Shown here: positions 1 through 64,000 of the stretch, piece by piece
Layout of the letters: each line of letters begins with the position of its first letter
Numbering within the stretch: position 1 is the stretch's first letter
NCBI GenBank assembly: GCA_014727835.1
Contig: WJMT01000104.1
Coordinates: 1 to 64,000 of the forward strand
DNA: 64,000 bases
Direction of reading: 5' to 3'
DNA from: Candidatus Aminicenantota bacterium
Lineage (GTDB): Bacteria > Acidobacteriota > Aminicenantia > Aminicenantales > Aminicenantaceae
The notes under the pieces: model-generated
Told to the model about the DNA's origin: nothing
The model's input: only the letters and a program-made list of their open reading frames with translations
Databases searched by the model: none
Translations under genes and position numbers: made by a program

Positions 1-1291
1 AGAGAAGAAAGTGGAATCTTCTTTGAGCATAAGCCTTTATTATGACGGGGATGAGCAGATCCTGGTTAAGACATGGACCGCTCAAAGCCCTATCAATTCC
101 ATGGAGTCGCTTTACAACCGGATGTTTGACAACCCGGACGCAAAGCTCAAACAGGACCAGCCCATTGAAAACCTGCTCTGGGAGTTTGAGCAAACCCCTT
201 TGAGCTGTGAGGTCACACCGGAAAAAGAGACGGTTTCAGAAGATGAGCAGATCCAAATCCATCTGTCGGATTTTCAAGGACAAAGCGGCCCGTCCAAATC
301 CTTTAACCGCATTTTGGTTCAAGCAGACCACGGAGAAATCCTAAACGGCACACCGAGCTCTTCTCTGGAGAATGCCCGGGTGTTTCAGGTGGGCAATGGA
401 TCCGTCTCTGTGGAATACCAAAGCCCCTCCTCGTGTGAACACAAGAAAGACTTTGTCCATGTTTACAACTCCTGTGATATCGCCAAAAAGGCACTCGTGC
501 CGCTGTCAGAGACAAAAACCAGAGGTGAGATCGCCACACAAGATATCAAGATATCCTGTGGAGGGGAATGGACCGGCACCATCCATCTGGAACAGCTCAC
601 ATCATTTGTCTGCTCAGAGAAAGAGCCCAGAGAATTCGAGGGCTGGGATGCCCTGGAAAACCGGACCACCCAGAAATGGACAGCGGACTTTGATGTGCGT
701 ATCCAGGACATTGCCGTGTTTGATGAGGGCATTGATATCAAGAGAGGAGACGATGTGGAAACATCAGGGACCCTGAACTGGTCTCTGGATCAGTACCGCA
801 AACAAAGCTGGGCTGCTTATGGATGCTCGGGCTTCCGGGAGGAAACCCACAAAGGAGACCACACCGCTCAGGCCGGGATTCACTGTTTGAGCATAACCTT
901 TTCCAATGCCGGCCTGGCTCCCACAGCGTCTCCTTCGTCTCTTTTGGATGAGATAAAGCTGTCCAAAGAAGAGGAAGCCATTGAGCTGAAGCTGATCATC
1001 ATGAGTGACCTGACAGACACGGCTCAAGTCAACTATTCTTATCATAAAGAGGGCACCTGTGATGAAAAAACAACGGATATCGAGGAAATCCGGGATTGGG
1101 ATATCAGCCTTCCCGCTTTTCTGAATGTGAGAGCTGTGTATATCAGAGGGAAAGACGGAGAGGACCGGATCATAGGCTCATCCACCTATTCATCGGAGAC
1201 CTCAAGCAGTGAGCTTTTTGACTGCCCTTCAGTTGTCGCCACCCAAAGGTGGACTATTGAACTCAGCAGACAGCCTGAGAAGGATTCCTAA
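1..1291 (+). CDS. C-terminal part of an unrecognised protein (5' end outside window)
   Basis: The frame is open from base 2 to the TAA at 1289-1291 with no stop, so the gene almost certainly begins upstream; the GTG at 11 has no convincing ribosome binding site. About 429 residues are visible. I do not recognise the family. The protein is rich in Ser, Thr, Glu and Asp, with repeated beta-strand-like stretches and scattered Cys residues (for example around CEVTPEKETV and ISCGGEWTGT), which suggests extracellular or periplasmic beta-sandwich (Ig-like) domains, but this is only an impression from composition. It ends 13 bp before the start of the P1 peptidase gene, so the two are probably cotranscribed. 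Confidence 0.6.
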   Translation, partial: EKKVESSLSISLYYDGDEQILVKTWTAQSPINSMESLYNRMFDNPDAKLKQDQPIENLLWEFEQTPLSCEVTPEKETVSEDEQIQIHLSDFQGQSGPSKSFNRILVQADHGEILNGTPSSSLENARVFQVGNGSVSVEYQSPSSCEHKKDFVHVYNSCDIAKKALVPLSETKTRGEIATQDIKISCGGEWTGTIHLEQLTSFVCSEKEPREFEGWDALENRTTQKWTADFDVRIQDIAVFDEGIDIKRGDDVETSGTLNWSLDQYRKQSWAAYGCSGFREETHKGDHTAQAGIHCLSITFSNAGLAPTASPSSLLDEIKLSKEEEAIELKLIIMSDLTDTAQVNYSYHKEGTCDEKTTDIEEIRDWDISLPAFLNVRAVYIRGKDGEDRIIGSSTYSSETSSSELFDCPSVVATQRWTIELSRQPEKDS

Positions 1292-1304
1292 AGGAGCTTG
1301 GAAA

Positions 1305-2444
1305 ATGAAAAAATCATATTGTGTGTTTGGTTCTCTGCTTTTAGCCTGCATTTTTTTGTGGGGGAATGAAAGGCCCAGAGTCAGAGAAGCCGGGATCACA
1401 CCCGGCATCTTTGCGCCGGGACAATGGAATGCCATAACAGATGTGAACGGAGTGCTGGTGGGCCACACCACACTGGTTAAAGGAAAAGACATCCGGACCG
1501 GAGTGACCGCAGTCCTGCCTCATAAAGGCAATGTTTTTTTGGACAAAGTGCCAGCAGCTGTGTATGCGGCCAATGGATTTGGGAAGCTGACCGGAACCAC
1601 ACAGGTGGAGGAGCTGGGTTCTCTGGAAACACCTGTTGTTCTGACCAATACGCTGAGTGTTCCCACAGCAGCGGATGCTGTGATCGACTATGTGCTCTCT
1701 CTTTCCGGAAACAAAAGAGTGGGCTCTGTGAATCCAGTGGTGGGAGAGACCAATGACGGATTTCTTAATGATATCAGAGCACGGCATGTGAAAAAAAGCC
1801 ATGTGCTGGCTGCCATAAAAAACGCAGCTTCCGGGCCTGTGGCTGAAGGGTGTGTGGGCGCAGGCACCGGGACTTCGTGTTACGGGTATAAGGGGGGCAT
1901 TGGAACCTCATCCCGAGTGCTCCCAGCTGAACTGGGTGGATACACAGTGGGCGTTTTGGTGCAGACCAACCACGGAGGTGTGCTGAACATCAACGGATAT
2001 CCGGCCGGGAAAGAGCTGGAGAATTTCTCATACCAGCGTTTTGTGGAGAAGGTTGAGGACCAGGGCTCGTGCATGGTAGTGGTGGCCACTGACGCTCCTC
2101 TTTTGGCACGGAACCTCAAACGGCTGGCCAAACGGGCGCTTCTGGGAATTGCACGCACCGGCGGATATTATTCCAATGGGAGCGGCGACTATGCAGTGGC
2201 GTTTTCCACATCTAAAAAGGTCCGGATTCCTTACAGGTCCAGAGATGCCCTTGAGTCTTATGAAGTGGTGTCCAACCGGATGATGTCGCCTCTTTTTCTA
2301 GCTGCTGCAGAGGCATGTGAGGAAGCTATTCTGAACTCTCTTTTCCAGGCAGAGACCACGAAAGGAAAAGACGGCCGCATGCAGGAAGCGCTTCCTGTGG
2401 ACCAGGTGCTCAAAATGATGAAAAACTATGATTTCTTTCATTGA
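1305..2444 (+). CDS. P1 (DmpA/S58) family aminopeptidase, exported
   Basis: 379 residues, within the usual range of DmpA-type beta-peptidyl aminopeptidases. These Ntn-fold hydrolases cleave N-terminal residues from peptides and self-process into two subunits. The segment DQGSCMVVVATDAPL (near residue 252) matches the conserved site where cleavage before a Ser (Gly254-Ser255 here) makes that Ser the N-terminal nucleophile. GYKGGIGTSSR (near 194) and the N-terminal ITDVNGVLVGH segment are also typical. The start is set by AAAGGAG at 1290-1296, eight bases before ATG 1305. The N-terminus is a signal peptide or anchor (KKSYCVFGSLLLACIFLWG); an LLAC lipobox is possible but weak because the hydrophobic stretch continues past the Cys. 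It follows the preceding gene by 13 bp. Confidence 0.9.
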   Translation: MKKSYCVFGSLLLACIFLWGNERPRVREAGITPGIFAPGQWNAITDVNGVLVGHTTLVKGKDIRTGVTAVLPHKGNVFLDKVPAAVYAANGFGKLTGTTQVEELGSLETPVVLTNTLSVPTAADAVIDYVLSLSGNKRVGSVNPVVGETNDGFLNDIRARHVKKSHVLAAIKNAASGPVAEGCVGAGTGTSCYGYKGGIGTSSRVLPAELGGYTVGVLVQTNHGGVLNINGYPAGKELENFSYQRFVEKVEDQGSCMVVVATDAPLLARNLKRLAKRALLGIARTGGYYSNGSGDYAVAFSTSKKVRIPYRSRDALESYEVVSNRMMSPLFLAAAEACEEAILNSLFQAETTKGKDGRMQEALPVDQVLKMMKNYDFFH

Positions 2445-2469
2445 CATGGTTTTTGTATGGGATTACATT
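2441..2469 (+). promoter_or_regulatory. Sigma70-type promoter of first barrel gene
   Basis: TTGACA (2441-2446, overlapping the stop codon of the P1 peptidase gene), a 17-bp spacer and TACATT (2464-2469). The -35 is perfect and the -10 matches four of six. The start codon of the barrel gene follows about 50 bp further on, preceded by AAGGAGG. Confidence 0.6.
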
Positions 2470-2520
2470 AATAGTCAAGGGTTAGCAAACAAATTCTATT
2501 TTTGATGTTAAGGAGGAAAC

Positions 2521-3471
2521 ATGAATCAGAAAAAATTATGGAGAAGTCTTATTATTGTCTGTTTTGTTTTTCTGATTTTGCCCGGTCAATCCGGAGCTGA
2601 AGAGATCGAACTTCAGCTCACACAGGGACAAAGCAACCCCTGCTCTCAGATGAGCTTCGGGCTGAGGCTTATGGGAGGCGCCTCTCTTCTGATGCAAAAC
2701 GACCTTAATGACCACATTCAGGGACTCAACGATAATTATGACGATCTCTCCAGTTCTGTCCCCTCTCTCATCGTTGACTCTGAATATGAGCCAATCAAAA
2801 TGGGTTTGGACTTCAGCGGTGAAATACTGATCAACTTTATGCCCCATTTCAGCATCGGTATTGGAGCCGGCTATATCTCAGCAGGAAAAGAAAGCTCTAT
2901 AGAAATCTCTTATACCTCCATGATAGGCAGCCAAGAATTCACAATGTCCCCCCAGATCTCTGCGATACCGATTACTTTGAGCCTGTATTACGGAATCCCT
3001 GTGGGAAATGGAATGGAAGTGGTGTTGAACGGAGGAGCCGGATATTACTTGGGCACCATCAATTATGAAATGGCCCAGATATCAACCAGTATGGGAACTT
3101 ATGAATACACAGAAGACTGGAATGCCCAGTCCAATGCCCTGGGATTTCACGGAGGATTAAATCTGGAATTCGGTTTTTCCTCTAATATGGCGTTTGTTGT
3201 GGGAGCCAGAGGACGGTTGGTAAAATTTACGGACCTGTCCGGGGATCTGGAGTGGGAATATTCTGACTCCTGGGGTTGGTCTGATTCAGGGACAGAGAAA
3301 GACCAGACTCTCTGGTTTGGTCAATTTGAAAGTTTATATACCGGGATTGAGTATCCGCGTTTAGCAATTTCAGACACCAAGCCCGCAGGATTCTGGTGGT
3401 CCGATGTGAGAAAAGCGGAAATCAACCTCAGCGGGATTGTTTTTCAGGCGGGAATCAAGCTGACTTTTTAG
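2521..3471 (+). CDS. Outer-membrane beta-barrel protein, tandem paralog 1
   Basis: 316 residues. A Sec signal peptide (NQKKLWRSLIIVCFVFLILP, cleavage near SGAEE) is followed by alternating amphipathic strands such as ISIGIGAGYISAG-type segments and VVLNGGAGYYLGT, and the chain ends in a strand with a terminal Phe (VFQAGIKLTF), the usual outer-membrane barrel end. It looks like an 8-10 strand barrel of the OmpA/OmpW-like size class; function unknown. Closely related copies follow at 3565 and 4652. It shares most of its mature sequence with copy 3 (for example SQMSFGLRLMGGASLLMQND and YSDSWGWSDSGTE) but not copy 3's promoter and signal-peptide DNA. AAGGAGG lies just upstream of the ATG. Confidence 0.85.
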   Translation: MNQKKLWRSLIIVCFVFLILPGQSGAEEIELQLTQGQSNPCSQMSFGLRLMGGASLLMQNDLNDHIQGLNDNYDDLSSSVPSLIVDSEYEPIKMGLDFSGEILINFMPHFSIGIGAGYISAGKESSIEISYTSMIGSQEFTMSPQISAIPITLSLYYGIPVGNGMEVVLNGGAGYYLGTINYEMAQISTSMGTYEYTEDWNAQSNALGFHGGLNLEFGFSSNMAFVVGARGRLVKFTDLSGDLEWEYSDSWGWSDSGTEKDQTLWFGQFESLYTGIEYPRLAISDTKPAGFWWSDVRKAEINLSGIVFQAGIKLTF

Positions 3472-3501
3472 TTTTTCTCCTGCTGATTTGGTCTCTGATT
3501 G

Positions 3502-3530
3502 TTGCAATTCTTCTGAAGAAAAAGTATAGT
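3502..3530 (+). promoter_or_regulatory. Sigma70-type promoter of second barrel gene
   Basis: TTGCAA (3502-3507), 17-bp spacer, TATAGT (3525-3530), 35 bp before ATG 3565. The layout is almost the same as that of the promoter of copy 3. Confidence 0.65.
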
Positions 3531-3545
3531 AAGCAGAAATTCATA

Positions 3546-3621
3546 CCAACAAATAGGAGGGAATATGAGCCAAAAAAAGTTATTAGGAAGTTTGGTTCTG
3601 GTCTGTTTTGTGTTTCTCATT
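3546..3621 (+). repeat. 5' leader and signal-peptide repeat, copy A
   Basis: These 76 bases, covering the ribosome binding site, start codon and first 18-19 codons of paralog 2, match 4633-4708 of paralog 3 with one mismatch (AGC versus ACC in codon 2). Paralog 1 is clearly different over the same stretch. Confidence 0.85.
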
Positions 3622-4551
3622 ATTCCCTGCACAGGAACCGCAGAAGAAATCGATCTTCATCTGTTCAAAACCAAAACCGGAAAAAGCAGCCAAGCCTCAT
3701 ACCAGCAGGTCAATCCGTACAGAGACGGTTCCGGATTCGGACTGAGGCTTATGGGAGGCGGATTCTGGCTTATGAAAAATGACTTCGACGACCACATGCA
3801 GGGACGGAACGATTTTTTTGACGATTACACCAACATGTATCCTGGCAATTCTGTTAGCTCTGAATATGAGCCATTCAACCGAGGAATGGATTTCAGCGGG
3901 GAGATCTTGATCAACTTCACGCCCTATTTTGGCATCGGGATCGGAGCCGGCTATATCTTTGCAGGAATAGAAAACACTCTGGAATATACGAGCAGCTGGG
4001 GCACTGAATATGACATAACTCTTCATCCTCAGATCTCAGCCATACCCATAACCGCGAGCTTGTATTTGGGAATTCCCATGGGAAGTGCAATGAAAGTTGT
4101 GCTGAACGGAGGAGCCGGTTACTATTTAGGCACTGTCAATTATGATCTCAGCTATACGTCCAGCAGTTTTAGTTATCTGTATGAGGAAACAGATACCTGG
4201 AGCGCTGAGTCCAATTCCTTAGGATTCCACGGAGGATTGAATTTTGAGTTTGGGTTTTCTCCCAATTTTGCGTTCGTGATCGGAGCCAGGGGCCGGTATG
4301 TGAAATTCACCGACCTGACCGGGGATTATGAGGAAGAATGGTCTGACAATTGGGGCTCATCCGGTTCTGCCTCCTATAAAGATCAAATCCTCTGGTTTTC
4401 AATGTATGATGAGTCTATAACCGGAGAAGAGTATCCGCTGCTCATATTTGCAGAAAGCAAACCTGTTGATCCCTGGTATTCGGATGTGAGAAAAGCTGAA
4501 GCCAGCCTGAGCGGGATTATTCTTCAAGCGGGAATCAAGCTGACTTTTTAG
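3565..4551 (+). CDS. Outer-membrane beta-barrel protein, tandem paralog 2
   Basis: 328 residues, the most diverged of the three adjacent barrels. Signal peptide SQKKLLGSLVLVCFVFLIIP with cleavage near GTAEE; a unique insert of about 12 residues (FKTKTGKSSQASYQQVNPYR) precedes the conserved FGLRLMGGGFWLMKND segment. Barrel strands such as GIGIGAGYIFAG and VVLNGGAGYYLGTVNYD and the terminal AGIKLTF strand are shared with its neighbours. AGGAGGG lies 7-8 bases before ATG. Functional role unknown; the tandem arrangement suggests surface-exposed variants under diversifying pressure, which is inference. Confidence 0.85.
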   Translation: MSQKKLLGSLVLVCFVFLIIPCTGTAEEIDLHLFKTKTGKSSQASYQQVNPYRDGSGFGLRLMGGGFWLMKNDFDDHMQGRNDFFDDYTNMYPGNSVSSEYEPFNRGMDFSGEILINFTPYFGIGIGAGYIFAGIENTLEYTSSWGTEYDITLHPQISAIPITASLYLGIPMGSAMKVVLNGGAGYYLGTVNYDLSYTSSSFSYLYEETDTWSAESNSLGFHGGLNFEFGFSPNFAFVIGARGRYVKFTDLTGDYEEEWSDNWGSSGSASYKDQILWFSMYDESITGEEYPLLIFAESKPVDPWYSDVRKAEASLSGIILQAGIKLTF

Positions 4552-4588
4552 TGTTGTTTTGATTTTTTAATGAGTGTTGAGAAAAAAA

Positions 4589-4617
4589 TTGCAATATCTT
4601 TAAAAAAAAAGTATAAA
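4589..4617 (+). promoter_or_regulatory. Sigma70-type promoter of third barrel gene
   Basis: TTGCAA (4589-4594), 17-bp spacer, TATAAA (4612-4617), 35 bp before ATG 4652. Same geometry as the promoter at 3502-3530. Confidence 0.65.
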
Positions 4618-4632
4618 GAATTTGAATCCATT

Positions 4633-4708
4633 CCAACAAATAGGAGGGAATATGACCCAAAAAAAGTTATTAGGAAGTTTGGTTCTGGTCTGTTTTGTGT
4701 TTCTCATT
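4633..4708 (+). repeat. 5' leader and signal-peptide repeat, copy B
   Basis: Second copy of the 76-bp block at 3546-3621 (offset 1087 bp), one mismatch. Immediately after the block, paralog 3 becomes more like paralog 1 than paralog 2. Confidence 0.85.
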
Positions 4709-5587
4709 CTGCCGGGAAATGCCGGAGCTGAGGAAGCCGAACTCCAGCTCACACAGGAGCAAACTAACACTTACTCTCAGATGAGCTTTGGGCTGAGGCT
4801 TATGGGCGGCGCTTCTCTGCTGATGCAAAACGATGTTAATGACGCTTTCCAGGGGACAAACGACTTGATAGATGATATCCCTATTGTTTCAGCTGATTCT
4901 GAATTTGAACCGATCAACATGAGTCTGGACTTCAGCGGTGAAATCCTGATCAATTTCATGTCCAATTTTGGTATTGGTATTGGAGCTGGGTATATTACAG
5001 CAGGGAAAGAAAGCATAGTGGGACTGGAAATGATGATGTTCGGCTCTGAAGAGCAGACTGTACACCCCCAATTTTCCGCTGTCCCTATCACATTTAGTCT
5101 TTATTACGGAATTCCTGTGGGAAGTATGATGGAGGTTGTATTGAATGCCGGCTTAGGTTACTACCTGGGTTCAGTGAAATATGATGTATTTACTGAAGGG
5201 ACTAGTCTTGGTATATCCTATGAAACATCTGATACCTGGAGTGCCCAGTCCAATGCTTTTGGATTCCACGGAGGGCTGAATCTTGAGTTTGGATTTTCTC
5301 CCAATATGGCGTTTGTGATCGGCGCCAGAGGCCGGTATGCAAAATTTACGGACCTCACCGGTGACCTGGAGTGGGAATATTCTGACTCCTGGGGTTGGTC
5401 TGATTCAGGTACAGAGAGAGACCAGACTCTCTGGTTTGGAAACCAAGAGATGTATGGAGGCCAAGAATATCCGCAGGTGATTCTATCCGACACCAAACCC
5501 ACTGGATCATGGTGGTCGGATGTGAGGAAAGCAGAAGTTAACCTCAGCGGGATTGTTTTTCAGGCCGGGATCAAGCTCATTTTCTGA
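4652..5587 (+). CDS. Outer-membrane beta-barrel protein, tandem paralog 3 (mosaic)
   Basis: 311 residues. AGGAGGG (4642-4648) selects ATG 4652; an in-frame TTG at 4622 lacks a site. Signal peptide TQKKLLGSLVLVCFVFLILP, cleavage near AGAEE. The mature part follows paralog 1 (SQMSFGLRLMGGASLLMQND, LEWEYSDSWGWSDSGTE), whereas promoter, leader and signal-peptide DNA are nearly identical to paralog 2, so the gene looks like a recombinant of its two neighbours. It ends in the strand VFQAGIKLIF. Converges with the lipoprotein gene ending at 5635; the 47 bp between them hold only a weak AGGG/CCCT hairpin. Confidence 0.85.
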   Translation: MTQKKLLGSLVLVCFVFLILPGNAGAEEAELQLTQEQTNTYSQMSFGLRLMGGASLLMQNDVNDAFQGTNDLIDDIPIVSADSEFEPINMSLDFSGEILINFMSNFGIGIGAGYITAGKESIVGLEMMMFGSEEQTVHPQFSAVPITFSLYYGIPVGSMMEVVLNAGLGYYLGSVKYDVFTEGTSLGISYETSDTWSAQSNAFGFHGGLNLEFGFSPNMAFVIGARGRYAKFTDLTGDLEWEYSDSWGWSDSGTERDQTLWFGNQEMYGGQEYPQVILSDTKPTGSWWSDVRKAEVNLSGIVFQAGIKLIF

Positions 5588-5634
5588 CTTTAGAGAAAGC
5601 CTTATTTTTGATTTTCAGGGATACCCTTTCATCA

Positions 5635-6768
5635 TCACAGGTTTGAAATCGACCCCTTGATCACGAACAGTAATTTGCCGATATCCTTTTTTCCTGCCTG
5701 ATCCGGCTGCTCAAACGCCAAAGGTTTGTCAATGAGGCCCCGTTCTGTGACGTATTCCATAAATTCCCACATCCACTCATGATAGGCCACCACAAAGGCC
5801 GATTCTTTGTCCGGAAAATTAAAATCTTTTTGAAGGGCTTCCAGATCCAGGTTCTGGTTCATGAAGCCCACGATCTTGGCTGCCGTGGACTGACAGAGCA
5901 GAAAGACAGGATCATCCGATTTCATCTCAATCACAGGAACGATCATGCGGCCCTGAGGATCGACAACTTCATAAGACAGCAGCCGGTCTAGAAGGTCTTG
6001 GTCAACGATCTTTCCATGCTGGTCCAGCTGTTCCTGCATGGAATATAGGTTATCCCAGTGAAAGATCTTCTGGATCTTTTCCTGGGGACCGTCGCTCCAG
6101 TTAAGCACCACCATTGTGTCCTTGCCTATGGCGATATTGGAACCGCCCCTAAAATTTCTCTTCGGACTGTAAGCCCAGTACACTCCGTCAAAAAGAGGCC
6201 TTTCCTCTGACAAAGAAAACTCACTGATCAATCCTTGAGCCCGGAAGGGAAACCAGACCAATCCATCCACCACACAGGAAAACAGCACACTGTAAACGTG
6301 GCCCGGATATCCCTGGTCTGTCAAAATTATTTTAAGCTTATGGATATCCTCTCTGAGGACAGGGTCGATGTCTTGAGCCAATTGGCGGAGATAGGGAATG
6401 AGCTTCTGCTTTTGTTCTGGACTGAGGATGGGCAGGGTTGTCTGAATGAATTCGTCTCTGCAGTCCACAAACCTCATGGCTTGGAGGAGCATAAGCTGGC
6501 TTTCCGTAAAATCGACATTCATGTCTCTCAATTCATTTCTGGTTTTGCTCTCCAAACAGGACAAAAGGATTTCCCAGTTGTTGTCTGCGCGGACTACCTG
6601 GTCAGGAGAGACAATCTCCTGTCCCCCGGAAAACCTCAGGAATTCATACTCATCCACATCCGCAGGATATGGCTGTTTGACAGCGCCCACTTCAGTTTTG
6701 GAACAGGAGGTTATCAATAACAAAAGCAAAACGAACAAAAAAAACAGCACATTAGCAAATCGCTTCAT
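5635..6768 (-). CDS. Unrecognised lipoprotein
   Basis: 377 residues. AGGAGG lies directly against an upstream ATG at 6774, so the second ATG at 6768 (six-base spacing) is the likely start. Lipoprotein signal: hydrophobic VLFFLFVLLLLLITSC with lipobox ITSC. The mature protein is mixed alpha/beta and acidic, with no motif I can tie to a family; it carries several Trp-rich segments (ADNNWEILLSC, YHEWMWEFMEYV). It sits 29 bp downstream of the exported hydrolase gene and should share its sigma54 promoter at 8430-8446. Possibly a periplasmic partner or accessory protein of that hydrolase; function unknown. Confidence 0.7.
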   Translation of the reverse strand: MKRFANVLFFLFVLLLLLITSCSKTEVGAVKQPYPADVDEYEFLRFSGGQEIVSPDQVVRADNNWEILLSCLESKTRNELRDMNVDFTESQLMLLQAMRFVDCRDEFIQTTLPILSPEQKQKLIPYLRQLAQDIDPVLREDIHKLKIILTDQGYPGHVYSVLFSCVVDGLVWFPFRAQGLISEFSLSEERPLFDGVYWAYSPKRNFRGGSNIAIGKDTMVVLNWSDGPQEKIQKIFHWDNLYSMQEQLDQHGKIVDQDLLDRLLSYEVVDPQGRMIVPVIEMKSDDPVFLLCQSTAAKIVGFMNQNLDLEALQKDFNFPDKESAFVVAYHEWMWEFMEYVTERGLIDKPLAFEQPDQAGKKDIGKLLFVIKGSISNL

Positions 6769-6797
6769 AATCATCCTCCTTTTTAATCAATCGGCTC

Positions 6798-8249
6798 CTA
6801 CAGTTTATCACCATCCTCATGCGAACTCACCTTCTTTTTGATTTGTTCCAATACATTTTGATAGGGCTGGGATTCCCTGAGTCCCTCAAAATAGGGACTG
6901 TTCTGGACAGCGGATGCATCATTAAAGCCTTTTTTTACAGCCAGCTCTAAATAATGAACCGCGGTTTGTTTGTCGCTGTTCAGGGCATAAGCCTGTGCCA
7001 AATCAAACAGGACCCGCTTGTGTACAGATTCATTTCCTTCGCTGGCCTTTGAGGCAATCTGAAACAAAACCACAGCTTTCAGGGGATGATTGTTTTTCAA
7101 GTGCTGGTTTCCGGTTTGAACAGCCCTATTAAATATAAGGTGAAGGAGGCGCACAGCCAGGCTCTGCTCTTCCACTTGATTTTGGGCCTGCGCCTCCTCT
7201 TGAAGGGATTCCAGTTTCATTTTTGCAAACAAAGCCTCAAAGTCAATGCAATCTTGAGGGGATTGTTCTATTCGGTTAAAAACACTTCCGCAGATGCTGA
7301 CGATCTCGGTTTCCCTCTGGATCCGCTCATTTTCCCTTTGGGCAAACTGCTTGTATTCGTCTCTTTGCTGCAGGAGGTTTATTTTTTCTTTGATTTCCGA
7401 AGTGTCTTTCAGACCCCTGAAAAGGGATGAGATGGTTTGATATCTTAAAACCGCCCAGTAAATTTTCCCCTGTTCTTCAAGGTCTTGGGCCCTCTGCCTC
7501 TTTTTGGCATAGATCCGTTCTGTTTTTTCTCTATCTTCAGGAACAATGTACTGCTTCATCCTCATGATTTCCATCCACTCCCATGCTGAGAGGCACACAT
7601 CAGAAGGAGGCCAGGCATGGGTTCCCTCAAAATAATGAATGTGATGAGTGACCTTGGCCTGGTTCAGCCTGATATCCAGCATGATCATTTCTCTGTAATT
7701 GAAGTCAGCGAACCCAACCGCTCCATAATAGATCGAGGGGTTTATCTCTTCAGGATTGAATTGAGACGGGAGTCCAGCGCCGCAGCCAATAACACCGGTC
7801 ACCGGATGGTTTGCGGCTTGAGAAAACAGAACCGCTGCCCGGGCCCCACCGGAAAAACCAGTGACATAGATGCTGTTGGAATCTATAGAAAAACGGCTTT
7901 GGGTGTCATCCCACATGATCTGTACGGCCTGGAAAATGTCTTCCCACGGGCCGTTTCGAAAATTATTGGAGCCCACAACTAGGAAGCCGTGTTTTTTCGC
8001 TGCTTCTTTGAAATGCTCCACAGGCACATACCCTCTGGCTGAAGGGTCCAGCGCATACAGAATGGGCCAGGATTTCTCCGGTGTGTATTCTTGGGGCAGA
8101 TACAGGGCATAACTGTGAGAGGGGAAGTGCTGGCACAACACCTTGCTGATAACAGTCCCTCTTTCAAAATCTGTTTGTGAGTGCAGATTACCTCCCCAAA
8201 TGAGAACCACCAGGAACACAGCCTTCATTCGAATACATTTATTTCTCAT
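6798..8249 (-). CDS. Exported alpha/beta-hydrolase with C-terminal helical repeats
   Basis: 483 residues from ATG 8249, chosen because AAGGGA lies about eight bases upstream. A signal peptide (VFLVVLIWGGNLHSQ) is followed by an alpha/beta-hydrolase domain like those of secreted feruloyl-esterase or PHB-depolymerase relatives: nucleophile elbow GFSGGAR (Ser133), probable acid Asp182 in the GFADF segment and His211 in EGTHAWPPSD. From about residue 230 the chain is helical with charged coiled segments and TPR-like repeats (for example LAQAYALNSDKQTAVHYLEL). Substrate unknown. First full gene of a sigma54-controlled operon with the lipoprotein at 5635; a tiny ORF (8313-8381) lies between promoter and gene. 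Confidence 0.8.
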   Translation of the reverse strand: MRNKCIRMKAVFLVVLIWGGNLHSQTDFERGTVISKVLCQHFPSHSYALYLPQEYTPEKSWPILYALDPSARGYVPVEHFKEAAKKHGFLVVGSNNFRNGPWEDIFQAVQIMWDDTQSRFSIDSNSIYVTGFSGGARAAVLFSQAANHPVTGVIGCGAGLPSQFNPEEINPSIYYGAVGFADFNYREMIMLDIRLNQAKVTHHIHYFEGTHAWPPSDVCLSAWEWMEIMRMKQYIVPEDREKTERIYAKKRQRAQDLEEQGKIYWAVLRYQTISSLFRGLKDTSEIKEKINLLQQRDEYKQFAQRENERIQRETEIVSICGSVFNRIEQSPQDCIDFEALFAKMKLESLQEEAQAQNQVEEQSLAVRLLHLIFNRAVQTGNQHLKNNHPLKAVVLFQIASKASEGNESVHKRVLFDLAQAYALNSDKQTAVHYLELAVKKGFNDASAVQNSPYFEGLRESQPYQNVLEQIKKKVSSHEDGDKL

Positions 8250-8312
8250 TTTTGTTCCCTTTTGTGTTTTTGAAAAATCGATTTCTCTTGCATCATTCTT
8301 TGACTTCAATCA

Positions 8313-8381
8313 TCAGCTGGTTGTGAGGGGACTCCATTCCGCCCCAATCCTTACAGGAACAACTGTAAAATTGTGTTTCAT
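8313..8381 (-). CDS. Possible 22-residue leader ORF
   Basis: A strong AGGAGGGATGAAATG arrangement precedes an ORF of 22 codons (begins MKHNFTVVPV, ends SPLTTS) and a TGA at 8313-8315. It lies about 50 bp downstream of the sigma54 -12 element and 63 bp upstream of the hydrolase start. It has no signal peptide or membrane segment. It may be a regulatory leader peptide, a very small protein or chance; the well-placed ribosome binding site is the only positive evidence. Confidence 0.35.
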   Translation of the reverse strand: MKHNFTVVPVRIGAEWSPLTTS

Positions 8382-8429
8382 TTCATCCCTCCTGAAAACA
8401 TCATATTCCTTCTTCCTCTCTCATACTCC

Positions 8430-8446
8430 AGCATGATTCATGCCAG
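8430..8446 (-). promoter_or_regulatory. Sigma54 (-24/-12) promoter of hydrolase-lipoprotein operon
   Basis: On the minus strand TGGCATGAATCATGCT: GG at 8444-8443 and GC at 8432-8431 with exactly 10 bases between, matching the RpoN consensus TGGCAC-N5-TTGC. A TGTAAA-N5-TTTACA palindrome lies about 105 bp upstream (8529-8545). Confidence 0.8.
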
Positions 8447-8528
8447 TTTTGAAAACTTTTTTTCCCTGGGGGAAAAACAGGGATGGACTCCGGTTTTCAC
8501 CGCAGTCATTCTGTAAAATTTGAAAAGC

Positions 8529-8545
8529 TGTAAAATAAATTTACA
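8529..8545 (-). promoter_or_regulatory. Probable enhancer (UAS) palindrome 1
   Basis: Perfect inverted repeat TGTAAA-N5-TTTACA; centre 105.5 bp upstream of the -12 element at 8431. Same sequence and spacing as the sites at 13062-13078 and 17627-17643. It is the best candidate for the binding site of an NtrC-family activator, probably the one encoded at 17645. Confidence 0.75.
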
Positions 8546-8567
8546 TCCGCAAAAAGAATTTTTTTAT

Positions 8568-9536
8568 TTATTCCAACATGATTAACTGAACAGCTGACCG
8601 AGAGCAGTGATAAGAACAGAGTCCGCATCCAAAGCAGTGATCCTTCCAGATTGCAATCTCCTCCTCTTGGAAAGAGATGGCTCCGAACAGACACTTCTCC
8701 GCGCATAATCCACACCTGTCGCAGAGTTCTGTATTGATTCGGGCGGTGAATCCGGACCGGCCCATGGATGTGGCTATTCCGAGTTTTTTCAGTCCCTGGA
8801 CAAACACGCAGCAGCACTCACAGCAGTTACACAAATACTCTGGTGTCTCCACGTTATTTATGGCATGGACCAGATCATGTTCCTGAGCTGTATCCAGGAC
8901 CTCAAGAGCCCTCTGAACACTTATCTCCTTTCCTATATTCCGGGAGATGAAAAACTCAGCTTTGTCATTCAAAGAAAGACAGACCTCCAGCGGCCTGCAG
9001 CAGTTTTGGAAAGTGGAGCGGCAAAGGCATTGGACCACTGCGATCTTCGGGGAGGCCTGCACATAGTTACGCGCCTGATGATAAGGGATGAGCTGTCTTT
9101 TGTCTTCAATGGCAACCTCAACGGGAAGGACCCTGTACACAGGTTTTTCGCTCTCCTGCATCTCTTTTTTTGCCCGTTCCATCACACATTCCTGTATAAC
9201 CGACAGATCATTCAAGGACAATTGAGAAAATTCAGAACTGTGAATGATGAATCTTTTGAGGATGCCTTCTAGGCTGCAGCTTGAATAGAATTTTTTTCCA
9301 TCTATGACCTGTCTAAACAAATAACCTTTTTCAAAACAAGATACAAGGATTGTTGCCGGCAAATCAGTGAACCTCAAGAAAACCTCCCGGGCTCTGACCT
9401 TTTTGTCAGCAAGATAGCTGAGAAGGACCGTTTCGTGTTCAGAGAGGATTTTGGGAATGATCTTATGGAGCTTCTCGGGAACTCCAAATTTTTTTATAAA
9501 TGATTGAAGAACCGGGTCGCTCTGGTCTTGACTCAT
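8568..9536 (-). CDS. 4Fe-4S dicluster binding protein with N-terminal winged-helix-like region
   Basis: 322 residues, cytoplasmic (no signal). The C-terminus holds two ferredoxin motifs, CDRCGLCAEKC (from residue 272) and CFGCGLCSYHC (from 301), sufficient for two [4Fe-4S] clusters. A separate Cys-rich centre, CLCRSTFQNCC...EVC and CNCCECCC, matches a family of 4Fe-4S proteins widespread in anaerobes whose redox role is not defined. Residues 1-110 resemble a small helical winged-helix domain (SEHETVLLSYLADKKVRAREV). Last gene of the operon that begins at 12923, 61 bp after the CPBP gene. The presence of a low-potential Fe-S protein suggests an anaerobic host. Confidence 0.8.
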   Translation of the reverse strand: MSQDQSDPVLQSFIKKFGVPEKLHKIIPKILSEHETVLLSYLADKKVRAREVFLRFTDLPATILVSCFEKGYLFRQVIDGKKFYSSCSLEGILKRFIIHSSEFSQLSLNDLSVIQECVMERAKKEMQESEKPVYRVLPVEVAIEDKRQLIPYHQARNYVQASPKIAVVQCLCRSTFQNCCRPLEVCLSLNDKAEFFISRNIGKEISVQRALEVLDTAQEHDLVHAINNVETPEYLCNCCECCCVFVQGLKKLGIATSMGRSGFTARINTELCDRCGLCAEKCLFGAISFQEEEIAIWKDHCFGCGLCSYHCSRSAVQLIMLE

Positions 9537-9597
9537 TTCATCATCACCAATAAGGGAACATTTGCATCATATCAAACATGCCTGGATTTGCCTAAAA

Positions 9598-10374
9598 TCA
9601 ACCGGAGGCAAATCTGACAAACTTTTCGCGGCTGAAAACAATAAACACCAGAATGAGACTGAGAATCAGTCCTATGGAAGTTATGATTGTTATCTCATTG
9701 AGATGAGCCTTGATCATCTCCTCTTTGATCACAGCATCCATGGACCCGGCGATGAAAAAATGATAGGAAATGCAGGCCCATAAGTTTCCCTTGGTCTTGT
9801 AGAAAATAAAGCCGAAGGGAAATGACATCACAAGTCCGGCGGTTACTGAAATCATGATTTCATTGATATTGTGCCCTATAATGAGATTAGCTAGGTGGGC
9901 AGGGCCAAAAAACAATCCTGTGATCAAGGCAGCTGTGTACCATTTTGTAGCCGATGAAAGTCTGTTGAATAAAACCCCTCTGAAAAGGCCTTCTTCAAAT
10001 AAGCCGGGCCCGATCAATGCCAGAAAGATCATAACAATGGAATTCCATGAAAAATGGATGGGAACTTTATAAATCACACATCCTATTATCCAGGATAGGA
10101 TAAAAGGCAAAGAAGCAGCCAATCCCGATAGGAAGGGCTTCATGAATTTCTTCTTAAAACCTAAAAAAGGAAATATTTTAGGTACATTTCCTGTGTAAAA
10201 GATCACAACTCCGGAAAACAACACAGTCAATCGGATCAGATAAACAAACAATCCATCCGCAAAACTTCTCACAGCCGGAAACATATCTCTGAATAAAAAA
10301 TTAAATCCGGTTATGGCTACCAGATAAATGATTAAGGAAACCCAAAGTGCTTTGATGATGTGTTTTGTTTTCAT
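9598..10374 (-). CDS. CPBP-family intramembrane metalloprotease
   Basis: 258 residues, about seven predicted transmembrane segments. The conserved glutamic motif is intact: GLFEEGLFRG (Glu127, Glu128, Arg132), and the following helix has FFGPAHLANL (His160), as in CPBP/Abi proteases related to Rce1. Such proteins cleave membrane-embedded or prenylated substrates in eukaryotes; bacterial substrates are mostly unknown. The start lies 4 bp after the stop of the upstream unknown gene, so the two are translationally close and cotranscribed in the sigma54 operon that begins at 12923. One of three CPBP proteins in 6 kb. Confidence 0.88.
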   Translation of the reverse strand: MKTKHIIKALWVSLIIYLVAITGFNFLFRDMFPAVRSFADGLFVYLIRLTVLFSGVVIFYTGNVPKIFPFLGFKKKFMKPFLSGLAASLPFILSWIIGCVIYKVPIHFSWNSIVMIFLALIGPGLFEEGLFRGVLFNRLSSATKWYTAALITGLFFGPAHLANLIIGHNINEIMISVTAGLVMSFPFGFIFYKTKGNLWACISYHFFIAGSMDAVIKEEMIKAHLNEITIITSIGLILSLILVFIVFSREKFVRFASG

Positions 10375-10378
10375 GGTC

Positions 10379-11470
10379 TTATCTCCACTTTGTATTTGGC
10401 AAGACTTCCTCCTCTATAAATAGGTTCCACACTTTTCCTGAAGCCGACAGATCGTTCTCCATTCCCCAGAATCCCTTTAGCTGGACCAGAGAAGCCAGAA
10501 GAAACACCATCTTATTATTTTCTCTGTAAAGACAGCCTGCAAATCTGTAGGACTGTTCACTTGTTTGGTCCTCTCGCGTCATTCTGAAGGTATAAGTTCC
10601 CTCGCCTCGGATGCCATTTTGTTGTTTTCTAATCTCATTTAACCGGAATTCAGTGATCCGGCTTTGGACAGAGCCCTCGCTTATGGATTCAGATTGGGTT
10701 ATCTCTTCCAGAAACTGCCGGAACAGAGTTTCTGATACTTTGTCCTCACTCTGTTTCCAGTGAAGTTCTATGTGCTTTTCAGAATCAGTAAGGAGGGTCC
10801 ACAAAGATCCTCTGTGTTTTGTGATTCCATCCGGGTACCATTCCTTATACAGGAACGGTTTGGTTTTCCAGTTTGACGGCTTAAAAAAAGATATGCTCCA
10901 TTCGGGAGAATGGTATACAGAGGTAAGCCTCTCATCTAAATCTTTTTTATGGGATTGATGACAGGACACAGCGGCTGTGATTTCCTCCTGCAGGTCCAAA
11001 AACTCCTGCCGGGTTCCTTTTCTCACATTGATGTTGCAGTCAGCTGTGAACTGGCGGCTGGTTTCAGGGCAGTTCCACACAATGAATCGGGTGCGGACCG
11101 CTCCATTGTAAATGGTGCCTTGGGTATAAAATCCCTTATGACCGCAGATCTCGATTTCTCCTTCTTGTCCTGTGAGTTCGAAATCCATGTTCTCTCCCCA
11201 AAAATTCAGCAGATGATGCCGGACATATTCCAGGGATATATCTTTGTTTTTCTCTGTTAAAGGCCTCCAGTGCAGAAAATACATCAGCCATTTTGAACTG
11301 TGGAGCTTGATGAAGCCGTCTGTGCCCTGAGATTCATCATACACTTCCCATCCCGGATCCATTCTCTTTAATCCGTTAAGATCGATAGAATCCGTTTTGA
11401 CTAGAAAAGAGCCAAAAATTATGGGTCCCAAAAAAAGAAAAAGAAATAAAAAAGCTGTTTTTCTGCTCAT
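10379..11470 (-). CDS. Unrecognised exported protein
   Basis: 363 residues. N-terminal hydrophobic stretch (KTAFLFLFLFLGPIIFGSFLV) looks like a signal peptide or single anchor. The rest is a soluble mixed protein with two similar-looking halves, each containing a 'Trp-Ser-Ile/Phe-Lys... Trp' pattern (SSKWLMYFLHWRPL, SPEWSISFFKPSNW) and a segment dealing with an EGxYxxxG-like strand (GHKGFYTQGTIYNG, GIRGEGTYTFRM), suggesting an internal duplication. No known family recognised. Located between the rhodanese/methylase gene (61 bp upstream) and the CPBP protease gene (4 bp downstream) in a sigma54 operon. Confidence 0.65.
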   Translation of the reverse strand: MSRKTAFLFLFLFLGPIIFGSFLVKTDSIDLNGLKRMDPGWEVYDESQGTDGFIKLHSSKWLMYFLHWRPLTEKNKDISLEYVRHHLLNFWGENMDFELTGQEGEIEICGHKGFYTQGTIYNGAVRTRFIVWNCPETSRQFTADCNINVRKGTRQEFLDLQEEITAAVSCHQSHKKDLDERLTSVYHSPEWSISFFKPSNWKTKPFLYKEWYPDGITKHRGSLWTLLTDSEKHIELHWKQSEDKVSETLFRQFLEEITQSESISEGSVQSRITEFRLNEIRKQQNGIRGEGTYTFRMTREDQTSEQSYRFAGCLYRENNKMVFLLASLVQLKGFWGMENDLSASGKVWNLFIEEEVLPNTKWR

Positions 11471-11531
11471 TCTCTGTTACTCCTGAATTTATTCAAACGA
11501 GAACTCTTGAGGACATTAACATATTTGCCCT

Positions 11532-12923
11532 CTATCTCAGTGCTGATTCATAGGGTTTCCCTTCAAGAAAATCACCAATGAACAGCAGTCCCATGTATTT
11601 TTCTTTTTCATCCATCAATTTATCCCCCATATCTGCAATGGTCCCCCGGACTACTTTTTGTTTCTCAGGGTACCCGGCCCAGAAGATTACAGCACAGGGC
11701 ATATCTTCCGGAAAAATTTTTCCTAAAACTGAAAAAAGTCTTTCCGGGTTCCCCAATGCCATGTACAAAACCAAGTTTGGCTGGTATTTTGACAAATCTT
11801 TGAGAATCTGCAAATCCTGCATACCGGGCCCTAACATGAGCATGGGAGAGCTTTGAACAACCATACGGGCATCAAATGCAGGAATCACACTCTTTCCCAA
11901 AACTGCCATGGCTGCGGCATCACTGCTCATTCCCGGGATAATCACTACATCCTGAGAATCAAATTGTTCACTGTACATTTGGCTGGGACCAAAGAGACAA
12001 GGATTCCCATTGTCCAGCAGCCCCACATCTTTTCCCTTCTCAAGCAGTCTCTTGATTTCATCGATCCTTTTTTCCCTGATGCGGAAGCGCTCTATCCTGA
12101 ATTTTCCCATTTCTTCTTTGGCCAGACGGTGCAGATTTTTTCCCTTATAATCAAACAATCCTTTCCAGGGATCAAATAGAATGGTTTTATTCTTTATATA
12201 ATCCTTGAATAATTCCGCATGTTCATTTGATGCAGCAATGAAATCCATTTTTTTCATGGTTTCTAAGGCTTGAACAGTGGACATCAGAGGCCCGGCCGGA
12301 CCTGTGCCAATAACAAACAGTTGCCCTCTTTTTTTTGATTCCATATTCTCTTCAAACTTGATACTCTGATGGATTTCTTGCCACTCCTGCCATCCTCCCT
12401 TAAAACGAAGAACCTTTTTATACCCTAAAGTCACAGCCCATCGGGCTGCAAGGGGACTTCTGGTGCAGTCTGGCCGTCTGCAGTAAAAAATAACTTCTTC
12501 GTTTCTATTCTGAGGCAGGCGGCTGAGAAGCTCCGCTAATTTGCTTTGAGGCATGTATTCTTCACCTGATGAACTGTCTATCAAAACAAAGTCCATATCC
12601 CTGCTTTGATTTCTGATAATTTCTTCCAATTCCGCCTCAACTCTTGTCCCAGGGCCAAATCCGTATGAATCTATGGAAACATTTACAGCTCCCGGAATAT
12701 GACCGGCTTTGTACTCTTCCGGAGGTCTGCAGTCAATCAAAGTGAATCCATCATGACGGGTGATCTTTTCACGCATTTTCTGGGCACTGATCAATCCATA
12801 GCTGATATGAGATTCTGGATGTCCGCTGGTTTTTATATAAGATACATTGAGGACATTGGAATGGCCCCTCAAAAATAGAAAGGAAAAAAGGACCATCATG
12901 ATAATGGCAAAAAGTCTTTTCAT
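11532..12923 (-). CDS. Exported rhodanese - tetrapyrrole methylase-like fusion
   Basis: 463 residues. Signal peptide or anchor at 2-20 (KRLFAIIMMVLFSFLFLRG). Residues 45-185 are a rhodanese domain: DCRPPEEYKAGHIPGAVNV and the active-site loop FYCRRPDCTRSP (Cys148), a loop longer than the classic CxxGxR. Residues 200-450 resemble the tetrapyrrole (corrin/porphyrin) methylase fold: GTGPAGPLMSTVQAL near 206, a 'GLLDNGNPCLFGP' segment and 'VVIIPGMSSDAAAMAVLGK'. This fold normally uses cytosolic S-adenosylmethionine, so an export signal is odd. First gene of the operon running to 8568, with its own sigma54 promoter 35 bp upstream and GGAG before the ATG. Domain identities are fairly sure; the reaction is unknown. 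Confidence 0.78.
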   Translation of the reverse strand: MKRLFAIIMMVLFSFLFLRGHSNVLNVSYIKTSGHPESHISYGLISAQKMREKITRHDGFTLIDCRPPEEYKAGHIPGAVNVSIDSYGFGPGTRVEAELEEIIRNQSRDMDFVLIDSSSGEEYMPQSKLAELLSRLPQNRNEEVIFYCRRPDCTRSPLAARWAVTLGYKKVLRFKGGWQEWQEIHQSIKFEENMESKKRGQLFVIGTGPAGPLMSTVQALETMKKMDFIAASNEHAELFKDYIKNKTILFDPWKGLFDYKGKNLHRLAKEEMGKFRIERFRIREKRIDEIKRLLEKGKDVGLLDNGNPCLFGPSQMYSEQFDSQDVVIIPGMSSDAAAMAVLGKSVIPAFDARMVVQSSPMLMLGPGMQDLQILKDLSKYQPNLVLYMALGNPERLFSVLGKIFPEDMPCAVIFWAGYPEKQKVVRGTIADMGDKLMDEKEKYMGLLFIGDFLEGKPYESALR

Positions 12924-12957
12924 GATCGTTTCTCCATTTTGGTTATTCCTAAATTCA

Positions 12958-12975
12958 TTGCAGGATTCATGCCAA
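12958..12975 (-). promoter_or_regulatory. Sigma54 (-24/-12) promoter of rhodanese-methylase operon
   Basis: Minus strand TTGGCATGAATCCTGCAA: GG at 12973-12972, GC at 12961-12960, 10 bases between. Predicted transcript start near 12949, about 26 bases before ATG 12923. Palindrome at 13062-13078 is the presumed activator site. Confidence 0.82.
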
Positions 12976-13061
12976 TCCTATGGGATATTTAATGGTTCAG
13001 GGATAGAGAGATGGATTGCATAGAATATCACCAAACATTGAACAGCAATAAGCTGACATGC

Positions 13062-13078
13062 TGTAAAATTCATTTACA
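13062..13078 (-). promoter_or_regulatory. Probable enhancer (UAS) palindrome 2
   Basis: Perfect TGTAAA-N5-TTTACA; centre 109.5 bp upstream of the -12 element at 12960. Apart from this site and the sigma54 promoter, the 430-bp gap between 12924 and 13353 shows only AT-rich sequence and the ribosome binding site of the + strand CPBP gene. Confidence 0.78.
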
Positions 13079-13353
13079 TAAGAATTGAATATAACAACCT
13101 GGATTATTCATGAGTCAAGATTGCTTTGTCATGGCCAAGAACACAGTAACAAATCCATCTCATTAAGCTTAGTCCGAAGCAGACAAAGATATCACTTGCC
13201 TATAGAACCCGCCTAAAATTTTTCAGACCATCCAGTGAATTGTTTCAACCCGGGATAAACCTAAAATGAATAATTTTCGTAGAACTTCTTAAACAGGAAG
13301 ATAATGCAAAATAATTTTTTTTCGTCTTAGTGAATACAAAAAAGGAGGACCGT

Positions 13354-14067
13354 ATGTATCAAAGCAGACCGGACAACAATCAAAGTCAATTAATATGGTT
13401 GTTTTTCCTTGTTCTATCATGGTTCGCTATCACCCTACTTACTCCTTCCATAAACAAACTCTATGACTTTCACTCAATAAATCCTTGGATATTAGCCTAT
13501 ATCCGCATGGCTCTTATGCTGGCAGTCTCTTGGATCTATATCCACATCCGTGAGAAACAATCCTTTTTTCAAGGATTCAACATCTCATTCAAAAACTTTA
13601 GTCGAAATCTTTTCTGGGCAGTGGTATTTTTCGCTGCTGCTTATCTTGTGGAAAAACTCTACAACTTACTTATAATGAAACCTCTGATTCCTGAAATGTT
13701 TACCGCCTCATCAAGCGGAGGAAAAGCTGTAACTCATTCTTTAGGAGAACGTTTGTTTGAGTATTTTTATATTGTTTTTGAAGGGGTAGTGGAAGTCTTT
13801 GTGTTTATTGGTGTGCTGGTCGACCGGCTGGCAAAAAGGTGGGGATGGACGATGTCTATTATCACTGGAAATATCATCTTTGCTCTTTGGCACTACTCCT
13901 ATTGGCGAATGGGATGGCTTCCCGGAACCGTACTGATTGTTTTGACCTTCATCATGGGTTTCGTCATTTCGCTCAATTATATGAAAACAAAGAACACGCT
14001 CAGTTCTGCTCTTTGTCATATATTCGTTGATTCTCCATCTGCTATCAAAATCCTGTTAGGAAAATAG
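13354..14067 (+). CDS. CPBP-like membrane protein with degenerate catalytic motif
   Basis: 237 residues. AAGGAGGA just upstream selects ATG 13354 over an in-frame GTG at 13330. Several transmembrane helices and the general CPBP order are visible, but the usual EExxxR motif reads EVFVFIG (Glu147 then Val148, no Arg), while the second-helix His survives (FALWH, His180). The protein is therefore probably proteolytically inactive, or an old divergent member. It is the only + strand gene within the 5.6-22 kb minus-strand block, and its 3' end overlaps the antisense tail of a broken hydrolase gene by 52 bp. Confidence 0.7.
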   Translation: MYQSRPDNNQSQLIWLFFLVLSWFAITLLTPSINKLYDFHSINPWILAYIRMALMLAVSWIYIHIREKQSFFQGFNISFKNFSRNLFWAVVFFAAAYLVEKLYNLLIMKPLIPEMFTASSSGGKAVTHSLGERLFEYFYIVFEGVVEVFVFIGVLVDRLAKRWGWTMSIITGNIIFALWHYSYWRMGWLPGTVLIVLTFIMGFVISLNYMKTKNTLSSALCHIFVDSPSAIKILLGK

Positions 14068-14669
14068 ACGCTAGAGACGAACTTGTTAAAAGAGTCAGAA
14101 ATCCCAGCCCACACCACTGCAGCCTTGATTTTTTTGGTTTTCGTCAGGGCGATGTACGTCATCATTCCACCCCTGCTCACTCCGTACATCCCAATTCTGG
14201 ATGTATCGGCTTTGTTTACATACCCTAAGGCAGGAATCAGATTAACCACATCGTTGATATCAGCGCCTCCGTATTCATCCTTTCCCTCACTACCAACACT
14301 TCCTCTATACTGGCTGCAAATAATGACATAACCTTTGCTTGATAGAAGCGCTAGAAGAAAAAACAAGAGCTTGTCATCAATTTTTCCAAGTTCTCCAAAT
14401 CCCCCACGGTTAAAGATAATACATGGATATTTGCCCTCTTTTTTAGGGACAACGAGGAAGCCTTTGATTTTCAATCCATCGCTCAAATAAGTCATCTGAA
14501 AAATCTCTACTTTCTCTAAATACTGAAATTCAGATTTGAATCTTCGTCTGTCATTCATTTTTTCAGTTACTTTAGAATAATATGGAGAGTTTGAGATATC
14601 AGTGATTTTTTCTCTCTTAATAATCTCTCCATTTTGACCAAAGAGAGCTTGATAGAATAGGTGAAACAA
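14016..14669 (-). pseudogene. Truncated alpha/beta-hydrolase (prolyl-oligopeptidase-like) remnant
   Basis: The frame contains an alpha/beta-hydrolase core: PKKEGKYPCIIFNRGG, the oxyanion-region CSQYRGSVGSEGKDEYGG and the nucleophile elbow GMYGVSRGG, as in S9-type hydrolases. About 20-25 residues after AAVVWAGISD it runs antisense through the end of the CPBP gene (stop at 14016), so the acid/His part is missing. The 5' end has only a TTG at 14669 with no ribosome binding site, though the frame upstream (back to a TAA at 14696) is hydrophobic, like a damaged signal peptide. Both ends thus look lost. Follows the CPBP gene at 14697 closely. Confidence 0.7.
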
Positions 14670-14696
14670 TATAAAATGAAAAATTGGGGAAATTTA

Positions 14697-15695
14697 TTAC
14701 CTTGGGTCAGGGATCCTTTTTCTGATAAAGGAAAGCCCCAGAAACAAAGCCCCTAAAACCGCATAAACCACTAGGCGGATGCTGGATCCGTATCGATCCG
14801 TGAAAACACTCCGTCCCCAGGCAATGAGGAACACCAGCAGTCCCAGCAGGAATCCAACTACGGTGTAGAGAATTCCTGACTCTGAAAACATCTGTTTAGT
14901 TTTGGTCCACAGCTCTTTAAGCTCTGTTCTTCCCACAAAGCAAAAACCCAACAAGATAAGTCCCAGCCCAAAGGCGGTCACATAAGAAAGGGCTACGTAT
15001 CCTTTGGCAAACACAAACGGTGCGTATACTGGAATGACATTAGCCAGAGTGTGGGTGGTCATGGCTGCAAGAAGACTGCCTGTAGCATAGTAGATGAGAC
15101 AGAACACAGCCCCGCTTATCAGAACATTCAAAATCATCACCACGTTGTAATCAGGATGAGAGAAGTGATGGGTCAGACCGAACGGGATAAACGAAATGAA
15201 AAAACCCACAGCCGGAGCGATTTTCCGGCTGAACAGACCCTGGATATAACCCCGGTACCATATTTCTTCATGCCAGGCACCGGTGACAAACCCAAAAATG
15301 AGGCTCGTCAAGGTCATGATCACTAAGAGAAGGGGCAGTGGCATATCCGGAAACATACCTAAATTTTTGGAGATGGAATCCGCGTAAACAGAAATATTGG
15401 CGACTTCAAGAGGAAGAAGCACAATATAAAGCACACAAAATCCAATGAAACCAAACCAGATGTCCTTACCCCAGCTTCGATGGATGCGGAATCCCAGATC
15501 TTTAAGGGTCCAATTATCTTTCAGTCTTCTCACTGCATAAACCACCACAGCGATCACCACTCCTCGAGACAACCAGTAAGCTAAATTAGTGAGCAGGTTT
15601 TCCAATCCCAGAAATCGGTGAAGCAGAATCCCGAATATAGCTATAATAAAAGAAACTCCCAAATACTCAGAAAACACCACAGCTGTTTTTTTCAT
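14697..15695 (-). CDS. CPBP-family intramembrane metalloprotease
   Basis: 332 residues with about eight transmembrane helices. The active-site motifs are intact: AWHEEIWYRGY (Glu143, Glu144, Arg148), FGLTHHFSH (His176) and TTHTLANVIP. Larger than the 258-residue CPBP protein at 9598 because of an additional C-terminal pair of helices. Its start lies 22 bp after the PD40 lipoprotein stop, making it the last intact gene of the operon that begins with the receiver gene at 17487; a hydrolase remnant follows. Substrate unknown. Confidence 0.87.
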   Translation of the reverse strand: MKKTAVVFSEYLGVSFIIAIFGILLHRFLGLENLLTNLAYWLSRGVVIAVVVYAVRRLKDNWTLKDLGFRIHRSWGKDIWFGFIGFCVLYIVLLPLEVANISVYADSISKNLGMFPDMPLPLLLVIMTLTSLIFGFVTGAWHEEIWYRGYIQGLFSRKIAPAVGFFISFIPFGLTHHFSHPDYNVVMILNVLISGAVFCLIYYATGSLLAAMTTHTLANVIPVYAPFVFAKGYVALSYVTAFGLGLILLGFCFVGRTELKELWTKTKQMFSESGILYTVVGFLLGLLVFLIAWGRSVFTDRYGSSIRLVVYAVLGALFLGLSFIRKRIPDPR

Positions 15696-15717
15696 TGAAC
15701 TCTCCTGTATGGTGATG

Positions 15718-16611
15718 TCATTTCAAAACTTTTTCAACCACCCAAATATCAGAATCTCCCAAGCTGCCTTCCCTATTGGAAGTGAAATAAAACTTGGAGC
15801 CATCCGGAGAAAGACAAGGATCATAATCATGTTGAGCGGATTGGAAAGGTCCATCCATTAGATGGGGACTGGTCCATTTGCTTTTAACCAGCTCAAACTT
15901 CCAGATATCCACATCTCTTTTGTTTTCATCTCCCCGAGCTGAATTCAAGTACAGGGTCTGACCATCAGGGGTGAGATAGGGAGTGGCTTCCCATTCTCCT
16001 GAGTTGACAGGCCATGGGATAGGTTTGGGTTCAGTCCATCCGCTGTTTTTTCGGGTAGACTGAAAAATCTGCACCATCTTCTCTTTGGCTGGTTCTCTTC
16101 CGCTTGAAAAAATCACTGTTTTGAAATCCTTGGGAATGGCAATTCCCCAATCCGGTTTTCCGGGAGTGCTGAACTTTTCATTAAAGATTTGAGGTTCGCC
16201 CCATTCATCTCCATCTTTGAAACTCAAATAAATATCGCAGTTCCAGTACTCACCCTGATTATCTCTGTTAGAAGCAAAGAACAACCTCTTTTCATCCAGA
16301 GTCACAAACACATCGAATTCATCTCTTTCTGTATTGACAGGAACAGGCAGAAGCTCCGCAGGAGTCCATTGTCCGCTTTCCAGTCTTGATACATAAATAT
16401 CATATTTTCCCATCCCTTCTTCTCTTATGGACGCAAAATACATGGTTTTTCCATCCTGGGTAAAGGTGACGTGTTCGTCCTTTCCTTTGGAATTGATGTT
16501 TGGGCCCAGATTTCTGAGATTTCCCCATTCGTACGGTTCGACTTTTTGAGTCTGACACCCGCTTAGGGTCACGATGAGAATAACAGCGGCAGATAAAAGA
16601 CCTCTTTTCAT
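15718..16611 (-). CDS. PD40/TolB-type beta-propeller lipoprotein
   Basis: 297 residues. Lipoprotein signal SAAVILIVTLSGC (lipobox LSGC). The mature part consists of four to five PD40 blades with the recurring pattern '..DG..(L/M)YF.S.R.....DI(Y/W)': DGKTMYFASIREEG, EKRLFFASNRDNQG, DGQTLYLNSARGDE, DGSKFYFTSNREGS. These propellers occur in TolB and in many periplasmic binding or scaffold proteins; no enzymatic motif is seen. It is separated from the Fis-type gene by a 93-bp gap holding a dispersed repeat. Likely in the same sigma54 operon, although the gap could also contain a promoter. Confidence 0.82.
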   Translation of the reverse strand: MKRGLLSAAVILIVTLSGCQTQKVEPYEWGNLRNLGPNINSKGKDEHVTFTQDGKTMYFASIREEGMGKYDIYVSRLESGQWTPAELLPVPVNTERDEFDVFVTLDEKRLFFASNRDNQGEYWNCDIYLSFKDGDEWGEPQIFNEKFSTPGKPDWGIAIPKDFKTVIFSSGREPAKEKMVQIFQSTRKNSGWTEPKPIPWPVNSGEWEATPYLTPDGQTLYLNSARGDENKRDVDIWKFELVKSKWTSPHLMDGPFQSAQHDYDPCLSPDGSKFYFTSNREGSLGDSDIWVVEKVLK

Positions 16612-16673
16612 GGCATTCTCTCCTATTTTATCAAATACTTCATAGGTTTTTTTCTGTTTTTCAAAATCACAAA

Positions 16674-16702
16674 AAATAGGTAAATGGGTATTGTGTCCCT
16701 GT
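16674..16702. repeat. Dispersed intergenic repeat, copy 1
   Basis: AAATAGG(G)TAAATGGGTATTGTGTCCC-type sequence shared with 27211-27241. Here it runs into a CCCTGT/ACAGGG hairpin (16697-16712) that includes the stop codon region of the Fis-type gene. Confidence 0.7.
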
Positions 16703-16704
16703 AT

Positions 16705-17067
16705 TTACAGGGAGTTTTTTTTGAATTGAATGCCGTGTCTTTTGATTTTTTCATTCAGAGTGCTGTGTTTGATTCCCAAAACCTGTGACGTGACTTTCTG
16801 ATTGCCGTTCATCTCTGAGAGAATTCTCACTAAAAGAGTTCTTTCTAAATGATCCATTAAATTACGGAACGGGATTCGGTTTTTCACACAAAAATGCTCT
16901 AAAAAGTTGATCAAAAAATCCTGTTTGGAAAGGCTGCTGCGTTCCTTCTTCTGTTTTTCCAGAAACTTTTTAAACAGCTTTTCGAATCTTTGGGCTTCTT
17001 GGTCTGGCTTGTTATTGCCAGCCAATTCCTGCTTCTTTTCATAAAATAATGATTCTCTCGGATTCAT
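16705..17067 (-). CDS. Small Fis-type helix-turn-helix protein
   Basis: 120 residues. The C-terminal 45 residues are a Fis-type (HTH_8) DNA-binding domain of the kind found at the end of NtrC-family activators: LERTLLVRILSEMNGNQKV followed by the recognition helix region GIKHSTLNEKIKRHG. The N-terminal 60 residues are charged and helical with no AAA+ module. It follows the single-domain receiver gene by 9 bp, so the pair looks like an NtrC regulator split in two with the ATPase missing. GGGGGG precedes the ATG. It may bind the same palindromes as the full regulator and compete or cooperate with it; this is inference. Confidence 0.8.
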   Translation of the reverse strand: MNPRESLFYEKKQELAGNNKPDQEAQRFEKLFKKFLEKQKKERSSLSKQDFLINFLEHFCVKNRIPFRNLMDHLERTLLVRILSEMNGNQKVTSQVLGIKHSTLNEKIKRHGIQFKKNSL

Positions 17068-17076
17068 GGTCCCCCC

Positions 17077-17487
17077 CTATCTCTGTTTTTTAACTGAATA
17101 TTCCCCGCTGCCTCTTGAATGACCTAAAAGATATTCTATGGACTGGGTTAGTGCTTCCAGTTCCAAAGGTTTCACAAAGAAGCAGTCCACAGCTGCTTGG
17201 TTCAATTCCTTTGGGTTGACCAAGTCTGGAAACGCTGAAATCAGGATGGCTTTACCTTTATACCCAGAGTCTCTAAATTTCTCCAGCATCTGTAATCCTG
17301 AATGTTGGGGCAACCTCATATCAGCGATGATGAGGTCAATATCCTCTCCCTGAAAACGCTTCAGGGCTTCATCTGAATCTTTAGCCGGATAAACCTTATA
17401 ATTTTCATGAAGAAGCAGGAAGAAAGTCTTTCGGATAGATTCATCGTCATCCACCACCACCACTTTCTTCTCATTGTTTTTTTTCAT
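17077..17487 (-). CDS. Single-domain response regulator (receiver)
   Basis: 136 residues from ATG 17487; AAGGAAC upstream sets this start. A complete receiver domain: acidic pair VVDDDES near 11-15, phospho-acceptor Asp56 in LIIADMRLP, the conserved Ser in AILISAFPD and Lys in CFFVKPLEL. No output domain. It heads an operon with the Fis-type protein and has its own sigma54 promoter, with the predicted transcript start 25-30 bases before the ATG. Likely phosphorylated by the kinase at 18976, acting as a phosphate sink, a partner of the Fis-type protein, or both. Confidence 0.88.
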   Translation of the reverse strand: MKKNNEKKVVVVDDDESIRKTFFLLLHENYKVYPAKDSDEALKRFQGEDIDLIIADMRLPQHSGLQMLEKFRDSGYKGKAILISAFPDLVNPKELNQAAVDCFFVKPLELEALTQSIEYLLGHSRGSGEYSVKKQR

Positions 17488-17523
17488 TTTTGTTCCTTTT
17501 TTCTGTATTCCAGATACTTCATA

Positions 17524-17541
17524 CAGCATATTTCATGCCAA
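17524..17541 (-). promoter_or_regulatory. Sigma54 (-24/-12) promoter of receiver operon
   Basis: Minus strand TTGGCATGAAATATGCTG: GG at 17539-17538, GC at 17527-17526, 10 bases between. Matches the two promoters at 8430 and 12958 at TGGCATGAA. Palindrome 108.5 bp upstream at 17627-17643. Confidence 0.82.
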
Positions 17542-17626
17542 TCATCTTAAGAAAAAGAATTTTAGAGGAAAATCAAACCAATGAATCAATGGTGAGAAAA
17601 AAGGCAAGCTAAATTAATTAACACAA

Positions 17627-17643
17627 CGTAAAAATCTTTTACA
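17627..17643 (-). promoter_or_regulatory. Probable enhancer (UAS) palindrome 3
   Basis: TGTAAA-N5-TTTACG on the minus strand, one mismatch from the other two sites. It lies immediately beyond the stop codon of the NtrC-family regulator gene. Confidence 0.72.
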
Positions 17644-17644
17644 C

Positions 17645-18979
17645 TCAGATTTGAATCTGATAATCACTTATTTTTTTATCCAGAGTGGGTCGGCTGATGC
17701 TCAGAATCCGGCTGGCCTTGCTTTTGTTACCTTTGACTTGTTTCAAAACATGCTGAATATATTTCTTTTCAACCTCAGCTAAAGGAACCAATTGTTTGGG
17801 AAATATCTCCTTATCACTTTTTTCTATGGGGAGGTTTTCTTTGAGAAGCACATCCCCTTTAGCTAAGATCACAGCTCTGGTCAAGGCATTTTCCAGTTCT
17901 CTGACATTTCCTTTCCATGGAAAATCGACCAAAAAATCCATCACACCCGGAGGGACTTTTTTCACGTTTTTTCTCAGTTCCCTGTTTATCTTTTCCAAAA
18001 GATAAGCCACCAGATCAGGGATGTCCTCTTTTCTTTGACAAAGAGAAGGCAGATTGATCTCCACTACCTTTAGCCGGTAGTAGAGGTCTTCCCTGAATTT
18101 TCCCTGTTCGACCCGCTCTTTCAAGTCATGATTGGTGGCTGCAATGACTCTGGCTTCTGTTTGCAGTACTTTTTCACCTCCGACTTTCATATAGTCTCTG
18201 TTCTCAATCACCCTCAATAATTTGGACTGAAGGTTCAATGACACATCCCCGATTTCATCCAGAAAAAGTGTGCCTTTGCCAGCAACCTCAAATTTGCCCT
18301 TTGTCTCATGAGCCGCATCAGTAAAAGCCCCCTTGACATGACCGAACAATTCGCTTTCCAGCAGGGTGTCAGAAAGAGCCGAACAGTTGATAACAATGAA
18401 AGGTTCATCCCTGAAGCGGCTGTTGTAATGGATGGCTTTGGCCACCAGTTCCTTTCCTGTTCCGCTTTCGCCCTGAATCAACACATTGGCCCGTGTATTG
18501 GCTACAGAACCGATGAGTTTGTACACTTCTCTCATTTCCGGTGTGCTGCCGATGATATTGTCAATGGTGTATTCCTTCTGCTTCTCCCCTACCAGATAGC
18601 TCATTTTGTCTTCCAAGCTCTTTACTTTGTAGACTTTGCCGATCACCAGGTCCAGCTCCACATAATCCAGAGGTTTGACCAGATATTCAAATGCTCCTGA
18701 TTTGACAGCTTCCACTGTGGTTTTCATGTCATCAAAGGCCGTCATGATGATGATGCAGGCTCGAGGATTTTCCTTTTTGATTTTTTTCAGGACTTCCAAA
18801 CCATCCACATCCGGAAGGCGGATATCCAGAAGGACCAAATCCGGACGGTTTTCTTTGAATTCGCTGATCCCTGACTCACCGTCTGCTGCAGAAAAAACTT
18901 GAAACTCATTTTTTCGGAAGTGGGATGACAGGCTTTTTCGGATGAGTTTGTCATCGTCAATAATGAGAACAGATTTCAT
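17645..18979 (-). CDS. Sigma54-dependent NtrC-family response regulator
   Basis: 444 residues, full three-domain activator. Receiver 1-120 with phospho-acceptor Asp52 (LVLLDIRLP). AAA+ domain with Walker A GESGTGKE (170-177), the sigma54 contact loop GAFTDA (217-222, a known variant of GAFTGA) and Walker B GTLFLDEIGD. C-terminal Fis-type helix-turn-helix (VKGNKSKASRILSISRPTLD). It should bind palindromic enhancers and drive open-complex formation by RpoN polymerase. Its start overlaps the kinase stop by 4 bp, so kinase and regulator are a cognate pair. The three sigma54 promoters with a common palindrome directly downstream make it their likely activator. Confidence 0.95.
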   Translation of the reverse strand: MKSVLIIDDDKLIRKSLSSHFRKNEFQVFSAADGESGISEFKENRPDLVLLDIRLPDVDGLEVLKKIKKENPRACIIIMTAFDDMKTTVEAVKSGAFEYLVKPLDYVELDLVIGKVYKVKSLEDKMSYLVGEKQKEYTIDNIIGSTPEMREVYKLIGSVANTRANVLIQGESGTGKELVAKAIHYNSRFRDEPFIVINCSALSDTLLESELFGHVKGAFTDAAHETKGKFEVAGKGTLFLDEIGDVSLNLQSKLLRVIENRDYMKVGGEKVLQTEARVIAATNHDLKERVEQGKFREDLYYRLKVVEINLPSLCQRKEDIPDLVAYLLEKINRELRKNVKKVPPGVMDFLVDFPWKGNVRELENALTRAVILAKGDVLLKENLPIEKSDKEIFPKQLVPLAEVEKKYIQHVLKQVKGNKSKASRILSISRPTLDKKISDYQIQI

Positions 18980-20427
18980 TTGTCTCCCTCCACAGGCAGA
19001 ATGATTTCAAAACAAGCTCCCCCCTCTTCGCTCTCTTTGACTCTGATAGATCCCTGGTGCTGCTCAATGATTTTCTGGGCATTGGCCAAGCCTAAGCCGA
19101 TTCCAGAAGACTTGGTGGTGTAAAAAGGTTCGAAAATATTTTCTCTTTCTTGGTTTGGGATTCCGCTGCCGTTATCCATAACTTCCATTTTTACAGCATT
19201 TTTTTCACCCTCTTTTAAAAGAGTTGCTGAAATCTGAATCCGGCCTCCTTTATCCACAGCTTCTAGGGCGTTTCTCAAAAGATTGAGGATCACCTGCCTG
19301 ATCTTATCTCCATCCACATAAAGTGAGGGAAGGTTTTCCTGGAAATCTGTGCGCAGCTTAATTTTTTTCTCTTCTAGGGAATCTGAAATCATTTTAACAG
19401 ACTCCTCTATGATCTCCTGGATAGAGAACCTCTCCATATTGAGCTCAGAGATCCGAGTGAAATCCAAGAGCTCTTTGATGAATTTTTCAATATGTCCGAT
19501 CCCTTCTTGAGAAAGATCCAAGTGCTCTCTTTCCAGTTCCTCCAGTTTATCACTCTGGAGGACTTTTTGGATATTCAGATTGGCGGAAGTGAGAGGATTT
19601 CTGATCTCATGGGCGATGCTGGCTGAAATCCTGCCTATGGAAGCCAGCTTTTCTGCCTGGATGAGCTTCTTGTTCGCAACTTCCATCCTTTTTTTGGCTA
19701 GAAGAAGCTGACGGCTCATTTCATTGAAACTCTCAGCCAACTGCCTGATTTCATCCTGGGAGCTGACTTTGATCTTTTTTGAGAAATCACCCCTTGAAAT
19801 CCGAACCGTCCCATCCACCAGTTTTTTAATGGGGCCCGCAATCCGGTTGGAGAGAAACACCGCTCCGCCAATACCAACCAAAAGTCCTCCCAATCCAATA
19901 AGGATCAGCATAAACCGGGTCTGCTTGATTTCCTTCTGCATATCTTCCAAAGACAGCCCAATTTTTATGGAACCCCATTTGGTGGAAGAACCTCTGGTGA
20001 AAACCGGGACTTCGATTTCCAACACTGATATGAGATTTTTGTTGTCATTATATTGGATTTCTTTGGTCTGGAAAAAATAAGTATTCTCATCAACCGGGCC
20101 CTTTAGATGGGAGACCTTAAAGATTTGTTCGTATTTTTCAGCAAAATCACTGGCTGCAAATGGCCGGTTGTACTGGTCAAAAAAAGCCACATACAACAGT
20201 TTTTGATCAATGTTTTCCTGGATATTCCGTTCCACTCCTTCCGCATCCCAAAACATAAACGGTTCCAGATTCAAATATGCAATGTTCTTAGCAGTTAAAA
20301 CTCCTTTGCTCTTCTGCTCCTCAAATATCGCTTTTTCCTCTCTTCTTTCAATCAGAAAGAGCATGGCTGCCACTAGGAAAAAGAGCAGAATCATTATGGC
20401 TGTTATGAATTTAGCTCTCAGAGACAT
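18976..20427 (-). CDS. Membrane sensor histidine kinase (HAMP, HisKA, HATPase)
   Basis: 483 residues. TM1 at about 9-25, periplasmic sensor 26-170, TM2 172-193, HAMP to about 248, then HisKA with phospho-acceptor His273 (SIAHEIRNPLT), N-box NLLRNALEAV and G-boxes MDNGSGIP and GIGLGLANA. The periplasmic part is all-round compatible with a small Cache/PAS-like sensor, not identified further. Overlaps the regulator gene by 4 bp and follows the peptide-binding-protein gene by 25 bp, so the binding protein may present a ligand to it. Likely phosphorylates the NtrC-type regulator and possibly the separate receiver at 17077. Confidence 0.93.
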   Translation of the reverse strand: MSLRAKFITAIMILLFFLVAAMLFLIERREEKAIFEEQKSKGVLTAKNIAYLNLEPFMFWDAEGVERNIQENIDQKLLYVAFFDQYNRPFAASDFAEKYEQIFKVSHLKGPVDENTYFFQTKEIQYNDNKNLISVLEIEVPVFTRGSSTKWGSIKIGLSLEDMQKEIKQTRFMLILIGLGGLLVGIGGAVFLSNRIAGPIKKLVDGTVRISRGDFSKKIKVSSQDEIRQLAESFNEMSRQLLLAKKRMEVANKKLIQAEKLASIGRISASIAHEIRNPLTSANLNIQKVLQSDKLEELEREHLDLSQEGIGHIEKFIKELLDFTRISELNMERFSIQEIIEESVKMISDSLEEKKIKLRTDFQENLPSLYVDGDKIRQVILNLLRNALEAVDKGGRIQISATLLKEGEKNAVKMEVMDNGSGIPNQERENIFEPFYTTKSSGIGLGLANAQKIIEQHQGSIRVKESEEGGACFEIILPVEGDK

Positions 20428-20452
20428 TTTTTCTCTCTTTTGTTGATTTCAT

Positions 20453-22045
20453 CTATTTATCCAGCCAAATTTTTCTTGCTTCTAAATAGGATAATCCAAG
20501 CGCAACTATCTCCACTCCTCTGACATAAGGCTGCATGACCACTCTGTTTTGTCGGTTGAAAAGAGGAACAGCCGGCACTTGTGTCATCAAAATCTGCTCT
20601 ATGTTCTTGAAAAAATCGATCCGTTTGGTCCAACTTCTTTCCAGTTCAGCATTTCGCAAAAGGCTATCCAGCTCAGAATTTTGATAGCCAATCATGTTCA
20701 TTTGAGACTGGGAATAAAAGAGACTCCGTATAATGTCTTCAGGATCAGGAAAATTCATCTTCTTTTTGATATAAACTAAATAAGGATTTTGACACTTTTC
20801 AATTTCCTGAGCAGTCTCAAAATATCGAAGCTTCAACTTAATCCCTAATTGACCAAGCTGGCTCTTTATGCTGTTGAAAACACTTAATTTGTAGTCTGAT
20901 TTTGGCAAAAGGACAAAAAACATCAGATTTGGAAAGCTTTGTTCCTGAGAATATCCATGCTGCTGCAGCATTTGTTTTGCCAGTTCAGAGTTTGCGGAAT
21001 TTTCACGTTTTGGAAAAAAACCAGGCAGTTGAGGAGGGATGTAATTATGGGTCACTTCAAGCACATACTGCGGATCATTTGTGTTTTGGATGATTTCTTT
21101 CTTATTGAGTCCAAGGCTCAAAGCTCTCCTTATCTCTGGATTATCAAGAGGGAAAATGTCACAACTCATCCCTAAGAATGCAACATTTATGGATCCTTCT
21201 TCAAAAACCTGGTACTGAGAATCAAGCAGTCTTGGGGAGAGAAGAGGAATGGAGTCAATTTCTCCATTTAAAAAATGCTCCAGGCTGTAATGAGGGCAAA
21301 ACTCTAACGCTTCTAAGTATGGTTTTCCCAAAAAATAACTTTCATTCTGTTTCAGCCGAACTCCAACCACATTCAACCGAGTATCCCTTAACCAATGATC
21401 AAAGGCAAACGGACCGGTCCCGGAAGGATTCAAAAAAAAACGTTCTCCCATTTCCTGAGTCATTTCCATTGGCAGAATTTTGCAAAAATGCATGCTCAAT
21501 AAATAAAGAGCGGATACATAGGGTTTGATCCAATGGATCTCAAAAGTGTATCGATCTTTGACTTTAAATCCGGATATGTGTTCCGCTTCTCCTTCTCTAA
21601 ACTCCTTAGCTCCTGAGACACGGGGCAGAAAATAATGATAATAGGGAGAGTTGTTGTCTTTATTCAAAATTCTCTCAAATGAATATTTCACATCTGCAGC
21701 TGTGAGTTCTTTTCCATGATGAAAATGGATGCCTTTTCTCAAATAAAAGGTATAATTTTTCCCATCTTGAGAGATCTCCCAGTATTCAGCTAAGGACGGG
21801 ACAATATTGAAATTTTTATCCAATCGAACAAGGCCATCATACAGCTGTTCAGATACGAATATATAAGAATCCGCTTTGATCGGATCGAGCTGCCTATTGA
21901 AATGATCAGAAAAGGACTTTAACCGAAAAACCCCGCCATATCGAGGGCTCTGAAAAGACTCTTCTTTACCATGAGCTGAAAGCAAGAAAACCAGCGAAAA
22001 CAGAATACCTGTTGAAATGGCTGTTTTGACTATCCTGCTGCCCAT
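20453..22045 (-). CDS. Family 5 (oligopeptide-type) solute-binding protein
   Basis: 530 residues, normal for DppA/OppA-like proteins. Signal peptide KTAISTGILFSLVFLLSAHG. Typical features: LYDGLVRLDKNFNIVPSLAE, YTFYLRKGIHFHHGKELTAADVKYSFERIL, and 'RRALSLGLNKKEI' in the middle. No ABC permease or ATPase gene is nearby; instead the gene starts the operon with the histidine kinase and NtrC regulator. It may therefore serve as a periplasmic sensor subunit for peptides, as known for some binding-protein/kinase pairs, rather than in uptake. GAGGAG precedes the ATG. The 185-bp gap upstream holds a small CACCAA/TTGGTG hairpin and a poor sigma54-like sequence. Confidence 0.9.
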   Translation of the reverse strand: MGSRIVKTAISTGILFSLVFLLSAHGKEESFQSPRYGGVFRLKSFSDHFNRQLDPIKADSYIFVSEQLYDGLVRLDKNFNIVPSLAEYWEISQDGKNYTFYLRKGIHFHHGKELTAADVKYSFERILNKDNNSPYYHYFLPRVSGAKEFREGEAEHISGFKVKDRYTFEIHWIKPYVSALYLLSMHFCKILPMEMTQEMGERFFLNPSGTGPFAFDHWLRDTRLNVVGVRLKQNESYFLGKPYLEALEFCPHYSLEHFLNGEIDSIPLLSPRLLDSQYQVFEEGSINVAFLGMSCDIFPLDNPEIRRALSLGLNKKEIIQNTNDPQYVLEVTHNYIPPQLPGFFPKRENSANSELAKQMLQQHGYSQEQSFPNLMFFVLLPKSDYKLSVFNSIKSQLGQLGIKLKLRYFETAQEIEKCQNPYLVYIKKKMNFPDPEDIIRSLFYSQSQMNMIGYQNSELDSLLRNAELERSWTKRIDFFKNIEQILMTQVPAVPLFNRQNRVVMQPYVRGVEIVALGLSYLEARKIWLDK

Positions 22046-22230
22046 TTTCTCCTCAATAATGTTCTGTGGTTTATTTTAATGCAAAACTCAATTAAAAAAA
22101 AGAACTGCACCAACCTTTTTGGTGTTTGTTTCGTTTTAAACATTAAGAAAGACAAAACAAATGCCATAAACGGGATGTGTGCTCGTCAGCTGAAAGGAAA
22201 GGAGAAGTCTATTCCAGGATAAAGGTTTAA

Positions 22231-23676
22231 ATGATGAATCAAAGCAAGCACGGAATCCCAATCAGGACAAAAAGAATAAAAAGGTGGATTTTCTTTTTTT
22301 CTCTATATTTCTTTTGTTTATTTTGCGCCTTTTCTTCAGAACTCGCTAATCCTAAGTCTTACTTTCTCAAAGTCTGGATCGAACCTGAATCTAGCGAGAT
22401 TTCCGTGCAAGGCAAACTGAATATCCATCTCAAGGATCCTTTGTTAGAAAAATTTCATTTTAATCTGCACGGGACATTCCAGATCAATAAACTTAAAATC
22501 AACGGCCTTACAGCTGAATATATCCACAAAAAAAACAACCCGCAGAGCGTATACCCATGCACAAAACAAACAACTGTTCGACTTCCAGAGAAAAGTAAAG
22601 CCAAACCTGTGAGGATGGAGATAGAATACCACGGAAAACTGGAAAATATCCCAGAATTTGGATCCTATAAAGATCAAAAATGGGCTTTGGATGACCAGAT
22701 CAATTCACGAATGATTGAATTGGCCAATTATTCCTGTTGGTATCCCCTGTTCACATTCGGAAACCGATTTGACATCAACCTTGAGCTTTCTCTTCCTATC
22801 AGTTGGAAATGTGTTTGTTCTGGGGAAAAAACCAAAAGATGGAAAGAAGGACAAAGAGTATTCAGTTGCTGGTCTTCAGTCAAAGACACCGATATTGTTA
22901 TTGTTGCATCTCCCCAACTCAAACTAGAATCTTACCGAGTTGATGATGTAAATATTCATGTTTACCACACACAATTGCCGGAAAGCTTCATCGCTAAAGA
23001 TATTAAGCAAATCCAACAAACAGCCAATCTTTTCACAAGTCTCCTTGGAAAGACTGTTCTTCCAGGTGGAACAGTCAAGCATGTCTTTTCTCCCAAACAA
23101 AAAGGACAGGGAGGAGCAGGAATTGCCAGGCCGGGTATGATTGTAACTTCTGAAGGGCTCACTCTGAAAAGTTTGAAAAAAGATCCTGACTATTCGCTGT
23201 TTCACGGAATTGCCCATGAAATCGCCCACTTCTGGTGGAGTTTCGGAGCAGGCCAAGGTGACTGGATCAATGAAACCTTTGCCGAATATTTTTCTTCAGT
23301 TGCGGAACAAAGGATCATATCCGAAGAAATATTTCAAAATAATCTGAATAAGTACCGTAGTCTAACAAACTCTTTACCTGAAAACGCGCCCCCTCTTTCA
23401 ATTGTTCCATTTGAAGGGGGAAGAGTCAATTACATCGTGAGATATTACAAAGGATCACTTATGCTTGATTGTTTTAGACAGCAAATAGGGGACTCAGCTT
23501 TCTTCAAGATATGCCGCGATTTTTATCAAACCTTTCATGAGGATCTGATCGGGACTCCAGAATTTCGCGCTTTCTGGGAAATGAAACTAGGCAAAAAAAA
23601 AGTTATATTGAACAAATGGCTGGACTCTGATGGAGGGGTTCCCATAACCATTGGAAACAGGCTTATGTTATTATAG
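22231..23676 (+). CDS. M1-like (gluzincin) metallopeptidase, exported
   Basis: 481 residues. Signal peptide at about 16-37 (KRWIFFFSLYFFCLFCAFSSE). N-terminal beta-rich domain as in M1 aminopeptidases, then zinc motif HEIAH (329-333) followed by WINETFAEYF: Glu348 aligns with the Glu of the usual WLNEGFA box but the distance from HExxH is four residues shorter than in classical M1; Glu352 gives the classical 18-residue spacing. The usual GAMEN box is replaced by a GGAGIARPG segment. Length is about half that of classical M1 enzymes, with no C-terminal helical domain. Followed after 16 bp by the FtsX-type permease gene, so likely cotranscribed. Confidence 0.82.
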   Translation: MMNQSKHGIPIRTKRIKRWIFFFSLYFFCLFCAFSSELANPKSYFLKVWIEPESSEISVQGKLNIHLKDPLLEKFHFNLHGTFQINKLKINGLTAEYIHKKNNPQSVYPCTKQTTVRLPEKSKAKPVRMEIEYHGKLENIPEFGSYKDQKWALDDQINSRMIELANYSCWYPLFTFGNRFDINLELSLPISWKCVCSGEKTKRWKEGQRVFSCWSSVKDTDIVIVASPQLKLESYRVDDVNIHVYHTQLPESFIAKDIKQIQQTANLFTSLLGKTVLPGGTVKHVFSPKQKGQGGAGIARPGMIVTSEGLTLKSLKKDPDYSLFHGIAHEIAHFWWSFGAGQGDWINETFAEYFSSVAEQRIISEEIFQNNLNKYRSLTNSLPENAPPLSIVPFEGGRVNYIVRYYKGSLMLDCFRQQIGDSAFFKICRDFYQTFHEDLIGTPEFRAFWEMKLGKKKVILNKWLDSDGGVPITIGNRLMLL

Positions 23677-23692
23677 AAGGAGGGTATATAAA

Positions 23693-26044
23693 ATGATTAG
23701 AAATTATCTGAAAACCGCATTAAGGACTATCAAGAGAGCCAGGATGTTTTCAGTGCTCAACATTCTAGGACTGGCTGTGGGCATGGGGAGCTGTTTTTTG
23801 ATCTTTCTGTTTGTCCAGCATGAGCTGAGTTTTGACAGATTCCACCACAAGCACGACCAGATCTACAGGGTGACCGCAGAGTGGCAGCTGGAAGGCGAAA
23901 CACAAATCAGCCAAACCACACCAGCTCCAGCGGCTCCGGCGCTCCTCAACGATTATCCTGAAGTCAAAAAAGCGGTGCGGATAGAAAGACAGGGCGCCAT
24001 CATCCAGTACCAGGGAGAAAGCTTTGTGGAAAGAAAATTTCTGCTGGTGGATCCTTCTTTTTTCGATGTGTTCCATTTTCCGCTTGTGAAAGGAAATCCT
24101 GAAACAGCGATCAATGACCTCCATTCCATAATCCTGTCTGAAAGAGCTGCTGAAAAATATTTCGGTGATGAGGAGCCCATGGGCAAGATACTGAACATTG
24201 GAGAAAAATTCGACTTTACAGTCACCGGAGTGGCCCAAAATCCGCCTTCCAACTCCCATATTGATTTTGATTTTCTGGTGAAATTTGACTTCATCAACAA
24301 CTACTCCAATTTCAATTATATGGACAGTTGGGGAGCCTGGAACTTCCACACATATATTTTGGTCCAAAAAGACACGTCTCCCGCCGAATTTGAGGAAAAA
24401 AGCACAGTTTTCTTAAGCACCTACAGAGCAGAGGCTGAAAATCCCAAGAAGCTGCATCTGAATCCCCTGACCAGTATCAACCTGGAAACCCATGGAAAGA
24501 TGAAATACATCTCTTTTTTCTCGGCTGTGGCTGTGATCATCCTGCTTTTGGCGTGCATCAATTTTATGAATCTCTCTGTAGCCCGTTCCTCAGAACGAAT
24601 CAAAGAAATCGGGATGAGAAAAGTCATCGGAGCCAACAAACCTCAGCTGATCAAACAGTTTCTGGGAGAATCAGCGATCCTGGCTTTTCTGGCCCTTCCT
24701 CTGGCACTTTTACTGGTCCATATGGTCCTTCCTTCGTTCAACTCTCTGGCAAACACCCAGCTTCAGCCCGATTATTTCCAGAACTGGATCTTTATTCTTG
24801 GAATGTTCGGAATCACTGTGGTGGTTGGACTTCTTTCCGGAAGTTATCCTTCTTTTTATCTGTCTTCCATCCATCCGGTCCAGTCTCTCAGAGGCAAAAT
24901 GAAGTCCGGGAAAAAAGCATCCTTGCTGAGAAGCTCATTGGTTGTTTTTCAGTTTTCTGTCTCCATCATCCTTATCATCAGCGCAGCAAGCGTTTCCCGT
25001 CAGCTTCATTTCATCCACCACAAAGATTTGGGCTTTCAGCAGGACTCCATGGTCAATGTGTTTATATTTGATAACAGCCTGAGACAGAAATCAGAGGTCA
25101 TCAAATCAGGGCTTTTGCAGAATCCCAATATATCCAAGGCAGCGGTTTCCTCTTTTTCACCTGGAAATCATCCTTACCAGAGTATAAATTGGGAAGGGAG
25201 AACGCCGGACCAAGACCTGATGATGGCCTGGTATGCGGTGGATTACGACTTCATCGATACTTTTGGTATTGAAATCATAGAAGGCAGAGATTTTTCTAGA
25301 GATTTTCCCTCGGATGTGAAATCAGCCTATATCCTGAATGAGGCGGCGGTTCGAGCCTTGGGCTGGGATAAAGCAGTGGGAAAGCAGTTTGAAGTGGAGA
25401 GGGCTGACTCATCCATGGGACGTGTGGTGGGGGTGATGAAAGATTTTCATTTTGCTTCACTCCACGAATCCATCCGTCCCCTGGCTCTCATTTTAGCCCC
25501 TGAATGGGGTTACCAATTCTCTCTGAAAATATCCTCCAGAAACATGCAAGACAGCCTCTCTTTTATAGAGAGGAAATTCAAGGAATTTGCTCCCAATGCC
25601 CCATTTAACTACAGCTTTGTGGATGAAGAAATTGCAGAAATGTACATGGAGGAAGACCGGCTGGGAACTCTGATCAACACCTTCTCTGTATTAGCAGTGT
25701 TCATCGCCTGTCTGGGACTTCTGGGCCTGGCCTCATCTGCCATCAACCGGAGGACCAAGGAAATCGGAGTGCGCAAAGTTCTGGGAGCCTCGGTCCCCAA
25801 TATCTTTGTGCTGCTGGTTAAGGACTTCACTAAACTGGTCCTTATCGCTAATATCATTGCCTGGCCTTTGGCGTTTTATGCCATGAGCCAATGGCTCCAG
25901 AATTTTGTGTATCGAATCAATTTGGAATGGTGGCTTTTTGCTGTATCAGCCTTGGGAGCCTTGATAATGGCTGTGCTTACAGTGAGCTTTCACACCCTCA
26001 AAGCTGCCACCACAAACCCGTCTGATTCTCTGAGATACGAATGA
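23693..26044 (+). CDS. FtsX/MacB-type ABC transporter permease (orphan)
   Basis: 783 residues; AAGGAGG at 23677-23683 selects ATG 23693. Eight transmembrane segments expected: an N-terminal MacB_PCD-type unit (TM1 near 20-42, periplasmic domain with FDRFH..YRVT), three helices around SEGRSSERIKEIGMRKVIGA-type motif (seen as ERIKEIGMRKVIGAN), then a second periplasmic unit and a second FtsX block (RRTKEIGVRKVLGAS). This double FtsX layout is common in Bacteroidetes and Acidobacteriota. No ATPase subunit is encoded next to it, so it must use one from elsewhere or be a mechanotransmission-type protein. Runs with the M1-like peptidase gene. Confidence 0.88.
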   Translation: MIRNYLKTALRTIKRARMFSVLNILGLAVGMGSCFLIFLFVQHELSFDRFHHKHDQIYRVTAEWQLEGETQISQTTPAPAAPALLNDYPEVKKAVRIERQGAIIQYQGESFVERKFLLVDPSFFDVFHFPLVKGNPETAINDLHSIILSERAAEKYFGDEEPMGKILNIGEKFDFTVTGVAQNPPSNSHIDFDFLVKFDFINNYSNFNYMDSWGAWNFHTYILVQKDTSPAEFEEKSTVFLSTYRAEAENPKKLHLNPLTSINLETHGKMKYISFFSAVAVIILLLACINFMNLSVARSSERIKEIGMRKVIGANKPQLIKQFLGESAILAFLALPLALLLVHMVLPSFNSLANTQLQPDYFQNWIFILGMFGITVVVGLLSGSYPSFYLSSIHPVQSLRGKMKSGKKASLLRSSLVVFQFSVSIILIISAASVSRQLHFIHHKDLGFQQDSMVNVFIFDNSLRQKSEVIKSGLLQNPNISKAAVSSFSPGNHPYQSINWEGRTPDQDLMMAWYAVDYDFIDTFGIEIIEGRDFSRDFPSDVKSAYILNEAAVRALGWDKAVGKQFEVERADSSMGRVVGVMKDFHFASLHESIRPLALILAPEWGYQFSLKISSRNMQDSLSFIERKFKEFAPNAPFNYSFVDEEIAEMYMEEDRLGTLINTFSVLAVFIACLGLLGLASSAINRRTKEIGVRKVLGASVPNIFVLLVKDFTKLVLIANIIAWPLAFYAMSQWLQNFVYRINLEWWLFAVSALGALIMAVLTVSFHTLKAATTNPSDSLRYE

Positions 26045-26232
26045 AATCAAACAAGACTGTTTTTTCTTCAAGAATATGCAAAAACGGCAAATAGATAAGA
26101 CGGTCCTGTATTTTTCAGTATAAAACAGGGGAAAAAAATGATATAAACCAAATGAACTGAATATTTGAAGTCAATTTTCAGTAATATAAGTGAATGGTAG
26201 AAAATTCAAGATCAGAACATGGGAGAAATCAT

Positions 26233-27165
26233 ATGAAAATCGCTTTTTTTGAACCTTTAGGACGCGGATGGAACCGGATGACAAGTGCTCTTTTCAAGCC
26301 CTTTGACCTGAACAAATGGCTGGTGGTGGCTTTCACAGCTTTCTTAGCAGGTTTGTTTGATTGGAACGGCGGTGGCGGGAACGGAAGCAGTCAATGGAGC
26401 CGTGATGGAAGCTTTGGTGAGTTTATCGATTTTCCGGGAAAGGCCTGGAGCTGGCTGACCAGTCATCCGGGCTGGTTCACTTTGATCCTGTTCGGCGTCG
26501 CATTTCTGGTCATTCTCGGGATCGTGCTTCTGTGGCTTAGCTCTAGGGGTAAATTCATGTTCCTCTATAATGTGGCGCTTGACAAAGCCGAGGTCTCCCG
26601 TCCCTGGAAAGAATACAAAAAGGAAGGCGATTCTTTGTTTCTGTGGCGGTTTGTGTTTGTTTTGATTTGTTTCCTTGTTTTCCTTTTTCTGATCGTGATC
26701 ATGTTTGCGGGGGGCAGCCAGCTTTATAAAGACACCTCTTTTCACGGATTCCCTATCCTCTTTTTTGTGATGATGGGAATAATTTTTCTTATAGTGGCTG
26801 TTGTTGTCGGATATATTGCTTTGTTCCTGGATAGTTTTGTAGTCCCTCTTATGTTCAAACACCGACTCTCAGCAATGAAAGGATGGGGGATGTTTCTGAA
26901 CATATTCAAAACCCGCCCTTTTCATTTTATTCTCTACGGACTCCTTATGTTGGGGCTCTCCCTTTTGTTCGGCATTGCAGTGGTCATCGCAGGCCTTCTC
27001 ACCTGCTGTGTCGGGTTTGTGCTCCTTGTTATCCCTTATATAGGAACCGTGATCACGCTTCCATTGTGGTACTGGTTCCGGGCATTCAGTCTTGAGTTCT
27101 TGGCTCAATTCGGTGATGAATACAATGTGCTGCCGGGGGAAAAAAAAGAAACCACCAAAACATAA
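26233..27165 (+). CDS. Polytopic membrane protein of the DUF7544/DUF975-like type
   Basis: 310 residues from ATG 26233, preceded by GGGAG. About six to seven transmembrane helices, with a Gly/Ser-rich loop (WNGGGGNGSSQWSRDG) after the first. The LFKPFDLNKWLVVAFTAFLAGL beginning and the repeated 'F.....KP/RP..F' organisation are typical of uncharacterised glycerophosphoryl-diester-phosphodiesterase-like membrane domains and DUF7544 proteins. No enzymatic motif. The 188 bp before it contains only AT-rich sequence with a CCTGT/ACAGG hairpin near 26106-26130. Confidence 0.65.
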   Translation: MKIAFFEPLGRGWNRMTSALFKPFDLNKWLVVAFTAFLAGLFDWNGGGGNGSSQWSRDGSFGEFIDFPGKAWSWLTSHPGWFTLILFGVAFLVILGIVLLWLSSRGKFMFLYNVALDKAEVSRPWKEYKKEGDSLFLWRFVFVLICFLVFLFLIVIMFAGGSQLYKDTSFHGFPILFFVMMGIIFLIVAVVVGYIALFLDSFVVPLMFKHRLSAMKGWGMFLNIFKTRPFHFILYGLLMLGLSLLFGIAVVIAGLLTCCVGFVLLVIPYIGTVITLPLWYWFRAFSLEFLAQFGDEYNVLPGEKKETTKT

Positions 27166-27210
27166 ACCCAGCTCATAAGCTCCGGTGATTTGATTCTTTA
27201 TCCCTCTGGG

Positions 27211-27241
27211 AAAATAGGGTAAATGGGTATTGTGTCCCCGT
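27211..27241. repeat. Dispersed intergenic repeat, copy 2
   Basis: AAAATAGGGTAAATGGGTAT followed by TGTGTCCCCGT; matches 16674-16702 at almost every position over about 29 bases. Lies in the gap between the DUF7544-like gene and the multi-PAS kinase. Confidence 0.7.
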
Positions 27242-27248
27242 CTTTTGG

Positions 27249-27277
27249 TTGATTTTTGTAAATCTTATTATTATTAT
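27249..27277 (+). promoter_or_regulatory. Sigma70-type promoter of multi-PAS kinase gene
   Basis: TTGATT (27249-27254), 17-bp spacer, TATTAT (27272-27277), about 40 bp before ATG 27318, in very AT-rich sequence. Confidence 0.5.
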
Positions 27278-27317
27278 ATCAATAATATAATAAAATTAGT
27301 CTAAATAAGAAGTAATC

Positions 27318-29915
27318 ATGAAGAACAATCACAAGACCAAAGGGCCCCTGAAAAAAAATATTGAGAAACTGCAAAAAAAAGCAGCGAATCTTGAAGCAGA
27401 AAAGTCTCAAAACAAACAGAAGAAAAATGAACTGAACGAAAGCAAAGATCAGTTCCGGATTTTATTTGAAGCGACATTTGAGGGAATTGTCATTCATGAC
27501 CAGGGGAGAATACTGGATGCCAACCAGACTTTTGCTCAAATGTTTGGTTACAGGTTAAATGAAATCAAAGGGATGAATGTGGTTGAACTGGCCGCTCCTG
27601 GCTGGAAAGAAACCGTCAAGGATCACGCGCAGAAAGGCCGAGAAGAGCCTTACCAGGCCATGGGACTCCGCAAGGATGGGTCTGTATTTCCCGGTGAACT
27701 TCGCGGCCGAAAAATCAGATACCAGGGTAAAGATGTCCGACTAACCGCTGTCGCAGATCTCACCACACAAAAGGAGGCAGAGGCAGCCAAGGAAAAAACA
27801 CTTCATGACCTGGGTGAACGGAACAAGGAACTCAAACTTCTATATGAAGTTTCAAGACTCAGTTCAAAGGCGGATTTGTCTTTAGAAGAATTTTTACAAA
27901 AATCTGCGGACCTTATCCCTCCTGCCTGGCGTTACCCTGAAATCACATGTGCCCAAATAACCATCGATAATCAAAAGTACAAGACCAAAATATTTAAAAA
28001 ATCCCAATGGGATCAGTGTGAAGATATCAGAGTCAATGGGAAAAAATTGGGGACTGTAGAAGTCTATTATTTAGAAGAAAAGCCAGAACTGGACGAAGGA
28101 CCTTTTTTAAAAGAGGAGAGAAATCTTATCCGCACATTAAGCAGTCTTTTGAGCCGCATTATTGAGCGAAAAAAAACAGATAAAGCCTTAGAGGAAAGCG
28201 AAAAACTCTATTCTTCTGTTGTTGAAAACAGCAACGATGCCATCATCATCCATCATGATGGAATCATCCGATTTGTCAATGAAGCCGCTTCTCGATTCAT
28301 CGGTGTTCCCAAAAATGAATTCCTGGGAAAAAAAATGACTGATTTTGTCCACCCTGATGACAGAGAGATTGTATTGGACCGGTTCAAACAGAGAAGAGAA
28401 GGAAAGGATGTGAAAAGCATCTATGAAGTCTCCCTGGTGAAAAAGGACGGCTCTTCTTTTCCTGCTGAGATCAATGTCTCCCTGATCCATTATCAAGGGA
28501 GACCAGCCGGTCTGGTGTTTCTAAGAGATATTACAGAGCGAAAGTTTACTGAGGAAGCACTCCGGGAAAGAAAAGAACTGTTGAGTCATGTTTTTGAATC
28601 CATGCAGGAAGGTGTTCTGGTCCTTAACTCTGATTTTCGATACACCTACTGGAACAAGAGCATGGAACAGACTTCCCAGGTTCAAAAGGAAGATGTTCTG
28701 GGACAAATTCCGTGGAAAAAATTTCCCTTTCTCAAAGGAAATATCGAACAGGCCATGAAAAAGGCCATGGAAGGGGAGGCATCCCGCGGTCTTGATCTGA
28801 AATACACCTTAGCCAACGGAAAAGAGGGATGGACAACGGAAAGCTATTTCCCGTTAAAAGATGCTGAAGAGAATATCATCGGAGTGGTAGGGCTGATTGA
28901 GGAGATCACAGAACGCAAACAGATGGAACAAGAACTCAGAGAGAGCGAAAGCAAATTCCGGGATATTTTTGAGAATGCAGGAGAAGGGATCACCTATACT
29001 TCCTTAGGAGGAAAGGTGATTGAGGTCAATAAAGCTTTTGAAAATATTTTAGGGATTCCTTCCAAGAAAATCACAGGCAAAAATATCCTGTCTCTGACCA
29101 AAGAACTCCTTACTTTGAAAAACGCCACAAAGATCCTCCCCTTAGTGAAAAATATACTTAAAGGAAAGGAAGTGGCCCCATTTGAAGCCCGTTACAAAGA
29201 TAAAACTCTACTCGTCAGTTCCACCTATAACCCAAAATCAAAACGGATTATCGGTTTGATCCGGGACATTACAGAAACCAAGAAAAAAGAAGAACAAATC
29301 AAAAAATCCCTCCATGAAAAAGAAATCCTGCTCAAGGAAATCCACCATCGAGTGAAAAACAACATGCAGGTCATCTCCAGCTTGATCAACATCCAAGCCA
29401 GGCGGCTCAAAGACCATAAAATCCGGGAGATGTTCAGAGCCACCCGGAACCGGGTTATGTCCATGGCTCTGGTGCATGAAAGACTGTACCGGGCTGAGGA
29501 CCTGGCAAGGATTGATTTCAGCAAGTACATTGAACGGGTGGCTGTGCATCTTATGAGCTATTACAGAGATTTGTCACAAAACATCGACCTGAAAAAAGAT
29601 TTGGATGACATCTTTCTTGATGTGACCAAAGCTGTGCCCTTGGGGCTGATCACCAATGAACTATTGACCAACTCTCTGAAACACGCCTTCCCAAAAAGCA
29701 AAAAAGGCGAAATCAAAATAGAGATCAAACAAAAGAAAAACATGTGTCTTCTGACTATCAGGGATAATGGCAAGGGACTCCCCCAGGACCTGGACTTCAA
29801 AAAAGCGGAATCTATGGGTCTGGATCTTGTGACTTCTCTGGTCAAACAGATCAACGGCAAGATCGAGCTTTACAGGGACAAAGGCACCTGTTTTGAGATC
29901 ACCTTTGAAAATTAA
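27318..29915 (+). CDS. Soluble multi-PAS histidine kinase (HisKA_2 type)
   Basis: 865 residues, no transmembrane segment. Order: N-terminal coiled coil (1-50), PAS (about 50-160), a GAF-like region (180-290), three further PAS domains (about 295-410, 415-530, 535-655), each ending in a 'DITERK' or 'DLTTQK'-type PAC end, then HisKA_2 with phospho-acceptor in EIHHRVKNNMQVISSL and a HATPase_c domain (ITNELLTNSLKHAF, RDNGKGLP). HisKA_2 kinases often work with receivers such as the REC-PAS-PAS protein at 56359, which is inference. Senses a cytosolic or diffusible signal; cofactor unknown. The ATG has no strong ribosome binding site (AGAAGT). Confidence 0.92.
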   Translation: MKNNHKTKGPLKKNIEKLQKKAANLEAEKSQNKQKKNELNESKDQFRILFEATFEGIVIHDQGRILDANQTFAQMFGYRLNEIKGMNVVELAAPGWKETVKDHAQKGREEPYQAMGLRKDGSVFPGELRGRKIRYQGKDVRLTAVADLTTQKEAEAAKEKTLHDLGERNKELKLLYEVSRLSSKADLSLEEFLQKSADLIPPAWRYPEITCAQITIDNQKYKTKIFKKSQWDQCEDIRVNGKKLGTVEVYYLEEKPELDEGPFLKEERNLIRTLSSLLSRIIERKKTDKALEESEKLYSSVVENSNDAIIIHHDGIIRFVNEAASRFIGVPKNEFLGKKMTDFVHPDDREIVLDRFKQRREGKDVKSIYEVSLVKKDGSSFPAEINVSLIHYQGRPAGLVFLRDITERKFTEEALRERKELLSHVFESMQEGVLVLNSDFRYTYWNKSMEQTSQVQKEDVLGQIPWKKFPFLKGNIEQAMKKAMEGEASRGLDLKYTLANGKEGWTTESYFPLKDAEENIIGVVGLIEEITERKQMEQELRESESKFRDIFENAGEGITYTSLGGKVIEVNKAFENILGIPSKKITGKNILSLTKELLTLKNATKILPLVKNILKGKEVAPFEARYKDKTLLVSSTYNPKSKRIIGLIRDITETKKKEEQIKKSLHEKEILLKEIHHRVKNNMQVISSLINIQARRLKDHKIREMFRATRNRVMSMALVHERLYRAEDLARIDFSKYIERVAVHLMSYYRDLSQNIDLKKDLDDIFLDVTKAVPLGLITNELLTNSLKHAFPKSKKGEIKIEIKQKKNMCLLTIRDNGKGLPQDLDFKKAESMGLDLVTSLVKQINGKIELYRDKGTCFEITFEN

Positions 29916-29989
29916 ACATTTCAAGAATCAGCTTTTTCTTTGATAATTCCCTTTTTTTTCATCTGTAACTCGTGTATATTGGTTCACTT

Positions 29990-31357
29990 ATGGACAAAGA
30001 AAAACCCATGACCAAAGGGGTGAAGATCCTTTTGGGTGATCCCAAAAAAGCCATCCTCAAGCTCTCTGCTCCCATGATGCTGGCTATGCTGCTTCAGGCT
30101 GTTTACAACATTGCAGACGGCATCTGGGTGGCTGGACTGGGAGCAGACCAGCTGGCAGCAGTAGGATTGTTCTTTCCGTTTTTCATCATCATCGTGGCTC
30201 TGGGAGCCGGGATCGGAGTGGGAGGAAGCTCAGCTGTGTCCCGGAGAATCGGAGAAAGAGACAAAAAAGCTGCTGAAAACACAGCTGCTCACACCATTCT
30301 TTTTGCCATTGGTCTGGCTCTGGTCATCAGCACCGCAGCTCTTCCCTTCACAGGGAGCCTTTTCCGGTCTTTAGCAGGAAACGGAGATGTGGGTCGCATG
30401 GCCGCCCAATATGCCATGATTCTTTTTGCAGGCGCTTCCATTCTGGTCTTTTCCCATATCGCCAATGCGCTTCTTCGGGGTGAAGGAGCGGCTAAAAAAG
30501 CCATGTACGGATTGGCTTTGGGTTCGTGTCTGAATATTGTGCTGGATCCCCTGTTCATCTATGGTTTTAAACTGGGAGTGGTGGGCGCTGCTTGGGCCAC
30601 TCTGATTTCCATCACCATCTCTGCTGTTCTGTTCTTTTACTGGCTTTTTATCCAGAAAAAAACCTATCTCCGGATCACCTTTCATGACTTCAGGTTCAAT
30701 ATGGGAATTCTCAGGGAGATCCTCTCAGTGGGCTTTCCTTCTTCTCTGGCTCAGCTGTCCATGTCCGCAGCCATGATCGTTCTCAATGTGGTGGTGATCC
30801 AAGCCGGGGGGACAGACGGAGTGGCTGTTTTCACCAGCGGATGGCGCATTGTGATGCTGGGGACCATCCCATTGATCGGGATGGCCACGGGTGTGGTCTC
30901 TGTAACCGGAGCAGCATTCGGCGCCAAAGACAAACACAAACTGAAGACCGCTTTTCTGTATTCGGTTAAAATCGGGGTATTGATCGAGCTTACAGTGGGT
31001 GCTTTGGTGGCTTTGTTCGCCGGTCAAATCAGCTATATATTCACTTATTCCAAACAAGCCTCCCGCATCCAGGAGGAGCTGGTGGCGTTCCTGAGGATCA
31101 CGGCTATATTCTACCCGGCGGTTCCTTTAGGCATGCTCACATCAGCCATGTTCCGGGGCATTGGAAAAGGCACCCGTTCTCTGATCGTGACCATTTTGAG
31201 GACCATTATCCTGCAGCTGCCCATCTCCTATCTTTTAGGAATCACTTTTGGATTCGGTCTGAATGGAGTGTGGGCTGGAATCGTGATCGGCAATGTCACA
31301 GCAGTGGCGGTGACCTTTTTCTGGGGAAAACACACGGTGGAACACGTGATCCCATAA
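29990..31357 (+). CDS. MATE-family multidrug/cation antiporter
   Basis: 455 residues with 12 transmembrane segments in two homologous halves. MATE features include LLQAVYNIADGIWVAGLG near the N-terminus, ALLRGEGAAKKAM after TM6 and AMFRGIGKGTRS in the second half. It exports cationic drugs or metabolites with Na+ or H+ counter-flow. ATG 29990 has no Shine-Dalgarno; TATATT at 29975-29980 would place the transcript start at or just before the ATG, so the mRNA may be leaderless. A start at 30008 is also possible. The gene ends at a strong bidirectional terminator. Confidence 0.93.
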   Translation: MDKEKPMTKGVKILLGDPKKAILKLSAPMMLAMLLQAVYNIADGIWVAGLGADQLAAVGLFFPFFIIIVALGAGIGVGGSSAVSRRIGERDKKAAENTAAHTILFAIGLALVISTAALPFTGSLFRSLAGNGDVGRMAAQYAMILFAGASILVFSHIANALLRGEGAAKKAMYGLALGSCLNIVLDPLFIYGFKLGVVGAAWATLISITISAVLFFYWLFIQKKTYLRITFHDFRFNMGILREILSVGFPSSLAQLSMSAAMIVLNVVVIQAGGTDGVAVFTSGWRIVMLGTIPLIGMATGVVSVTGAAFGAKDKHKLKTAFLYSVKIGVLIELTVGALVALFAGQISYIFTYSKQASRIQEELVAFLRITAIFYPAVPLGMLTSAMFRGIGKGTRSLIVTILRTIILQLPISYLLGITFGFGLNGVWAGIVIGNVTAVAVTFFWGKHTVEHVIP

Positions 31358-31362
31358 AAAAA

Positions 31363-31395
31363 GGGACGGTTCCTGGAAGAACCGCCCCTGTTTTT
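31363..31395. terminator. Bidirectional intrinsic terminator
   Basis: GGG-A-CGGTTC (31363-31372), loop CTGGAA, GAACCG-CCC (31379-31387), then CTG and TTTTT; on the other strand the hairpin is followed by seven T (31356-31362 are A). Serves the MATE gene (+) and the DUF4097 gene (-). Confidence 0.88.
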
Positions 31396-31410
31396 GTTTG
31401 GTTTATACCA

Positions 31411-32412
31411 TTATTTGGCTTTTCTCAGCAGGATGTCTCCGTTGTTGTTGTTGAACACATACACCGGTCCGCCGCCGTTGATTTTGGCGTAGATGTACTT
31501 GTTGAAAGAGATGTCAAGCGCGTCTGCATTTATATACATTGCGTCTCTAGCCCTGAGGGCAATGCTTTCTTTAAGTTCTTTTGACACATCTGCTTTCACA
31601 TCAACAGCTTTTGGAGGAGTGGGAGGAGTGACCACATAAAAACGGTTCCTCAAATCATCTTTTTGGAGATTTTTCAGCTTCCTCGAGTCAAAATCAAATT
31701 CTTCATCCGGATTTCTCACGATCTGTAGGTCAAAATCGGTGTACACTTCGCCCCTGCCTGATTTCATCTTGAGGTTGGCCTTGGTGCTGGAAGGAAGAGT
31801 GACATCAATATCACCCTGCCAGGAAGTAAAAGACATGGGAAGTTCCGGCGAAACACTCTTGAACACAGCCTTGATCTCTCCGTCATAAGTGTGAGCCACC
31901 ACTGCACTGCTGATTCCGGTTAAGCGGATGTTGCCTCTGTGATTGGTGGCTTCGATTTCTCCATTCACATTTTCGATAACCACATCCCCATTCTCATGAG
32001 CGCTGATGCTCACTGAAGAGGAAGAGGGCACTCGGATAGTCAAGTCCACTGTCTGCTTATAGGAGCTCACACTGATCCGCATCACATTATCATCTTCCAT
32101 CACACGGAGTCCCGTGGTATCGACCTGGACCAGTCTCAATCCCTTGGCTTTTTCGTTCCTCTTTATCTCTTCGTCTTGGACCAGTTTCTCCCTCACCCGG
32201 GCTTCCACCATAACTTCTTTTCCGCTGGTGCCTATAACTGTGATGCTGCCGTTGTGAACAGATGCTTTGACCAGCCCCGGCTCGCTGGGATTGGAGAACG
32301 GAACCGTGGCTTTATCCGTGGCTTTGTCCTGGGCATAAAGGAAACTTCCCAGCATGAAAATCATGAGGGAATACCCTACAACTTTTGTCATTCTTTTTGT
32401 TTTTTTATTCAT
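31411..32412 (-). CDS. Exported DUF4097-type beta-repeat protein
   Basis: 333 residues. Signal peptide KVVGYSLMIFMLGSFLYAQ. The mature chain is a right-handed beta-helix-like repeat typical of DUF4097/DUF4098 proteins: short strands of the form 'GSITVIG', 'GDVVIENVNGEIEATNHRGNIRL', 'GEIKAVF', 'GDIDVTLP', 'GEVYTDF'. Such proteins often sit beside sigma/anti-sigma modules and are thought to act in envelope stress. AAGGAG precedes ATG 32412. It is the third gene after the ECF sigma factor and the HEAT-repeat anti-sigma factor, with an 85-bp gap that holds an ACCCC/GGGGT hairpin (32441-32457). Confidence 0.85.
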   Translation of the reverse strand: MNKKTKRMTKVVGYSLMIFMLGSFLYAQDKATDKATVPFSNPSEPGLVKASVHNGSITVIGTSGKEVMVEARVREKLVQDEEIKRNEKAKGLRLVQVDTTGLRVMEDDNVMRISVSSYKQTVDLTIRVPSSSSVSISAHENGDVVIENVNGEIEATNHRGNIRLTGISSAVVAHTYDGEIKAVFKSVSPELPMSFTSWQGDIDVTLPSSTKANLKMKSGRGEVYTDFDLQIVRNPDEEFDFDSRKLKNLQKDDLRNRFYVVTPPTPPKAVDVKADVSKELKESIALRARDAMYINADALDISFNKYIYAKINGGGPVYVFNNNNGDILLRKAK

Positions 32413-32497
32413 TTGACTCTCCTTTTCTTTATTTTGGATACCCCATTTTCGGGGTTTCTTTTACTATCACTTCTCATTTTCATGGAACGCTTCTGTT

Positions 32498-33310
32498 TTA
32501 AAAACTCAGCCTTTGGATCCCCTGTTCAGCCCGGTCTTTGATTTCAGGATTGACATCCTCTGAATCCAGAAGGCTTTTCAGAGCATCCACAGCTCTTCGT
32601 TCCCGGATACTCACCATCAGGTCAATCAGCGCAGCCTGGATCATGGGTGAGGACTGCTGGGATAAAGAATCGATCAATCCCTGCTTGACCTTGGGATGGT
32701 TGTGGAAGAGATAAAGCGCATCTACAGCAGCCAGCCGGACACTCACACTCGGGTCAGATTTGAGTGTGGACAGCAGTTTATCCAGCAGCTCCTCATCCGG
32801 ATCAGCCATGGAATAGCTCATGTTGATCCCCTGCAGCCTTTCACTGGCTGATTCCTGATCAATGAGAGATACAGCCAAGGCCTGTCTCATGCCCCGGACT
32901 TCATCCACCAAAGCTGTGGTTATGGCATTTTGTCTGGGGATAACGGTCCATAGATTTCCGATGACAAGTCCCAACACCAGGATTCCCAGAGAAAGAGCGA
33001 ATTGGAACGCAGGTCTGCGGGGCCATAAATTTTTCAGCCAAGAAAGCAAATGGATTTTTTCTTTTTTGGCTTTTTTGGTTTCAGACTGTTTGTAGTCCTC
33101 CAGCATGCTGTAAAACCGGGTCCGTAGCTGGGGGCTGGGCTGTTTTTCTTTGAGGACTCCCAGTTTAGTCCAGATCTCAGTCAATGATTCCAGTTCTTCC
33201 CGGCAATCTTTGCATTGTCTCACATGAGTCTGGATTCTCTCCTTTTCCTTTTTTGATATCTCACCAGTGAGATACCCGGTGAACTTTTCTCTTATATTTT
33301 GGCAATTCAT
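32498..33310 (-). CDS. Zinc-finger anti-sigma factor with periplasmic HEAT repeats
   Basis: 270 residues. N-terminal zinc-binding anti-sigma domain (MNCQNIREKFTGYLTGE, then HVRQCKDC with the HxxxCxxC ligand set near 29-36), a transmembrane helix near 101-120 (FQFALSLGILVLGLVIGNL), and a C-terminal periplasmic region of HEAT-like repeats (VSVRLAAVDALYLF, PMIQAALIDLMVSI). It should hold the ECF sigma factor at the membrane until the periplasmic part senses a signal. Its start overlaps the sigma gene by 4 bp, the usual arrangement of such pairs. HEAT repeats as sensor domain are less common than simple tails. Confidence 0.9.
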   Translation of the reverse strand: MNCQNIREKFTGYLTGEISKKEKERIQTHVRQCKDCREELESLTEIWTKLGVLKEKQPSPQLRTRFYSMLEDYKQSETKKAKKEKIHLLSWLKNLWPRRPAFQFALSLGILVLGLVIGNLWTVIPRQNAITTALVDEVRGMRQALAVSLIDQESASERLQGINMSYSMADPDEELLDKLLSTLKSDPSVSVRLAAVDALYLFHNHPKVKQGLIDSLSQQSSPMIQAALIDLMVSIRERRAVDALKSLLDSEDVNPEIKDRAEQGIQRLSF

Positions 33311-33864
33311 GATGACACACCTCCCTGCAGCTCAAAATAGATCTCTCCGAGCTGCTTGACAGCCCTGTGAATATTGGCTTTGATGGTCCCTTCTTTACAC
33401 CCCAAAAGCTCTGCGATCTCCCTGTATTTCATATCCTGAAACCGGCTCAGGATCAAAGCCTCCCTCTTTTTTAAAGGAAGCTGGGATAGAGCTTTTTGGA
33501 GTAGAGTGATATCCTGTTTCTGCTCCAATGCCTGTACAGGGGACTCTTCCCCGCTTTCCGGCTCCTCATACTGGTCATCCAAATGAAAGGCCTCATTGTT
33601 TTTCCGTATATGATCCACATGCACATTCCGGGCGATCCGGAACATCCAAACCACAAATTTACCTCGGGCTTGGTATGTGGACCGATATTTGAGGATGCGG
33701 ATAAACACATTCTGGACCAGGTCCTCGCTCAAACTGTGAGAACCGGTCAATCGAAGAAAAAAATTGAACACTTTCACATGATGCCTCTCAAATAAGATGG
33801 CCAGCTTTTCAACCTGTCCGTCTCTGACTTTTTCCATAATATCGCTGTCTGATAATGATTCCAT
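33307..33864 (-). CDS. ECF-type RNA polymerase sigma factor
   Basis: 185 residues from ATG 33864 (AAAGGA nine bases upstream; an in-frame GTG at 33891 lies at the predicted transcript start). Region 2: LFERHHVKVFNFFLRLTGS, SEDLVQNVFIRIL and WMFRIARNVHVDHIRK. Region 4: LSQLPLKKREALILSRFQDM and YREIAELLGCKEGTIKANIHRAVKQL. It directs polymerase to envelope-stress-type promoters, controlled by the adjacent anti-sigma factor. Divergent from the Reg_prop/LuxR regulator gene across a 125-bp gap with an inverted repeat. Confidence 0.94.
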   Translation of the reverse strand: MESLSDSDIMEKVRDGQVEKLAILFERHHVKVFNFFLRLTGSHSLSEDLVQNVFIRILKYRSTYQARGKFVVWMFRIARNVHVDHIRKNNEAFHLDDQYEEPESGEESPVQALEQKQDITLLQKALSQLPLKKREALILSRFQDMKYREIAELLGCKEGTIKANIHRAVKQLGEIYFELQGGVSS

Positions 33865-33892
33865 TTGGTTTGTCCTTTGTTCGGCTGTCACT

Positions 33893-33973
33893 TATACAGA
33901 CTCTATTATATTCAAAAAGTTACAAAATATTTCAAATTTTTTCATATTTACATTTTTAGGAGCAGTCTGTATA
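33893..33973. repeat. 10-bp inverted repeat across divergent promoters
   Basis: TATACAGACT at 33893-33902 and AGTCTGTATA at 33964-33973, a perfect inverted pair. Each arm lies just upstream of one divergent gene (29-38 bp before ATG 33864 and 17-26 bp before ATG 33990), so both promoters may share the -10 motif GTCTGTATA or a common operator. Confidence 0.65.
33899..33921 (-). promoter_or_regulatory. Probable ECF autoregulatory promoter
   Basis: Minus strand TGTAAC with AAC at 33921-33919, 17 bases, then GTC at 33901-33899, the usual ECF -35/-10 geometry. A TATAAT (33910-33905) in the same stretch could instead serve sigma70. Confidence 0.5.
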
Positions 33974-33989
33974 TTTATCAGGGCTGATT

Positions 33990-36704
33990 ATGAAAAAAGT
34001 CTCTTGCTTCTTATTGTTCCTCTTATTCCTCTTCGTTCCCCGCCTTGTTTATCCCTCTATGGAGCCATTCATCCGGTTCGAACATCTTATTCCTGAGCTG
34101 AACACAATCTCTGTTCCTGTGGTGTCCAGTATTTTACAGGACAGTGATGGATTTCTATGGTTTGGGACAGACAAAGGATTAGTCAAGTACGACGGATACC
34201 ATTTCACCCGATTTTCTCCCTCCCAATCATATCCAGAGATTCCTTCCTGGTCTTTGTCTGTTTTTCCCATGGTTGAGGACAAGAACGGGGATCTCTGGTT
34301 TGGGACCAACGGGTTTGGACTCTTCCGTTTTTCCAGACAAGACGAGGAATTTACTCAATTTAAGCATGACCCTGAAAATCCGGCCAGTTTATACGGAAAT
34401 ATTGTCATTTCTTTACAAGAGGCCCCAAACAGAGACCTGTACATAGGGACCAGGACCCAAGGGCTCTGCCGGTATGAGAGGCAAAAGGATCGATTCAGCA
34501 GGATCCCTCTGGGAGAGGATGTGGAAACCATCTGGGACCTTATGATAGACAGCAGAGGTCTTGTCTGGGTCGGAACCCAAAACCATGGACTGTTCAAATG
34601 GGATCCAGCTATTCAAAATTCCCAAAACTTCAGACATGACCCCGAGAATCAAAACAGTATCGGAAGCAACTCCATCTGGTCTGTTTTGGAAGACCATCAA
34701 GGAACCATCTGGGTGGGAACCAAAAACAAAGGATTGAACCGGTTTGATAAGGAGGGAGAGAAATTCACCTCCTACATTGGAGACGATCTGAAAGGAAACA
34801 ACCTCCGTAATTCAAACATCACCTCCCTTTGGGAAGACAAAACAGGAAAAATCTGGCTGGGGACATCCGGAGACGGTGTGCGGATATTTAACAGAAAAAC
34901 AAAGACCTTTCACGTCTACAAACACCATTCCCATGACCCGGACTCCTTGAGTGACAACAGCATCAATGCCCTTTATGAGGACTCATCCGGCATCATGTGG
35001 GTGGCCACACAAAGAGGAGGAATCAGCAAATCACTCCACAATCAAGTGAAATTCAGGCACTTCAAGCACAATCCTTTTGATCCTCAAAGCATCCGCTTCA
35101 ATGAGGTCCGGTCTATCTGCAAAGACAGCACTGGCTTTCTCTGGATCGGAACAGACAAAGGGCTGGACCGGATCGATGAAACAAGCGGCCTGACTACTCA
35201 TTTTGTTCATGATCCGGATGATGACACAAGCATCAGCGCTGGAATACCCCAGGCTATACTTAAAGATGAAAACGGTTTGATGTGGGTGGGCATGGAACAA
35301 ACTGGGCTCAACCGGTTCAATCCCCAAACCGAAATGTTTACTCATTACAGACACATAAAGGAGGAAAAAAACAGTCTATCCAATAACAAGGTCAGCGTGA
35401 TTCGCCAGGATAAGGAAGACCAGCATACTTTATGGATCGGCACCATTAATGGATTGAACAAACTCAACAAAAAAACAGGGGAATTCACACATTATTTCAG
35501 CTTGTCTTCAAATCCTTCAACAATCAGCTCACCCCAGATCACATCCATCTGTGAAGACCGTTCCGGAGACTTATGGGTGGGAACCAGGTGGGGCTTGAAC
35601 AGGATGGACAAACAAACCGGAACTTTCACCCGATTCATCACAGAGTCAAATGAATCTCAAAATCACACTGTTTTGGACAATCACATCACCTCAATTCTCG
35701 AAGATGAAAACGGCTTGATGTGGATAGGGACCTATGGCGGAATCAACAAGTATGACCAAAGTCTTAATCAATGGGAATACTATACAACCAATGAAGGTCT
35801 TCCCGGAGATATCATCTGCGGGATACTGGAAGATGAAACAGGCTGCCTCTGGATAAGCTCCAACCGGGGACTTTTGAAGTTTGATCCAAAAACTGAGAAC
35901 ATCACAAACTTCCACCTTCATGATGGAATTCAGTCTCGTCAATTCAATCAGGGAGCTTATTTTAAAACCAGAGACGGCCATATGGTTTTCGGCGGGATGA
36001 ATGGATACAACCACATTGATCCTCAAGATATTCAAAACAATCCCTTCATTCCTCCTGTAGCATGGACGGGATTCTATGTCAATAATGAAAAATGGGGCCT
36101 CGGCCAGCCTCTCTCTTCTCTTAATAAACTGATTATTTATTCAAAGGCGGGTTTTATCACATTTGAATTCGCTGCTCTCTGTTACGTGAATCCGGAAATG
36201 AACCAGTTTGCCTTCAAGCTGGAGGGTCGGGACAAAGAATGGACCTACACAGGTCCAAACCGCACCATTTCTTTTCCAAACCTCCCCAAAAAAGAATACA
36301 TTCTGCATGTCAAGGCCGCTAATCCGGACGGAGTTTGGAATGAAAAAGGGATTTCCATTCCTATCAAAATGATCCCTCCTTTCTGGAGGACCTGGTGGTT
36401 TTTGGCCCTAGCTCTTGCTGCGGCTGCAGCCATTCTCCTTTCCTGGGTGCGCACCAGGTCCAAACTCCGGACTGCTCAAACAGTCAAAAAGAAAAACCTG
36501 GAAAAGGTGTTTAGAAAACGCAACATCACCCAGCGGGAACAGGAAATCATCAAGATGATCCTGGATGGAGCCTGCAACAAGGACATCGAGAAAAAGCTCT
36601 TTATCTCCAGCAGCACAGTCCGGAATCACATTTACAATATTTATCAGAAACTTGGTATTCAAAACAGGATCGAGCTCATCAATCTCATCACAAAGAAATC
36701 TTAG
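33990..36704 (+). CDS. Membrane-anchored Reg_prop/Y_Y_Y sensor with LuxR-type HTH, no kinase
   Basis: 904 residues. Signal peptide or TM at 3-22; residues 30-700 are about 12-14 Reg_prop blades ('DSDGFLWFGTDKGL', 'EDHQGTIWVGTKNKGLNRFD', 'DENGLMWIGTYGGIN'), forming two seven-blade propellers in the periplasm; a Y_Y_Y Ig-like domain at 700-790 (FAFKLEGRDKEW); one transmembrane helix at 802-820; and a cytosolic GerE/LuxR helix-turn-helix at 845-904 (ITQREQEIIKMILDGACNKDIEKKL). In Bacteroidetes hybrid two-component systems the same sensor is fused to a kinase; here kinase and receiver are missing and the DNA-binding domain is attached directly. A one-component, membrane-bound regulator. Divergent from the ECF sigma operon. 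Confidence 0.92.
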   Translation: MKKVSCFLLFLLFLFVPRLVYPSMEPFIRFEHLIPELNTISVPVVSSILQDSDGFLWFGTDKGLVKYDGYHFTRFSPSQSYPEIPSWSLSVFPMVEDKNGDLWFGTNGFGLFRFSRQDEEFTQFKHDPENPASLYGNIVISLQEAPNRDLYIGTRTQGLCRYERQKDRFSRIPLGEDVETIWDLMIDSRGLVWVGTQNHGLFKWDPAIQNSQNFRHDPENQNSIGSNSIWSVLEDHQGTIWVGTKNKGLNRFDKEGEKFTSYIGDDLKGNNLRNSNITSLWEDKTGKIWLGTSGDGVRIFNRKTKTFHVYKHHSHDPDSLSDNSINALYEDSSGIMWVATQRGGISKSLHNQVKFRHFKHNPFDPQSIRFNEVRSICKDSTGFLWIGTDKGLDRIDETSGLTTHFVHDPDDDTSISAGIPQAILKDENGLMWVGMEQTGLNRFNPQTEMFTHYRHIKEEKNSLSNNKVSVIRQDKEDQHTLWIGTINGLNKLNKKTGEFTHYFSLSSNPSTISSPQITSICEDRSGDLWVGTRWGLNRMDKQTGTFTRFITESNESQNHTVLDNHITSILEDENGLMWIGTYGGINKYDQSLNQWEYYTTNEGLPGDIICGILEDETGCLWISSNRGLLKFDPKTENITNFHLHDGIQSRQFNQGAYFKTRDGHMVFGGMNGYNHIDPQDIQNNPFIPPVAWTGFYVNNEKWGLGQPLSSLNKLIIYSKAGFITFEFAALCYVNPEMNQFAFKLEGRDKEWTYTGPNRTISFPNLPKKEYILHVKAANPDGVWNEKGISIPIKMIPPFWRTWWFLALALAAAAAILLSWVRTRSKLRTAQTVKKKNLEKVFRKRNITQREQEIIKMILDGACNKDIEKKLFISSSTVRNHIYNIYQKLGIQNRIELINLITKKS

Positions 36705-36955
36705 AATTCATCCATGCTTTACAAATAGGGTTCATCACAGAAATGAGTACTTGGTAAGTCAAATGCAAAAAATCTGTATGGCTGAGGGGATCCTGCCATG
36801 GCATATCTTGGTCCTCGCTCCACTCATCCCCCTGTGGAAGGCCACATTCGCTGCAGGGGGAGACACACCGTGTCATCACTCTTCTTTGTTTCATCTTTTT
36901 TTTGAACTCAGGTACTCATTTTTGCGAAGAGTCAAGAATAGTAAGCATCTAGAAA
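36705..36955. other. Structured intergenic segment without a clear gene
   Basis: The 354-bp gap before the next gene contains a locally GC-richer part (about 36780-36875) with nested inverted repeats: CCCCCTG/CAGGGGG arms (36828-36862) enclosing GTGG-AAGG-CCAC. A minus-strand frame of 68 codons (36688-36894) crosses it but overlaps the end of the regulator gene and has no ribosome binding site. It may encode a structured RNA or be the relic of a repeat; nothing more can be supported. Confidence 0.35.
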
Positions 36956-36985
36956 AAAAGTCCTAAGTTTGAAAATAGGACTTTT
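36956..36985 (+). terminator. Intrinsic terminator or bidirectional hairpin
   Basis: AAAAGTCCTA (36956-36965), 10-base loop, TAGGACTTTT (36976-36985): a perfect 10-bp stem flanked by A and T runs. Separates the Reg_prop regulator from the next gene. Confidence 0.75.
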
Positions 36986-37058
36986 GTCTATGGAAATCCA
37001 CCATATGTTTCTTTATATTAAATCCGGAAAAAATCTGATTGGAAGGAACTTTCCAAAA

Positions 37059-40007
37059 ATGGCTCAAAAAAAATGGATTTCCGGATTGCTCTTAATCATA
37101 TTAGCAGTGATATTCAGCATCGGGCTAACCTTTGCCTCTGTGGAACTGCCGGGTCTTTTGAACAAAGCCCTGTACGACACTGTCCCTGCTCTTGGGGGCG
37201 ATTCCCATGCGGATGAATCGGCTGTGATGAGGACTGAGCTGTTCATAGGTCATTACCACCTGCGTCTTATCGGGTATACCTGCTTTGGATTGATGATTCT
37301 TCTCATTGCTGCGGGATTTATCACCGGCAAAAAAGGACTGGCTTCTGCCGGGGCTCTTCTGATGTTTCTTCCTGTTTTTGCCCAGTTTGCAGCGGTCATG
37401 TTTTTTCTTGCCGGTCTGGGTGTACTGAATGTCCTGTGGATGCCGGTTCTGGATATTTCTTTCAGTGCCGGGCAGCTGGGAGACATTGTCTATCTCCCTT
37501 ACAGGCTTCTGAGGTCTCTGTTTTTAAAGACAGGATTTGATGTTCACTATCTTCTGGTCTATTTCTTGATAGGGATCGGGCTTCTATTGTTCATCATCGG
37601 AACTTACACCTGGTTTGTCTCCAGACAGAGAAAAAAGAACATGGCTGATTTCTGGATCTACCGGATCTCCCGCCATCCTCAGTATTTGGGATGGATCATC
37701 TGGAGCTACGGGATGCTGCTGGCCTTGATGAGGGTCCAATATCCCAAAAGGTCTTGGGGCATTGCTGCCTCTCTTCCCTGGATGCTTTCCGCAATGATCA
37801 TCATTGGCGTGGCACTCCTCGAAGAGAGGAAAATGAAAAAGCAGTTTGGAGATCAATATGAGAAATATCGCGAGAAAACACCGTTTCTCTTTCCCCTTCC
37901 CAATTTTCTATCAAAATTCTTCGCCATCCCCTGCCGTCTTCTTTTCAAAAAGAAATTTCCGGAGAGGAAAGGTGAGATCGTGGCTATCCTTTCTGTTTAC
38001 ATTCTTTTGCTGGTGGGGCTTTCCTTCTTCTATGTCCGTTCTCATGCCCTCCCCAAGATTCCTGATGAAGTCACTACAGCCGCTTCTGAAAGCCGGGCAG
38101 AGAGCTACATCCGGACCCTGCGTTTGACCGACAATTGGCATTTCCGCAGACATTATGTGGGGGGACTTGAAAAATTAGGCGAACAGGCCGTTGATCCTTT
38201 GATCAAACTTCTCGACGATCCGGACCCAACTTTTCGTCAAATCGCAGCCTCTGTTTTGGGGAAAATAGAATCTCCCAGAGCAGTCGATGCTCTGATCCAG
38301 AGCCTATCTGATAAAAACAGCAATGTTCGCTGGAGTGCTGCCAGTGCTTTAGGAAAAATCGGGTCTGAAAAAGCAGTAGAGCCACTAATCCAACTGATCA
38401 GAGACGACTCGGATCCTGTGATCTATGTCACAGCCACAGCTCTGGGGAGGATCGGGTCTGAAAAAGCAGTGGAGCCTTTGATCCAATCCTTGGACCAGCC
38501 CAACTCCTGGAACCAAAAGGCAGTAGTGACCGCTTTATGGAAGATCGGGTCTGAAAAAGCAGTGGATCCTCTTTTGAAGATTTCAAAAGAGGATGGGCTT
38601 GATGTCTCGGTGAAGCGCGAGGTCATGGTGGCTTTTCTTAAATTGAAGTCCCCAAAGACAGTGAGCGCTTTAAGAGAGGCCCTGAATGACGAAGATCACG
38701 AAGTCCGGATTTACGCTCAAGAAGCGCTGAAAAAATTAGACACTGATAAACAGAGAAAACGATCGATTGATAAAAAATATTCTGTGAAAGAGATGCAGGA
38801 AGATTTCCTTCAGTTTCAAAGACACATCGAAGAGACACATCCCTTTCCTTATGAATTCACAGGCAAAGAAGACTTTGACAGGGCATTTGACAATCAATAC
38901 AGGCAAATCACGCGGCCTCTGACTTTGAGAGAATTTTATAATTTACTGGCTCCGCTTAAAGCAAAAATCGGATGCGGGCACGCACATCTGGATTATCCCG
39001 GTGAATACAGAAGAAATGTTCAGGTCTATAAATTCCCTCTAATATTGAAATTTATTGATAACCGATGCTATGTGACCAAGGACCTGAATGAGAATTCTTC
39101 TCTTCCTCTTTACAGTGAAATCTTATCCATCAATAAAATAGATACCCATCAAATCATTGAGATTTTAAAAGAAGAGATCTCTGCTGACGGACACAACGAT
39201 TCTTTTAAAACCTCTGCCTTGGAGAACTGCTTCCAGTATTACTATGCCAATCACTATGGAGCACCTGAAAAATTCCAAATCAAATACAAAACCAAAGAAA
39301 ATGGAAACACACAAAGAATCACCATCCCGGCCATTCCCTGTCAAGCCATCAATTATTCCAATAAGGTGCCTAAAGACCTGAACATTGAGATATGGCAAGA
39401 AAAAGATGCTGCGGTTCTGACAATAGACAGTTTTGTCTACTACGGGGAAAAAAATAAAATCTTTTTTTCCTTTGTTGACAAAGCTTTTCAGAAAATAAAG
39501 CAAGAAAATATCCATAATCTCATTATTGACCTGCGCGGCAATGGAGGCGGAGATCCCTTTTGCGCAAGCTATTTATTTTCTTATATTGAAAAAGAACCTA
39601 TTGTTTATTTCTCTGAACCATACGGAAAATATGAGGATTTATCCAAACCCATCCCCTTAGCTGAGAACCATTATAGAGGGAATCTCTTCATTATTACAGA
39701 CGGCAGCAATTTTTCAACCACAGGGCATTTCTGCTCCCTGCTGAGATATCATGATGTGAGCACTTTCATCGGTCAAGAGACCGGAGGCACCTACACCTGC
39801 AATGCAGCTGTCCGAACCTTTGACCTGAAAAACACAGGAATCATTTTAAAACTAGCCACCGGCACTTTTGCAGCTGCAGTCAGCGGCTTTTCCAAAGAGC
39901 GCGGAATCATCCCTCATCACACGGTCAAGCCAAGCATTGAAGATATAAAAAACAACAGGGACAAAGTCCTTGAATACGCTTTAGATTTAATAGAAAAAAC
40001 AAGATAA
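37059..40007 (+). CDS. Fusion: ICMT-like membrane methyltransferase - HEAT repeats - S41 peptidase-like domain
   Basis: 982 residues from ATG 37059, preceded by GGAAGGA. Residues 1-290: seven to eight transmembrane helices ending in the isoprenylcysteine/phospholipid methyltransferase signature RISRHPQYLGWIIWSYG (202-218) and LEERKMKKQFGDQYEKYREK (254-273). Residues 305-325: another helix. Residues 345-560: HEAT/PBS-lyase repeats, including three 31-residue units with IGSEKAVEPLIQ whose DNA repeats at 93-bp intervals (38358, 38451, 38544). Residues 575-982: tail-specific protease fold (S41) with GCGHAHLDY, LIIDLRGNGGGDP and the nucleophile segment TDGSNFSTTGHF, then GQETGGTYTCN. Outer part likely periplasmic. 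Such a three-part fusion is unusual. First gene of the exported-enzyme cluster, 28 bp before the next gene. Confidence 0.85.
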   Translation: MAQKKWISGLLLIILAVIFSIGLTFASVELPGLLNKALYDTVPALGGDSHADESAVMRTELFIGHYHLRLIGYTCFGLMILLIAAGFITGKKGLASAGALLMFLPVFAQFAAVMFFLAGLGVLNVLWMPVLDISFSAGQLGDIVYLPYRLLRSLFLKTGFDVHYLLVYFLIGIGLLLFIIGTYTWFVSRQRKKNMADFWIYRISRHPQYLGWIIWSYGMLLALMRVQYPKRSWGIAASLPWMLSAMIIIGVALLEERKMKKQFGDQYEKYREKTPFLFPLPNFLSKFFAIPCRLLFKKKFPERKGEIVAILSVYILLLVGLSFFYVRSHALPKIPDEVTTAASESRAESYIRTLRLTDNWHFRRHYVGGLEKLGEQAVDPLIKLLDDPDPTFRQIAASVLGKIESPRAVDALIQSLSDKNSNVRWSAASALGKIGSEKAVEPLIQLIRDDSDPVIYVTATALGRIGSEKAVEPLIQSLDQPNSWNQKAVVTALWKIGSEKAVDPLLKISKEDGLDVSVKREVMVAFLKLKSPKTVSALREALNDEDHEVRIYAQEALKKLDTDKQRKRSIDKKYSVKEMQEDFLQFQRHIEETHPFPYEFTGKEDFDRAFDNQYRQITRPLTLREFYNLLAPLKAKIGCGHAHLDYPGEYRRNVQVYKFPLILKFIDNRCYVTKDLNENSSLPLYSEILSINKIDTHQIIEILKEEISADGHNDSFKTSALENCFQYYYANHYGAPEKFQIKYKTKENGNTQRITIPAIPCQAINYSNKVPKDLNIEIWQEKDAAVLTIDSFVYYGEKNKIFFSFVDKAFQKIKQENIHNLIIDLRGNGGGDPFCASYLFSYIEKEPIVYFSEPYGKYEDLSKPIPLAENHYRGNLFIITDGSNFSTTGHFCSLLRYHDVSTFIGQETGGTYTCNAAVRTFDLKNTGIILKLATGTFAAAVSGFSKERGIIPHHTVKPSIEDIKNNRDKVLEYALDLIEKTR
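38358..38567 (+). repeat. Three 93-bp-spaced DNA repeats inside HEAT region
   Basis: ATCGGGTCTGAAAAAGCAGT starts at 38358, 38451 and 38544, followed each time by GA(G/T)CC. The near-identity at DNA level, beyond the protein motif, suggests recent repeat expansion or gene conversion. Confidence 0.85.
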
Positions 40008-40035
40008 GGGAAATATTTTTCGTCAGGAGGATGAA

Positions 40036-40923
40036 ATGAACAAACAAAAAACAAAAATCTGGCTGGCATTAACCCCGGTTCTGCTGGCGCTCTTTATGCT
40101 TTCAGGATGCGCCGCCAAAACCGCTCCCATATGGGGAGATCCCCAGACCGGTCTGATCCTTCAGTATCAAATGCCGGAAGGTCAGGTATTGAAGTATGAA
40201 TCCTGGGAGAAGACACATCAGGTTTCAGATTTGATGGGAAGGACCATTGAAACCGATATCTCATCAAAAAACGCCTTTTCTGTCAAATCGAACAGCACTG
40301 AGGAAACGAACCACAAACTCACCATCACCGTCCATGAGATGAGCATCAAAGTTCAATCTCCTCAGACTGATCTGGAACCTGACATGAGTTCGGTCATCGG
40401 GAAAAGTTTCGACATGATGCTTTCGTCCCTGGGTGAAGAATCAAATCTTACAGGGGCTGAAGACATCAAATATGAGATGGGGCCAGAGGGAGAAAGAAGC
40501 ATTGCCTCGACTTTCCAGCATATCTTTCCGGACCTAGCCGGCCGACCTCTTCAAATCGGAGACACCTGGCCGGATGAAACAACCATCAGTGAAAAAACCA
40601 GCAGCGGAGAAGTGGTCATTCGAATATCAGAAATCAACACCCTGGGTGGATTTGAGTCCATAGACGAAATGGAATGTGTCCGGATATTGTCCCAGTATAC
40701 TGGAACTCTTGAAGGCAAGGGAGCACAGCAGGGAATTGAATTGAACACCAAGGGAGATATCAAAGGGACCGCCACCTGGTATTTTGCCTACAAAAAAGGG
40801 ATCTTTGTAAAACACATCAATAAAGGCACAGCCCAAGGCATGGTCGATGTCCCCAGTCAAGGATTAGAGATTCCCTTCACCCGGGAGATGACATCCGAAA
40901 TCAAACTGAAGAAATCAAATTAA
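40036..40923 (+). CDS. Unrecognised lipoprotein (DUF6263-like)
   Basis: 295 residues. Lipoprotein signal LALTPVLLALFMLSGC (lipobox LSGC), AGGAGG before the ATG. The mature part is a beta-rich protein of the kind sometimes annotated as DUF6263: 'LKYESWEKTHQVSDLMGRTIETD' at the start, a central 'FPDLAGRPLQIGDTW' turn, and a second half that ends in paired strands (GTATWYFAYKKGIFVKHI). No catalytic motif. Follows the fusion protein by 28 bp and precedes the beta-propeller gene by 74 bp; presumably part of the same transcript. Confidence 0.7.
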   Translation: MNKQKTKIWLALTPVLLALFMLSGCAAKTAPIWGDPQTGLILQYQMPEGQVLKYESWEKTHQVSDLMGRTIETDISSKNAFSVKSNSTEETNHKLTITVHEMSIKVQSPQTDLEPDMSSVIGKSFDMMLSSLGEESNLTGAEDIKYEMGPEGERSIASTFQHIFPDLAGRPLQIGDTWPDETTISEKTSSGEVVIRISEINTLGGFESIDEMECVRILSQYTGTLEGKGAQQGIELNTKGDIKGTATWYFAYKKGIFVKHINKGTAQGMVDVPSQGLEIPFTREMTSEIKLKKSN

Positions 40924-40997
40924 AAAAAGACGAAGATTTGCTTATTAGAAGAGCCGAAACTTAATCAATGCACAAAAAATCGACAAGGAGGAAAATA

Positions 40998-42143
40998 TTG
41001 CATAAGAGAAAAGCAACCTTTCTGGGACTTTTGATTGCACTAAATACCATCACCCTGTCTCATCCTTATGAAGAAAAGGCCCGCCCTTCAGAACTCCTCT
41101 CTCTTTACAAAAAAGGAACGATCGTTTGCTCCCCTGATCCTGAATTCGCTAAAAATATAGACTGGGGATCTCTCTTTCTTGACAGCCGCAGACAGATCAA
41201 AGTCGCACCGGACGGCACTATTTTTGTGTCCAGTCAACGGGATCATTCCATAAGCCAATTCAGTCCGGACGGAATTTTCCAAAAAAATTTCGGTAAAAAA
41301 GGAAAAGGACCCGGAGACATGGAACTGCCGGGAAACATGAATGTCTTAGATGAACGATTTCTCGTCATTTCAGATAGAAGGTCTAACCACCGCATCAACC
41401 TTTTTCATTTGGATGGAACCTTTTATAAGATGCTCAAAACCCAAAGACCCCCTAGTTTTCCTGAAGCCCTATCCAAAAATAAGATCGCTTATATCTATTC
41501 CATCGGCAGACCTCCTGCCCGCGCTGATTCTCTAATATTTCGCTATCTTAGAAAAGTCATCATCAAGGATGTTCTCTCCGGAGAAGAAAAAGAAGTGGTG
41601 GAATACATGACAAGCATGAATCCAATCAAAGATGGGTCGGTCATTATCGCCAGAACAGGGGGAGGACAGCTGCTTGTCGGAATGAATCTTAAACCGGAGC
41701 TGGATATCTATGACCTTTCTGGTCAAAAAATCAGATCCATAGCCCTGGATATTTCCCCGCTTAAGGTGAATGATAAAATCAGAAAACATCATCAAATGAG
41801 ATTTACCATGACCACAAACGGCAAACCCACCACAAAAAATGCACCCATAGGAGATTATCTTCCGTTTTACAAAGACCTCTATGTGGACAGCCAAGGGAAT
41901 ATTCTGGTTTTTCTTATGACTGAGAACCCCCAGAAGGGCCCTTTTCCGCTCCAGGTTTATTCGCCTGAAGGAAAATTTTTCTGCCAAACAAAACTCGACA
42001 CCGAGAATTATGTGTTTCAACCGGACCCCAAATTCAATAAGTTCGACTTCACTGAAAAGGGCATATTTTTTATCCTTCACAAAAAGGAGGATGAGATGGA
42101 AACGCCTCATCTGGTCAGAATAAAGAATGAATCTGTCACTTAA
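40998..42143 (+). CDS. Exported six-bladed beta-propeller protein
   Basis: 381 residues. AAGGAGG (40985-40991) selects a TTG start at 40998; an ATG at 40968 is in frame but has no site. Signal peptide KATFLGLLIALNTITLSHP. The mature chain is a six-bladed propeller of the NHL/BF3885-like type: IKVAPDGTIFVSSQRDHSISQFSPDG, FGKKGKGPGDMELPGNMNV, LDIYDLSGQKIRSI, LYVDSQGNILVFLM, LQVYSPEGKFF. Such proteins are binding or scaffold proteins; no active site is seen. Its signal peptide is homologous, in DNA as well, to that of the unrelated gene that follows. Confidence 0.85.
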   Translation: MHKRKATFLGLLIALNTITLSHPYEEKARPSELLSLYKKGTIVCSPDPEFAKNIDWGSLFLDSRRQIKVAPDGTIFVSSQRDHSISQFSPDGIFQKNFGKKGKGPGDMELPGNMNVLDERFLVISDRRSNHRINLFHLDGTFYKMLKTQRPPSFPEALSKNKIAYIYSIGRPPARADSLIFRYLRKVIIKDVLSGEEKEVVEYMTSMNPIKDGSVIIARTGGGQLLVGMNLKPELDIYDLSGQKIRSIALDISPLKVNDKIRKHHQMRFTMTTNGKPTTKNAPIGDYLPFYKDLYVDSQGNILVFLMTENPQKGPFPLQVYSPEGKFFCQTKLDTENYVFQPDPKFNKFDFTEKGIFFILHKKEDEMETPHLVRIKNESVT

Positions 42144-42176
42144 GCATCGCACAGAACACCAAAGAGAAATAAATTT

Positions 42177-43067
42177 ATGATCAGGAAAAAAACAACCTTT
42201 TGGATGATTTTGATCGCATTAAGCACCATCACACTATCTCATCCTCATGAAGACAAGATCGTTCATAATGACCTTTTCAACTGCACCATTGTCATGACGG
42301 CAAAGGACGGCCTTGTCTTGGCGGGAAACAATGAAGACAGGAATCATCCGGAGACAAAAGTCACTTTTGTTCCGGCAACTGAAAAATATTACGGACGGAT
42401 TATGTTTGGATTTGATGACTCTCCGATACAGGGCGGGATGAACGACCAGGGCCTTTTTATGGACGGAAACCGCGTATCCCCCACTAACTGGCAGCCGGAA
42501 CCCGGGAAACCGACCTTTAAGGGATCTGTGATCCTGTTCCTTCTGGGAACCTGCGCCACCTGTGATGATGTGATAAATTTCTTTGAGAATCACAATGTCC
42601 CCGGTCTTGAGCGTGCCCGGTTTCCGGTCGCGGACCGGACCGGAGCCTCAATGGTGGTCGAGTACGGCCAGGGAAAAACCCAGTTTATCACCAGCGATAC
42701 CTGGTACCTTATATCAACTAACTTTATCATGTCCGATATCAAGGACAATAACTATCCCTGCTGGCGGTATACCGCTGCAGATAAAATCCTGTCGGATGCG
42801 GATGAACTGAATCTGGCTCTCATTCGAAAGGTGCTTGAGGAAACCTCTCAGGAGGGGGGATCCTTGACTGTCTATTCCAATATCTATGACCTTAAAAAAG
42901 GAGTCATCTATCTTTACAACATGCAGAATTTTGATGAAGTTGCGGTTATGGATCTGGATAAGGAGCTGGACAAAGGCCAGAGACAGACCGACCTCTCCTC
43001 TTTGTTTGAATCAAATATGAATAAACCGCCACTGACTCAGAATCCATATAAAAGGAGATGCTTATGA
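42177..43067 (+). CDS. Exported Ntn-type linear amide C-N hydrolase (choloylglycine-hydrolase family)
   Basis: 296 residues. Signal peptide KTTFWMILIALSTITLSHP. After a short propeptide, Cys36 in FNCTIVMTAKDG is the expected autoproteolytic N-terminal nucleophile. Other family marks are LAGNNEDR (the Asn/Arg site), GGMNDQGLFMDGN, and later TDRTGASMVVEYGQG and the Asn-containing STNF segment. Family members hydrolyse penicillin V, bile-salt amides or N-acyl lactones and peptides; the substrate here is unknown. Stop overlaps the next start by 4 bp (ATGA). Length is somewhat below the usual 320-350 residues. Confidence 0.85.
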   Translation: MIRKKTTFWMILIALSTITLSHPHEDKIVHNDLFNCTIVMTAKDGLVLAGNNEDRNHPETKVTFVPATEKYYGRIMFGFDDSPIQGGMNDQGLFMDGNRVSPTNWQPEPGKPTFKGSVILFLLGTCATCDDVINFFENHNVPGLERARFPVADRTGASMVVEYGQGKTQFITSDTWYLISTNFIMSDIKDNNYPCWRYTAADKILSDADELNLALIRKVLEETSQEGGSLTVYSNIYDLKKGVIYLYNMQNFDEVAVMDLDKELDKGQRQTDLSSLFESNMNKPPLTQNPYKRRCL

Positions 43068-43633
43068 AAAGAGAATATGCTGCTGTCATAGGCTTTCTTG
43101 TGATAGGAGGCTTTTTTCTGAACTCTACAGCCATAAAAGAAGAAAACAAAGTGGACATGATCTTTCTCTATTTTGCTTCCACTCAGTTCGGCACCTGTAC
43201 GGATCCTGAAAGCATCGAAAGAATCAAAAATATAAAGACTGAATTTTCCGAAAAATACAGAGAGGCCTCTATTAAATTTGTGATGGTCTGTTTGAACCAT
43301 GACTTTGACAAAGCCCTGAAATTTATCAAAAAGAACGGAGACTGGGATGAGATATCCATTGGCAAATCGTTTTCCAATGAACTGGCTCTTAATCTTTTAA
43401 ATCAATCTGAAATACCAAAAGTTCCCCATATCTTTGTGTTTAAGAGCCGTCAAGAAAAAGGAAAATGGAACCTGCCGCTTATAAAAGAACGGGAACTCAT
43501 GGCTGATCTGGCAGGAAAAGAACAGATCAAAGGATGGGCTGAGAAAGATTATCCGCTTCCCTTTCGAAAAGAACAGACTGAATTGACCCAAACAGATCCC
43601 ATCAAGCCCCCTAATTATGACAAATCAGACTAG
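43064..43633 (+). CDS. Exported thioredoxin-fold protein without CxxC
   Basis: 189 residues. AAAGGAG (43051-43057) directly abuts an ATG at 43058, so ATG 43064 with six-base spacing is the start; it overlaps the upstream stop by 4 bp. N-terminal anchor or signal (AVIGFLVIGGFFLNSTA). The segment MIFLYFASTQFGTCTDPESIERI is a thioredoxin-like first strand and helix in which the usual CxxC has become FGTC with one Cys, and VPHIFVFKS supplies the cis-Pro region. TlpA-like reductase activity is therefore doubtful; a peroxiredoxin-like or structural role is possible. Translationally coupled to the amide hydrolase. Confidence 0.7.
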   Translation: MKREYAAVIGFLVIGGFFLNSTAIKEENKVDMIFLYFASTQFGTCTDPESIERIKNIKTEFSEKYREASIKFVMVCLNHDFDKALKFIKKNGDWDEISIGKSFSNELALNLLNQSEIPKVPHIFVFKSRQEKGKWNLPLIKERELMADLAGKEQIKGWAEKDYPLPFRKEQTELTQTDPIKPPNYDKSD

Positions 43634-43656
43634 ATCAAAAAAAGAAGAGATCACTG

Positions 43657-43998
43657 ATGATTGATAAAATTTTACCCATCTTAATGGTGCTTTTTATGGT
43701 TTTTCAGGCCGGAAATCCTGTCCTTTTCGCGCAAAAAATGGATACCAATAAAGTCATCTATAAGAACAAAATATATCCTGAACTCACTGAAAAAGAAATG
43801 TCTGAGCTGATTCAAAAAATCTCTCACATTCACACCGGTGAGATGGTTCCCTACTACGTCATGCAGTACGGCTTTTATGAAGGACACACGGACTTCAGAG
43901 CCGATCCCATCTCCATTGCCATCATTTTCGGTCTAAAAGATCTTCAAGAAATCAATGTGGATTTGAGGGAATACTTTCTGACAGGAGAAAAGAAATGA
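43657..43998 (+). CDS. Small exported protein, unrecognised
   Basis: 113 residues with a signal peptide (KILPILMVLFMVFQAGNPVLFAQ, cleavage after FAQ). The mature part of about 88 residues contains a helical segment (LTEKEMSELIQKISHIHTGEM) and a His/Tyr-rich stretch (YYVMQYGFYEGHTDF). No family recognised. Overlaps the next gene by 4 bp, as for the preceding pair, so it is a translated member of the operon and not a chance frame. Its position among peptide- and amide-cleaving enzymes makes it a possible substrate or inhibitor; inference only. Confidence 0.65.
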   Translation: MIDKILPILMVLFMVFQAGNPVLFAQKMDTNKVIYKNKIYPELTEKEMSELIQKISHIHTGEMVPYYVMQYGFYEGHTDFRADPISIAIIFGLKDLQEINVDLREYFLTGEKK

Positions 43999-44915
43999 GC
44001 TCAAAAAATCTAATTTTTTTCATCGTTATCTTAATGATTATCCTTTTATTTTTTATGACTTTCTCCTGTGAAGCCAGAAAACCAGACAATGCTCCCCTCG
44101 ATTCTACGGTTAACAAGTATCATCAATTCAGCCAATATACAGATCCCGGTGAACTCGCAGATCTCTATAAAACACTTCCTGAATCTCTAGATGAACTGTG
44201 TGCTCTGATCAAAAAGCAGTTGATTCATCCTTTTGATCTGGAGAAATACGCGGATGTCATACCCAAAAACCGAGCCTATGAAGACCGGGAGCTTCCCTCA
44301 GTCTCACTCATGCTTAAAGAGCTGCTGAAAAGGAATGAAAACGGATTGGTGGCATCGCGCAAGCCGGAGGAAAGACTGGTGGTGGCTTGTGTGCATCACT
44401 CCATGCTGTTGGCCTCCATACTGCGCTTTCGCGGGATTCCGGTCCGCATCCGTGCGGGTCATGCAAAATACATCGGCGGACAGAACGGCATCCGAGTGAC
44501 CCATGCGATCTGTGAAGTATGGGCTGATGAGGACAGCAAATGGATCCTTGTGGACCCGGACAGGCAGAGAATCAACTTTCCCCGCCACGAATTTGAGTTT
44601 TCTTATGAAACATGGAATCACCTCAGAAACAGCAATCTAGGGAATGAACAGTACATCTCCAGGTACAAAAGTGTGGATCAGGCCACTGTTCATGTGATCT
44701 GCCTTGACCTGTCCTACCTAATCGGTAAAGAAGAACCCTACTGGCTGGACCCTCCCATTGTATATCAAGTCACAAAAGGCATATCCGATCTGTCAGAAGC
44801 GGAATTACAGGTTCTGGATAAAATCGCTGCATATCTCAAAGAGCCTGATGATCATCTGGATGAAATGACATCGGTACAGGAAAAAACGCCGTTTCTTCAT
44901 TTCAAAAGAGACTGA
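43995..44915 (+). CDS. Transglutaminase-like lipoprotein
   Basis: 306 residues. Lipoprotein signal FFIVILMIILLFFMTFSC (Cys25). Central transglutaminase/papain-like core with triad Cys132 (VACVHHSMLLASILRFRGIPVRI), His170 (VTHAICEVWADED) and Asp187 (WILVDPDRQ). Bacterial members act as proteases or amide ligases, mostly uncharacterised. Its start overlaps the previous gene by 4 bp and its stop is 1 bp before the next ATG. Membrane-anchored and presumably facing the periplasm. Confidence 0.85.
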   Translation: MSSKNLIFFIVILMIILLFFMTFSCEARKPDNAPLDSTVNKYHQFSQYTDPGELADLYKTLPESLDELCALIKKQLIHPFDLEKYADVIPKNRAYEDRELPSVSLMLKELLKRNENGLVASRKPEERLVVACVHHSMLLASILRFRGIPVRIRAGHAKYIGGQNGIRVTHAICEVWADEDSKWILVDPDRQRINFPRHEFEFSYETWNHLRNSNLGNEQYISRYKSVDQATVHVICLDLSYLIGKEEPYWLDPPIVYQVTKGISDLSEAELQVLDKIAAYLKEPDDHLDEMTSVQEKTPFLHFKRD

Positions 44916-44916
44916 G

Positions 44917-45654
44917 ATGATAGTTAAGAGCCGCAATGTGGTTATAATTTTAATAATCGTTTCATTATTCATCTTAATGGAAATAACCGCCCATCTACTT
45001 CAAAAACCAAACAGAATCGACCTTGAGGAAGAATCTCCGTTTCTATTGAAGACAAAATGGCATCAGATTGGAGATTATGCCCGTTTTGTAACCATAGACG
45101 AAGATGTCGGCTGCTGGGCAACAGCTATTGCGCAGATTGCACACTATCACCAGATAAACCCCACAGGAAAGATCGAATACCAGACATCAGAAGGACATCA
45201 TATCTCTGTGGACCTCAATGACTATCCATTCAGACATGACCTATTCGCTTCCCGCTTGAACCATGATACACCAGAGATATCTAAAGGACAGGTGGCCAAA
45301 TACCTCTATTATATAGCCGCTCTAATCTACACTGATTTTGGATCATCCGGATATCTGGAACACGAGAGCATGGTCGCCCGTCTGGAAAAACATCTGAACT
45401 GTTCAGTGAAATTTTATGAATATAAAAAAGAACACTATTTGAATGAAAGGGAAGATATAAAAAACCTTGTGATAACAGAGATCAATGCGAATCGACCTCT
45501 TATGTTCTACTTTGATAACGGCAAAGATTTCGGTCATGCAACTGTTATAGATGGATACACTCAAGAAAAGAATTCCTTTCTCGTGCATTTGAATATGGGA
45601 TGGGGCGGGCGTCATGATGGCTGGTATGACCTGTTTCAGAAAACTAAAAAATAA
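44917..45654 (+). CDS. C10 (streptopain-like) cysteine protease domain, membrane-anchored
   Basis: 245 residues. N-terminal hydrophobic segment (VVIILIIVSLFILMEITAHLL) works as a signal or anchor. The catalytic core has the C10 marks: LLKTKWHQIGDYARF, nucleophile GCWATAIAQIAHYH (Cys66), His207 in GHATVIDGY, then LNMGWGGRHDGWY. Unlike SpeB/interpain there is almost no propeptide between the anchor and the core, so activity control must come from elsewhere. Start 1 bp after the upstream stop; the downstream gene starts 14 bp later. Sits between two transglutaminase-fold genes. Confidence 0.85.
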   Translation: MIVKSRNVVIILIIVSLFILMEITAHLLQKPNRIDLEEESPFLLKTKWHQIGDYARFVTIDEDVGCWATAIAQIAHYHQINPTGKIEYQTSEGHHISVDLNDYPFRHDLFASRLNHDTPEISKGQVAKYLYYIAALIYTDFGSSGYLEHESMVARLEKHLNCSVKFYEYKKEHYLNEREDIKNLVITEINANRPLMFYFDNGKDFGHATVIDGYTQEKNSFLVHLNMGWGGRHDGWYDLFQKTKK

Positions 45655-45668
45655 CTATGGAGGATAAA

Positions 45669-47714
45669 ATGAAAAAACGATTAAAGCTATGTATCGGGTT
45701 GGCATTATCTCTTTTTTTATGGGGAAATGCATCTGCCTGCAGCGCTAACGCCGAGTCGCAAAAAATTTATTATGCTATGGAAAGAAACGGAGTGGTCTAC
45801 GGATATACGGAGGCCATCGTAACTCCTGTTGAAGAGAACGGCAAACAGCTTATCCGTCTTGAAGAAAACGTCAAATCCATGTCTTCGCTCATGGGAGCGC
45901 AAATAAACAACACAGTCAAAGCGGAAAGCCTTCTGGATCCCGCACAAAAAAGGCTCATTTCCCAGGAATTTCTTCTGGACCAGGTAAGTGTGCAGCTCAA
46001 AATATCAATCCGGATTGATGGAGACAAAGCCTCTATGACTCAAAACATGGGAGGAGGGACTAAGGAGGTCCTTCTGCCAAAGGATGCTGTTCTTTCAGAT
46101 TTTTATCTGCACTCCCGGGTGTGGAAAGATTTTACCAATTCAGAGATTCATCAAAAACAATACAAAATCCTGGACTCCTTTGACCGCGAACTCCAGTTGC
46201 ACACTTTCACAAAAATTAAAGAGGAAAAAATAACTCTGGCCGGAAAAACCTATGACTCCATAGTGTTCGACGTTCTAAACCATGAGATAGGAGGAAAGCA
46301 GCAGATATGGATCAATGCTCAAGACGGTACTTTTCTCCAGCAAAAAGTTTTAAATTCAACCATATCCCTATCAGATAAATCCGTAAAAAACAAACTGAAG
46401 CGGGTGAGTATTGATGATCATATCTTTGCTGACGTCGGTGTTATGATCTCAGATCTCATGGCTATTTCTTTTATGAAGATAAAAGCCAACCTTAATCCCC
46501 TCGGAAACTGGATCACCACAGAAAGCCTGAATGTAGCTGGACAGAAGTTCGAGGGCACTGTTGATAAAAATCATGTTCAGGGAATTTTCGAAATCAGCCA
46601 CAAAAAATTCGACGGCCAAAATCCTCCCCCCTTTCCTCCGGATTTCCATGGCGATCCTGAACTCAAGCCGTTTCTAATGCCTGAGGACTTTATTGAATCC
46701 GGTGATCCTGTTCTCATCAAAAAAGCCCGGGAACTGACCAGCGGTGCAGCAAATTCATGGGAAGCCGTGAAAAGGCTCAGCCAATGGGTGGCTGAGGAGA
46801 TCGGATATGATATCCCGGGAGGCGGTTCGGCCCGAAACACTTATGACCTGAGAGCCGGGGAATGCGGAGCCCATTCCAGACTTTTCACCGCCTTATGCCG
46901 GGCAGTGGGCATCCCGTCAAGAGTAGTCTGGGGCTGCATTTATGTTCCCAATCGGGGGGGAAGCTTCGGGCAGCACGGATGGAATGAGGTTTACATGGGT
47001 GAAGCAGGATGGATCCCTCTGGATACCACATTAAGGGAAATCGATTTTGCTGATTCCAGCCACATCCGTCTGGGGATTCTGACATCCAAACACATTGCTT
47101 TCAATCCTGACAATATGGAGATCCTGGATTTTCATGCGGGCTCACAGAGATTCGGCCAAGCAGCGTCCACTACAGTTCCCGATGAATACAAGCCTTATGT
47201 GGGGCAATACCAGGGCCCTGATAACGTTTTGACAGTCCTTGTACAGAACAACAGTCTCGCCCTTGACATCCCCGAAAGAATGATATTTGAGCTCAAAGAA
47301 CCGGAGGAAGACGGGTTCTGGTATTTCAAGCTCACAACCGATGCGGCTGTTTCTTTTGAAAAGGATAACAACGGCACAGTAACCAGCATGAACATACACA
47401 GTAAAGCCCGCATCCCCAAAAAAGCGGACTCTGAGGAAACAACGGACAATATACCAGAACAATTCCGGCCCTATATCGGCCAGTACCCCGTCCCCATGCA
47501 GGAAGGAGAGTTCACTGTTATTTACAGCCAAAACACTCTTGCCGTCAAACACCCTGCCGGCAGAATCCTGTATCTGGAAGAGCCGGACGAACAGGGACAG
47601 TGGGCCTGTAGAAATAGAGAAGAGAAAATTTCTTTTGTGAAGGATGATGAGGGACGTGTGAAAGTCATGATCATCCATGAACAGGTCCGTGCTCCTAAAA
47701 TCAAAGAAAAGTGA
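45669..47714 (+). CDS. Exported transglutaminase-like protein with two C-terminal repeat domains
   Basis: 681 residues; GGAGG at 45659-45663 selects ATG 45669. Signal peptide RLKLCIGLALSLFLWGNASA. A large N-terminal beta-rich region (30-335), then the transglutaminase core (about 350-470) with Cys399 (AGECGAHSRLFTALCRAVGIPSR), His436 (GQHGWNEVYMG) and Asp452 (IPLDTT). Two tandem repeats of about 80 residues follow (VPDEYKPYVGQYQGP... and IPEQFRPYIGQYPVP...), like the DUF3471-type domains that end many beta-lactamase-like enzymes. Last gene of the tightly spaced cluster; 220 bp of AT-rich sequence follow. Confidence 0.86.
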   Translation: MKKRLKLCIGLALSLFLWGNASACSANAESQKIYYAMERNGVVYGYTEAIVTPVEENGKQLIRLEENVKSMSSLMGAQINNTVKAESLLDPAQKRLISQEFLLDQVSVQLKISIRIDGDKASMTQNMGGGTKEVLLPKDAVLSDFYLHSRVWKDFTNSEIHQKQYKILDSFDRELQLHTFTKIKEEKITLAGKTYDSIVFDVLNHEIGGKQQIWINAQDGTFLQQKVLNSTISLSDKSVKNKLKRVSIDDHIFADVGVMISDLMAISFMKIKANLNPLGNWITTESLNVAGQKFEGTVDKNHVQGIFEISHKKFDGQNPPPFPPDFHGDPELKPFLMPEDFIESGDPVLIKKARELTSGAANSWEAVKRLSQWVAEEIGYDIPGGGSARNTYDLRAGECGAHSRLFTALCRAVGIPSRVVWGCIYVPNRGGSFGQHGWNEVYMGEAGWIPLDTTLREIDFADSSHIRLGILTSKHIAFNPDNMEILDFHAGSQRFGQAASTTVPDEYKPYVGQYQGPDNVLTVLVQNNSLALDIPERMIFELKEPEEDGFWYFKLTTDAAVSFEKDNNGTVTSMNIHSKARIPKKADSEETTDNIPEQFRPYIGQYPVPMQEGEFTVIYSQNTLAVKHPAGRILYLEEPDEQGQWACRNREEKISFVKDDEGRVKVMIIHEQVRAPKIKEK

Positions 47715-47848
47715 CCCATTTCCAAAATCGTTATAAACAAAAGGATAGGGAATTCCTCAACCCACACACTTTTACATCATTTAATCAATATATTTATATC
47801 ACAGGAATAAAGATTATTATGACAAAAAAATCTAATTTAAGGATAATA

Positions 47849-47857
47849 TGATATAAT
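47849..47857 (+). promoter_or_regulatory. Extended -10 promoter of exported methyltransferase gene
   Basis: TGATATAAT, perfect extended -10, 78 bp before ATG 47935. No good -35 is visible; the surrounding 220-bp gap is AT-rich and otherwise empty. Confidence 0.5.
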
Positions 47858-47934
47858 TTAGGGAAGATTTTGTTCTGGTGTTCGTCTTAATATACGGAAA
47901 GGTTTTCTTTCAATCGATAATACTGGAGGCTGTT

Positions 47935-48603
47935 ATGAATATTATGGGAGGTTTTTTATATAAAATTTTAATCCTATGCCTTGGCGGAGTGATTTTATTA
48001 ACCTTTTCAGGATTTTCTTTAGACCAGGAGCTGGATGAAAAAGTCCAATCATTTCTGGAAAGCCACAGATTCGGCTGGAGAGATATGAATGTTCCTGAGA
48101 TTGACGGCCGTATACTCTACAATATCATCCTCGAGAACAACTACACCCAAGCCCTCGAGATCGGAACCTCTACCGGACACTCGGCCATCTGGATCGCCTG
48201 GGCTCTCAGCAAGACTGGAGGCAAACTCGTCACCATTGAAATCGATGAGAGGCGCTACAAGGAAGCCCTCAATAACTTTGAGCAAGCCGGACTTTCAGAA
48301 TACATTGACGCCCAGCTGGCAGACGCTCATGAGCTGGTCCCGGAACTGGAAGGTCCCTTTGATTTTGTCTTCATTGATGCGGATAAGGGATGGTACACCA
48401 ACTATGCCAAAGCTGTGATTCCCAAGATGAAATCCGGAGGCTGCATCGCAGGACATAATGTGTATCAGCCCAGCCGAAGCCGCTGGGCCAGGCAGACCGG
48501 AACCAGCGAATTTTATGAATTCATGCTGGAGCAGGAAGAATTCGAGACCTCTATTCTTGAGGAAAGTCAGGCCGGGGTCTCTGTCAGCTACAAGAAAAAA
48601 TAA
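47935..48603 (+). CDS. Exported class I SAM-dependent O-methyltransferase-like protein
   Basis: 222 residues from ATG 47935 (GGAGG five bases upstream). N-terminal signal or anchor KILILCLGGVILLTFSGFS preceded by Lys10, which predicts the catalytic part outside the cytoplasm. The rest is a complete COMT-like methyltransferase: ALEIGTSTGHSAIWIAWAL (SAM-binding motif I), VTIEIDERRY (acidic end of strand 2), DFVFIDADKGWY (metal/SAM site) and SGGCIAGHNVY. SAM is not known to be available in the periplasm, so the location is puzzling. Its own promoter separates it from the preceding cluster. Confidence 0.85.
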   Translation: MNIMGGFLYKILILCLGGVILLTFSGFSLDQELDEKVQSFLESHRFGWRDMNVPEIDGRILYNIILENNYTQALEIGTSTGHSAIWIAWALSKTGGKLVTIEIDERRYKEALNNFEQAGLSEYIDAQLADAHELVPELEGPFDFVFIDADKGWYTNYAKAVIPKMKSGGCIAGHNVYQPSRSRWARQTGTSEFYEFMLEQEEFETSILEESQAGVSVSYKKK

Positions 48604-48632
48604 CAATGTGACCGCAAGAACCATTCCTTCTC

Positions 48633-50003
48633 ATGAATAACAAAACTTTGTCTCCAGCGGCCCAACACGTGGACAGAAAAATCGGGCCTTTCACTGCCAC
48701 TTCCATTGTGGTGGCTAATATGGTGGGAGCCGGTATCTTCACCACTTCAGGCATCATGGCAGGACAGCTACCCAGTTCCGGATGGATTTTGGCCTGCTGG
48801 CTCTTAGGAGGGCTGATCGCTATCGCCGGAGCCCTCTCCTATGCAGAGCTGGCCACCCGCATGCCCCAGGTTGGCGGAGAGTATGTGTATCTCAAAAAAA
48901 TCTATCACCCATCCATCGGTTTTCTGACCGGATGGACCAGTTTCTTTGTGGGATTCTCAGTCCCTATCGCGGCTTCTGCCATGGCGTTTTCCGAATACAT
49001 TTTCGAGGGACTCCAGGGGCAGTTTTTGAATGCAAACTCCGGTCAACTCTTTTTTATAAAAAAAGGTACGGCCCTGTTTCTGATCCTCCTTTTTACAGGG
49101 ATCCACTACATGGGAATCAAATTAGGCTCCAAAGTCCAAAATTTCTTGACCATTCTTAAAATCGGCATTGTGGTGGGGCTGGCCGGAACCGGGATTGCTT
49201 TAACCGGAGGAAAGGGAATTTCTGCCTTTTCTTTTGTCACACAGGGAGAGAGCTCATGGCTGGCCTTTGGAACTGCCATGATGCTGGTCATGTTTTCCTA
49301 CAGCGGATGGAATGCCAGCTCTTACATTGCCGGAGAGATGAAAAATCCCAGAAAGAACCTGCCCCTTTCCCTCGTTCTGGGCACCTCCATCGTGATCATC
49401 CTCTATATCGCTCTGAATCTGTTTATTTTTCAAGCTGTTTCCTATGACCAGGCCAAAGGGACCATTGCCATTGTGGAGAGAGCTTCTATCGGCGCCTTTG
49501 GGCTCTGGATGGGGGATGCTCTGGGGCTTCTGATCAGTCTGGCGCTTCTCTCTTCATTGAGCGCCTTTGTCATTATCGGGCCCCGGGTTTATTTTGCCAT
49601 GGCCCGGGACAGATTGTTCTTTCCATTTGCTTCCAAAGTCCATCCCAAATACAAAGTGCCGGGAAGGTCGATTCTGATCCAGGGAGCTATTGCCCTGATT
49701 ATGGTCCTGATCGGCTCCTTTGAACAGCTTTTAGTCTATATTGGATTTGCTCTGAATATTTTCCCGTGGCTGGCTGTTTTCGGGATCTTTCTGGCCCGAA
49801 AGCGTCAGATCGGAAACAGCAATGCTTTTAAAGTCTGGGGGTACCCGGTGGTCCCAGGATTTTTTCTTGTCTCCAGTTTGTTCCTTATGGCGGTGAATTA
49901 CTTGAACCGCCCCTTGGAATCCACTGCTGCTGTGGTGACGGTCCTGATCGGAGTCCCCTGTTATTTTATCTGGATTAAAAGATTTGCCCAACAATCACAA
50001 TGA
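48633..50003 (+). CDS. APC-superfamily amino-acid permease
   Basis: 456 residues with 12 transmembrane helices. The first helix has the substrate-binding break VANMVGAGIFTTSG, followed by LPSSGWILACWLLGGLIAIAGALSYAELA and GGEYVYLKKIYHP, as in APC exchangers of the LAT/SteT type. It moves neutral amino acids across the inner membrane. Its start lies 30 bp after the methyltransferase gene. A link to the preceding peptide-degrading enzymes is plausible (uptake of released amino acids) but not shown. Confidence 0.92.
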   Translation: MNNKTLSPAAQHVDRKIGPFTATSIVVANMVGAGIFTTSGIMAGQLPSSGWILACWLLGGLIAIAGALSYAELATRMPQVGGEYVYLKKIYHPSIGFLTGWTSFFVGFSVPIAASAMAFSEYIFEGLQGQFLNANSGQLFFIKKGTALFLILLFTGIHYMGIKLGSKVQNFLTILKIGIVVGLAGTGIALTGGKGISAFSFVTQGESSWLAFGTAMMLVMFSYSGWNASSYIAGEMKNPRKNLPLSLVLGTSIVIILYIALNLFIFQAVSYDQAKGTIAIVERASIGAFGLWMGDALGLLISLALLSSLSAFVIIGPRVYFAMARDRLFFPFASKVHPKYKVPGRSILIQGAIALIMVLIGSFEQLLVYIGFALNIFPWLAVFGIFLARKRQIGNSNAFKVWGYPVVPGFFLVSSLFLMAVNYLNRPLESTAAVVTVLIGVPCYFIWIKRFAQQSQ

Positions 50004-50042
50004 TGTTATGGTGAGTGCCGTTAGAAATTGGAGGATATAAAA

Positions 50043-50798
50043 ATGATAAAAAAAGGAATTCAAATCATATCTTTCTCAGCAGCTGTTTTAATGATTTTCA
50101 GCGCGGCTCATTCAGCTGACTGGTTTTTGGATATGGAGACCGGATGGCTCTCCAGCGGATACAACAATGTGCGCATCCCTAATGCCACTGGAACTCTCTT
50201 TTCTCTTTCCGAAGATTTGGACATCCAAAGCAAGATGTTTGTTCGATTCAGAGCCGGAGTGATGCTGGGAGAGAGGCATGCGGTTTCTCTATTAGCCGCT
50301 CCCCTCACACTCAATGCTCAAGGACAAGTCGATCAGGAGATCTTCTTTTTTGAAGAACAATTTCCTGCGCAGGCCCCTTTGGATGCTGTGTACACATTCA
50401 ACTCATACCGGGCCACCTACCGTTATGACCTGGTCCGGTCATCCAAATGGACCGTAGGCATTGGTTTCACAGCCAAAATCCGGGACGCGGTGATCAAAGT
50501 GGAGAGTCTGGATAAATCGTCAGAAAAAACAAATGTGGGGTTTGTTCCTCTGCTGCATTTTCGGGTCGAATACTTTTTCACTCCCCAAATCCGGGCCCTC
50601 TTGGAAGGAGATGCCCTGGCCAGTCCAGGAGGACAGGGAAGAGCCGAAGATATTCTTCTAGGACTAGTGGTGAAGGCAGGGAATAGCTGGGACATCAAAG
50701 CCGGCTACCGGATGATCGAAGGCGGGGCAGATGTGGATGAGGTGTACAATTTTGCCTGGCTCAACCTATACACGGTAGGAACCATCTTTAGATTTTAA
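50043..50798 (+). CDS. Outer-membrane beta-barrel-like protein
   Basis: 251 residues from ATG 50043 (GGAGG upstream; an in-frame TTG at 50028 is the site itself). Signal peptide KGIQIISFSAAVLMIFSAAHSA, then alternating strands (WFLDMETGWLSSGYNNVRIP, KMFVRFRAGVMLGERHAVSLL, YRATYRYDLVRSSKWTVGIGF, DIKAGYRMIEGG) and a terminal Phe (VGTIFRF). Probably an 8-10 strand barrel. Function unknown. Convergent with the VPS10 gene; 47 bp between them show no clear terminator. Confidence 0.78.
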   Translation: MIKKGIQIISFSAAVLMIFSAAHSADWFLDMETGWLSSGYNNVRIPNATGTLFSLSEDLDIQSKMFVRFRAGVMLGERHAVSLLAAPLTLNAQGQVDQEIFFFEEQFPAQAPLDAVYTFNSYRATYRYDLVRSSKWTVGIGFTAKIRDAVIKVESLDKSSEKTNVGFVPLLHFRVEYFFTPQIRALLEGDALASPGGQGRAEDILLGLVVKAGNSWDIKAGYRMIEGGADVDEVYNFAWLNLYTVGTIFRF

Positions 50799-50845
50799 AA
50801 GAAAATCTTTAAAAGCAAACCTTTTTTAATTCAGGTTCTTTCGGC

Positions 50846-53800
50846 TTATTTAATGATGATCCGGGGGATATCGTTCTCCTCCAAAAGTTTCTCAAACCGG
50901 CCGATCTCATTCTCTATTAGGTTTTGAAATCTCTTTTCCGCCTTAGATAGCTGAATGTCAAGGTCTTCATATCTTTGATAAACAGCTTGGGTGGGCTTGG
51001 AATCCTGAGAATGAACTGCTGAATATAAGTAAGCAAGCTGATTGTCCAGCTTGACCTGATAATTGATGGGGTCCTGTCTGCTTTCGTTTTTGGTCTGAAT
51101 CAGCTCCTGCTCCAGAGAGTTTAATTTTTTCAATAAGTCATCAGCAGAATTTTTAACCACTTCTTTGAAACCTGCTTTAACAGCCCTTGACGAGAGGCTT
51201 TGCACCTGCTCCCTGATATCACGTATTTTCTTTATCAAATCATGACTCAGTGTAAACTTTTGACCCACTTTGACCTGAAGGTCAAACTGCTCTTTGAGGT
51301 CTTCAACGGTGATGTCTTCCCATCTGGGATCTTTCAAGACTCTAAAGTTCCGCACCTGTTTCTCCTGTCCACATGTCAGCCGGACTTTGTAGGTCCCCGG
51401 AACTGCTTTGGGTCCTCCGGTATAGCTCAGTGAAATCACAGCTTCCTTGATTTTTTCAGGCGCTTTGTGAGTCAAGTTCCATGTGAACTGATTCATTCCT
51501 TTTTCAGTCTTGATCTTATCAAAAGTCCGGATCACATGGTTGTCCTGGTCCAGGACCTCGATTTTCACAGACTCTGGTTTGTCTTTCAGATAATAATACA
51601 CTGACAACCGTGAAAGAGGGCCTCTTACTTGGGTCCGGTAAACCTTTTCCGGCTGGAACAAAACAGCCTCTTCTTCTGCCATTGCTTTTTCAAGCTGTCC
51701 CAGAACAGACAAATCATCCAGTATCCAGAATCCTCTCCCCTGGGTGGAAACAATCAAATCCTGGTCATACACCATCAGATCCGTGACCGGAGTCACAGGC
51801 AGGTTGAGCTGCAGTTCCTGCCAGTGCTTTCCGTCATCAAAAGAGACAAACATCCCAAATTCAGTCCCGGCGTACAAAAGACCTCTCCTGTCAGGATCTT
51901 CCCGAACCGCTCTCACGAAATAATCTTCCGGTATGCCGTTTTTTCCGTCTGTGAGCAGGGCCCAGGACCGGCCGTAATCATCGGTCCTGAAAACATAGGG
52001 ATGAAAGTCATTGTCTCTGTACCTGTATACAGCCATAAGCACCTGTCCCGGGTATTTGGAGGACACATCAAACATATTGATTGTCCCCTCTTTAGGCATG
52101 TTCTTGGGAGTGACATTATTCCAGGTCTGGCCTCCGTCTTTAGAGACGTGAACCAGTCCGTCATCAGAGCCGGTCCACAGAACTCCTTTCTCAAGGGGAG
52201 ACTCCTCAAAGGCAAAAATAGTGCTATAGGTCTCCACTCCGGTGCAGTCATGCTGGATGGGGCCTCCAGCCCGCCCCAAGTAATCATCGATATTTTGAGT
52301 CAGGTCAGGGCTGATCACTTCCCAGATCTGTCCCTCGTCTGTGGACCGATGCACATAATTGGATGTGATGTAAAGCACATCAGAGTCATGAGGGGAAATC
52401 CTTATGGGAAAATTCCACTGGAATCTATACTTGAGGTCGCGGCCGGCGATCCCGTCATCCAGTTCAGGATAGGCATTGATTCTCTTATAATGTCCTCTTT
52501 TTCTATCCAAACGGGTCAATATGCCGATATAGTTTCCTGCATATATGATGTCCGGGTCTCTGGGGTCCACAGCAACGTGACCGCTTTCACCGCCGCCGAC
52601 CGCATAAAAATCCTGATTCGGCCTCCCCTGGCTGGATAAAGATAAGGATGAGTTATCCTGCTGACAGCCGTAGACACGGTATGGAAATTGATGGTCCACA
52701 CTGAGCCGGTATATCTCTGCAGTGGGCTGACTGCTTTGAGAGGACCAGGAACGGCCGCCGTTGTAAGTGACATTGGCACCTCCGTCATTGCTCTGGATCA
52801 TGATATCCGGGTTATGGGGATTGATCCACAGACAGTGGTTATCTCCGTGCGGTGTTCGGATGCGCCTGAAGTCCTCTCCATCATTCAGGGATTTATAAAA
52901 TCCGGTATTAAGAACATAGACCGTATGTTCATTCACCGGGTCAGCAAAAATTCTGGAGTAATACCAGGCCCGCTGGCGGAAGCGGTGATCCCTGTTGATT
53001 CTCCTCCACTTCTTTCCGCCGTTTTCAGAAAGGTATATGCCGCCTTTTTTTTCATCTGCAGACTCTTGGATCACCCAAACTCTCATCGGATTCACAGGAG
53101 AAACCGCCACTCCGACCCGGCCCACCACACCTGTGGGCAGCCCTCCTTTGAGCTGATTCCAGGTCTCACCGCCGTCTGTGGTCTTGTACACTCCTCCGTG
53201 TTCTCCACCATCAATCAGAGTCCAGGGCTTTCGTTCTGCCTGCCACATCCCCGCATACAAGATCCGAGGATTGTTCGGATCCATAACCATATCCACACAT
53301 CCTGTCCGGTCATCAACGAAGAGGACTTTTTCCCAACTCTCTCCTCCATCCAGAGTGCGAAAAACTCCTCTCTCCGGACCGGGTCCGAAAATGTTTCCCA
53401 GCACTGCCGCATAAACCACATCAGGGTCCTTGGGATGGATCTGGATCTTTCCGATCTGAGCTTCGGTTTCCAGGCCCTTGAGCTCCCATGTCTGTCCTCC
53501 GTCAGCGGATTTGTAGATTCCTCTGCCTGTGGATATGTTGCCCCGCGGACTGGCAGACCCGGTCCCCACATACATGACATTGGGATCAGATAGAGCCACT
53601 TCAATGGAACCGATGGAGGCGACTTGAAAGAAACCATCAGAAATATTGGTCCAGTGGATGCCTCCGTCTGTGGTCTTCCAAACTCCGCCGCCTGTAGAGC
53701 CCATGAAAAAAGTGTATTTCTCATCCGGAACTCCGGTCACTGCGGTGACCCGGCCTCCTCTGTAAGGGCCGATGAAACGGTATTCTAAATTTTTAAATAG

Positions 53801-53914
53801 AACCGGATCCATGGTTTCAGGGGTGTTTTTCGAAAGAGAAATCCCGTTGAAAAACAGCGCTGATCCAATCAAAATAACAAAAATTGTGATGTATTTTTTT
53901 GGTTTTTGAGTCAT
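50846..53914 (-). CDS. VPS10/BNR-type giant beta-propeller exported protein
   Basis: 1022 residues. Signal peptide ITIFVILIGSALFFNGISLS. Residues 40-770 carry a dozen or more BNR/Asp-box sequences 'S.DGG.TW' (TTDGGIHWTN, SADGGQTWEL, TLDGGESWEK, TTDGGETWNQ, SKDGGQTWNN, FDDGKHWQEL), folding as sortilin-like (VPS10) propellers. The end (about 800-1020) has a CARDB/FlgD-like strand region (FTWNLTHKAP) and a helical coiled coil (EQELIQTKNESRQDP). Such proteins are very common in Acidobacteriota and Bacteroidetes and are often called 'glycosyl hydrolase', but no sialidase catalytic residues are evident. Followed by 53 bp by the sugar-isomerase-like gene upstream on the same strand. Confidence 0.88.
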   Translation of the reverse strand: MTQKPKKYITIFVILIGSALFFNGISLSKNTPETMDPVLFKNLEYRFIGPYRGGRVTAVTGVPDEKYTFFMGSTGGGVWKTTDGGIHWTNISDGFFQVASIGSIEVALSDPNVMYVGTGSASPRGNISTGRGIYKSADGGQTWELKGLETEAQIGKIQIHPKDPDVVYAAVLGNIFGPGPERGVFRTLDGGESWEKVLFVDDRTGCVDMVMDPNNPRILYAGMWQAERKPWTLIDGGEHGGVYKTTDGGETWNQLKGGLPTGVVGRVGVAVSPVNPMRVWVIQESADEKKGGIYLSENGGKKWRRINRDHRFRQRAWYYSRIFADPVNEHTVYVLNTGFYKSLNDGEDFRRIRTPHGDNHCLWINPHNPDIMIQSNDGGANVTYNGGRSWSSQSSQPTAEIYRLSVDHQFPYRVYGCQQDNSSLSLSSQGRPNQDFYAVGGGESGHVAVDPRDPDIIYAGNYIGILTRLDRKRGHYKRINAYPELDDGIAGRDLKYRFQWNFPIRISPHDSDVLYITSNYVHRSTDEGQIWEVISPDLTQNIDDYLGRAGGPIQHDCTGVETYSTIFAFEESPLEKGVLWTGSDDGLVHVSKDGGQTWNNVTPKNMPKEGTINMFDVSSKYPGQVLMAVYRYRDNDFHPYVFRTDDYGRSWALLTDGKNGIPEDYFVRAVREDPDRRGLLYAGTEFGMFVSFDDGKHWQELQLNLPVTPVTDLMVYDQDLIVSTQGRGFWILDDLSVLGQLEKAMAEEEAVLFQPEKVYRTQVRGPLSRLSVYYYLKDKPESVKIEVLDQDNHVIRTFDKIKTEKGMNQFTWNLTHKAPEKIKEAVISLSYTGGPKAVPGTYKVRLTCGQEKQVRNFRVLKDPRWEDITVEDLKEQFDLQVKVGQKFTLSHDLIKKIRDIREQVQSLSSRAVKAGFKEVVKNSADDLLKKLNSLEQELIQTKNESRQDPINYQVKLDNQLAYLYSAVHSQDSKPTQAVYQRYEDLDIQLSKAEKRFQNLIENEIGRFEKLLEENDIPRIIIK

Positions 53915-53966
53915 AAATTATCTTCCTTTCCCCATTCTGGGTTTTTCGATTTTTCTGTTCCGCTGC

Positions 53967-55511
53967 TCAGGAAAGCATTTCCCAATGAATATTTTTTCTC
54001 CTTAAAGCATAACCGACCTCCCGGAAATACTGGCCGTACCCTGTCATCCAGTGGAAACCTTTCATCTTTTCAGCCACCCGTCTGTCAGAGCATTCATAAC
54101 CCACATCTATCTGTGATCGACATATGTCCATAAAAGGGGAATCCAGGATCTTTCCGCTGAGTCCGAGCCATTTTTGAGAGGCAAAGTCTGGAATGATGTT
54201 GGTCAGCTCCTGGCCTTTCATCATCTCCACCTTAGGTGCGGCTCCGTAATCTGATTCAAAATGAGTCAGGATGCGAACCGGCTCCAGAGTCTTTCCGTTC
54301 ATTTTCCGGGGCGCTGTACAATGGGCTAAGGTGATGACTCCGTTATGAGGAAAGGTCGGATCATTGAGAAATACAGGCTTTCCTGAAATGTGAGCCAGCA
54401 GGACTCCGGCTGGAATCACCACAAAATCAGATTCACAGAAAGCCAGATAACCCGAGTCATTCAACAGGCTTAGAGTCAAGCAAGCCGATGTTTCGGCCAG
54501 AGGCATGATGGTTCCCATACATCCCCTTATGGTCACTGCTCTGCATTCTGCTTTATTCATGAGCTTTCTGAAAACCTCTTCCAGAAGAAAGGCATTGTCA
54601 ACAAAAGAATGCTTGGTTTCCAGCCGCACTTGAGGATTCCGGACATACTGTCGGGCTCTGGACTCAGCTCTGTTCACAGCGGTTTTGTCTGCTCTGGCCT
54701 CTGTGATCAATGCTCCCAGTTCCCTATAAGATACGGTCCGGATGTCATATTTCCATTTCTCCCGGACCAGCCCGGGCACCACTCCTTTGGGCTGGGACCA
54801 GGCTCCGGGCCCTCCAACGGCTAAAATCCTGGTGTTGAGTGCATTTTTCAGTCCGCACAGAGAGCGGAGACGCCACAAGATTTCTGAGGTATCATCAATG
54901 ACCACGTCCTCATAGGTGATTCCTTTAATTGATAAGGCATCTGTGTGCTGTCTCAAATAGCGGGGACTGATGATCTCATACCAGAGATACACCGGGCCTG
55001 ATCTGTGCCGGCAGAAAAAGATCATGTCTTTTCCGAGTTCATGGATGGCATCAAAAATGTCCATCCACCCCCCGGCCGCATAGATGAGAAACACATCCAC
55101 ATCAGATGAATCCTGCAGTCTGAAGACTTCATCCTTACTTTGGATGCCCACAATGGATTTGATGCTTAGAGGATAATCCGCTTCCTTTTGAATATGTGTG
55201 AGCTCTTTTTTGATTCGAATTCTCTCCTGTTCTGCATCCTGTTTATTTTGAATACCGCCCCAGGCTCTCCAGCTTCTCTGGGGTTGCGGTTTGGGAACAG
55301 AATAAGTGAGAACGGGCTGCACAACCAAAGGAGACCGGGAGAAAAGAGGGGATTTTGTATTTGTATCGGAAGTCAAGCTGTTCCAGGAAAGCTTCCCCAA
55401 AGCTGAACCGGCTAAAGCTACAGCTCCCATCCGGTTTAGAAAATTCCGCCTCGAAATCCCTTCATGGAAAACGCTTTTCTTTCTTTTTTGAATTTCTTTT
55501 AATGAAGACAT
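53967..55511 (-). CDS. Tat-exported sugar-isomerase-like (L-fucose isomerase fold) protein
   Basis: 514 residues. Twin-arginine signal SRRNFLNRMGAVALAGSALG (Arg21-Arg22), so it is exported folded. The mature part resembles the L-fucose/L-arabinose isomerase-type proteins: VFLIYAAGGWMDIFDAI, an ILAVGGPGAW segment, RTVSYRELGALI, and late IPAGVLLAHISGKPVFLNDPTFPHNG and CHCTAPRKMNG-like (AHCTAPRKMNGKTLEPV) as in the C-terminal domain of such enzymes. A metal-dependent ketol isomerase in the periplasm would be unusual; the protein may act on carbohydrate or as a binding protein. Followed by the VPS10 gene 52 bp later. Confidence 0.75.
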   Translation of the reverse strand: MSSLKEIQKRKKSVFHEGISRRNFLNRMGAVALAGSALGKLSWNSLTSDTNTKSPLFSRSPLVVQPVLTYSVPKPQPQRSWRAWGGIQNKQDAEQERIRIKKELTHIQKEADYPLSIKSIVGIQSKDEVFRLQDSSDVDVFLIYAAGGWMDIFDAIHELGKDMIFFCRHRSGPVYLWYEIISPRYLRQHTDALSIKGITYEDVVIDDTSEILWRLRSLCGLKNALNTRILAVGGPGAWSQPKGVVPGLVREKWKYDIRTVSYRELGALITEARADKTAVNRAESRARQYVRNPQVRLETKHSFVDNAFLLEEVFRKLMNKAECRAVTIRGCMGTIMPLAETSACLTLSLLNDSGYLAFCESDFVVIPAGVLLAHISGKPVFLNDPTFPHNGVITLAHCTAPRKMNGKTLEPVRILTHFESDYGAAPKVEMMKGQELTNIIPDFASQKWLGLSGKILDSPFMDICRSQIDVGYECSDRRVAEKMKGFHWMTGYGQYFREVGYALRRKNIHWEMLS

Positions 55512-55669
55512 GAAAACTCCCTTTTTAAATGAGAATCAGAAAAACAATGTGTCATAATACCTGATCCCAAATGATATATTCCAAACACATCTCCCGTCAA
55601 CACAAAACTCCATCCAAACATCTTGCTCATATTCCCGCTTCATAAAAATGTAAAGAGTATCAAAAAAGA

Positions 55670-55678
55670 TGTTATAAT
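55670..55678 (+). promoter_or_regulatory. Extended -10 promoter of barrel gene
   Basis: TGTTATAAT (TG-N-TATAAT), 53 bp before ATG 55731. The 219-bp divergent gap (55512-55730) holds nothing else recognisable. Confidence 0.5.
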
Positions 55679-55730
55679 GATGGTCTGCTTAGAGCCACAG
55701 CTTAATTATCTTTATTATCAGGAGGAAAAG

Positions 55731-56351
55731 ATGAGCCAAAAAACAAAATGCTTTTTAGCCATTGGAACAGCCTTATTGTTGAATGCGGCTATGATGGCTC
55801 AAAGTCCTCAAAGCAGCGCACACATAAACGGCGGCTGGAGCTGGATGCTGGAAGACACTCTGGATTCCGGATTGAAAACGGGATTCGGATTTTCACTTCC
55901 TCTGCTGAACAAGACAACAGCAACTTTTGACTTCGGATACTGGAAAAGCACTGTACATCAGAAACCAAATATGCTTTTCAATGGAACCTTAAGCATGGCT
56001 CCTTTTCAGGTATCCTTAAATTACTATTTCTTTGAAAAAAAAAGAGTCAATCCTTATGTGTTTGGAGGAACCGGAATTGTGTTCACACACTTTGAAATGG
56101 AAGATATAGTGACCATTCCTGAAGTTTCCATCAGCCAGAACGTCAAAAACGGAATCAGCTTTCACGCCGGAGCCGGATCTCTTTTCAGAATGAAAAAGAA
56201 CTTAGCATTCTACGCAGAAGTGTGTTTTTTTTACAGAAGAGGAAAAGCCACCACTACTATGGAGGATATGAATTTTGGAAGGTCAACTGAAGATTTCAAC
56301 TTGAATCTCAATTCCCTTGCTTTCAGCATAGGGATCAAATATTTCCTTTAG
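55731..56351 (+). CDS. Small outer-membrane beta-barrel protein
   Basis: 206 residues. AGGAGG (55720-55725) selects ATG 55731. Signal peptide KTKCFLAIGTALLLNAAMMAQ. The remainder is a succession of eight amphipathic strands (GLKTGFGFSLPLL, TATFDFGYWKS, FQVSLNYYFF, PYVFGGTGIVFTHF, GISFHAGAGSLFRM, LAFYAEVCFFYRR, NSLAFSIGIKYFL) as in OmpA/OmpX-type barrels. Strand seven of the Tyr-Phe-rich kind and the hydrophobic C-terminus support outer-membrane location. Convergent with the REC-PAS-PAS gene (7 bp gap). Confidence 0.82.
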   Translation: MSQKTKCFLAIGTALLLNAAMMAQSPQSSAHINGGWSWMLEDTLDSGLKTGFGFSLPLLNKTTATFDFGYWKSTVHQKPNMLFNGTLSMAPFQVSLNYYFFEKKRVNPYVFGGTGIVFTHFEMEDIVTIPEVSISQNVKNGISFHAGAGSLFRMKKNLAFYAEVCFFYRRGKATTTMEDMNFGRSTEDFNLNLNSLAFSIGIKYFL

Positions 56352-56358
56352 ATTCAAA

Positions 56359-57504
56359 TCAGTGTTTCTGTGAAACATCCCGGACAATGCTCTGGATAAA
56401 CAAAGGATTCCCCTTTGAATCTGAGATCAGTGACAGATTGACCTCCACCGGAACTGTGGTCCCATCTTTTTTTATGATGGTCCGCTTATAGACCGGAATG
56501 GATTTTTTCTTCTTGATCTCCTCTAATTTGCCAAATGCATTTTTTTGTTCTGATTCAGCGATCAGATCTCTAAACCGTTTCCCTTTGAGTTCTTCTCTTG
56601 TGTATCCCAGCAGATCAGCTGCTTTTTGATTGAAATCAATCTGGAGGCCTTCTGGGCTCATCAAAAAGACCGCATCATTGGAGTATTCAAAAAGAGCCCG
56701 GTATTTTCGTTCTGACTCTTTGAGTTTCTCCTGAATCCTTTTCTGTTCTGTGATATCCCGAATAAATCCTTGATATCCTGAAATCTTTCCGGATGCATCC
56801 CTCCAAATCGTGGCTGTGATCAGACAATCCATAAGTGAACCGGATTTGGTTTTCAATGATACAGGATAGTCTTTGATGAACCCTTTGGACTCGATTTTTC
56901 TCTGGATTTTTTCTCTGTCATCCGGATCTTTGTAAAGCCCCTTCACATCATATTTTTTTAACTCATCTGATGAATATCCAAACATTTCTAAAAAAGCGGG
57001 GTTGGCATCTTGAATGTACCGTTTTTTAGTGGATATATAAATGGCTTCTTTGGACAACTCAAACAGGTTCCTGAATTTCTGCTCACTCGCGCTGAGTTCT
57101 TTTTGAATATGATGTTTGTAAAGAGCCGTCTCAACTGTCGTCACGAGATCCTTATCTTCAGCCGGTTTATATATGTATCCGAACGGGCCCGTGCTTTTGG
57201 CTCTCTGAAATGTTTGTTCATCGCCCATTGCAGTCAGATAAACAACCGGCACATCATATTCTCCCTGAATGGCCCGGGCTGTTTCTATGCCATCCATCCT
57301 GCCTGCCAATTTGATATCCAAAAGCACCAAGTCAGGCTTGAAAGAGTCTATTTTTTTGAGGGCTTCTTCACCTGTGGGAAACACATCAGATACAAAAAAT
57401 CCCCGGTATTCCAAGAGCTGTTTGATGTCACTTCCTACAATGGCTTCATCTTCCACAAGGAGAATTCTATTGGAACCTTTCCTTTTGTTTTGTTGGGATT
57501 TCAT
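56359..57504 (-). CDS. Receiver-PAS-PAS protein without output domain
   Basis: 381 residues. N-terminal receiver domain (ILLVEDEAIVGSDIKQLLE; phospho-acceptor Asp in LVLLDIKLAGRMDG; conserved Thr/Lys in VVYLTAMGD and GYIYKPAE), then two PAS domains (about 145-260 and 265-381) ending in FIRDITEQKRI and SIVRDVSQKH. The chain stops right after the second PAS, where relatives continue into a HisKA_2 or GGDEF domain. It could be a natural short version, a phosphorelay intermediate for the HisKA_2 kinase at 27318, or a C-terminally truncated gene. No strong ribosome binding site is seen before ATG 57504. Confidence 0.85.
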   Translation of the reverse strand: MKSQQNKRKGSNRILLVEDEAIVGSDIKQLLEYRGFFVSDVFPTGEEALKKIDSFKPDLVLLDIKLAGRMDGIETARAIQGEYDVPVVYLTAMGDEQTFQRAKSTGPFGYIYKPAEDKDLVTTVETALYKHHIQKELSASEQKFRNLFELSKEAIYISTKKRYIQDANPAFLEMFGYSSDELKKYDVKGLYKDPDDREKIQRKIESKGFIKDYPVSLKTKSGSLMDCLITATIWRDASGKISGYQGFIRDITEQKRIQEKLKESERKYRALFEYSNDAVFLMSPEGLQIDFNQKAADLLGYTREELKGKRFRDLIAESEQKNAFGKLEEIKKKKSIPVYKRTIIKKDGTTVPVEVNLSLISDSKGNPLFIQSIVRDVSQKH

Positions 57505-57577
57505 TTGAAATTTTTATTTTAATACAATGCGCCTTTGATTTCAATTTCAAACCAACTTTGTTTCCGCATTTTTTCTC

Positions 57578-57606
57578 TTGAATAATAACTCACATTTGAA
57601 TATGAT
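57578..57606 (+). promoter_or_regulatory. Sigma70-type promoter of oligopeptidase gene
   Basis: TTGAAT (57578-57583), 17-bp spacer, TATGAT (57601-57606), 36 bp before ATG 57642. Confidence 0.6.
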
Positions 57607-57641
57607 TTTCTCTCAAAAAGGATTTATCAAGGAGGTTGCAA

Positions 57642-59789
57642 ATGTTTCATTGCTTAAACCGGAGAAAAAAACCCAAAATTTTGCTGTTCGTTATCATGGC
57701 TGGCTTCATATTGATGTTTGGCTGCGAGAAGAACAAAACTGAGGAGTCTCCGATGCCCCCAAAAGCTGAAAAAATACCTAAAGAATTAACCCTCCATGGT
57801 GACACCCGGATCGATCCTTACTATTGGATGAATCAAAGGGAAGATCCTAAAGTCATCGAACACCTCAAAGCAGAAAACGCGTATACCGAAGCGGTCATGG
57901 AGCACACCAAAGAACTCCAGGACAAACTGTACAATGAGATCATCGGTCGGATCAAAAAGACCGATATGTCCGTGCCCTATTTTGAGAATGGTTATTACTA
58001 TTACAGCCGGTATGAAGAAGGAGACGATTATCCTGTTTATGCCAGAAAAAAAGAAAGCCTGGATGCAGAAGAAGAAATCATGCTGGATGTCCAGGACATG
58101 GCTGAAGGGCATTCATTCTACAGTGTCACAGGATTGAGTGTCAGCCCCAATAACCAATATCTGTCCTATGGCGTGGATACAGTCAGCCGGAGAAAATACA
58201 CCATCCACATCAAAGACCTGACCACTGGAGATATTCTGCAAGATGAGATTCCCACTACTACGGGCCGGGCTGTCTGGGCTAATGATAACAAAACCCTATT
58301 CTACACCACTAAAGACGACACTCTCAGGGCTTTCAAAATATTCCGGCATATCCTGGGAACAGACCTATCCCAGGATGTTGAAATCTATCATGAAAAGGAC
58401 AACACGTTTTCCACCACCATCTACAAAACAAAATCAGACCGATTCCTTATCATCGCCTCTTATCAGACTTTATCCACAGAGATGCGATATCTGGATGCGG
58501 ATGATCCTCTGGGAGAATTTCAGGTTTTCCAAGAAAGAGAAAAAGACCATGAATATTCCATCTCTCATTACAAAGACAAATTTTACATTGTCACCAATTG
58601 GCAAGCCAAAAATTTCCGGCTCATGGAGACAGAGGTCAATCAAACAGAAAAATCCAACTGGAAGGAAGTCCTGCCTCACCGCAAGAAAGTCCTGCTCAAC
58701 GGCATTGATGTGTTTGAAGACTATTTGGTGCTGAATGAACGGAAAGATGGACTCCGGCAGATCCGGATTATGGATCAATCTCTTGATACGGACCAATACA
58801 TTCCATTTGAAGAGGAAGCATATGTGGCTTATCCCACCAGCAATCCTGAGTTTGATACCCAAACTCTGCGCTATTCATATTCCTCTCTCACCACTCCGCG
58901 TTCGGTCTATGACTACAACATGAAAACCGGGGAAAAAATCCTGTTGAAGCAGCAGGAAGTCTTAGGGGATTTTGATCCTCATCATTACCAAAGCAAACGC
59001 CTCACAGCCACAGCCCGAGACGGTGCACAGATCCCCATATCAATGGTCTATAGGAAAGGATTGACCCGAGACAGCAACAATCCCCTTCTTCTCTATGGTT
59101 ACGGATCCTATGGAGCCAGCATGGATCCGAGTTTCAGATCAGACAGACTGAGCCTCTTAGACAGAGGATTCATCTATGCCATGGCTCACATCAGGGGAGG
59201 TTCAGAAATGGGAAGAGACTGGTATGAGCAGGGAAAACTCCTGAACAAGAAAAACACCTTCACTGATTTTATTGATTGTGGCGAGTTCCTCATTGAAGAA
59301 GAGTACACCAATCCGGATATGCTTTTTGCCATGGGAGGCAGCGCCGGCGGCCTGCTCATGGGGGCTGTGCTCAATATGAGGCCCGGGCTATGGAAAGGAG
59401 TGATCGCTGCTGTTCCCTGGGTGGACGTGGTGACCACTATGCTGGATGAAAGCATTCCCCTGACCACCGGTGAATTCGATGAATGGGGAAATCCCAAGGA
59501 CAAACAGTACTATGATTATATGCTCTCTTATTCCCCTTATGATAATGTCAAAGCTCAAGATTATCCTGCTATCCTAGTAACCACAGGACTTCATGATTCT
59601 CAGGTCCAATATTTCGAGCCCACCAAATGGGTGGCCAAATTGAGAGATTTGAAAACAGATGACAATCGCATTATTTTGGATGTAGACATGGAATCAGGTC
59701 ACGGAGGAGCATCAGGCCGCTTTAAGCGCTACAAAAGGACCGCATTGGAATATGCTTTTATGCTTGACCTGATAGGCATTTCTGAATAA
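57642..59789 (+). CDS. Lipoprotein S9A prolyl oligopeptidase/oligopeptidase B
   Basis: 715 residues from ATG 57642 (GGAGG 57631-57635, six-base spacing). Lipoprotein signal LLFVIMAGFILMFGC (Cys28). The propeller domain (about 85-430) begins with the family's HGDTRIDPYYWMNQREDP; the catalytic domain has Ser567 (GGSAGGLL), Asp652 (GLHDSQV) and His687 (SGHGGASG), with YGYGSYG and RGGSEMGRDWYEQG upstream. Oligopeptidase B cleaves short peptides after basic residues; prolyl oligopeptidases after Pro. The full length and intact triad suggest an active, envelope-anchored peptidase. Converges with the next gene (5 bp gap). Confidence 0.93.
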   Translation: MFHCLNRRKKPKILLFVIMAGFILMFGCEKNKTEESPMPPKAEKIPKELTLHGDTRIDPYYWMNQREDPKVIEHLKAENAYTEAVMEHTKELQDKLYNEIIGRIKKTDMSVPYFENGYYYYSRYEEGDDYPVYARKKESLDAEEEIMLDVQDMAEGHSFYSVTGLSVSPNNQYLSYGVDTVSRRKYTIHIKDLTTGDILQDEIPTTTGRAVWANDNKTLFYTTKDDTLRAFKIFRHILGTDLSQDVEIYHEKDNTFSTTIYKTKSDRFLIIASYQTLSTEMRYLDADDPLGEFQVFQEREKDHEYSISHYKDKFYIVTNWQAKNFRLMETEVNQTEKSNWKEVLPHRKKVLLNGIDVFEDYLVLNERKDGLRQIRIMDQSLDTDQYIPFEEEAYVAYPTSNPEFDTQTLRYSYSSLTTPRSVYDYNMKTGEKILLKQQEVLGDFDPHHYQSKRLTATARDGAQIPISMVYRKGLTRDSNNPLLLYGYGSYGASMDPSFRSDRLSLLDRGFIYAMAHIRGGSEMGRDWYEQGKLLNKKNTFTDFIDCGEFLIEEEYTNPDMLFAMGGSAGGLLMGAVLNMRPGLWKGVIAAVPWVDVVTTMLDESIPLTTGEFDEWGNPKDKQYYDYMLSYSPYDNVKAQDYPAILVTTGLHDSQVQYFEPTKWVAKLRDLKTDDNRIILDVDMESGHGGASGRFKRYKRTALEYAFMLDLIGISE

Positions 59790-59794
59790 CCGGT

Positions 59795-60553
59795 TTACTG
59801 ATCTGATTTTTTGTATGTGACAGACCATCGAAATGAGCAAGTCTTTTCAGATTTCATTTGGATAACCCTTAGAATCCCTGTTTTCTGAATGCTCTCCACT
59901 TGAACTCCGGAACAATGGAAATCATGAAATGTGCAGCCTTTTGGTTCTGATAAATACAAATTGTAGAGATCATCTTCAATGACCTCACTTTCACTGGATA
60001 ATGTGAGGTCTTTCCAGCTCAGCTTGCTCAGTTCATGACCGCAGGATATGTGGCGGCTGGTGGCAATGATCTGGGCACGAGCTTTCTGTTCCCGGATACA
60101 GAAAAGCTGGCACCTGAATCGAGGATCGATATCTCCGGGCTGGAATCCTTGCACAAAGCTCCCCAATAGGTTTTTGGACCAAAACTCAAACACAAAATAT
60201 TCTTTTTCCGGCTCGAGGCCCAGGTCCTCAAAGGAAATGCATTTGACTTCACTGCTGATCCTCCCCAGCACCATCCAGTTTCCTGCATCCGTGTTCATCT
60301 CCATCAGATACAAACTGCAGCGAGGGGCCTGATACCCCAGCATCCCAGAAGAAAGAGCTCCTTTTAGAAATATCTGACCCTGATACCGGAAAATCACGTT
60401 TTTTCCGTCCCATTCCAGCGCAGCAGCCTGGTTTTCCGGACGTGTTATATTCTGAACTTCATCTTGATAAAGCTCCAGGGAAAATAGACTCAAGGAAAAA
60501 AAGACAAAAAGAAAAACGATCAAAGAAAGAGGCTTGCTTTTTCCCGTTTTCAT
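59795..60553 (-). CDS. Orphan alpha-galactosidase-type C-terminal beta-sandwich, exported
   Basis: 252 residues. Signal peptide KPLSLIVFLFVFFSLSLFS. The segment EYFVFEFWSKNLLGSF..DIDPRFRCQLFCIREQKARAQIIATSRHISCGHELSKLSW is arranged just like the C-terminal beta-sandwich that follows the catalytic barrel in GH36/GH27-type alpha-galactosidases ('...FW...LG...L.P..C.V..IR.....PQ...T.RH...G..DL..v.W'). No catalytic (beta/alpha)8 barrel is present, so the protein is not itself a galactosidase; it could bind carbohydrate or be the remainder of a once longer gene. Recognition is from memory of the family pattern, not from an alignment. Confidence 0.6.
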   Translation of the reverse strand: MKTGKSKPLSLIVFLFVFFSLSLFSLELYQDEVQNITRPENQAAALEWDGKNVIFRYQGQIFLKGALSSGMLGYQAPRCSLYLMEMNTDAGNWMVLGRISSEVKCISFEDLGLEPEKEYFVFEFWSKNLLGSFVQGFQPGDIDPRFRCQLFCIREQKARAQIIATSRHISCGHELSKLSWKDLTLSSESEVIEDDLYNLYLSEPKGCTFHDFHCSGVQVESIQKTGILRVIQMKSEKTCSFRWSVTYKKSDQ

Positions 60554-60673
60554 GAGGTACAGATCACTTTTCTACTAAAAGGTCCCTGTCATCAAAGAGC
60601 TCTGTTAACCTTTCGAGAAAAAACAGACTTTTAGGTAATGAAAAAACAGAACCGCTGTGAGTTTTCTGGTTAA

Positions 60674-61243
60674 TCAGCGGCTGAGGGCTCGCGCTAATCT
60701 CTGCTGGGCCCGGGACAGACTTTCCATCTCTTTTTGTTTCGCCTTGATTTCTTTGTTGGTCTTGGAATAGTTGCTGATCAAGGCCACTCCAACAGCTGCA
60801 GAGATCGCTCCCAGGAGCACCCAGGTCATTTTTCCCATACCTGTGGTGGTGCTTCGGGTTCCTTCGGTCTCTCCTGCTCCTGCTCGAGTCCCTTTCTTTG
60901 GCTCGACTTCAGTAAACCTCCAGACGCTCACACCCGCAGCTGCGAAAAGAGCAATGGACCCTATCAAATAGCCGCTTCTTTTTTTCTTCAAGGACTTGAT
61001 TTCTTCCTGCAGAGACATGTCTTCAGATGTTTCCTGCATGGAAAAGGCGTCCTTGACCCATTTTTCACTCATGGAAAAGAGGGCATCTTTCATATTGATA
61101 CGGCTGGTGTAATCGGTTTTTAAAGAAAATTCCTGGGCCACAATGCGATCAGATTGCACGGAACGAGAATCTGTGGCCAAAATAGGAACTGTAATGAATT
61201 GAACAAATGCAAACACCAGAAAAATAACGACACTCTTTTTCAT
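60674..61243 (-). CDS. Small exported membrane protein with coiled coils
   Basis: 189 residues. Signal peptide KSVVIFLVFAFVQFITVPILA; a charged helical segment (SLQEEIKSLKKKRSGYL) leading into TM1 (LIGSIALFAAAGVSVW), a Gly/Thr-rich linker (about 115-135), TM2 (WVLLGAISAAVGVALIS) and a C-terminal Lys/Glu coiled coil (KTNKEIKAKQKEMESLSRAQ). No known family. It has the best-matching sigma70 promoter in the window. The gap downstream (60554-60673) shows nothing recognisable. Confidence 0.68.
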   Translation of the reverse strand: MKKSVVIFLVFAFVQFITVPILATDSRSVQSDRIVAQEFSLKTDYTSRINMKDALFSMSEKWVKDAFSMQETSEDMSLQEEIKSLKKKRSGYLIGSIALFAAAGVSVWRFTEVEPKKGTRAGAGETEGTRSTTTGMGKMTWVLLGAISAAVGVALISNYSKTNKEIKAKQKEMESLSRAQQRLARALSR

Positions 61244-61305
61244 TTTCCCTCCTTGTTTGAACTAAAAAAGTTCATTGGAATAACTTTTATCCTCTTTGCT
61301 GAATA

Positions 61306-61333
61306 ATTATATCAAAAAAATGTGGAGTGTCAA
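61306..61333 (-). promoter_or_regulatory. Near-perfect sigma70 promoter
   Basis: Minus strand TTGACA (61333-61328), 16-bp spacer, TATAAT (61311-61306): both hexamers exact. About 60 bp before ATG 61243. Confidence 0.85.
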
Positions 61334-61382
61334 TTTCTTTTGGCAGTTCCTTATTCATCCGAGCCAAAATCCTTTTTCCGAA

Positions 61383-62561
61383 TCAATTTTCAGCCCTTTC
61401 AAACCACGATTTGGTATTCAGACAAATTTTGACCAGCATCAGCATAACGGGTACTTCAATCAAAACCCCCACCACTGTGGCCAAAGCAGCTCCAGAAGAA
61501 AGCCCAAATACCATGGTGGCAGTGGCAATAGCCACTTCAAAATGATTGCTTGCCCCGATCATCGCTGAAGGAGCGGCATTTTCATAATCCAGGTTGATCA
61601 ATTTCGCTAGTCCATAGGTGATCCAGAAAATCAGATTGGTCTGCAGAAAAAGAGGTATGGCTATCCATAGAATTGTGAGTGGATTTGAAACAATGATATC
61701 ACCTTTTAGAGAAAACAACAAAACCAATGTGATCAGCAAAGCGAGTATTGAAACCGGAGTGAGTTTGTTTAGAAATTTTTCTTTAAACCAGGTTTCGCCC
61801 TTGGATTGAATAAGCCATCTCCTTGAAAAATATCCTGAGACCAAAGGCAGTGCCACATATATACTGATCGATAAAACCAAAGCCTGCCAGGGAACAGGGA
61901 GCCGCCCCACACCTAAAAGAAAACCGCCCAGTAATCCATACAAAATCAGCATGGTCAATGAATTTATGGCGACCATGACCAAGGTATGCGCATCATTTCC
62001 TTTAGCCAGATATCCCCACACTAACACCATTGCCGTGCATGGAGCAATACCCAGCAGAATGCATCCCGCCAGGTAACTTCTCCACAGCGGGATCTGGAGC
62101 ATTTTCACTCCGTTCTCCATGATAACTTGTCCCGCACCATGAATGGATCCTACAGCCCAATCCGCTGCTCCGGGAGGAAGTTTCACGATATCCGTGGCAT
62201 CTGCTCCGATAAAAACTTTAAAAACAAAACCCAAAAAGAAAATGGCAATGGCATACATAGTGAATGGCTTGATAGCCCAATTGGCAAACAGGGTCAAGAA
62301 AACCGGTTTTGGCGACTTGCCTGCTTTGATCACTTTAACAAAATCTATCTTGACCATAATGGGATACATCATGAAAAACAGACACACAGCAATCGGTATG
62401 GAGACCACAGGAGCGCCTCTCACTGAAACAGCCAAACCATCTAAAAACTCTGCAGCTTGAGGTGCTGTCTTTCCGATGAATATTCCCGCTGCAATACACA
62501 GTAACACCCAAAAAGTAAGGTATTTCTCAAAAAAACCGATTCTTGTCTCATGGTTTGTCAT
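61383..62561 (-). CDS. arsB: ACR3-family arsenite exporter
   Basis: 392 residues, ten transmembrane helices. Typical ACR3 features are [22 protein letters not shown] at the start, the [22 protein letters not shown] segment with the Cys essential for arsenite transport, [10 protein letters not shown], and [17 protein letters not shown] near the end. It expels As(III) or Sb(III) driven by the proton gradient. AAAGGAG precedes the ATG. It stands 109 bp after the CxxC thioredoxin gene on the same strand. An ArsR-type regulator is not in view and may lie beyond the window edge. Confidence 0.95.
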
Positions 62562-62670
62562 ACCAACTCCTTTATAAATTTATCTGGACCAAGATGATTG
62601 AGAAAAGCTTTGTCCATTTGACTTTGAACGCTGTTATGAGTCCAAACCCAAAGGACTTTTTTCTTACTGC

Positions 62671-62901
62671 TCATCTTATTATTTTTATGATTTCTTCTGT
62701 GCTCAACACTTTTCCCGAAGACTTCACAGACCCATTGACTGCAAGTCCCGGAGTGTTCATCACTCCATAATCCGAGATCTCATTCAAGTCTGTCACCTTA
62801 ACAACTTCAGCATCAATCCCCAGATTTTGGACAGCTTCCCTGGCGTTTTGAGCCAGTCTGCTGCATTTGGGGCATCCTGTCCCTAAAATCTCTATTTTCA
62901 T
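62671..62901 (-). CDS. Small CxxC thioredoxin-fold protein (redox-active disulfide protein 2 type)
   Basis: 76 residues; AGGAGG before ATG 62901 sets the start (a longer frame from 62946 has none). Glutaredoxin-like mini-thioredoxin: MKIEILGTGCPKCSRL with the CPKC redox pair, a cis-Pro in NTPGLAVNG and a C-terminal helix (LSTEEIIKII). Members are repeatedly found beside ArsP/DUF318 permeases and ACR3 in metal-resistance operons, as here, and may transfer electrons to or bind metalloid species. Starts 29 bp after the permease stop. Confidence 0.9.
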   Translation of the reverse strand: MKIEILGTGCPKCSRLAQNAREAVQNLGIDAEVVKVTDLNEISDYGVMNTPGLAVNGSVKSSGKVLSTEEIIKIIR

Positions 62902-62929
62902 GATATTCCTCCTCTTAGACTCACTTTTT

Positions 62930-64000
62930 TTAGAAAAAATACCCAAATATCATCCCGCTGAGTGTGGCCATGATGACCACCAGAACCAAAAACACCATGG
63001 TTTTTTTGGTTCCCATTACACTCCTTATCACCAGCATATTGGGAAGGGATACTGCAGGACCTGCCAAAAGCAGAGCTAAGGCTGGCCCTTTTCCCATTCC
63101 ATTGGCTATAAGCCCTTGAAGTATGGGCACTTCCGTTAGCGTGGCAAAATACATGAAAGCTCCTGTGACTGAGGCAAAAAAGTTGGACAAAATGGAATTT
63201 CCTCCCACTAAAGACGAAATCCATTTCGATGGGATGATTCCTTCTGTTTCCGGCCGGCCCAGCAAAAATCCTGCCATCAAAATCCCGGCAAAGAGAAGAG
63301 GAAAAATCTGTTTAGCAAAATCCCAGGTCGATCTCATCCACTCCTTCCCTTGTTCTCCATCCGTTACAGAGGCCCACGCAATGCCTGCAAACCCAGCCAA
63401 AAAAGGGATCACAGGAGTATGGAACAACACAGCCAGAACAGCTGTAACGGCCATGACCACAAAAATCTTCCTTGCGCTGTACTGGTACCACCGCATCAGT
63501 ACCACTCCGAAAAGCACTGCGGAAACAGAGGTGATGATCCACTTTCCAGAATAGATGAGATGCCAAATTCCCTGATTCTGTTCCGGCCTTCCCCAGTTAG
63601 AAAAAACAAGGATCATAACCATCAAAGCAAAATAGATCCCTATCTTGCCTAAGGTTTTGTCCGCCTCTTCAGTATCCATCATGTCTTGATCTGTGGATTC
63701 CTGTTTTTGCGGTGATGGAAACAGGACCTGCATGATCAGCCCTATGACCACACTAAACACCACTGCTCCCAAGGTTCTGGCTATTCCCATTTCAACACCC
63801 AACACTCTTGCAGTTAAGATAACAGCCAACACATTGATGGCCGGCCCTGAGTAGAGAAAAGCAGTAGCTGGTCCGATACCAGCTCCTCTCTTATGGATTC
63901 CGGCAAAAAGAGGAAGTATTGTGCAACTGCACACAGCCAAAACACTTCCGGATACAGATGCGATGGGATACGCAATTGTTTTCTTGGCTCCGGCTCCCAG
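62930..64000 (-). CDS. ArsP/DUF318-type permease (5' end outside window)
   Basis: The frame is open to the window edge: upstream of an internal TTG at 63940 it continues as GAGAKKTIAYPIASVSGSVL, the conserved start of the first permease block, so about 356 residues are visible and the N-terminus is missing. The block AVCSCTILPLFAGIHKRGAGIGPATAFLYSGPAINVLA and its repeat GAFMYFATLTEVPILQGLIANGMGKGPALALLLAGPAVSLPNM are the family hallmark (two inverted halves with a central hydrophilic loop). ArsP exports trivalent organoarsenicals; related permeases serve other toxic compounds. Neighbours (CxxC thioredoxin, ACR3) support metalloid resistance. Confidence 0.92.
   Translation of the reverse strand: MGAGAKKTIAYPIASVSGSVLAVCSCTILPLFAGIHKRGAGIGPATAFLYSGPAINVLAVILTARVLGVEMGIARTLGAVVFSVVIGLIMQVLFPSPQKQESTDQDMMDTEEADKTLGKIGIYFALMVMILVFSNWGRPEQNQGIWHLIYSGKWIITSVSAVLFGVVLMRWYQYSARKIFVVMAVTAVLAVLFHTPVIPFLAGFAGIAWASVTDGEQGKEWMRSTWDFAKQIFPLLFAGILMAGFLLGRPETEGIIPSKWISSLVGGNSILSNFFASVTGAFMYFATLTEVPILQGLIANGMGKGPALALLLAGPAVSLPNMLVIRSVMGTKKTMVFLVLVVIMATLSGMIFGYFF

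Follow-up and report, generated by a model that had tools for sequence, protein, structure and literature searches.

Which regulator governs three neighboring minus-strand operons of an uncultured bacterium, and in response to what kind of signal? Aminicenantes are uncultured inhabitants of soil and sediment, and gene regulation in these organisms is hardly known; literature searches found neither regulon work on Aminicenantes nor a paper with the exact motif TGTAAA-N5-TTTACA. The window (the whole stretch of 64,000 nucleotides analysed here) belongs to a 3.1-Mb MAG of a Candidatus Aminicenantes bacterium (Acidobacteriota). It contains three −24/−12 elements, all on the minus strand, of the form TGGCATGAA-N3-TGC, with a GG-to-GC spacing of 10 bases and no mismatch to TGGCATGAANNNTGC in any of them. 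Upstream of each lies the 17-base palindrome TGTAAA-N5-TTTACA:

8431-8445, minus strand: −24/−12 promoter 1, TGGCATGAATCATGC; 83 bp from its palindrome
8529-8545, minus strand: palindrome 1, TGTAAATTTATTTTACA, perfect
12960-12974, minus strand: −24/−12 promoter 2, TGGCATGAATCCTGC; 87 bp from its palindrome
13062-13078, minus strand: palindrome 2, TGTAAATGAATTTTACA, perfect
17526-17540, minus strand: −24/−12 promoter 3, TGGCATGAAATATGC; 86 bp from its palindrome
17627-17643, minus strand: palindrome 3, TGTAAAAGATTTTTACG, one mismatch; the equivalent place behind the regulator gene is filled in many relatives

The pairing of promoter and palindrome, first described in a first-pass annotation of this DNA, was thus confirmed: all three elements were found again, as were the two perfect palindromes and the one with a single mismatch, and the distances between palindrome centre and GC (105.5, 109.5 and 108.5 bp) are correct. 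All three promoters combine GG-N10-GC with a candidate enhancer in the range usual for sigma54 promoters, about 80-150 bp upstream (PMC4987338).

Questions concerning the whole genome were answered by pattern searches. Perfect palindromes occur only twice in it, both times in the window, and a relaxed pair pattern, run as the kind of genome-wide scan that the same annotation had proposed, returned exactly the three window pairs (reversed control, 0); at the other −24/−12 promoters of the genome, the pattern search found no such pair. The three pairs of the window compare with none in 200 dinucleotide shuffles of it. The promoter word with up to one mismatch is present 32 times in the genome (control, 0), and as it is common genome-wide, its pairing with the palindrome is the special feature. 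Palindromes with up to one mismatch stay at background level (15 vs 15 in the control). As the first matches of the gapped pattern search lay exclusively on the minus strand, it was suspected of being blind to the other one; a run with the reversed pattern led to this suspicion being given up. A fourth site was considered at C103 11525-11561, where near-palindromes stand in tandem, but it was not counted, because the nearest −24/−12 element is 198-218 bp away, outside the usual range. rpoN, whose presence elsewhere in the genome the annotation had left to be checked, was found (Sigma54_DBD, 4e-60, on C113). Further sigma54 activators are also encoded, and a paralogous activator with the same site specificity may exist in this genome.

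The genes following the three promoters, mostly for exported or membrane proteins, are:

17077-17487, minus strand: stand-alone receiver protein (Pfam Response_reg, 7e-19); neighbor kept in 29 loci
16705-17067, minus strand: small Fis-type HTH protein (Pfam HTH_8, 8e-5); neighbor kept in 8 loci
15718-16611, minus strand: exported PD40 beta-propeller protein, operon 3 (Pfam PD40, 6e-30)
14697-15695, minus strand: CPBP/Rce1-like membrane protease, operon 3 (Pfam PF02517, 1.5e-14)
14016-14669, minus strand: alpha/beta hydrolase of the S9/S15 type, operon 3 (Pfam PF02129, 1.8e-13)
11532-12923, minus strand: rhodanese and tetrapyrrole-methylase fusion with signal peptide, operon 2 (Pfam PF00581 and PF00590)
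10379-11470, minus strand: exported protein, operon 2 (no Pfam or NCBIfam match)
9598-10374, minus strand: CPBP/Rce1-like membrane protease, operon 2 (Pfam PF02517, 8e-17)
8568-9536, minus strand: 4Fe-4S protein, operon 2 (Pfam Fer4, above cut-off)
6798-8309, minus strand: exported alpha/beta-hydrolase-like protein with TPR end, operon 1 (NCBIfam TPR_END_plus over cut-off; depolymerase model weak)
5635-6774, minus strand: putative lipoprotein, operon 1 (no Pfam or NCBIfam match; lipobox-like LITSC in the sequence)

Two starts deserve comment. The open reading frame of the receiver cannot begin at 17529, as it would overlap promoter 3, and its start was corrected to the ATG at 17487, behind AAAAAAGGAAC; the hydrolase of operon 1 (503 aa) most likely starts at an ATG near 8249 rather than at the TTG at 8309.

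A candidate for the protein binding the palindromes is encoded directly upstream, as the last member of an operon of three genes:

20453-22045, minus strand: family-5 extracellular solute-binding protein (SBP; dipeptide/oligopeptide type) with signal peptide (Pfam SBP_bac_5, 2e-60)
18976-20427, minus strand: membrane sensor histidine kinase (Pfam; two TM helices, periplasmic Cache/PAS-like sensor, HAMP, HisKA, HATPase_c)
17645-18979, minus strand: NtrC-family sigma54 activator, the proposed palindrome binder (receiver PF00072, AAA+ PF00158, Fis-type HTH PF02954, all above cut-off)

The SBP, the third partner of the system, went unnamed in the first-pass annotation. Its gene is the first of the operon, its closest solved chains are peptide-binding proteins, and no permease genes were found near it in the window. 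The core of the kinase is closest, among solved ones, to ZraS, and in an AlphaFold model (pLDDT 85), its sensor domain matches those of WalK/YycG and DctB, WalK being the nearest fold. The regulator carries GAFTDA, a variant of the GAFTGA-type loop kept in all 42 orthologues, and misses every NCBIfam equivalog cut-off applied (ZraR, 393/760; AtoC, 466/714; NtrC, 429/558.6; PrsR, 391/503 bits). When the sequence upstream of this operon was read in the own genome, no palindrome-promoter pair was present at that place.

Whether the pair belongs to this regulator can be judged from its relatives. An orthologue, 69-78% identical and in one copy per genome, is present in 82 of the 94 genomes of the order, and among 199 sampled genomes of the phylum, it was confined to the class Aminicenantia; the recognition helix RPTLD is invariant in 42/42 orthologues. 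An SBP orthologue precedes the kinase gene in the window and in nearly all of 43 orthologous neighborhoods. These neighborhoods and the window together contain 64 pairs, where permuted palindromes gave 0.55 on average and 6 at most, and the pairs cluster at two places, before the SBP gene and directly behind the regulator gene. When inverted repeats before the SBP gene were enumerated without bias, TGTAAA with a spacer of 5 ranked first (23/39 loci); the runner-up (6 loci) overlaps it, and a control enumeration inside the kinase genes gave no comparable inverted repeat. The order-wide search yielded 42 perfect pairs in 32 genomes (reversed pattern, 0), about 25 of which precede the SBP operon as judged by position and downstream ORF, although all such counts across the order are non-independent events, as the genomes compared share ancestry. 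Before the SBP gene, 26 of 39 loci carry the pair and three more the palindrome alone; the pair is missing there in the own genome, as it is in roughly one in four of the others. Sites at the receiver promoter are weaker, often with the left half alone retained. Palindrome-promoter spacings group near 60, 71 and 81 bp, with steps of roughly one helical turn between the groups, and those of 86-87 bp in the own genome fall outside these main groups.

The claim that the adjacent NtrC-type regulator drives a single sigma54 regulon is supported by rpoN, by the genome-wide uniqueness of the pairs and by the pair tracking the orthologous regulator across the order. The sensor-regulator pair very probably turns on three adjacent gene sets via a common 17-base site, and these data argue for a real, lineage-specific NtrC-type sigma54 regulon, a known kind of system. 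We consider the following explanation, from ligand to promoter, likely as a whole. The periplasmic family-5 SBP, probably carrying a peptide-like ligand, and/or the Cache-type domain of the kinase would control the histidine kinase (contact between SBP and kinase is suggested by their common operon), which is predicted to phosphorylate the NtrC-type regulator. The latter would oligomerise on TGTAAA-N5-TTTACA, some 70-110 bp ahead of the −12 element, to open Esigma54 promoters (TGGCAYR-N5-TGC) through looping and ATP hydrolysis; that it binds the palindromes and activates transcription is what phylogenetic footprinting suggests. In most relatives, it would activate two operons: the one that encodes it together with SBP and kinase, and the receiver(-Fis) operon that follows. 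In the own genome, the former has lost its site, which would leave a regulon of the receiver/Fis operon and two adjacent operons, mostly for exported proteins, with the receiver and the Fis-like protein as the probable feedback arm. The notion that the system is self-contained is not supported in that form: all three pairs of the genome do lie within 9 kb, but the kinase-regulator operon here is without the site that most relatives have, and pairs of relatives are also located at distant genes, for example, those for M1 peptidases.

A different signal is conceivable: as in envelope stress systems of the ZraPSR type, the kinase might sense damage directly, the regulon might repair or modify the envelope, and the SBP would be a target and not the sensor. 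The kinase core resembling ZraS, the sensor fold resembling WalK, and the mostly exported targets in the own genome, including CPBP proteases, fit this view, as does the fact that zraSR and a gene for a periplasmic protein have divergent sigma54 promoters, both activated by ZraR (PMC4987338). However, the regulator scores under the ZraR cut-off, its periplasmic partner is a peptide-type SBP instead of a ZraP-like chaperone, and the frequent neighbors of the core (dipeptidase M19, transglutaminase-like, and M24/M1 peptidases) vary from one genome to another, which makes this reading unlikely. Peripheral targets are poorly conserved between genomes as well: homologues of the rhodanese/methylase fusion are limited to two further genomes of the 94, and the loci retrieved for both lack such a site. 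"Envelope modification" was thus an over-reading; the lasting theme of the predicted products is a peptide-type SBP with peptidases.

Ownership of the sites by another sigma54 activator, or by a DNA-binding protein such as the Fis-like protein at 16705, with the sites merely adjoining the kinase-regulator pair, is improbable: at first look, each genome offers many NtrC-type candidates, and the HTH of the Fis-like protein is of the same class, but throughout the order the palindrome-promoter pair sits ahead of the orthologous operon for SBP, kinase and regulator and right behind the regulator gene, the recognition helix of the regulator does not vary, and the Fis-like protein is clustered in far fewer loci (8) than carry sites. 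An accidental likeness between a common motif and inverted repeats in AT-rich intergenic DNA, to which the frequent promoter word and the background level of near-palindromes might point, can be dismissed given that pairs are absent from shuffles and reversed controls and recur at two homologous places across the order, conservation that already refutes it.

With the two-component sigma54 regulon as the preferred reading, a broader proposal can be put forward tentatively, and it may well prove wrong: an SBP without importer genes close by would have become the dedicated sensor subunit of a kinase in an order-wide peptide-sensing switch, whose regulator and 17-bp site stayed fixed and whose targets, here even autoregulation, were rewired between species. 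This order of uncultured bacteria also provides a natural series in which to follow a change of targets under a fixed regulator and a constant site. As the switch is conserved across the whole order, its target site is predictable and testable; the single-copy regulator, its invariant recognition helix and the predicted 17-bp site amount to a testable regulon for all of Aminicenantales.

Among known systems, NtrC/NtrB shares the receiver-AAA+-Fis HTH architecture of the regulator and palindromic enhancers about 100 bp upstream, and the 6-5-6 half-site spacing of NtrC sites is that of the window palindromes. The half-sites differ, however (TGCACC vs TGTAAA), the kinase of the window is membrane-bound, and its regulator reaches 429 of the 558.6 bits of the NtrC model. 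WalK (YycG) has a similar extracytoplasmic sensor fold and, together with YycH, provides a precedent for control by a separate extracytoplasmic protein, but it signals to an OmpR-type regulator and its partner is not an SBP. ZraPSR of enterobacteria (PMC4987338, PMC7657598) likewise comprises a sigma54 regulator that activates the operon encoding it as well as a periplasmic partner, and ZraS is the closest solved core to the kinase; the partner there is a zinc chaperone and not an SBP, the window regulator stays under the ZraR cut-off, and, unlike in ZraPSR, the autoregulatory site has been lost in the own genome. AatJ-AauS-AauR of Pseudomonas (PMC7386598) differs in SBP family, DNA site and targets, and AatJ is part of a full ABC importer (aatJQMP), whereas the window SBP has no permease nearby. 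What both have in common is an SBP, a kinase with periplasmic sensor and a response regulator; in the window, one operon encodes all three. For the Pseudomonas system, an SBP-kinase complex has been proposed, and AauR activates the SBP promoter via the inverted repeat TTCGG-N4-CCGAA and was recruited to other genes in one lineage (PMC7386598).

The three minus-strand promoter/palindrome pairs lie at the positions and distances reported in the first-pass annotation:

8431-8445, minus: -24/-12 element 1, TGGCATGAATCATGC, GG-N10-GC
8529-8545, minus: perfect palindrome TGTAAA-N5-TTTACA, 83 bp gap to the -24/-12 element downstream
12960-12974, minus: -24/-12 element 2, TGGCATGAATCCTGC, GG-N10-GC
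13062-13078, minus: perfect palindrome TGTAAA-N5-TTTACA, 87 bp gap to the -24/-12 element downstream
17526-17540, minus: -24/-12 element 3, TGGCATGAAATATGC, GG-N10-GC
17627-17643, minus: palindrome TGTAAA-N5-TTTACA with one mismatch, 86 bp gap to the -24/-12 element downstream

Because its listed start (17529) overlaps promoter 3, the receiver gene was reassigned to start at 17487, as read from the sequence. For the 503-aa hydrolase, a start near 8249 is probable; the leader between this gene and promoter 1 contains a short ORF (∼8316-8381, minus) with a strong AGGAGG site ahead (MKHNFTVVPVRIGAEWSPLTTS), possibly a leader peptide.

Dinucleotide shuffles of the window (n = 200) yielded no pairs. 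Across the 3.1-Mb MAG to which the window belongs (92% complete), a relaxed pair pattern matched exactly the three window places, and the reversed control none. Palindromes with at most one mismatch were at background (15 versus 15 in the control), whereas the promoter word by itself occurred 32 times (control, 0); as it is frequent alone, specificity lies in its pairing with the palindrome. The genome's only two perfect palindromes both belong to window pairs, and rpoN is present, two points on which the first-pass annotation had let its regulon depend. On contig C103 of this genome (11525-11561; L234), two near-palindromes 20 bp apart are flanked by a CarboxypepD_reg/TonB-plug gene and a nitroreductase-like gene; some relatives have homologues of the latter in their receiver operon. 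The closest -24/-12 element is 198-218 bp off, and the place is a possible fourth regulon member.

When 43 orthologous neighborhoods and the window were scanned on both strands for palindromes that have ≤2 mismatches and are accompanied by a -24/-12 element, 64 pairs were found; 40 permuted palindromes of identical composition gave 0.55 on average and 6 at most. Two homologous places hold most of the 64: 65-195 bp ahead of the solute-binding protein (SBP) match, where palindromes are nearly perfect and single, and directly after the regulator gene, ahead of the receiver gene, where they are weaker and several stand in tandem, 20 bp apart. Palindrome-promoter spacings cluster near 60, 71, and 81 bp; the window gaps of 86-87 bp fall outside these groups. 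Counting all hexamer inverted repeats before the SBP gene, without any prior, ranked TGTAAA with spacer 5 first (23 of 39 loci); the runner-up (6 loci) overlaps it, and inside kinase genes the best count was 2. Among 94 genomes of the order Aminicenantales, the perfect pair pattern occurs at 42 places in 32 genomes (reversed, 0): ∼25 ahead of the SBP operon (assigned by position and downstream ORF), six or seven ahead of an exported M1-peptidase-like gene, three ahead of a MerR-like gene, and the remainder ahead of single genes. The M1-peptidase-like target, distant and recurrent in several genera (L058, L060, L217, L220, L223, and L227), encodes ∼870 aa; the domain was found in the two copies tested.

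The regulator (receiver, AAA+, and Fis-type HTH domains) scores below the NCBIfam cut-offs for AtoC, NtrC, ZraR, and PrsR. Its named relatives are Candidatus Aminicenantes genomes, Saccharicenans among them, and the next best match elsewhere has 45% identity. Orthologues (69-78% identity, one per genome) occur in 82 of the 94 genomes and, among 199 genomes sampled across the phylum, in the same class only. GAFTDA is kept in 42/42 orthologues, as is the recognition-helix stretch RPTLD, while much of the remaining HTH varies; an invariant helix together with an invariant site is what a regulator with its own operator should display.

The first-pass annotation had named kinase and regulator but overlooked the preceding gene (20453-22045). 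Its product is an SBP of family 5 that carries a signal peptide, and nearly all relatives have this SBP ahead of the kinase gene. Among solved chains, those closest to it bind dipeptides and oligopeptides, and no permease gene adjoins the SBP gene in the window. The kinase core is closest to ZraS, and the modeled sensor of the kinase (pLDDT 85) has its matches in WalK and DctB, in their extracytoplasmic Cache/PAS domains.

Unlike in most relatives, neither a palindrome nor a good -24/-12 element precedes the SBP operon here, and the two perfect sites stand ahead of operons with little-conserved genes. The rhodanese/methylase fusion has part-length homologues in just two other genomes, one a stand-alone methylase in G006, and the loci fetched for both lack a palindrome-promoter site. 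Thus, regulator and site form an old core with recent outer targets, which counts against a fixed envelope-modification function. Recurring neighbors in relatives (membrane dipeptidase M19, transglutaminase-like protein, ARMT1-like phosphatase, DUF362, class-V aminotransferase, CapC/Mur-ligase-type [PgsB/C-like] genes, and M24 peptidase) fit peptide sensing or use better, without proving it. Mur-ligase/CapC/PgsW-like genes behind the regulator operon in several Aminicenantales (L117, L122-L124, L128, L132, and others) hint at poly-γ-glutamate synthesis near this switch.

Methylases of the tetrapyrrole-methylase fold are normally cytoplasmic. The fusion (11532-12923) combines a signal peptide, rhodanese, and tetrapyrrole-methylase; because the G006 homologue (L237, ∼1480-2330; 63% identity) has a signal-peptide-like stretch at its start as well, an exported protein of this fold seems real. 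Separately, 2521-5587 encodes three tandem paralogous exported β-rich proteins (316-328 aa), a recent duplication; the one tested matched no Pfam family.

The sigma54 two-component regulon is genuine and well supported. In its most likely mechanism, the SBP and/or the kinase sensor domain would detect a periplasmic ligand, the kinase would phosphorylate the regulator, and the latter, assembled on the palindrome, would reach Eσ54 by looping and start transcription. Feedback may come from the receiver-only and Fis-like products, through draining of phosphate or competition for DNA. The operator is newly predicted and order-wide; the regulon is of an already known type. The putative sensor role of the SBP has a precedent in AatJ-AauS-AauR, where the SBP is required for full signaling via kinase and regulator, which act on the SBP promoter too (PMC7386598).

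Follow-up and report, generated by a model that had tools for sequence, protein, structure and literature searches.

What should a tetrapyrrole-methylase fold, whose usual job is the building of vitamin-B12-type rings inside cells, do in a protein that starts with a signal peptide and a rhodanese domain? This question is raised by a gene in a 64,000-nucleotide stretch of contig WJMT01000104.1 from Candidatus Aminicenantota bacterium (henceforth the window), where an open reading frame on the minus strand (11532–12923) runs from ATG to stop and codes for 463 amino acids. An earlier note had read its product as an exported rhodanese fused to a tetrapyrrole-methylase-like domain, and this was borne out, as both domains score above their Pfam cut-offs in this frame. 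The first 22 residues (12858–12923, minus strand) read MKRLFAIIMMVLFSFLFLRGHS and are followed by N; they have the make-up of a Sec-type signal or anchor, with two basic residues, about 16 hydrophobic ones and a possible cleavage between GHS and N. Homologues of either half each possess a similar hydrophobic N-terminus of their own: the free-standing methylase L002/L056 (G006), 63% identical, has a signal peptide, and the rhodanese homologue L003 (G013), 48% identical, is exported as well. Since K2 and R3 would impose an N-in/C-out orientation even on an uncleaved signal, both domains should face outward. Read in this way, the protein is very probably exported by Sec and would face the periplasm, and the claim that residues 1–22 form a signal gains from the exported homologues and from most of the methylase branch described below. 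Of the two options left by the note, a membrane-anchored enzyme facing inward is disfavoured by these charges and by signal-bearing relatives without rhodanese. The other, an exported protein in which the fold has taken another role, is better supported, because rhodanese-less relatives have signal peptides, canonical invariants are changed and the N-terminal charges agree with it.

The rhodanese domain (residues 49–183; 12375–12779, minus strand) matches PF00581 with an E-value of 2.8e-20 and 73.1 bits (cut-off 22.2), retains the active-site Cys148 and holds a further cysteine, Cys153, within CRRPDCTRS. What had been described as an unusually long Cys loop (CRRPDCTR) turned out to be ordinary for the lineage, as the Cys-x4-Cys pair is invariant in 7/7 aligned rhodaneses. 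The structural model of this half reached a pLDDT of 70.6 with an alignment of only 7 sequences. An exported rhodanese of the CRRPxCTRS type is also encoded in L003 (1471–2781), where it is joined to a metallo-beta-lactamase-like domain (named by reading) and not to a methylase fold.

The second half (residues 202–432; 11628–12320, minus strand) matches PF00590, the TP_methylase family, with an E-value of 8e-25 and 88.5 bits (cut-off 27.8), and carries GTGPAGP in place of GPGD and GNPCLFG in place of GDPxxYG. AlphaFold2, run with 25 relatives, returned a two-lobed methylase fold with a mean pLDDT of 91.8 and a pTM of 0.84. The top Foldseek match of this model was CobM (3ndc, E 6e-17), and VIA-align placed it on CbiF (1cbf) with Z 20.6 and an rmsd of 3.1 over 231 residues; other C-methylases followed at Z ~17–20 and borosin peptide methylases at Z ~17, the best matches being TP-methylases throughout. 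The earlier doubt whether the domain is of the methylase fold at all is thus dispelled.

The fusion itself is confined to a single genome among the 94 of the order, its own, and no second case came from viral contigs or from the 14 loci assigned to clade A in the species-genome scan introduced below (stop-to-stop frames of 281–352 aa). The search for the same architecture elsewhere, as proposed earlier, hence came back empty, but it revealed the exported methylase fold to be a widespread branch. A three-row methylase alignment run against 84,980 species genomes found 265 relatives, from which 79 loci were kept; 38 of these were sorted by motif and similarity into clades A (14), B (10), C (5) and D (7) plus two fragments (L088, L095), and the remaining 41 TP-methylase loci served as controls. 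Clade A members are 44–63% identical to the methylase half of the fusion protein and mostly show GPAG and GNP motifs. By a home-made rule, which is not SignalP and asks for a basic residue ahead of an uncharged run of 10 residues whose mean hydropathy is at least 1.9, signal peptides were detected in 12/15 rows of clade A, 11/11 of clade B and 6/7 of clade D. In clade C 5/7 rows have one, and the two exceptions are the downstream halves of tandem proteins that carry the signal on their upstream half. None was seen outside the branch (CbiF 0/16, CobA 0/5, RsmI 0/1). The three signal-less members of clade A all come from Bacillota, and a single change on the tree accounts for them.

This tree (IQ-TREE, 63 rows) splits 41 exported-side rows from 21 CbiF/CobA rows by one branch with 100/99 support, present in 100% of 200 bootstrap trees. 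Its other rows are 16 of the 41 controls, picked as CbiF on motif grounds, the CobA sequences of five loci (L005, L017, L039, L045 and L109, of which L109 also counts among the controls) and a single RsmI; the fragments L088 and L095, the further phylum matches L027–L032 and the families CbiL, CbiH, CbiE and Dph5 were left aside. The fusion protein falls into a 15-row clade A set (100/100), next to another Aminicenantes sequence. As the rest of this set comes from Desulfobacterota (Deltaproteobacteria) and Bacillota, a horizontal gain in the lineage of the fusion protein is suggested, and to judge from this placement the methylase domain was probably acquired in the Aminicenantes-lineage organism and then joined to the rhodanese. 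Two further architectures were met in the course of this survey: in L080 (5089–6795) and L083 (5089–6762) a TonB receptor gene is immediately followed by one for an exported protein that carries two methylase folds in tandem, and L144 (4583–6388, minus strand), from a genome of the window's phylum (Acidobacteriota), has the exported methylase fold behind a weak molybdopterin-oxidoreductase match. In the open-licence literature searched we found neither a description of the exported branch nor one of a tetrapyrrole methylase with rhodanese; one of the papers that came up speaks of CbiH.

Whether the SAM site is preserved, as the earlier note had asked, receives a divided answer. Four positions are invariant in 21/21 canonical rows: the GPGD Asp, which we take to be catalytic in CysG, an Arg that precedes the GDP motif by four residues, a Glu that follows this motif and, in the C-terminal lobe, a Ser/Thr. 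On the exported side 9/41 rows still have D or E at the position of the GPGD Asp, as do 0/16 of clade A plus the window; the Arg and the Glu are kept in 0/41 each, and the Ser/Thr has become Gly in 41/41. The fusion protein has Gly211 at the Asp position, and its Arg, Glu and Ser/Thr are changed as well. What stands is the GxG, the GDP/GNP loop (Asp in 26/41, Asn in 15/41), the PG (Gly in 41/41, Pro in 36/41) and two Ala (41/41), of which the PG and Ala loop positions presumably line the SAM site. The alignment depicts a cleft that appears kept with a catalytic face that appears changed; SAM might still be bound, and we consider with moderate confidence that the exported branch would have lost canonical SAM-dependent ring methylation. 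A CysG paper (PMC7018833) does not mention D248, and terms on SAM binding and the periplasm are absent from a review on tetrapyrrole biosynthesis (PMC7242693).

A distinct environment surrounds the branch. Neighbours were counted within the fetched flanks, with queries drawn from the relative loci themselves, and a TonB-dependent receptor was found near 25/38 branch loci versus 1/41 controls, many of which are archaea or Gram-positives without outer membrane (~13 come from outer-membrane bacteria, by record title); the single control receptor (L110) is 4.6 kb away. Receptors accompany 10/11 exported and 0/3 signal-less members of clade A, 9/10 loci of clade B, 3/5 of C, 2/7 of D and 1/2 fragments, and in clade A it mostly occupies the position immediately upstream of the methylase-fold gene. 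Genes for DUF4198 proteins (19/38), NikL-like proteins (11/38), an amino-acid-permease-like transporter (13/38) and TonB itself (5/38) recur as well, each against 0/41 controls, and single loci add TonB with ExbD (L073), a FecCD permease (L067) or Peripla_BP_2 with an ABC ATPase (L088). The signal-less Bacillota gene of L065 is preceded by an Opp/Nik-type ATPase and a NikA/CntA-type binding protein, best matched by NikA models at 256 bits, below the cut-off of 600. DUF4198 has been linked to nickel/cobalt ECF transporters and to iron-responsive TonB receptors in passages of two papers (PMC7190382, PMC11870441). Another recurring neighbour, an exported nucleoside hydrolase–FmdE fusion, is represented by L055 (6830–8329).

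Ten receptors adjacent to clade A genes share an in-frame TGA at one place, within RLPCP-U-DYYWWARC or RMP-U-I-U-DLWRW; these TGA-split receptors lie in L055 (476–2572 and 3554–5734), L057, L059, L060, L061, L062, L064, L067 and L068. Two of them were scanned and matched the NCBIfam PCPU and PUIUD TonB receptor models with 1267 and 1244 bits. A selenocysteine tRNA (L060, 2901–2988, minus strand) is encoded within the same 10 kb as a UGA receptor and an exported methylase fold. TonB receptor selenoproteins have been reported (PMC12013277, PMC13188914), and the PCPU and PUIUD types are already known to NCBIfam; the words "tetrapyrrole" and "methylase" are absent from the main text of both papers, which do not there mention a methylase-fold neighbour, and this constant companion was not met in the literature searched.

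The fusion gene's own locus is of another kind. No TonB-dependent receptor is present between 3001 and 21000 of the window or in L024, nor within the stretch examined around the closest relative (L056). Instead, the gene is followed on the minus strand by what is likely its operon: a 363 aa protein (10379–11470) with a signal-like N-terminus, without Pfam or NCBIfam match and with a homologue in only 1 other of the 94 genomes of the order; a CPBP/Rce1-like membrane protease (9598–10374; PF02517, E 8e-17); and a 322 aa protein (8568–9536) with a C-terminal 4Fe-4S domain (Fer4, PF00037, E 1.5e-5). Altogether three CPBP/Rce1-like membrane proteases lie within ~6 kb of the window (9598–10374, 13330–14067 and 14697–15695), and a short hydrolase (14016–14669, minus strand), possibly a truncated gene, matches the first half of Peptidase_S15 only.

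The earlier note also had the fusion gene head a sigma54 operon. A sigma54-like promoter, TGGCATGAATCCTGCA (12959–12974, minus strand), with one mismatch and GG-N10-GC spacing, lies 36 bp upstream of the ATG, same-strand genes follow, and an NtrC-like response regulator (17645–18979, minus strand), whose translation contains GESGTGKE and GAFTDA, presumably AAA+ sigma54-activator motifs, is a candidate activator, with its kinase (by reading) at 18976–20427. Two further sigma54-like sites occur just upstream of minus-strand genes (8445–8430 and 17540–17525); the latter overlaps the called start of a response regulator (17077–17529), so that its true start is suggested to be the internal ATG at 17487. 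Against this stands the number of such sites in the window, which is not significant (5 found versus 2.04 expected, with 9/100 shuffles reaching 5). Judging from these signals, a sigma54-controlled operon headed by the fusion gene is plausible.

At the scale of the genome (92% complete), PF00590 is matched by the fusion protein and RsmI only, and so no endogenous corrin pathway was found that it could serve. A role in the cell's own corrin or siroheme synthesis was set aside, no other C-methylase being found in this genome. Nine B12-binding domains in a genome without C-methylase except these two proteins suggest that the organism probably salvages corrinoids. Strict cobalamin import was set aside and kept as one possible cargo, as no cobalamin riboswitch, nor one of any other family, was detected at gathering thresholds in the window or at 23 loci of relatives. 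The inventory is completed by six receptor plug matches, of which five exceed the cut-off, and a single DUF4198 match, below its cut-off. A selenoprotein in the window itself was likewise discarded, the fusion gene using Cys; the tRNA-Sec search gave a borderline 47.9 bits (cut-off 47) and 13 lower matches in this genome, and all 14 control genomes also matched, which makes this search uninformative.

Taken together, we propose, with a probability of about one half, that the exported protein uses a CbiF-like cleft to bind or handle a metal chelate, possibly a metallo-tetrapyrrole, rather than to act as a SAM methylase, and is here joined to a CxxxxC rhodanese. In this model, the C-terminal domain would belong to an exported, CbiF-related branch that gave up canonical ring methylation and kept the two-lobed cleft for binding or chemically handling its ligand, whose assignment to metal chelates or metallo-tetrapyrroles is itself tentative. 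In Desulfobacterota, the exported fold would form part of a TonB-dependent uptake system together with the receptor, DUF4198 and NikL-like proteins, and in the Aminicenantes lineage the rhodanese might deliver thiol or persulfide groups to the bound ligand or its metal, or take them away. Against this proposal speak the three Bacillota members without a signal: the activity may operate in the cytosol as well, as would be more natural for an enzyme or chaperone than for a carrier in the periplasm. Further observations also speak against it: the missing receptor near the fusion gene and L056, the mostly receptor-less clade D, the sub-cut-off DUF4198 match, the lack of a riboswitch, the retained SAM-loop positions and the absence, in the fusion protein, of the HW in the clade A motif GPSHWY. 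A bolder version, in which a ring-building fold has come to work in the periplasm with a TonB-dependent outer-membrane receptor, frequently a selenocysteine-bearing one, to scavenge metallo-tetrapyrroles in anaerobic sediments (cobalt or nickel rings of dead cells, such as corrinoids or F430), with the rhodanese loosening or re-ligating the metal in the window organism, appears rather unlikely.

The same evidence can be read differently. The protein might be a periplasmic enzyme with a new chemistry, which alters an imported compound by stripping or swapping an axial ligand or side chain and draws persulfide or redox power from its Cys pair. Similar rhodaneses are joined to catalytic-looking partners (the metallo-beta-lactamase-like domain of L003, DsbD in TsoB), the signal-less Bacillota members suggest a catalyst, and in L144 the fold is attached to the weak molybdopterin-oxidoreductase match; however, we recognised no new catalytic set conserved throughout the branch and the fusion is known from one genome, so that we regard this alternative as possible, if somewhat doubtful. 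We are similarly hesitant about a periplasmic binding protein for a ligand other than a tetrapyrrole, be it an oxyanion or a metallophore for nickel, cobalt or iron. The NikL-like, DUF4198, NikA/CntA-type and FmdE neighbours would suit it, as would the transporter with SBP_bac_11, presumably of molybdate type, which an Acidobacteriota-phylum genome encodes next to the L004/L022 gene of clade D, but the closest match of the fold is CbiF, and its only small-molecule ligands known to us are tetrapyrroles and SAM.

An active SAM methylase, either anchored with its domain inside the cell or serving another substrate with a preserved pocket, could invoke the kept GDP/GNP, PG and Ala loop positions, the signal-less Bacillota members and the borosin peptide methylases that share the fold. 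Yet the positive-inside rule places the domain outside, where we know of no SAM, and the GPGD Asp is lost along with the other invariant residues, which makes this reading distinctly improbable. Least credible, and very improbable indeed, is an assembly chimera or a decaying, functionless gene: one genome of 94 in the order and a draft assembly of 132 contigs would allow it, but the frame is open over the joint, GC is 0.43 in both halves, each half keeps its family-conserved residues and a promoter-like site lies upstream.

If our preferred reading, a metal-chelate-handling protein on a CbiF-like cleft, is true, an enzyme family long studied for building cofactors also comprises a large exported branch with a different task, which has escaped notice because annotation reports no more than "methyltransferase". 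The position of this branch, mostly beside outer-membrane uptake receptors, would suggest the conversion of a biosynthetic enzyme into a protein for handling nutrients. The reading would also point to a candidate step in the periplasm, and hint at a cargo, for the selenoprotein TonB receptors; neither the NCBIfam model names nor the passages cited from PMC12013277 and PMC13188914 give their substrate.

How does this protein compare with known systems? It reaches no NCBIfam equivalog cut-off, and its best match is TsoB (NF045694), a rhodanese/DsbD-like selenoprotein (E 4.6e-18), at 64.6 bits against 805. Both have a rhodanese with a Cys/Sec pair four residues apart, CxxxxC here and UxxxxU in the table of a review (PMC13188914), but the fusion protein uses Cys and not Sec, and its partner is the methylase fold without DsbD match, whereas that of TsoB is, by family name, DsbD. 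The PCPU/PUIUD TonB receptor selenoproteins (NF049947, NF049944) directly adjoin the exported clade A relatives in Desulfobacterota and are absent beside the fusion gene. CbiF/CobM, the cobalt-precorrin-4/precorrin-4 C11-methyltransferase (TIGR01465; PDB 1cbf, 3ndc), shares the fold with its GxGP and PG loops and is the best profile match of the methylase half (family profile, 1.1e-28); however, the fusion protein is very probably exported, scores 60.9 bits against a cut-off of 259.65 and has lost the canonical invariants, and CbiF/CobM works in a corrin pathway of which none was found in this genome. The uroporphyrinogen-III methylase domain of CysG/CobA is reminiscent in its fold (Z 18.9) and in likewise joining it to a partner domain, although it is cytoplasmic, differs in its invariant residues and is matched below the equivalog cut-offs (CysG 42.5/400 bits, CobA 43/185 bits). 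A last parallel is provided by the borosin alpha-N-methyltransferases OphMA and SonM, SAM enzymes with peptide substrates: they are not exported, unlike the fusion protein, but they too have carried this fold into a job that is not concerned with tetrapyrroles.
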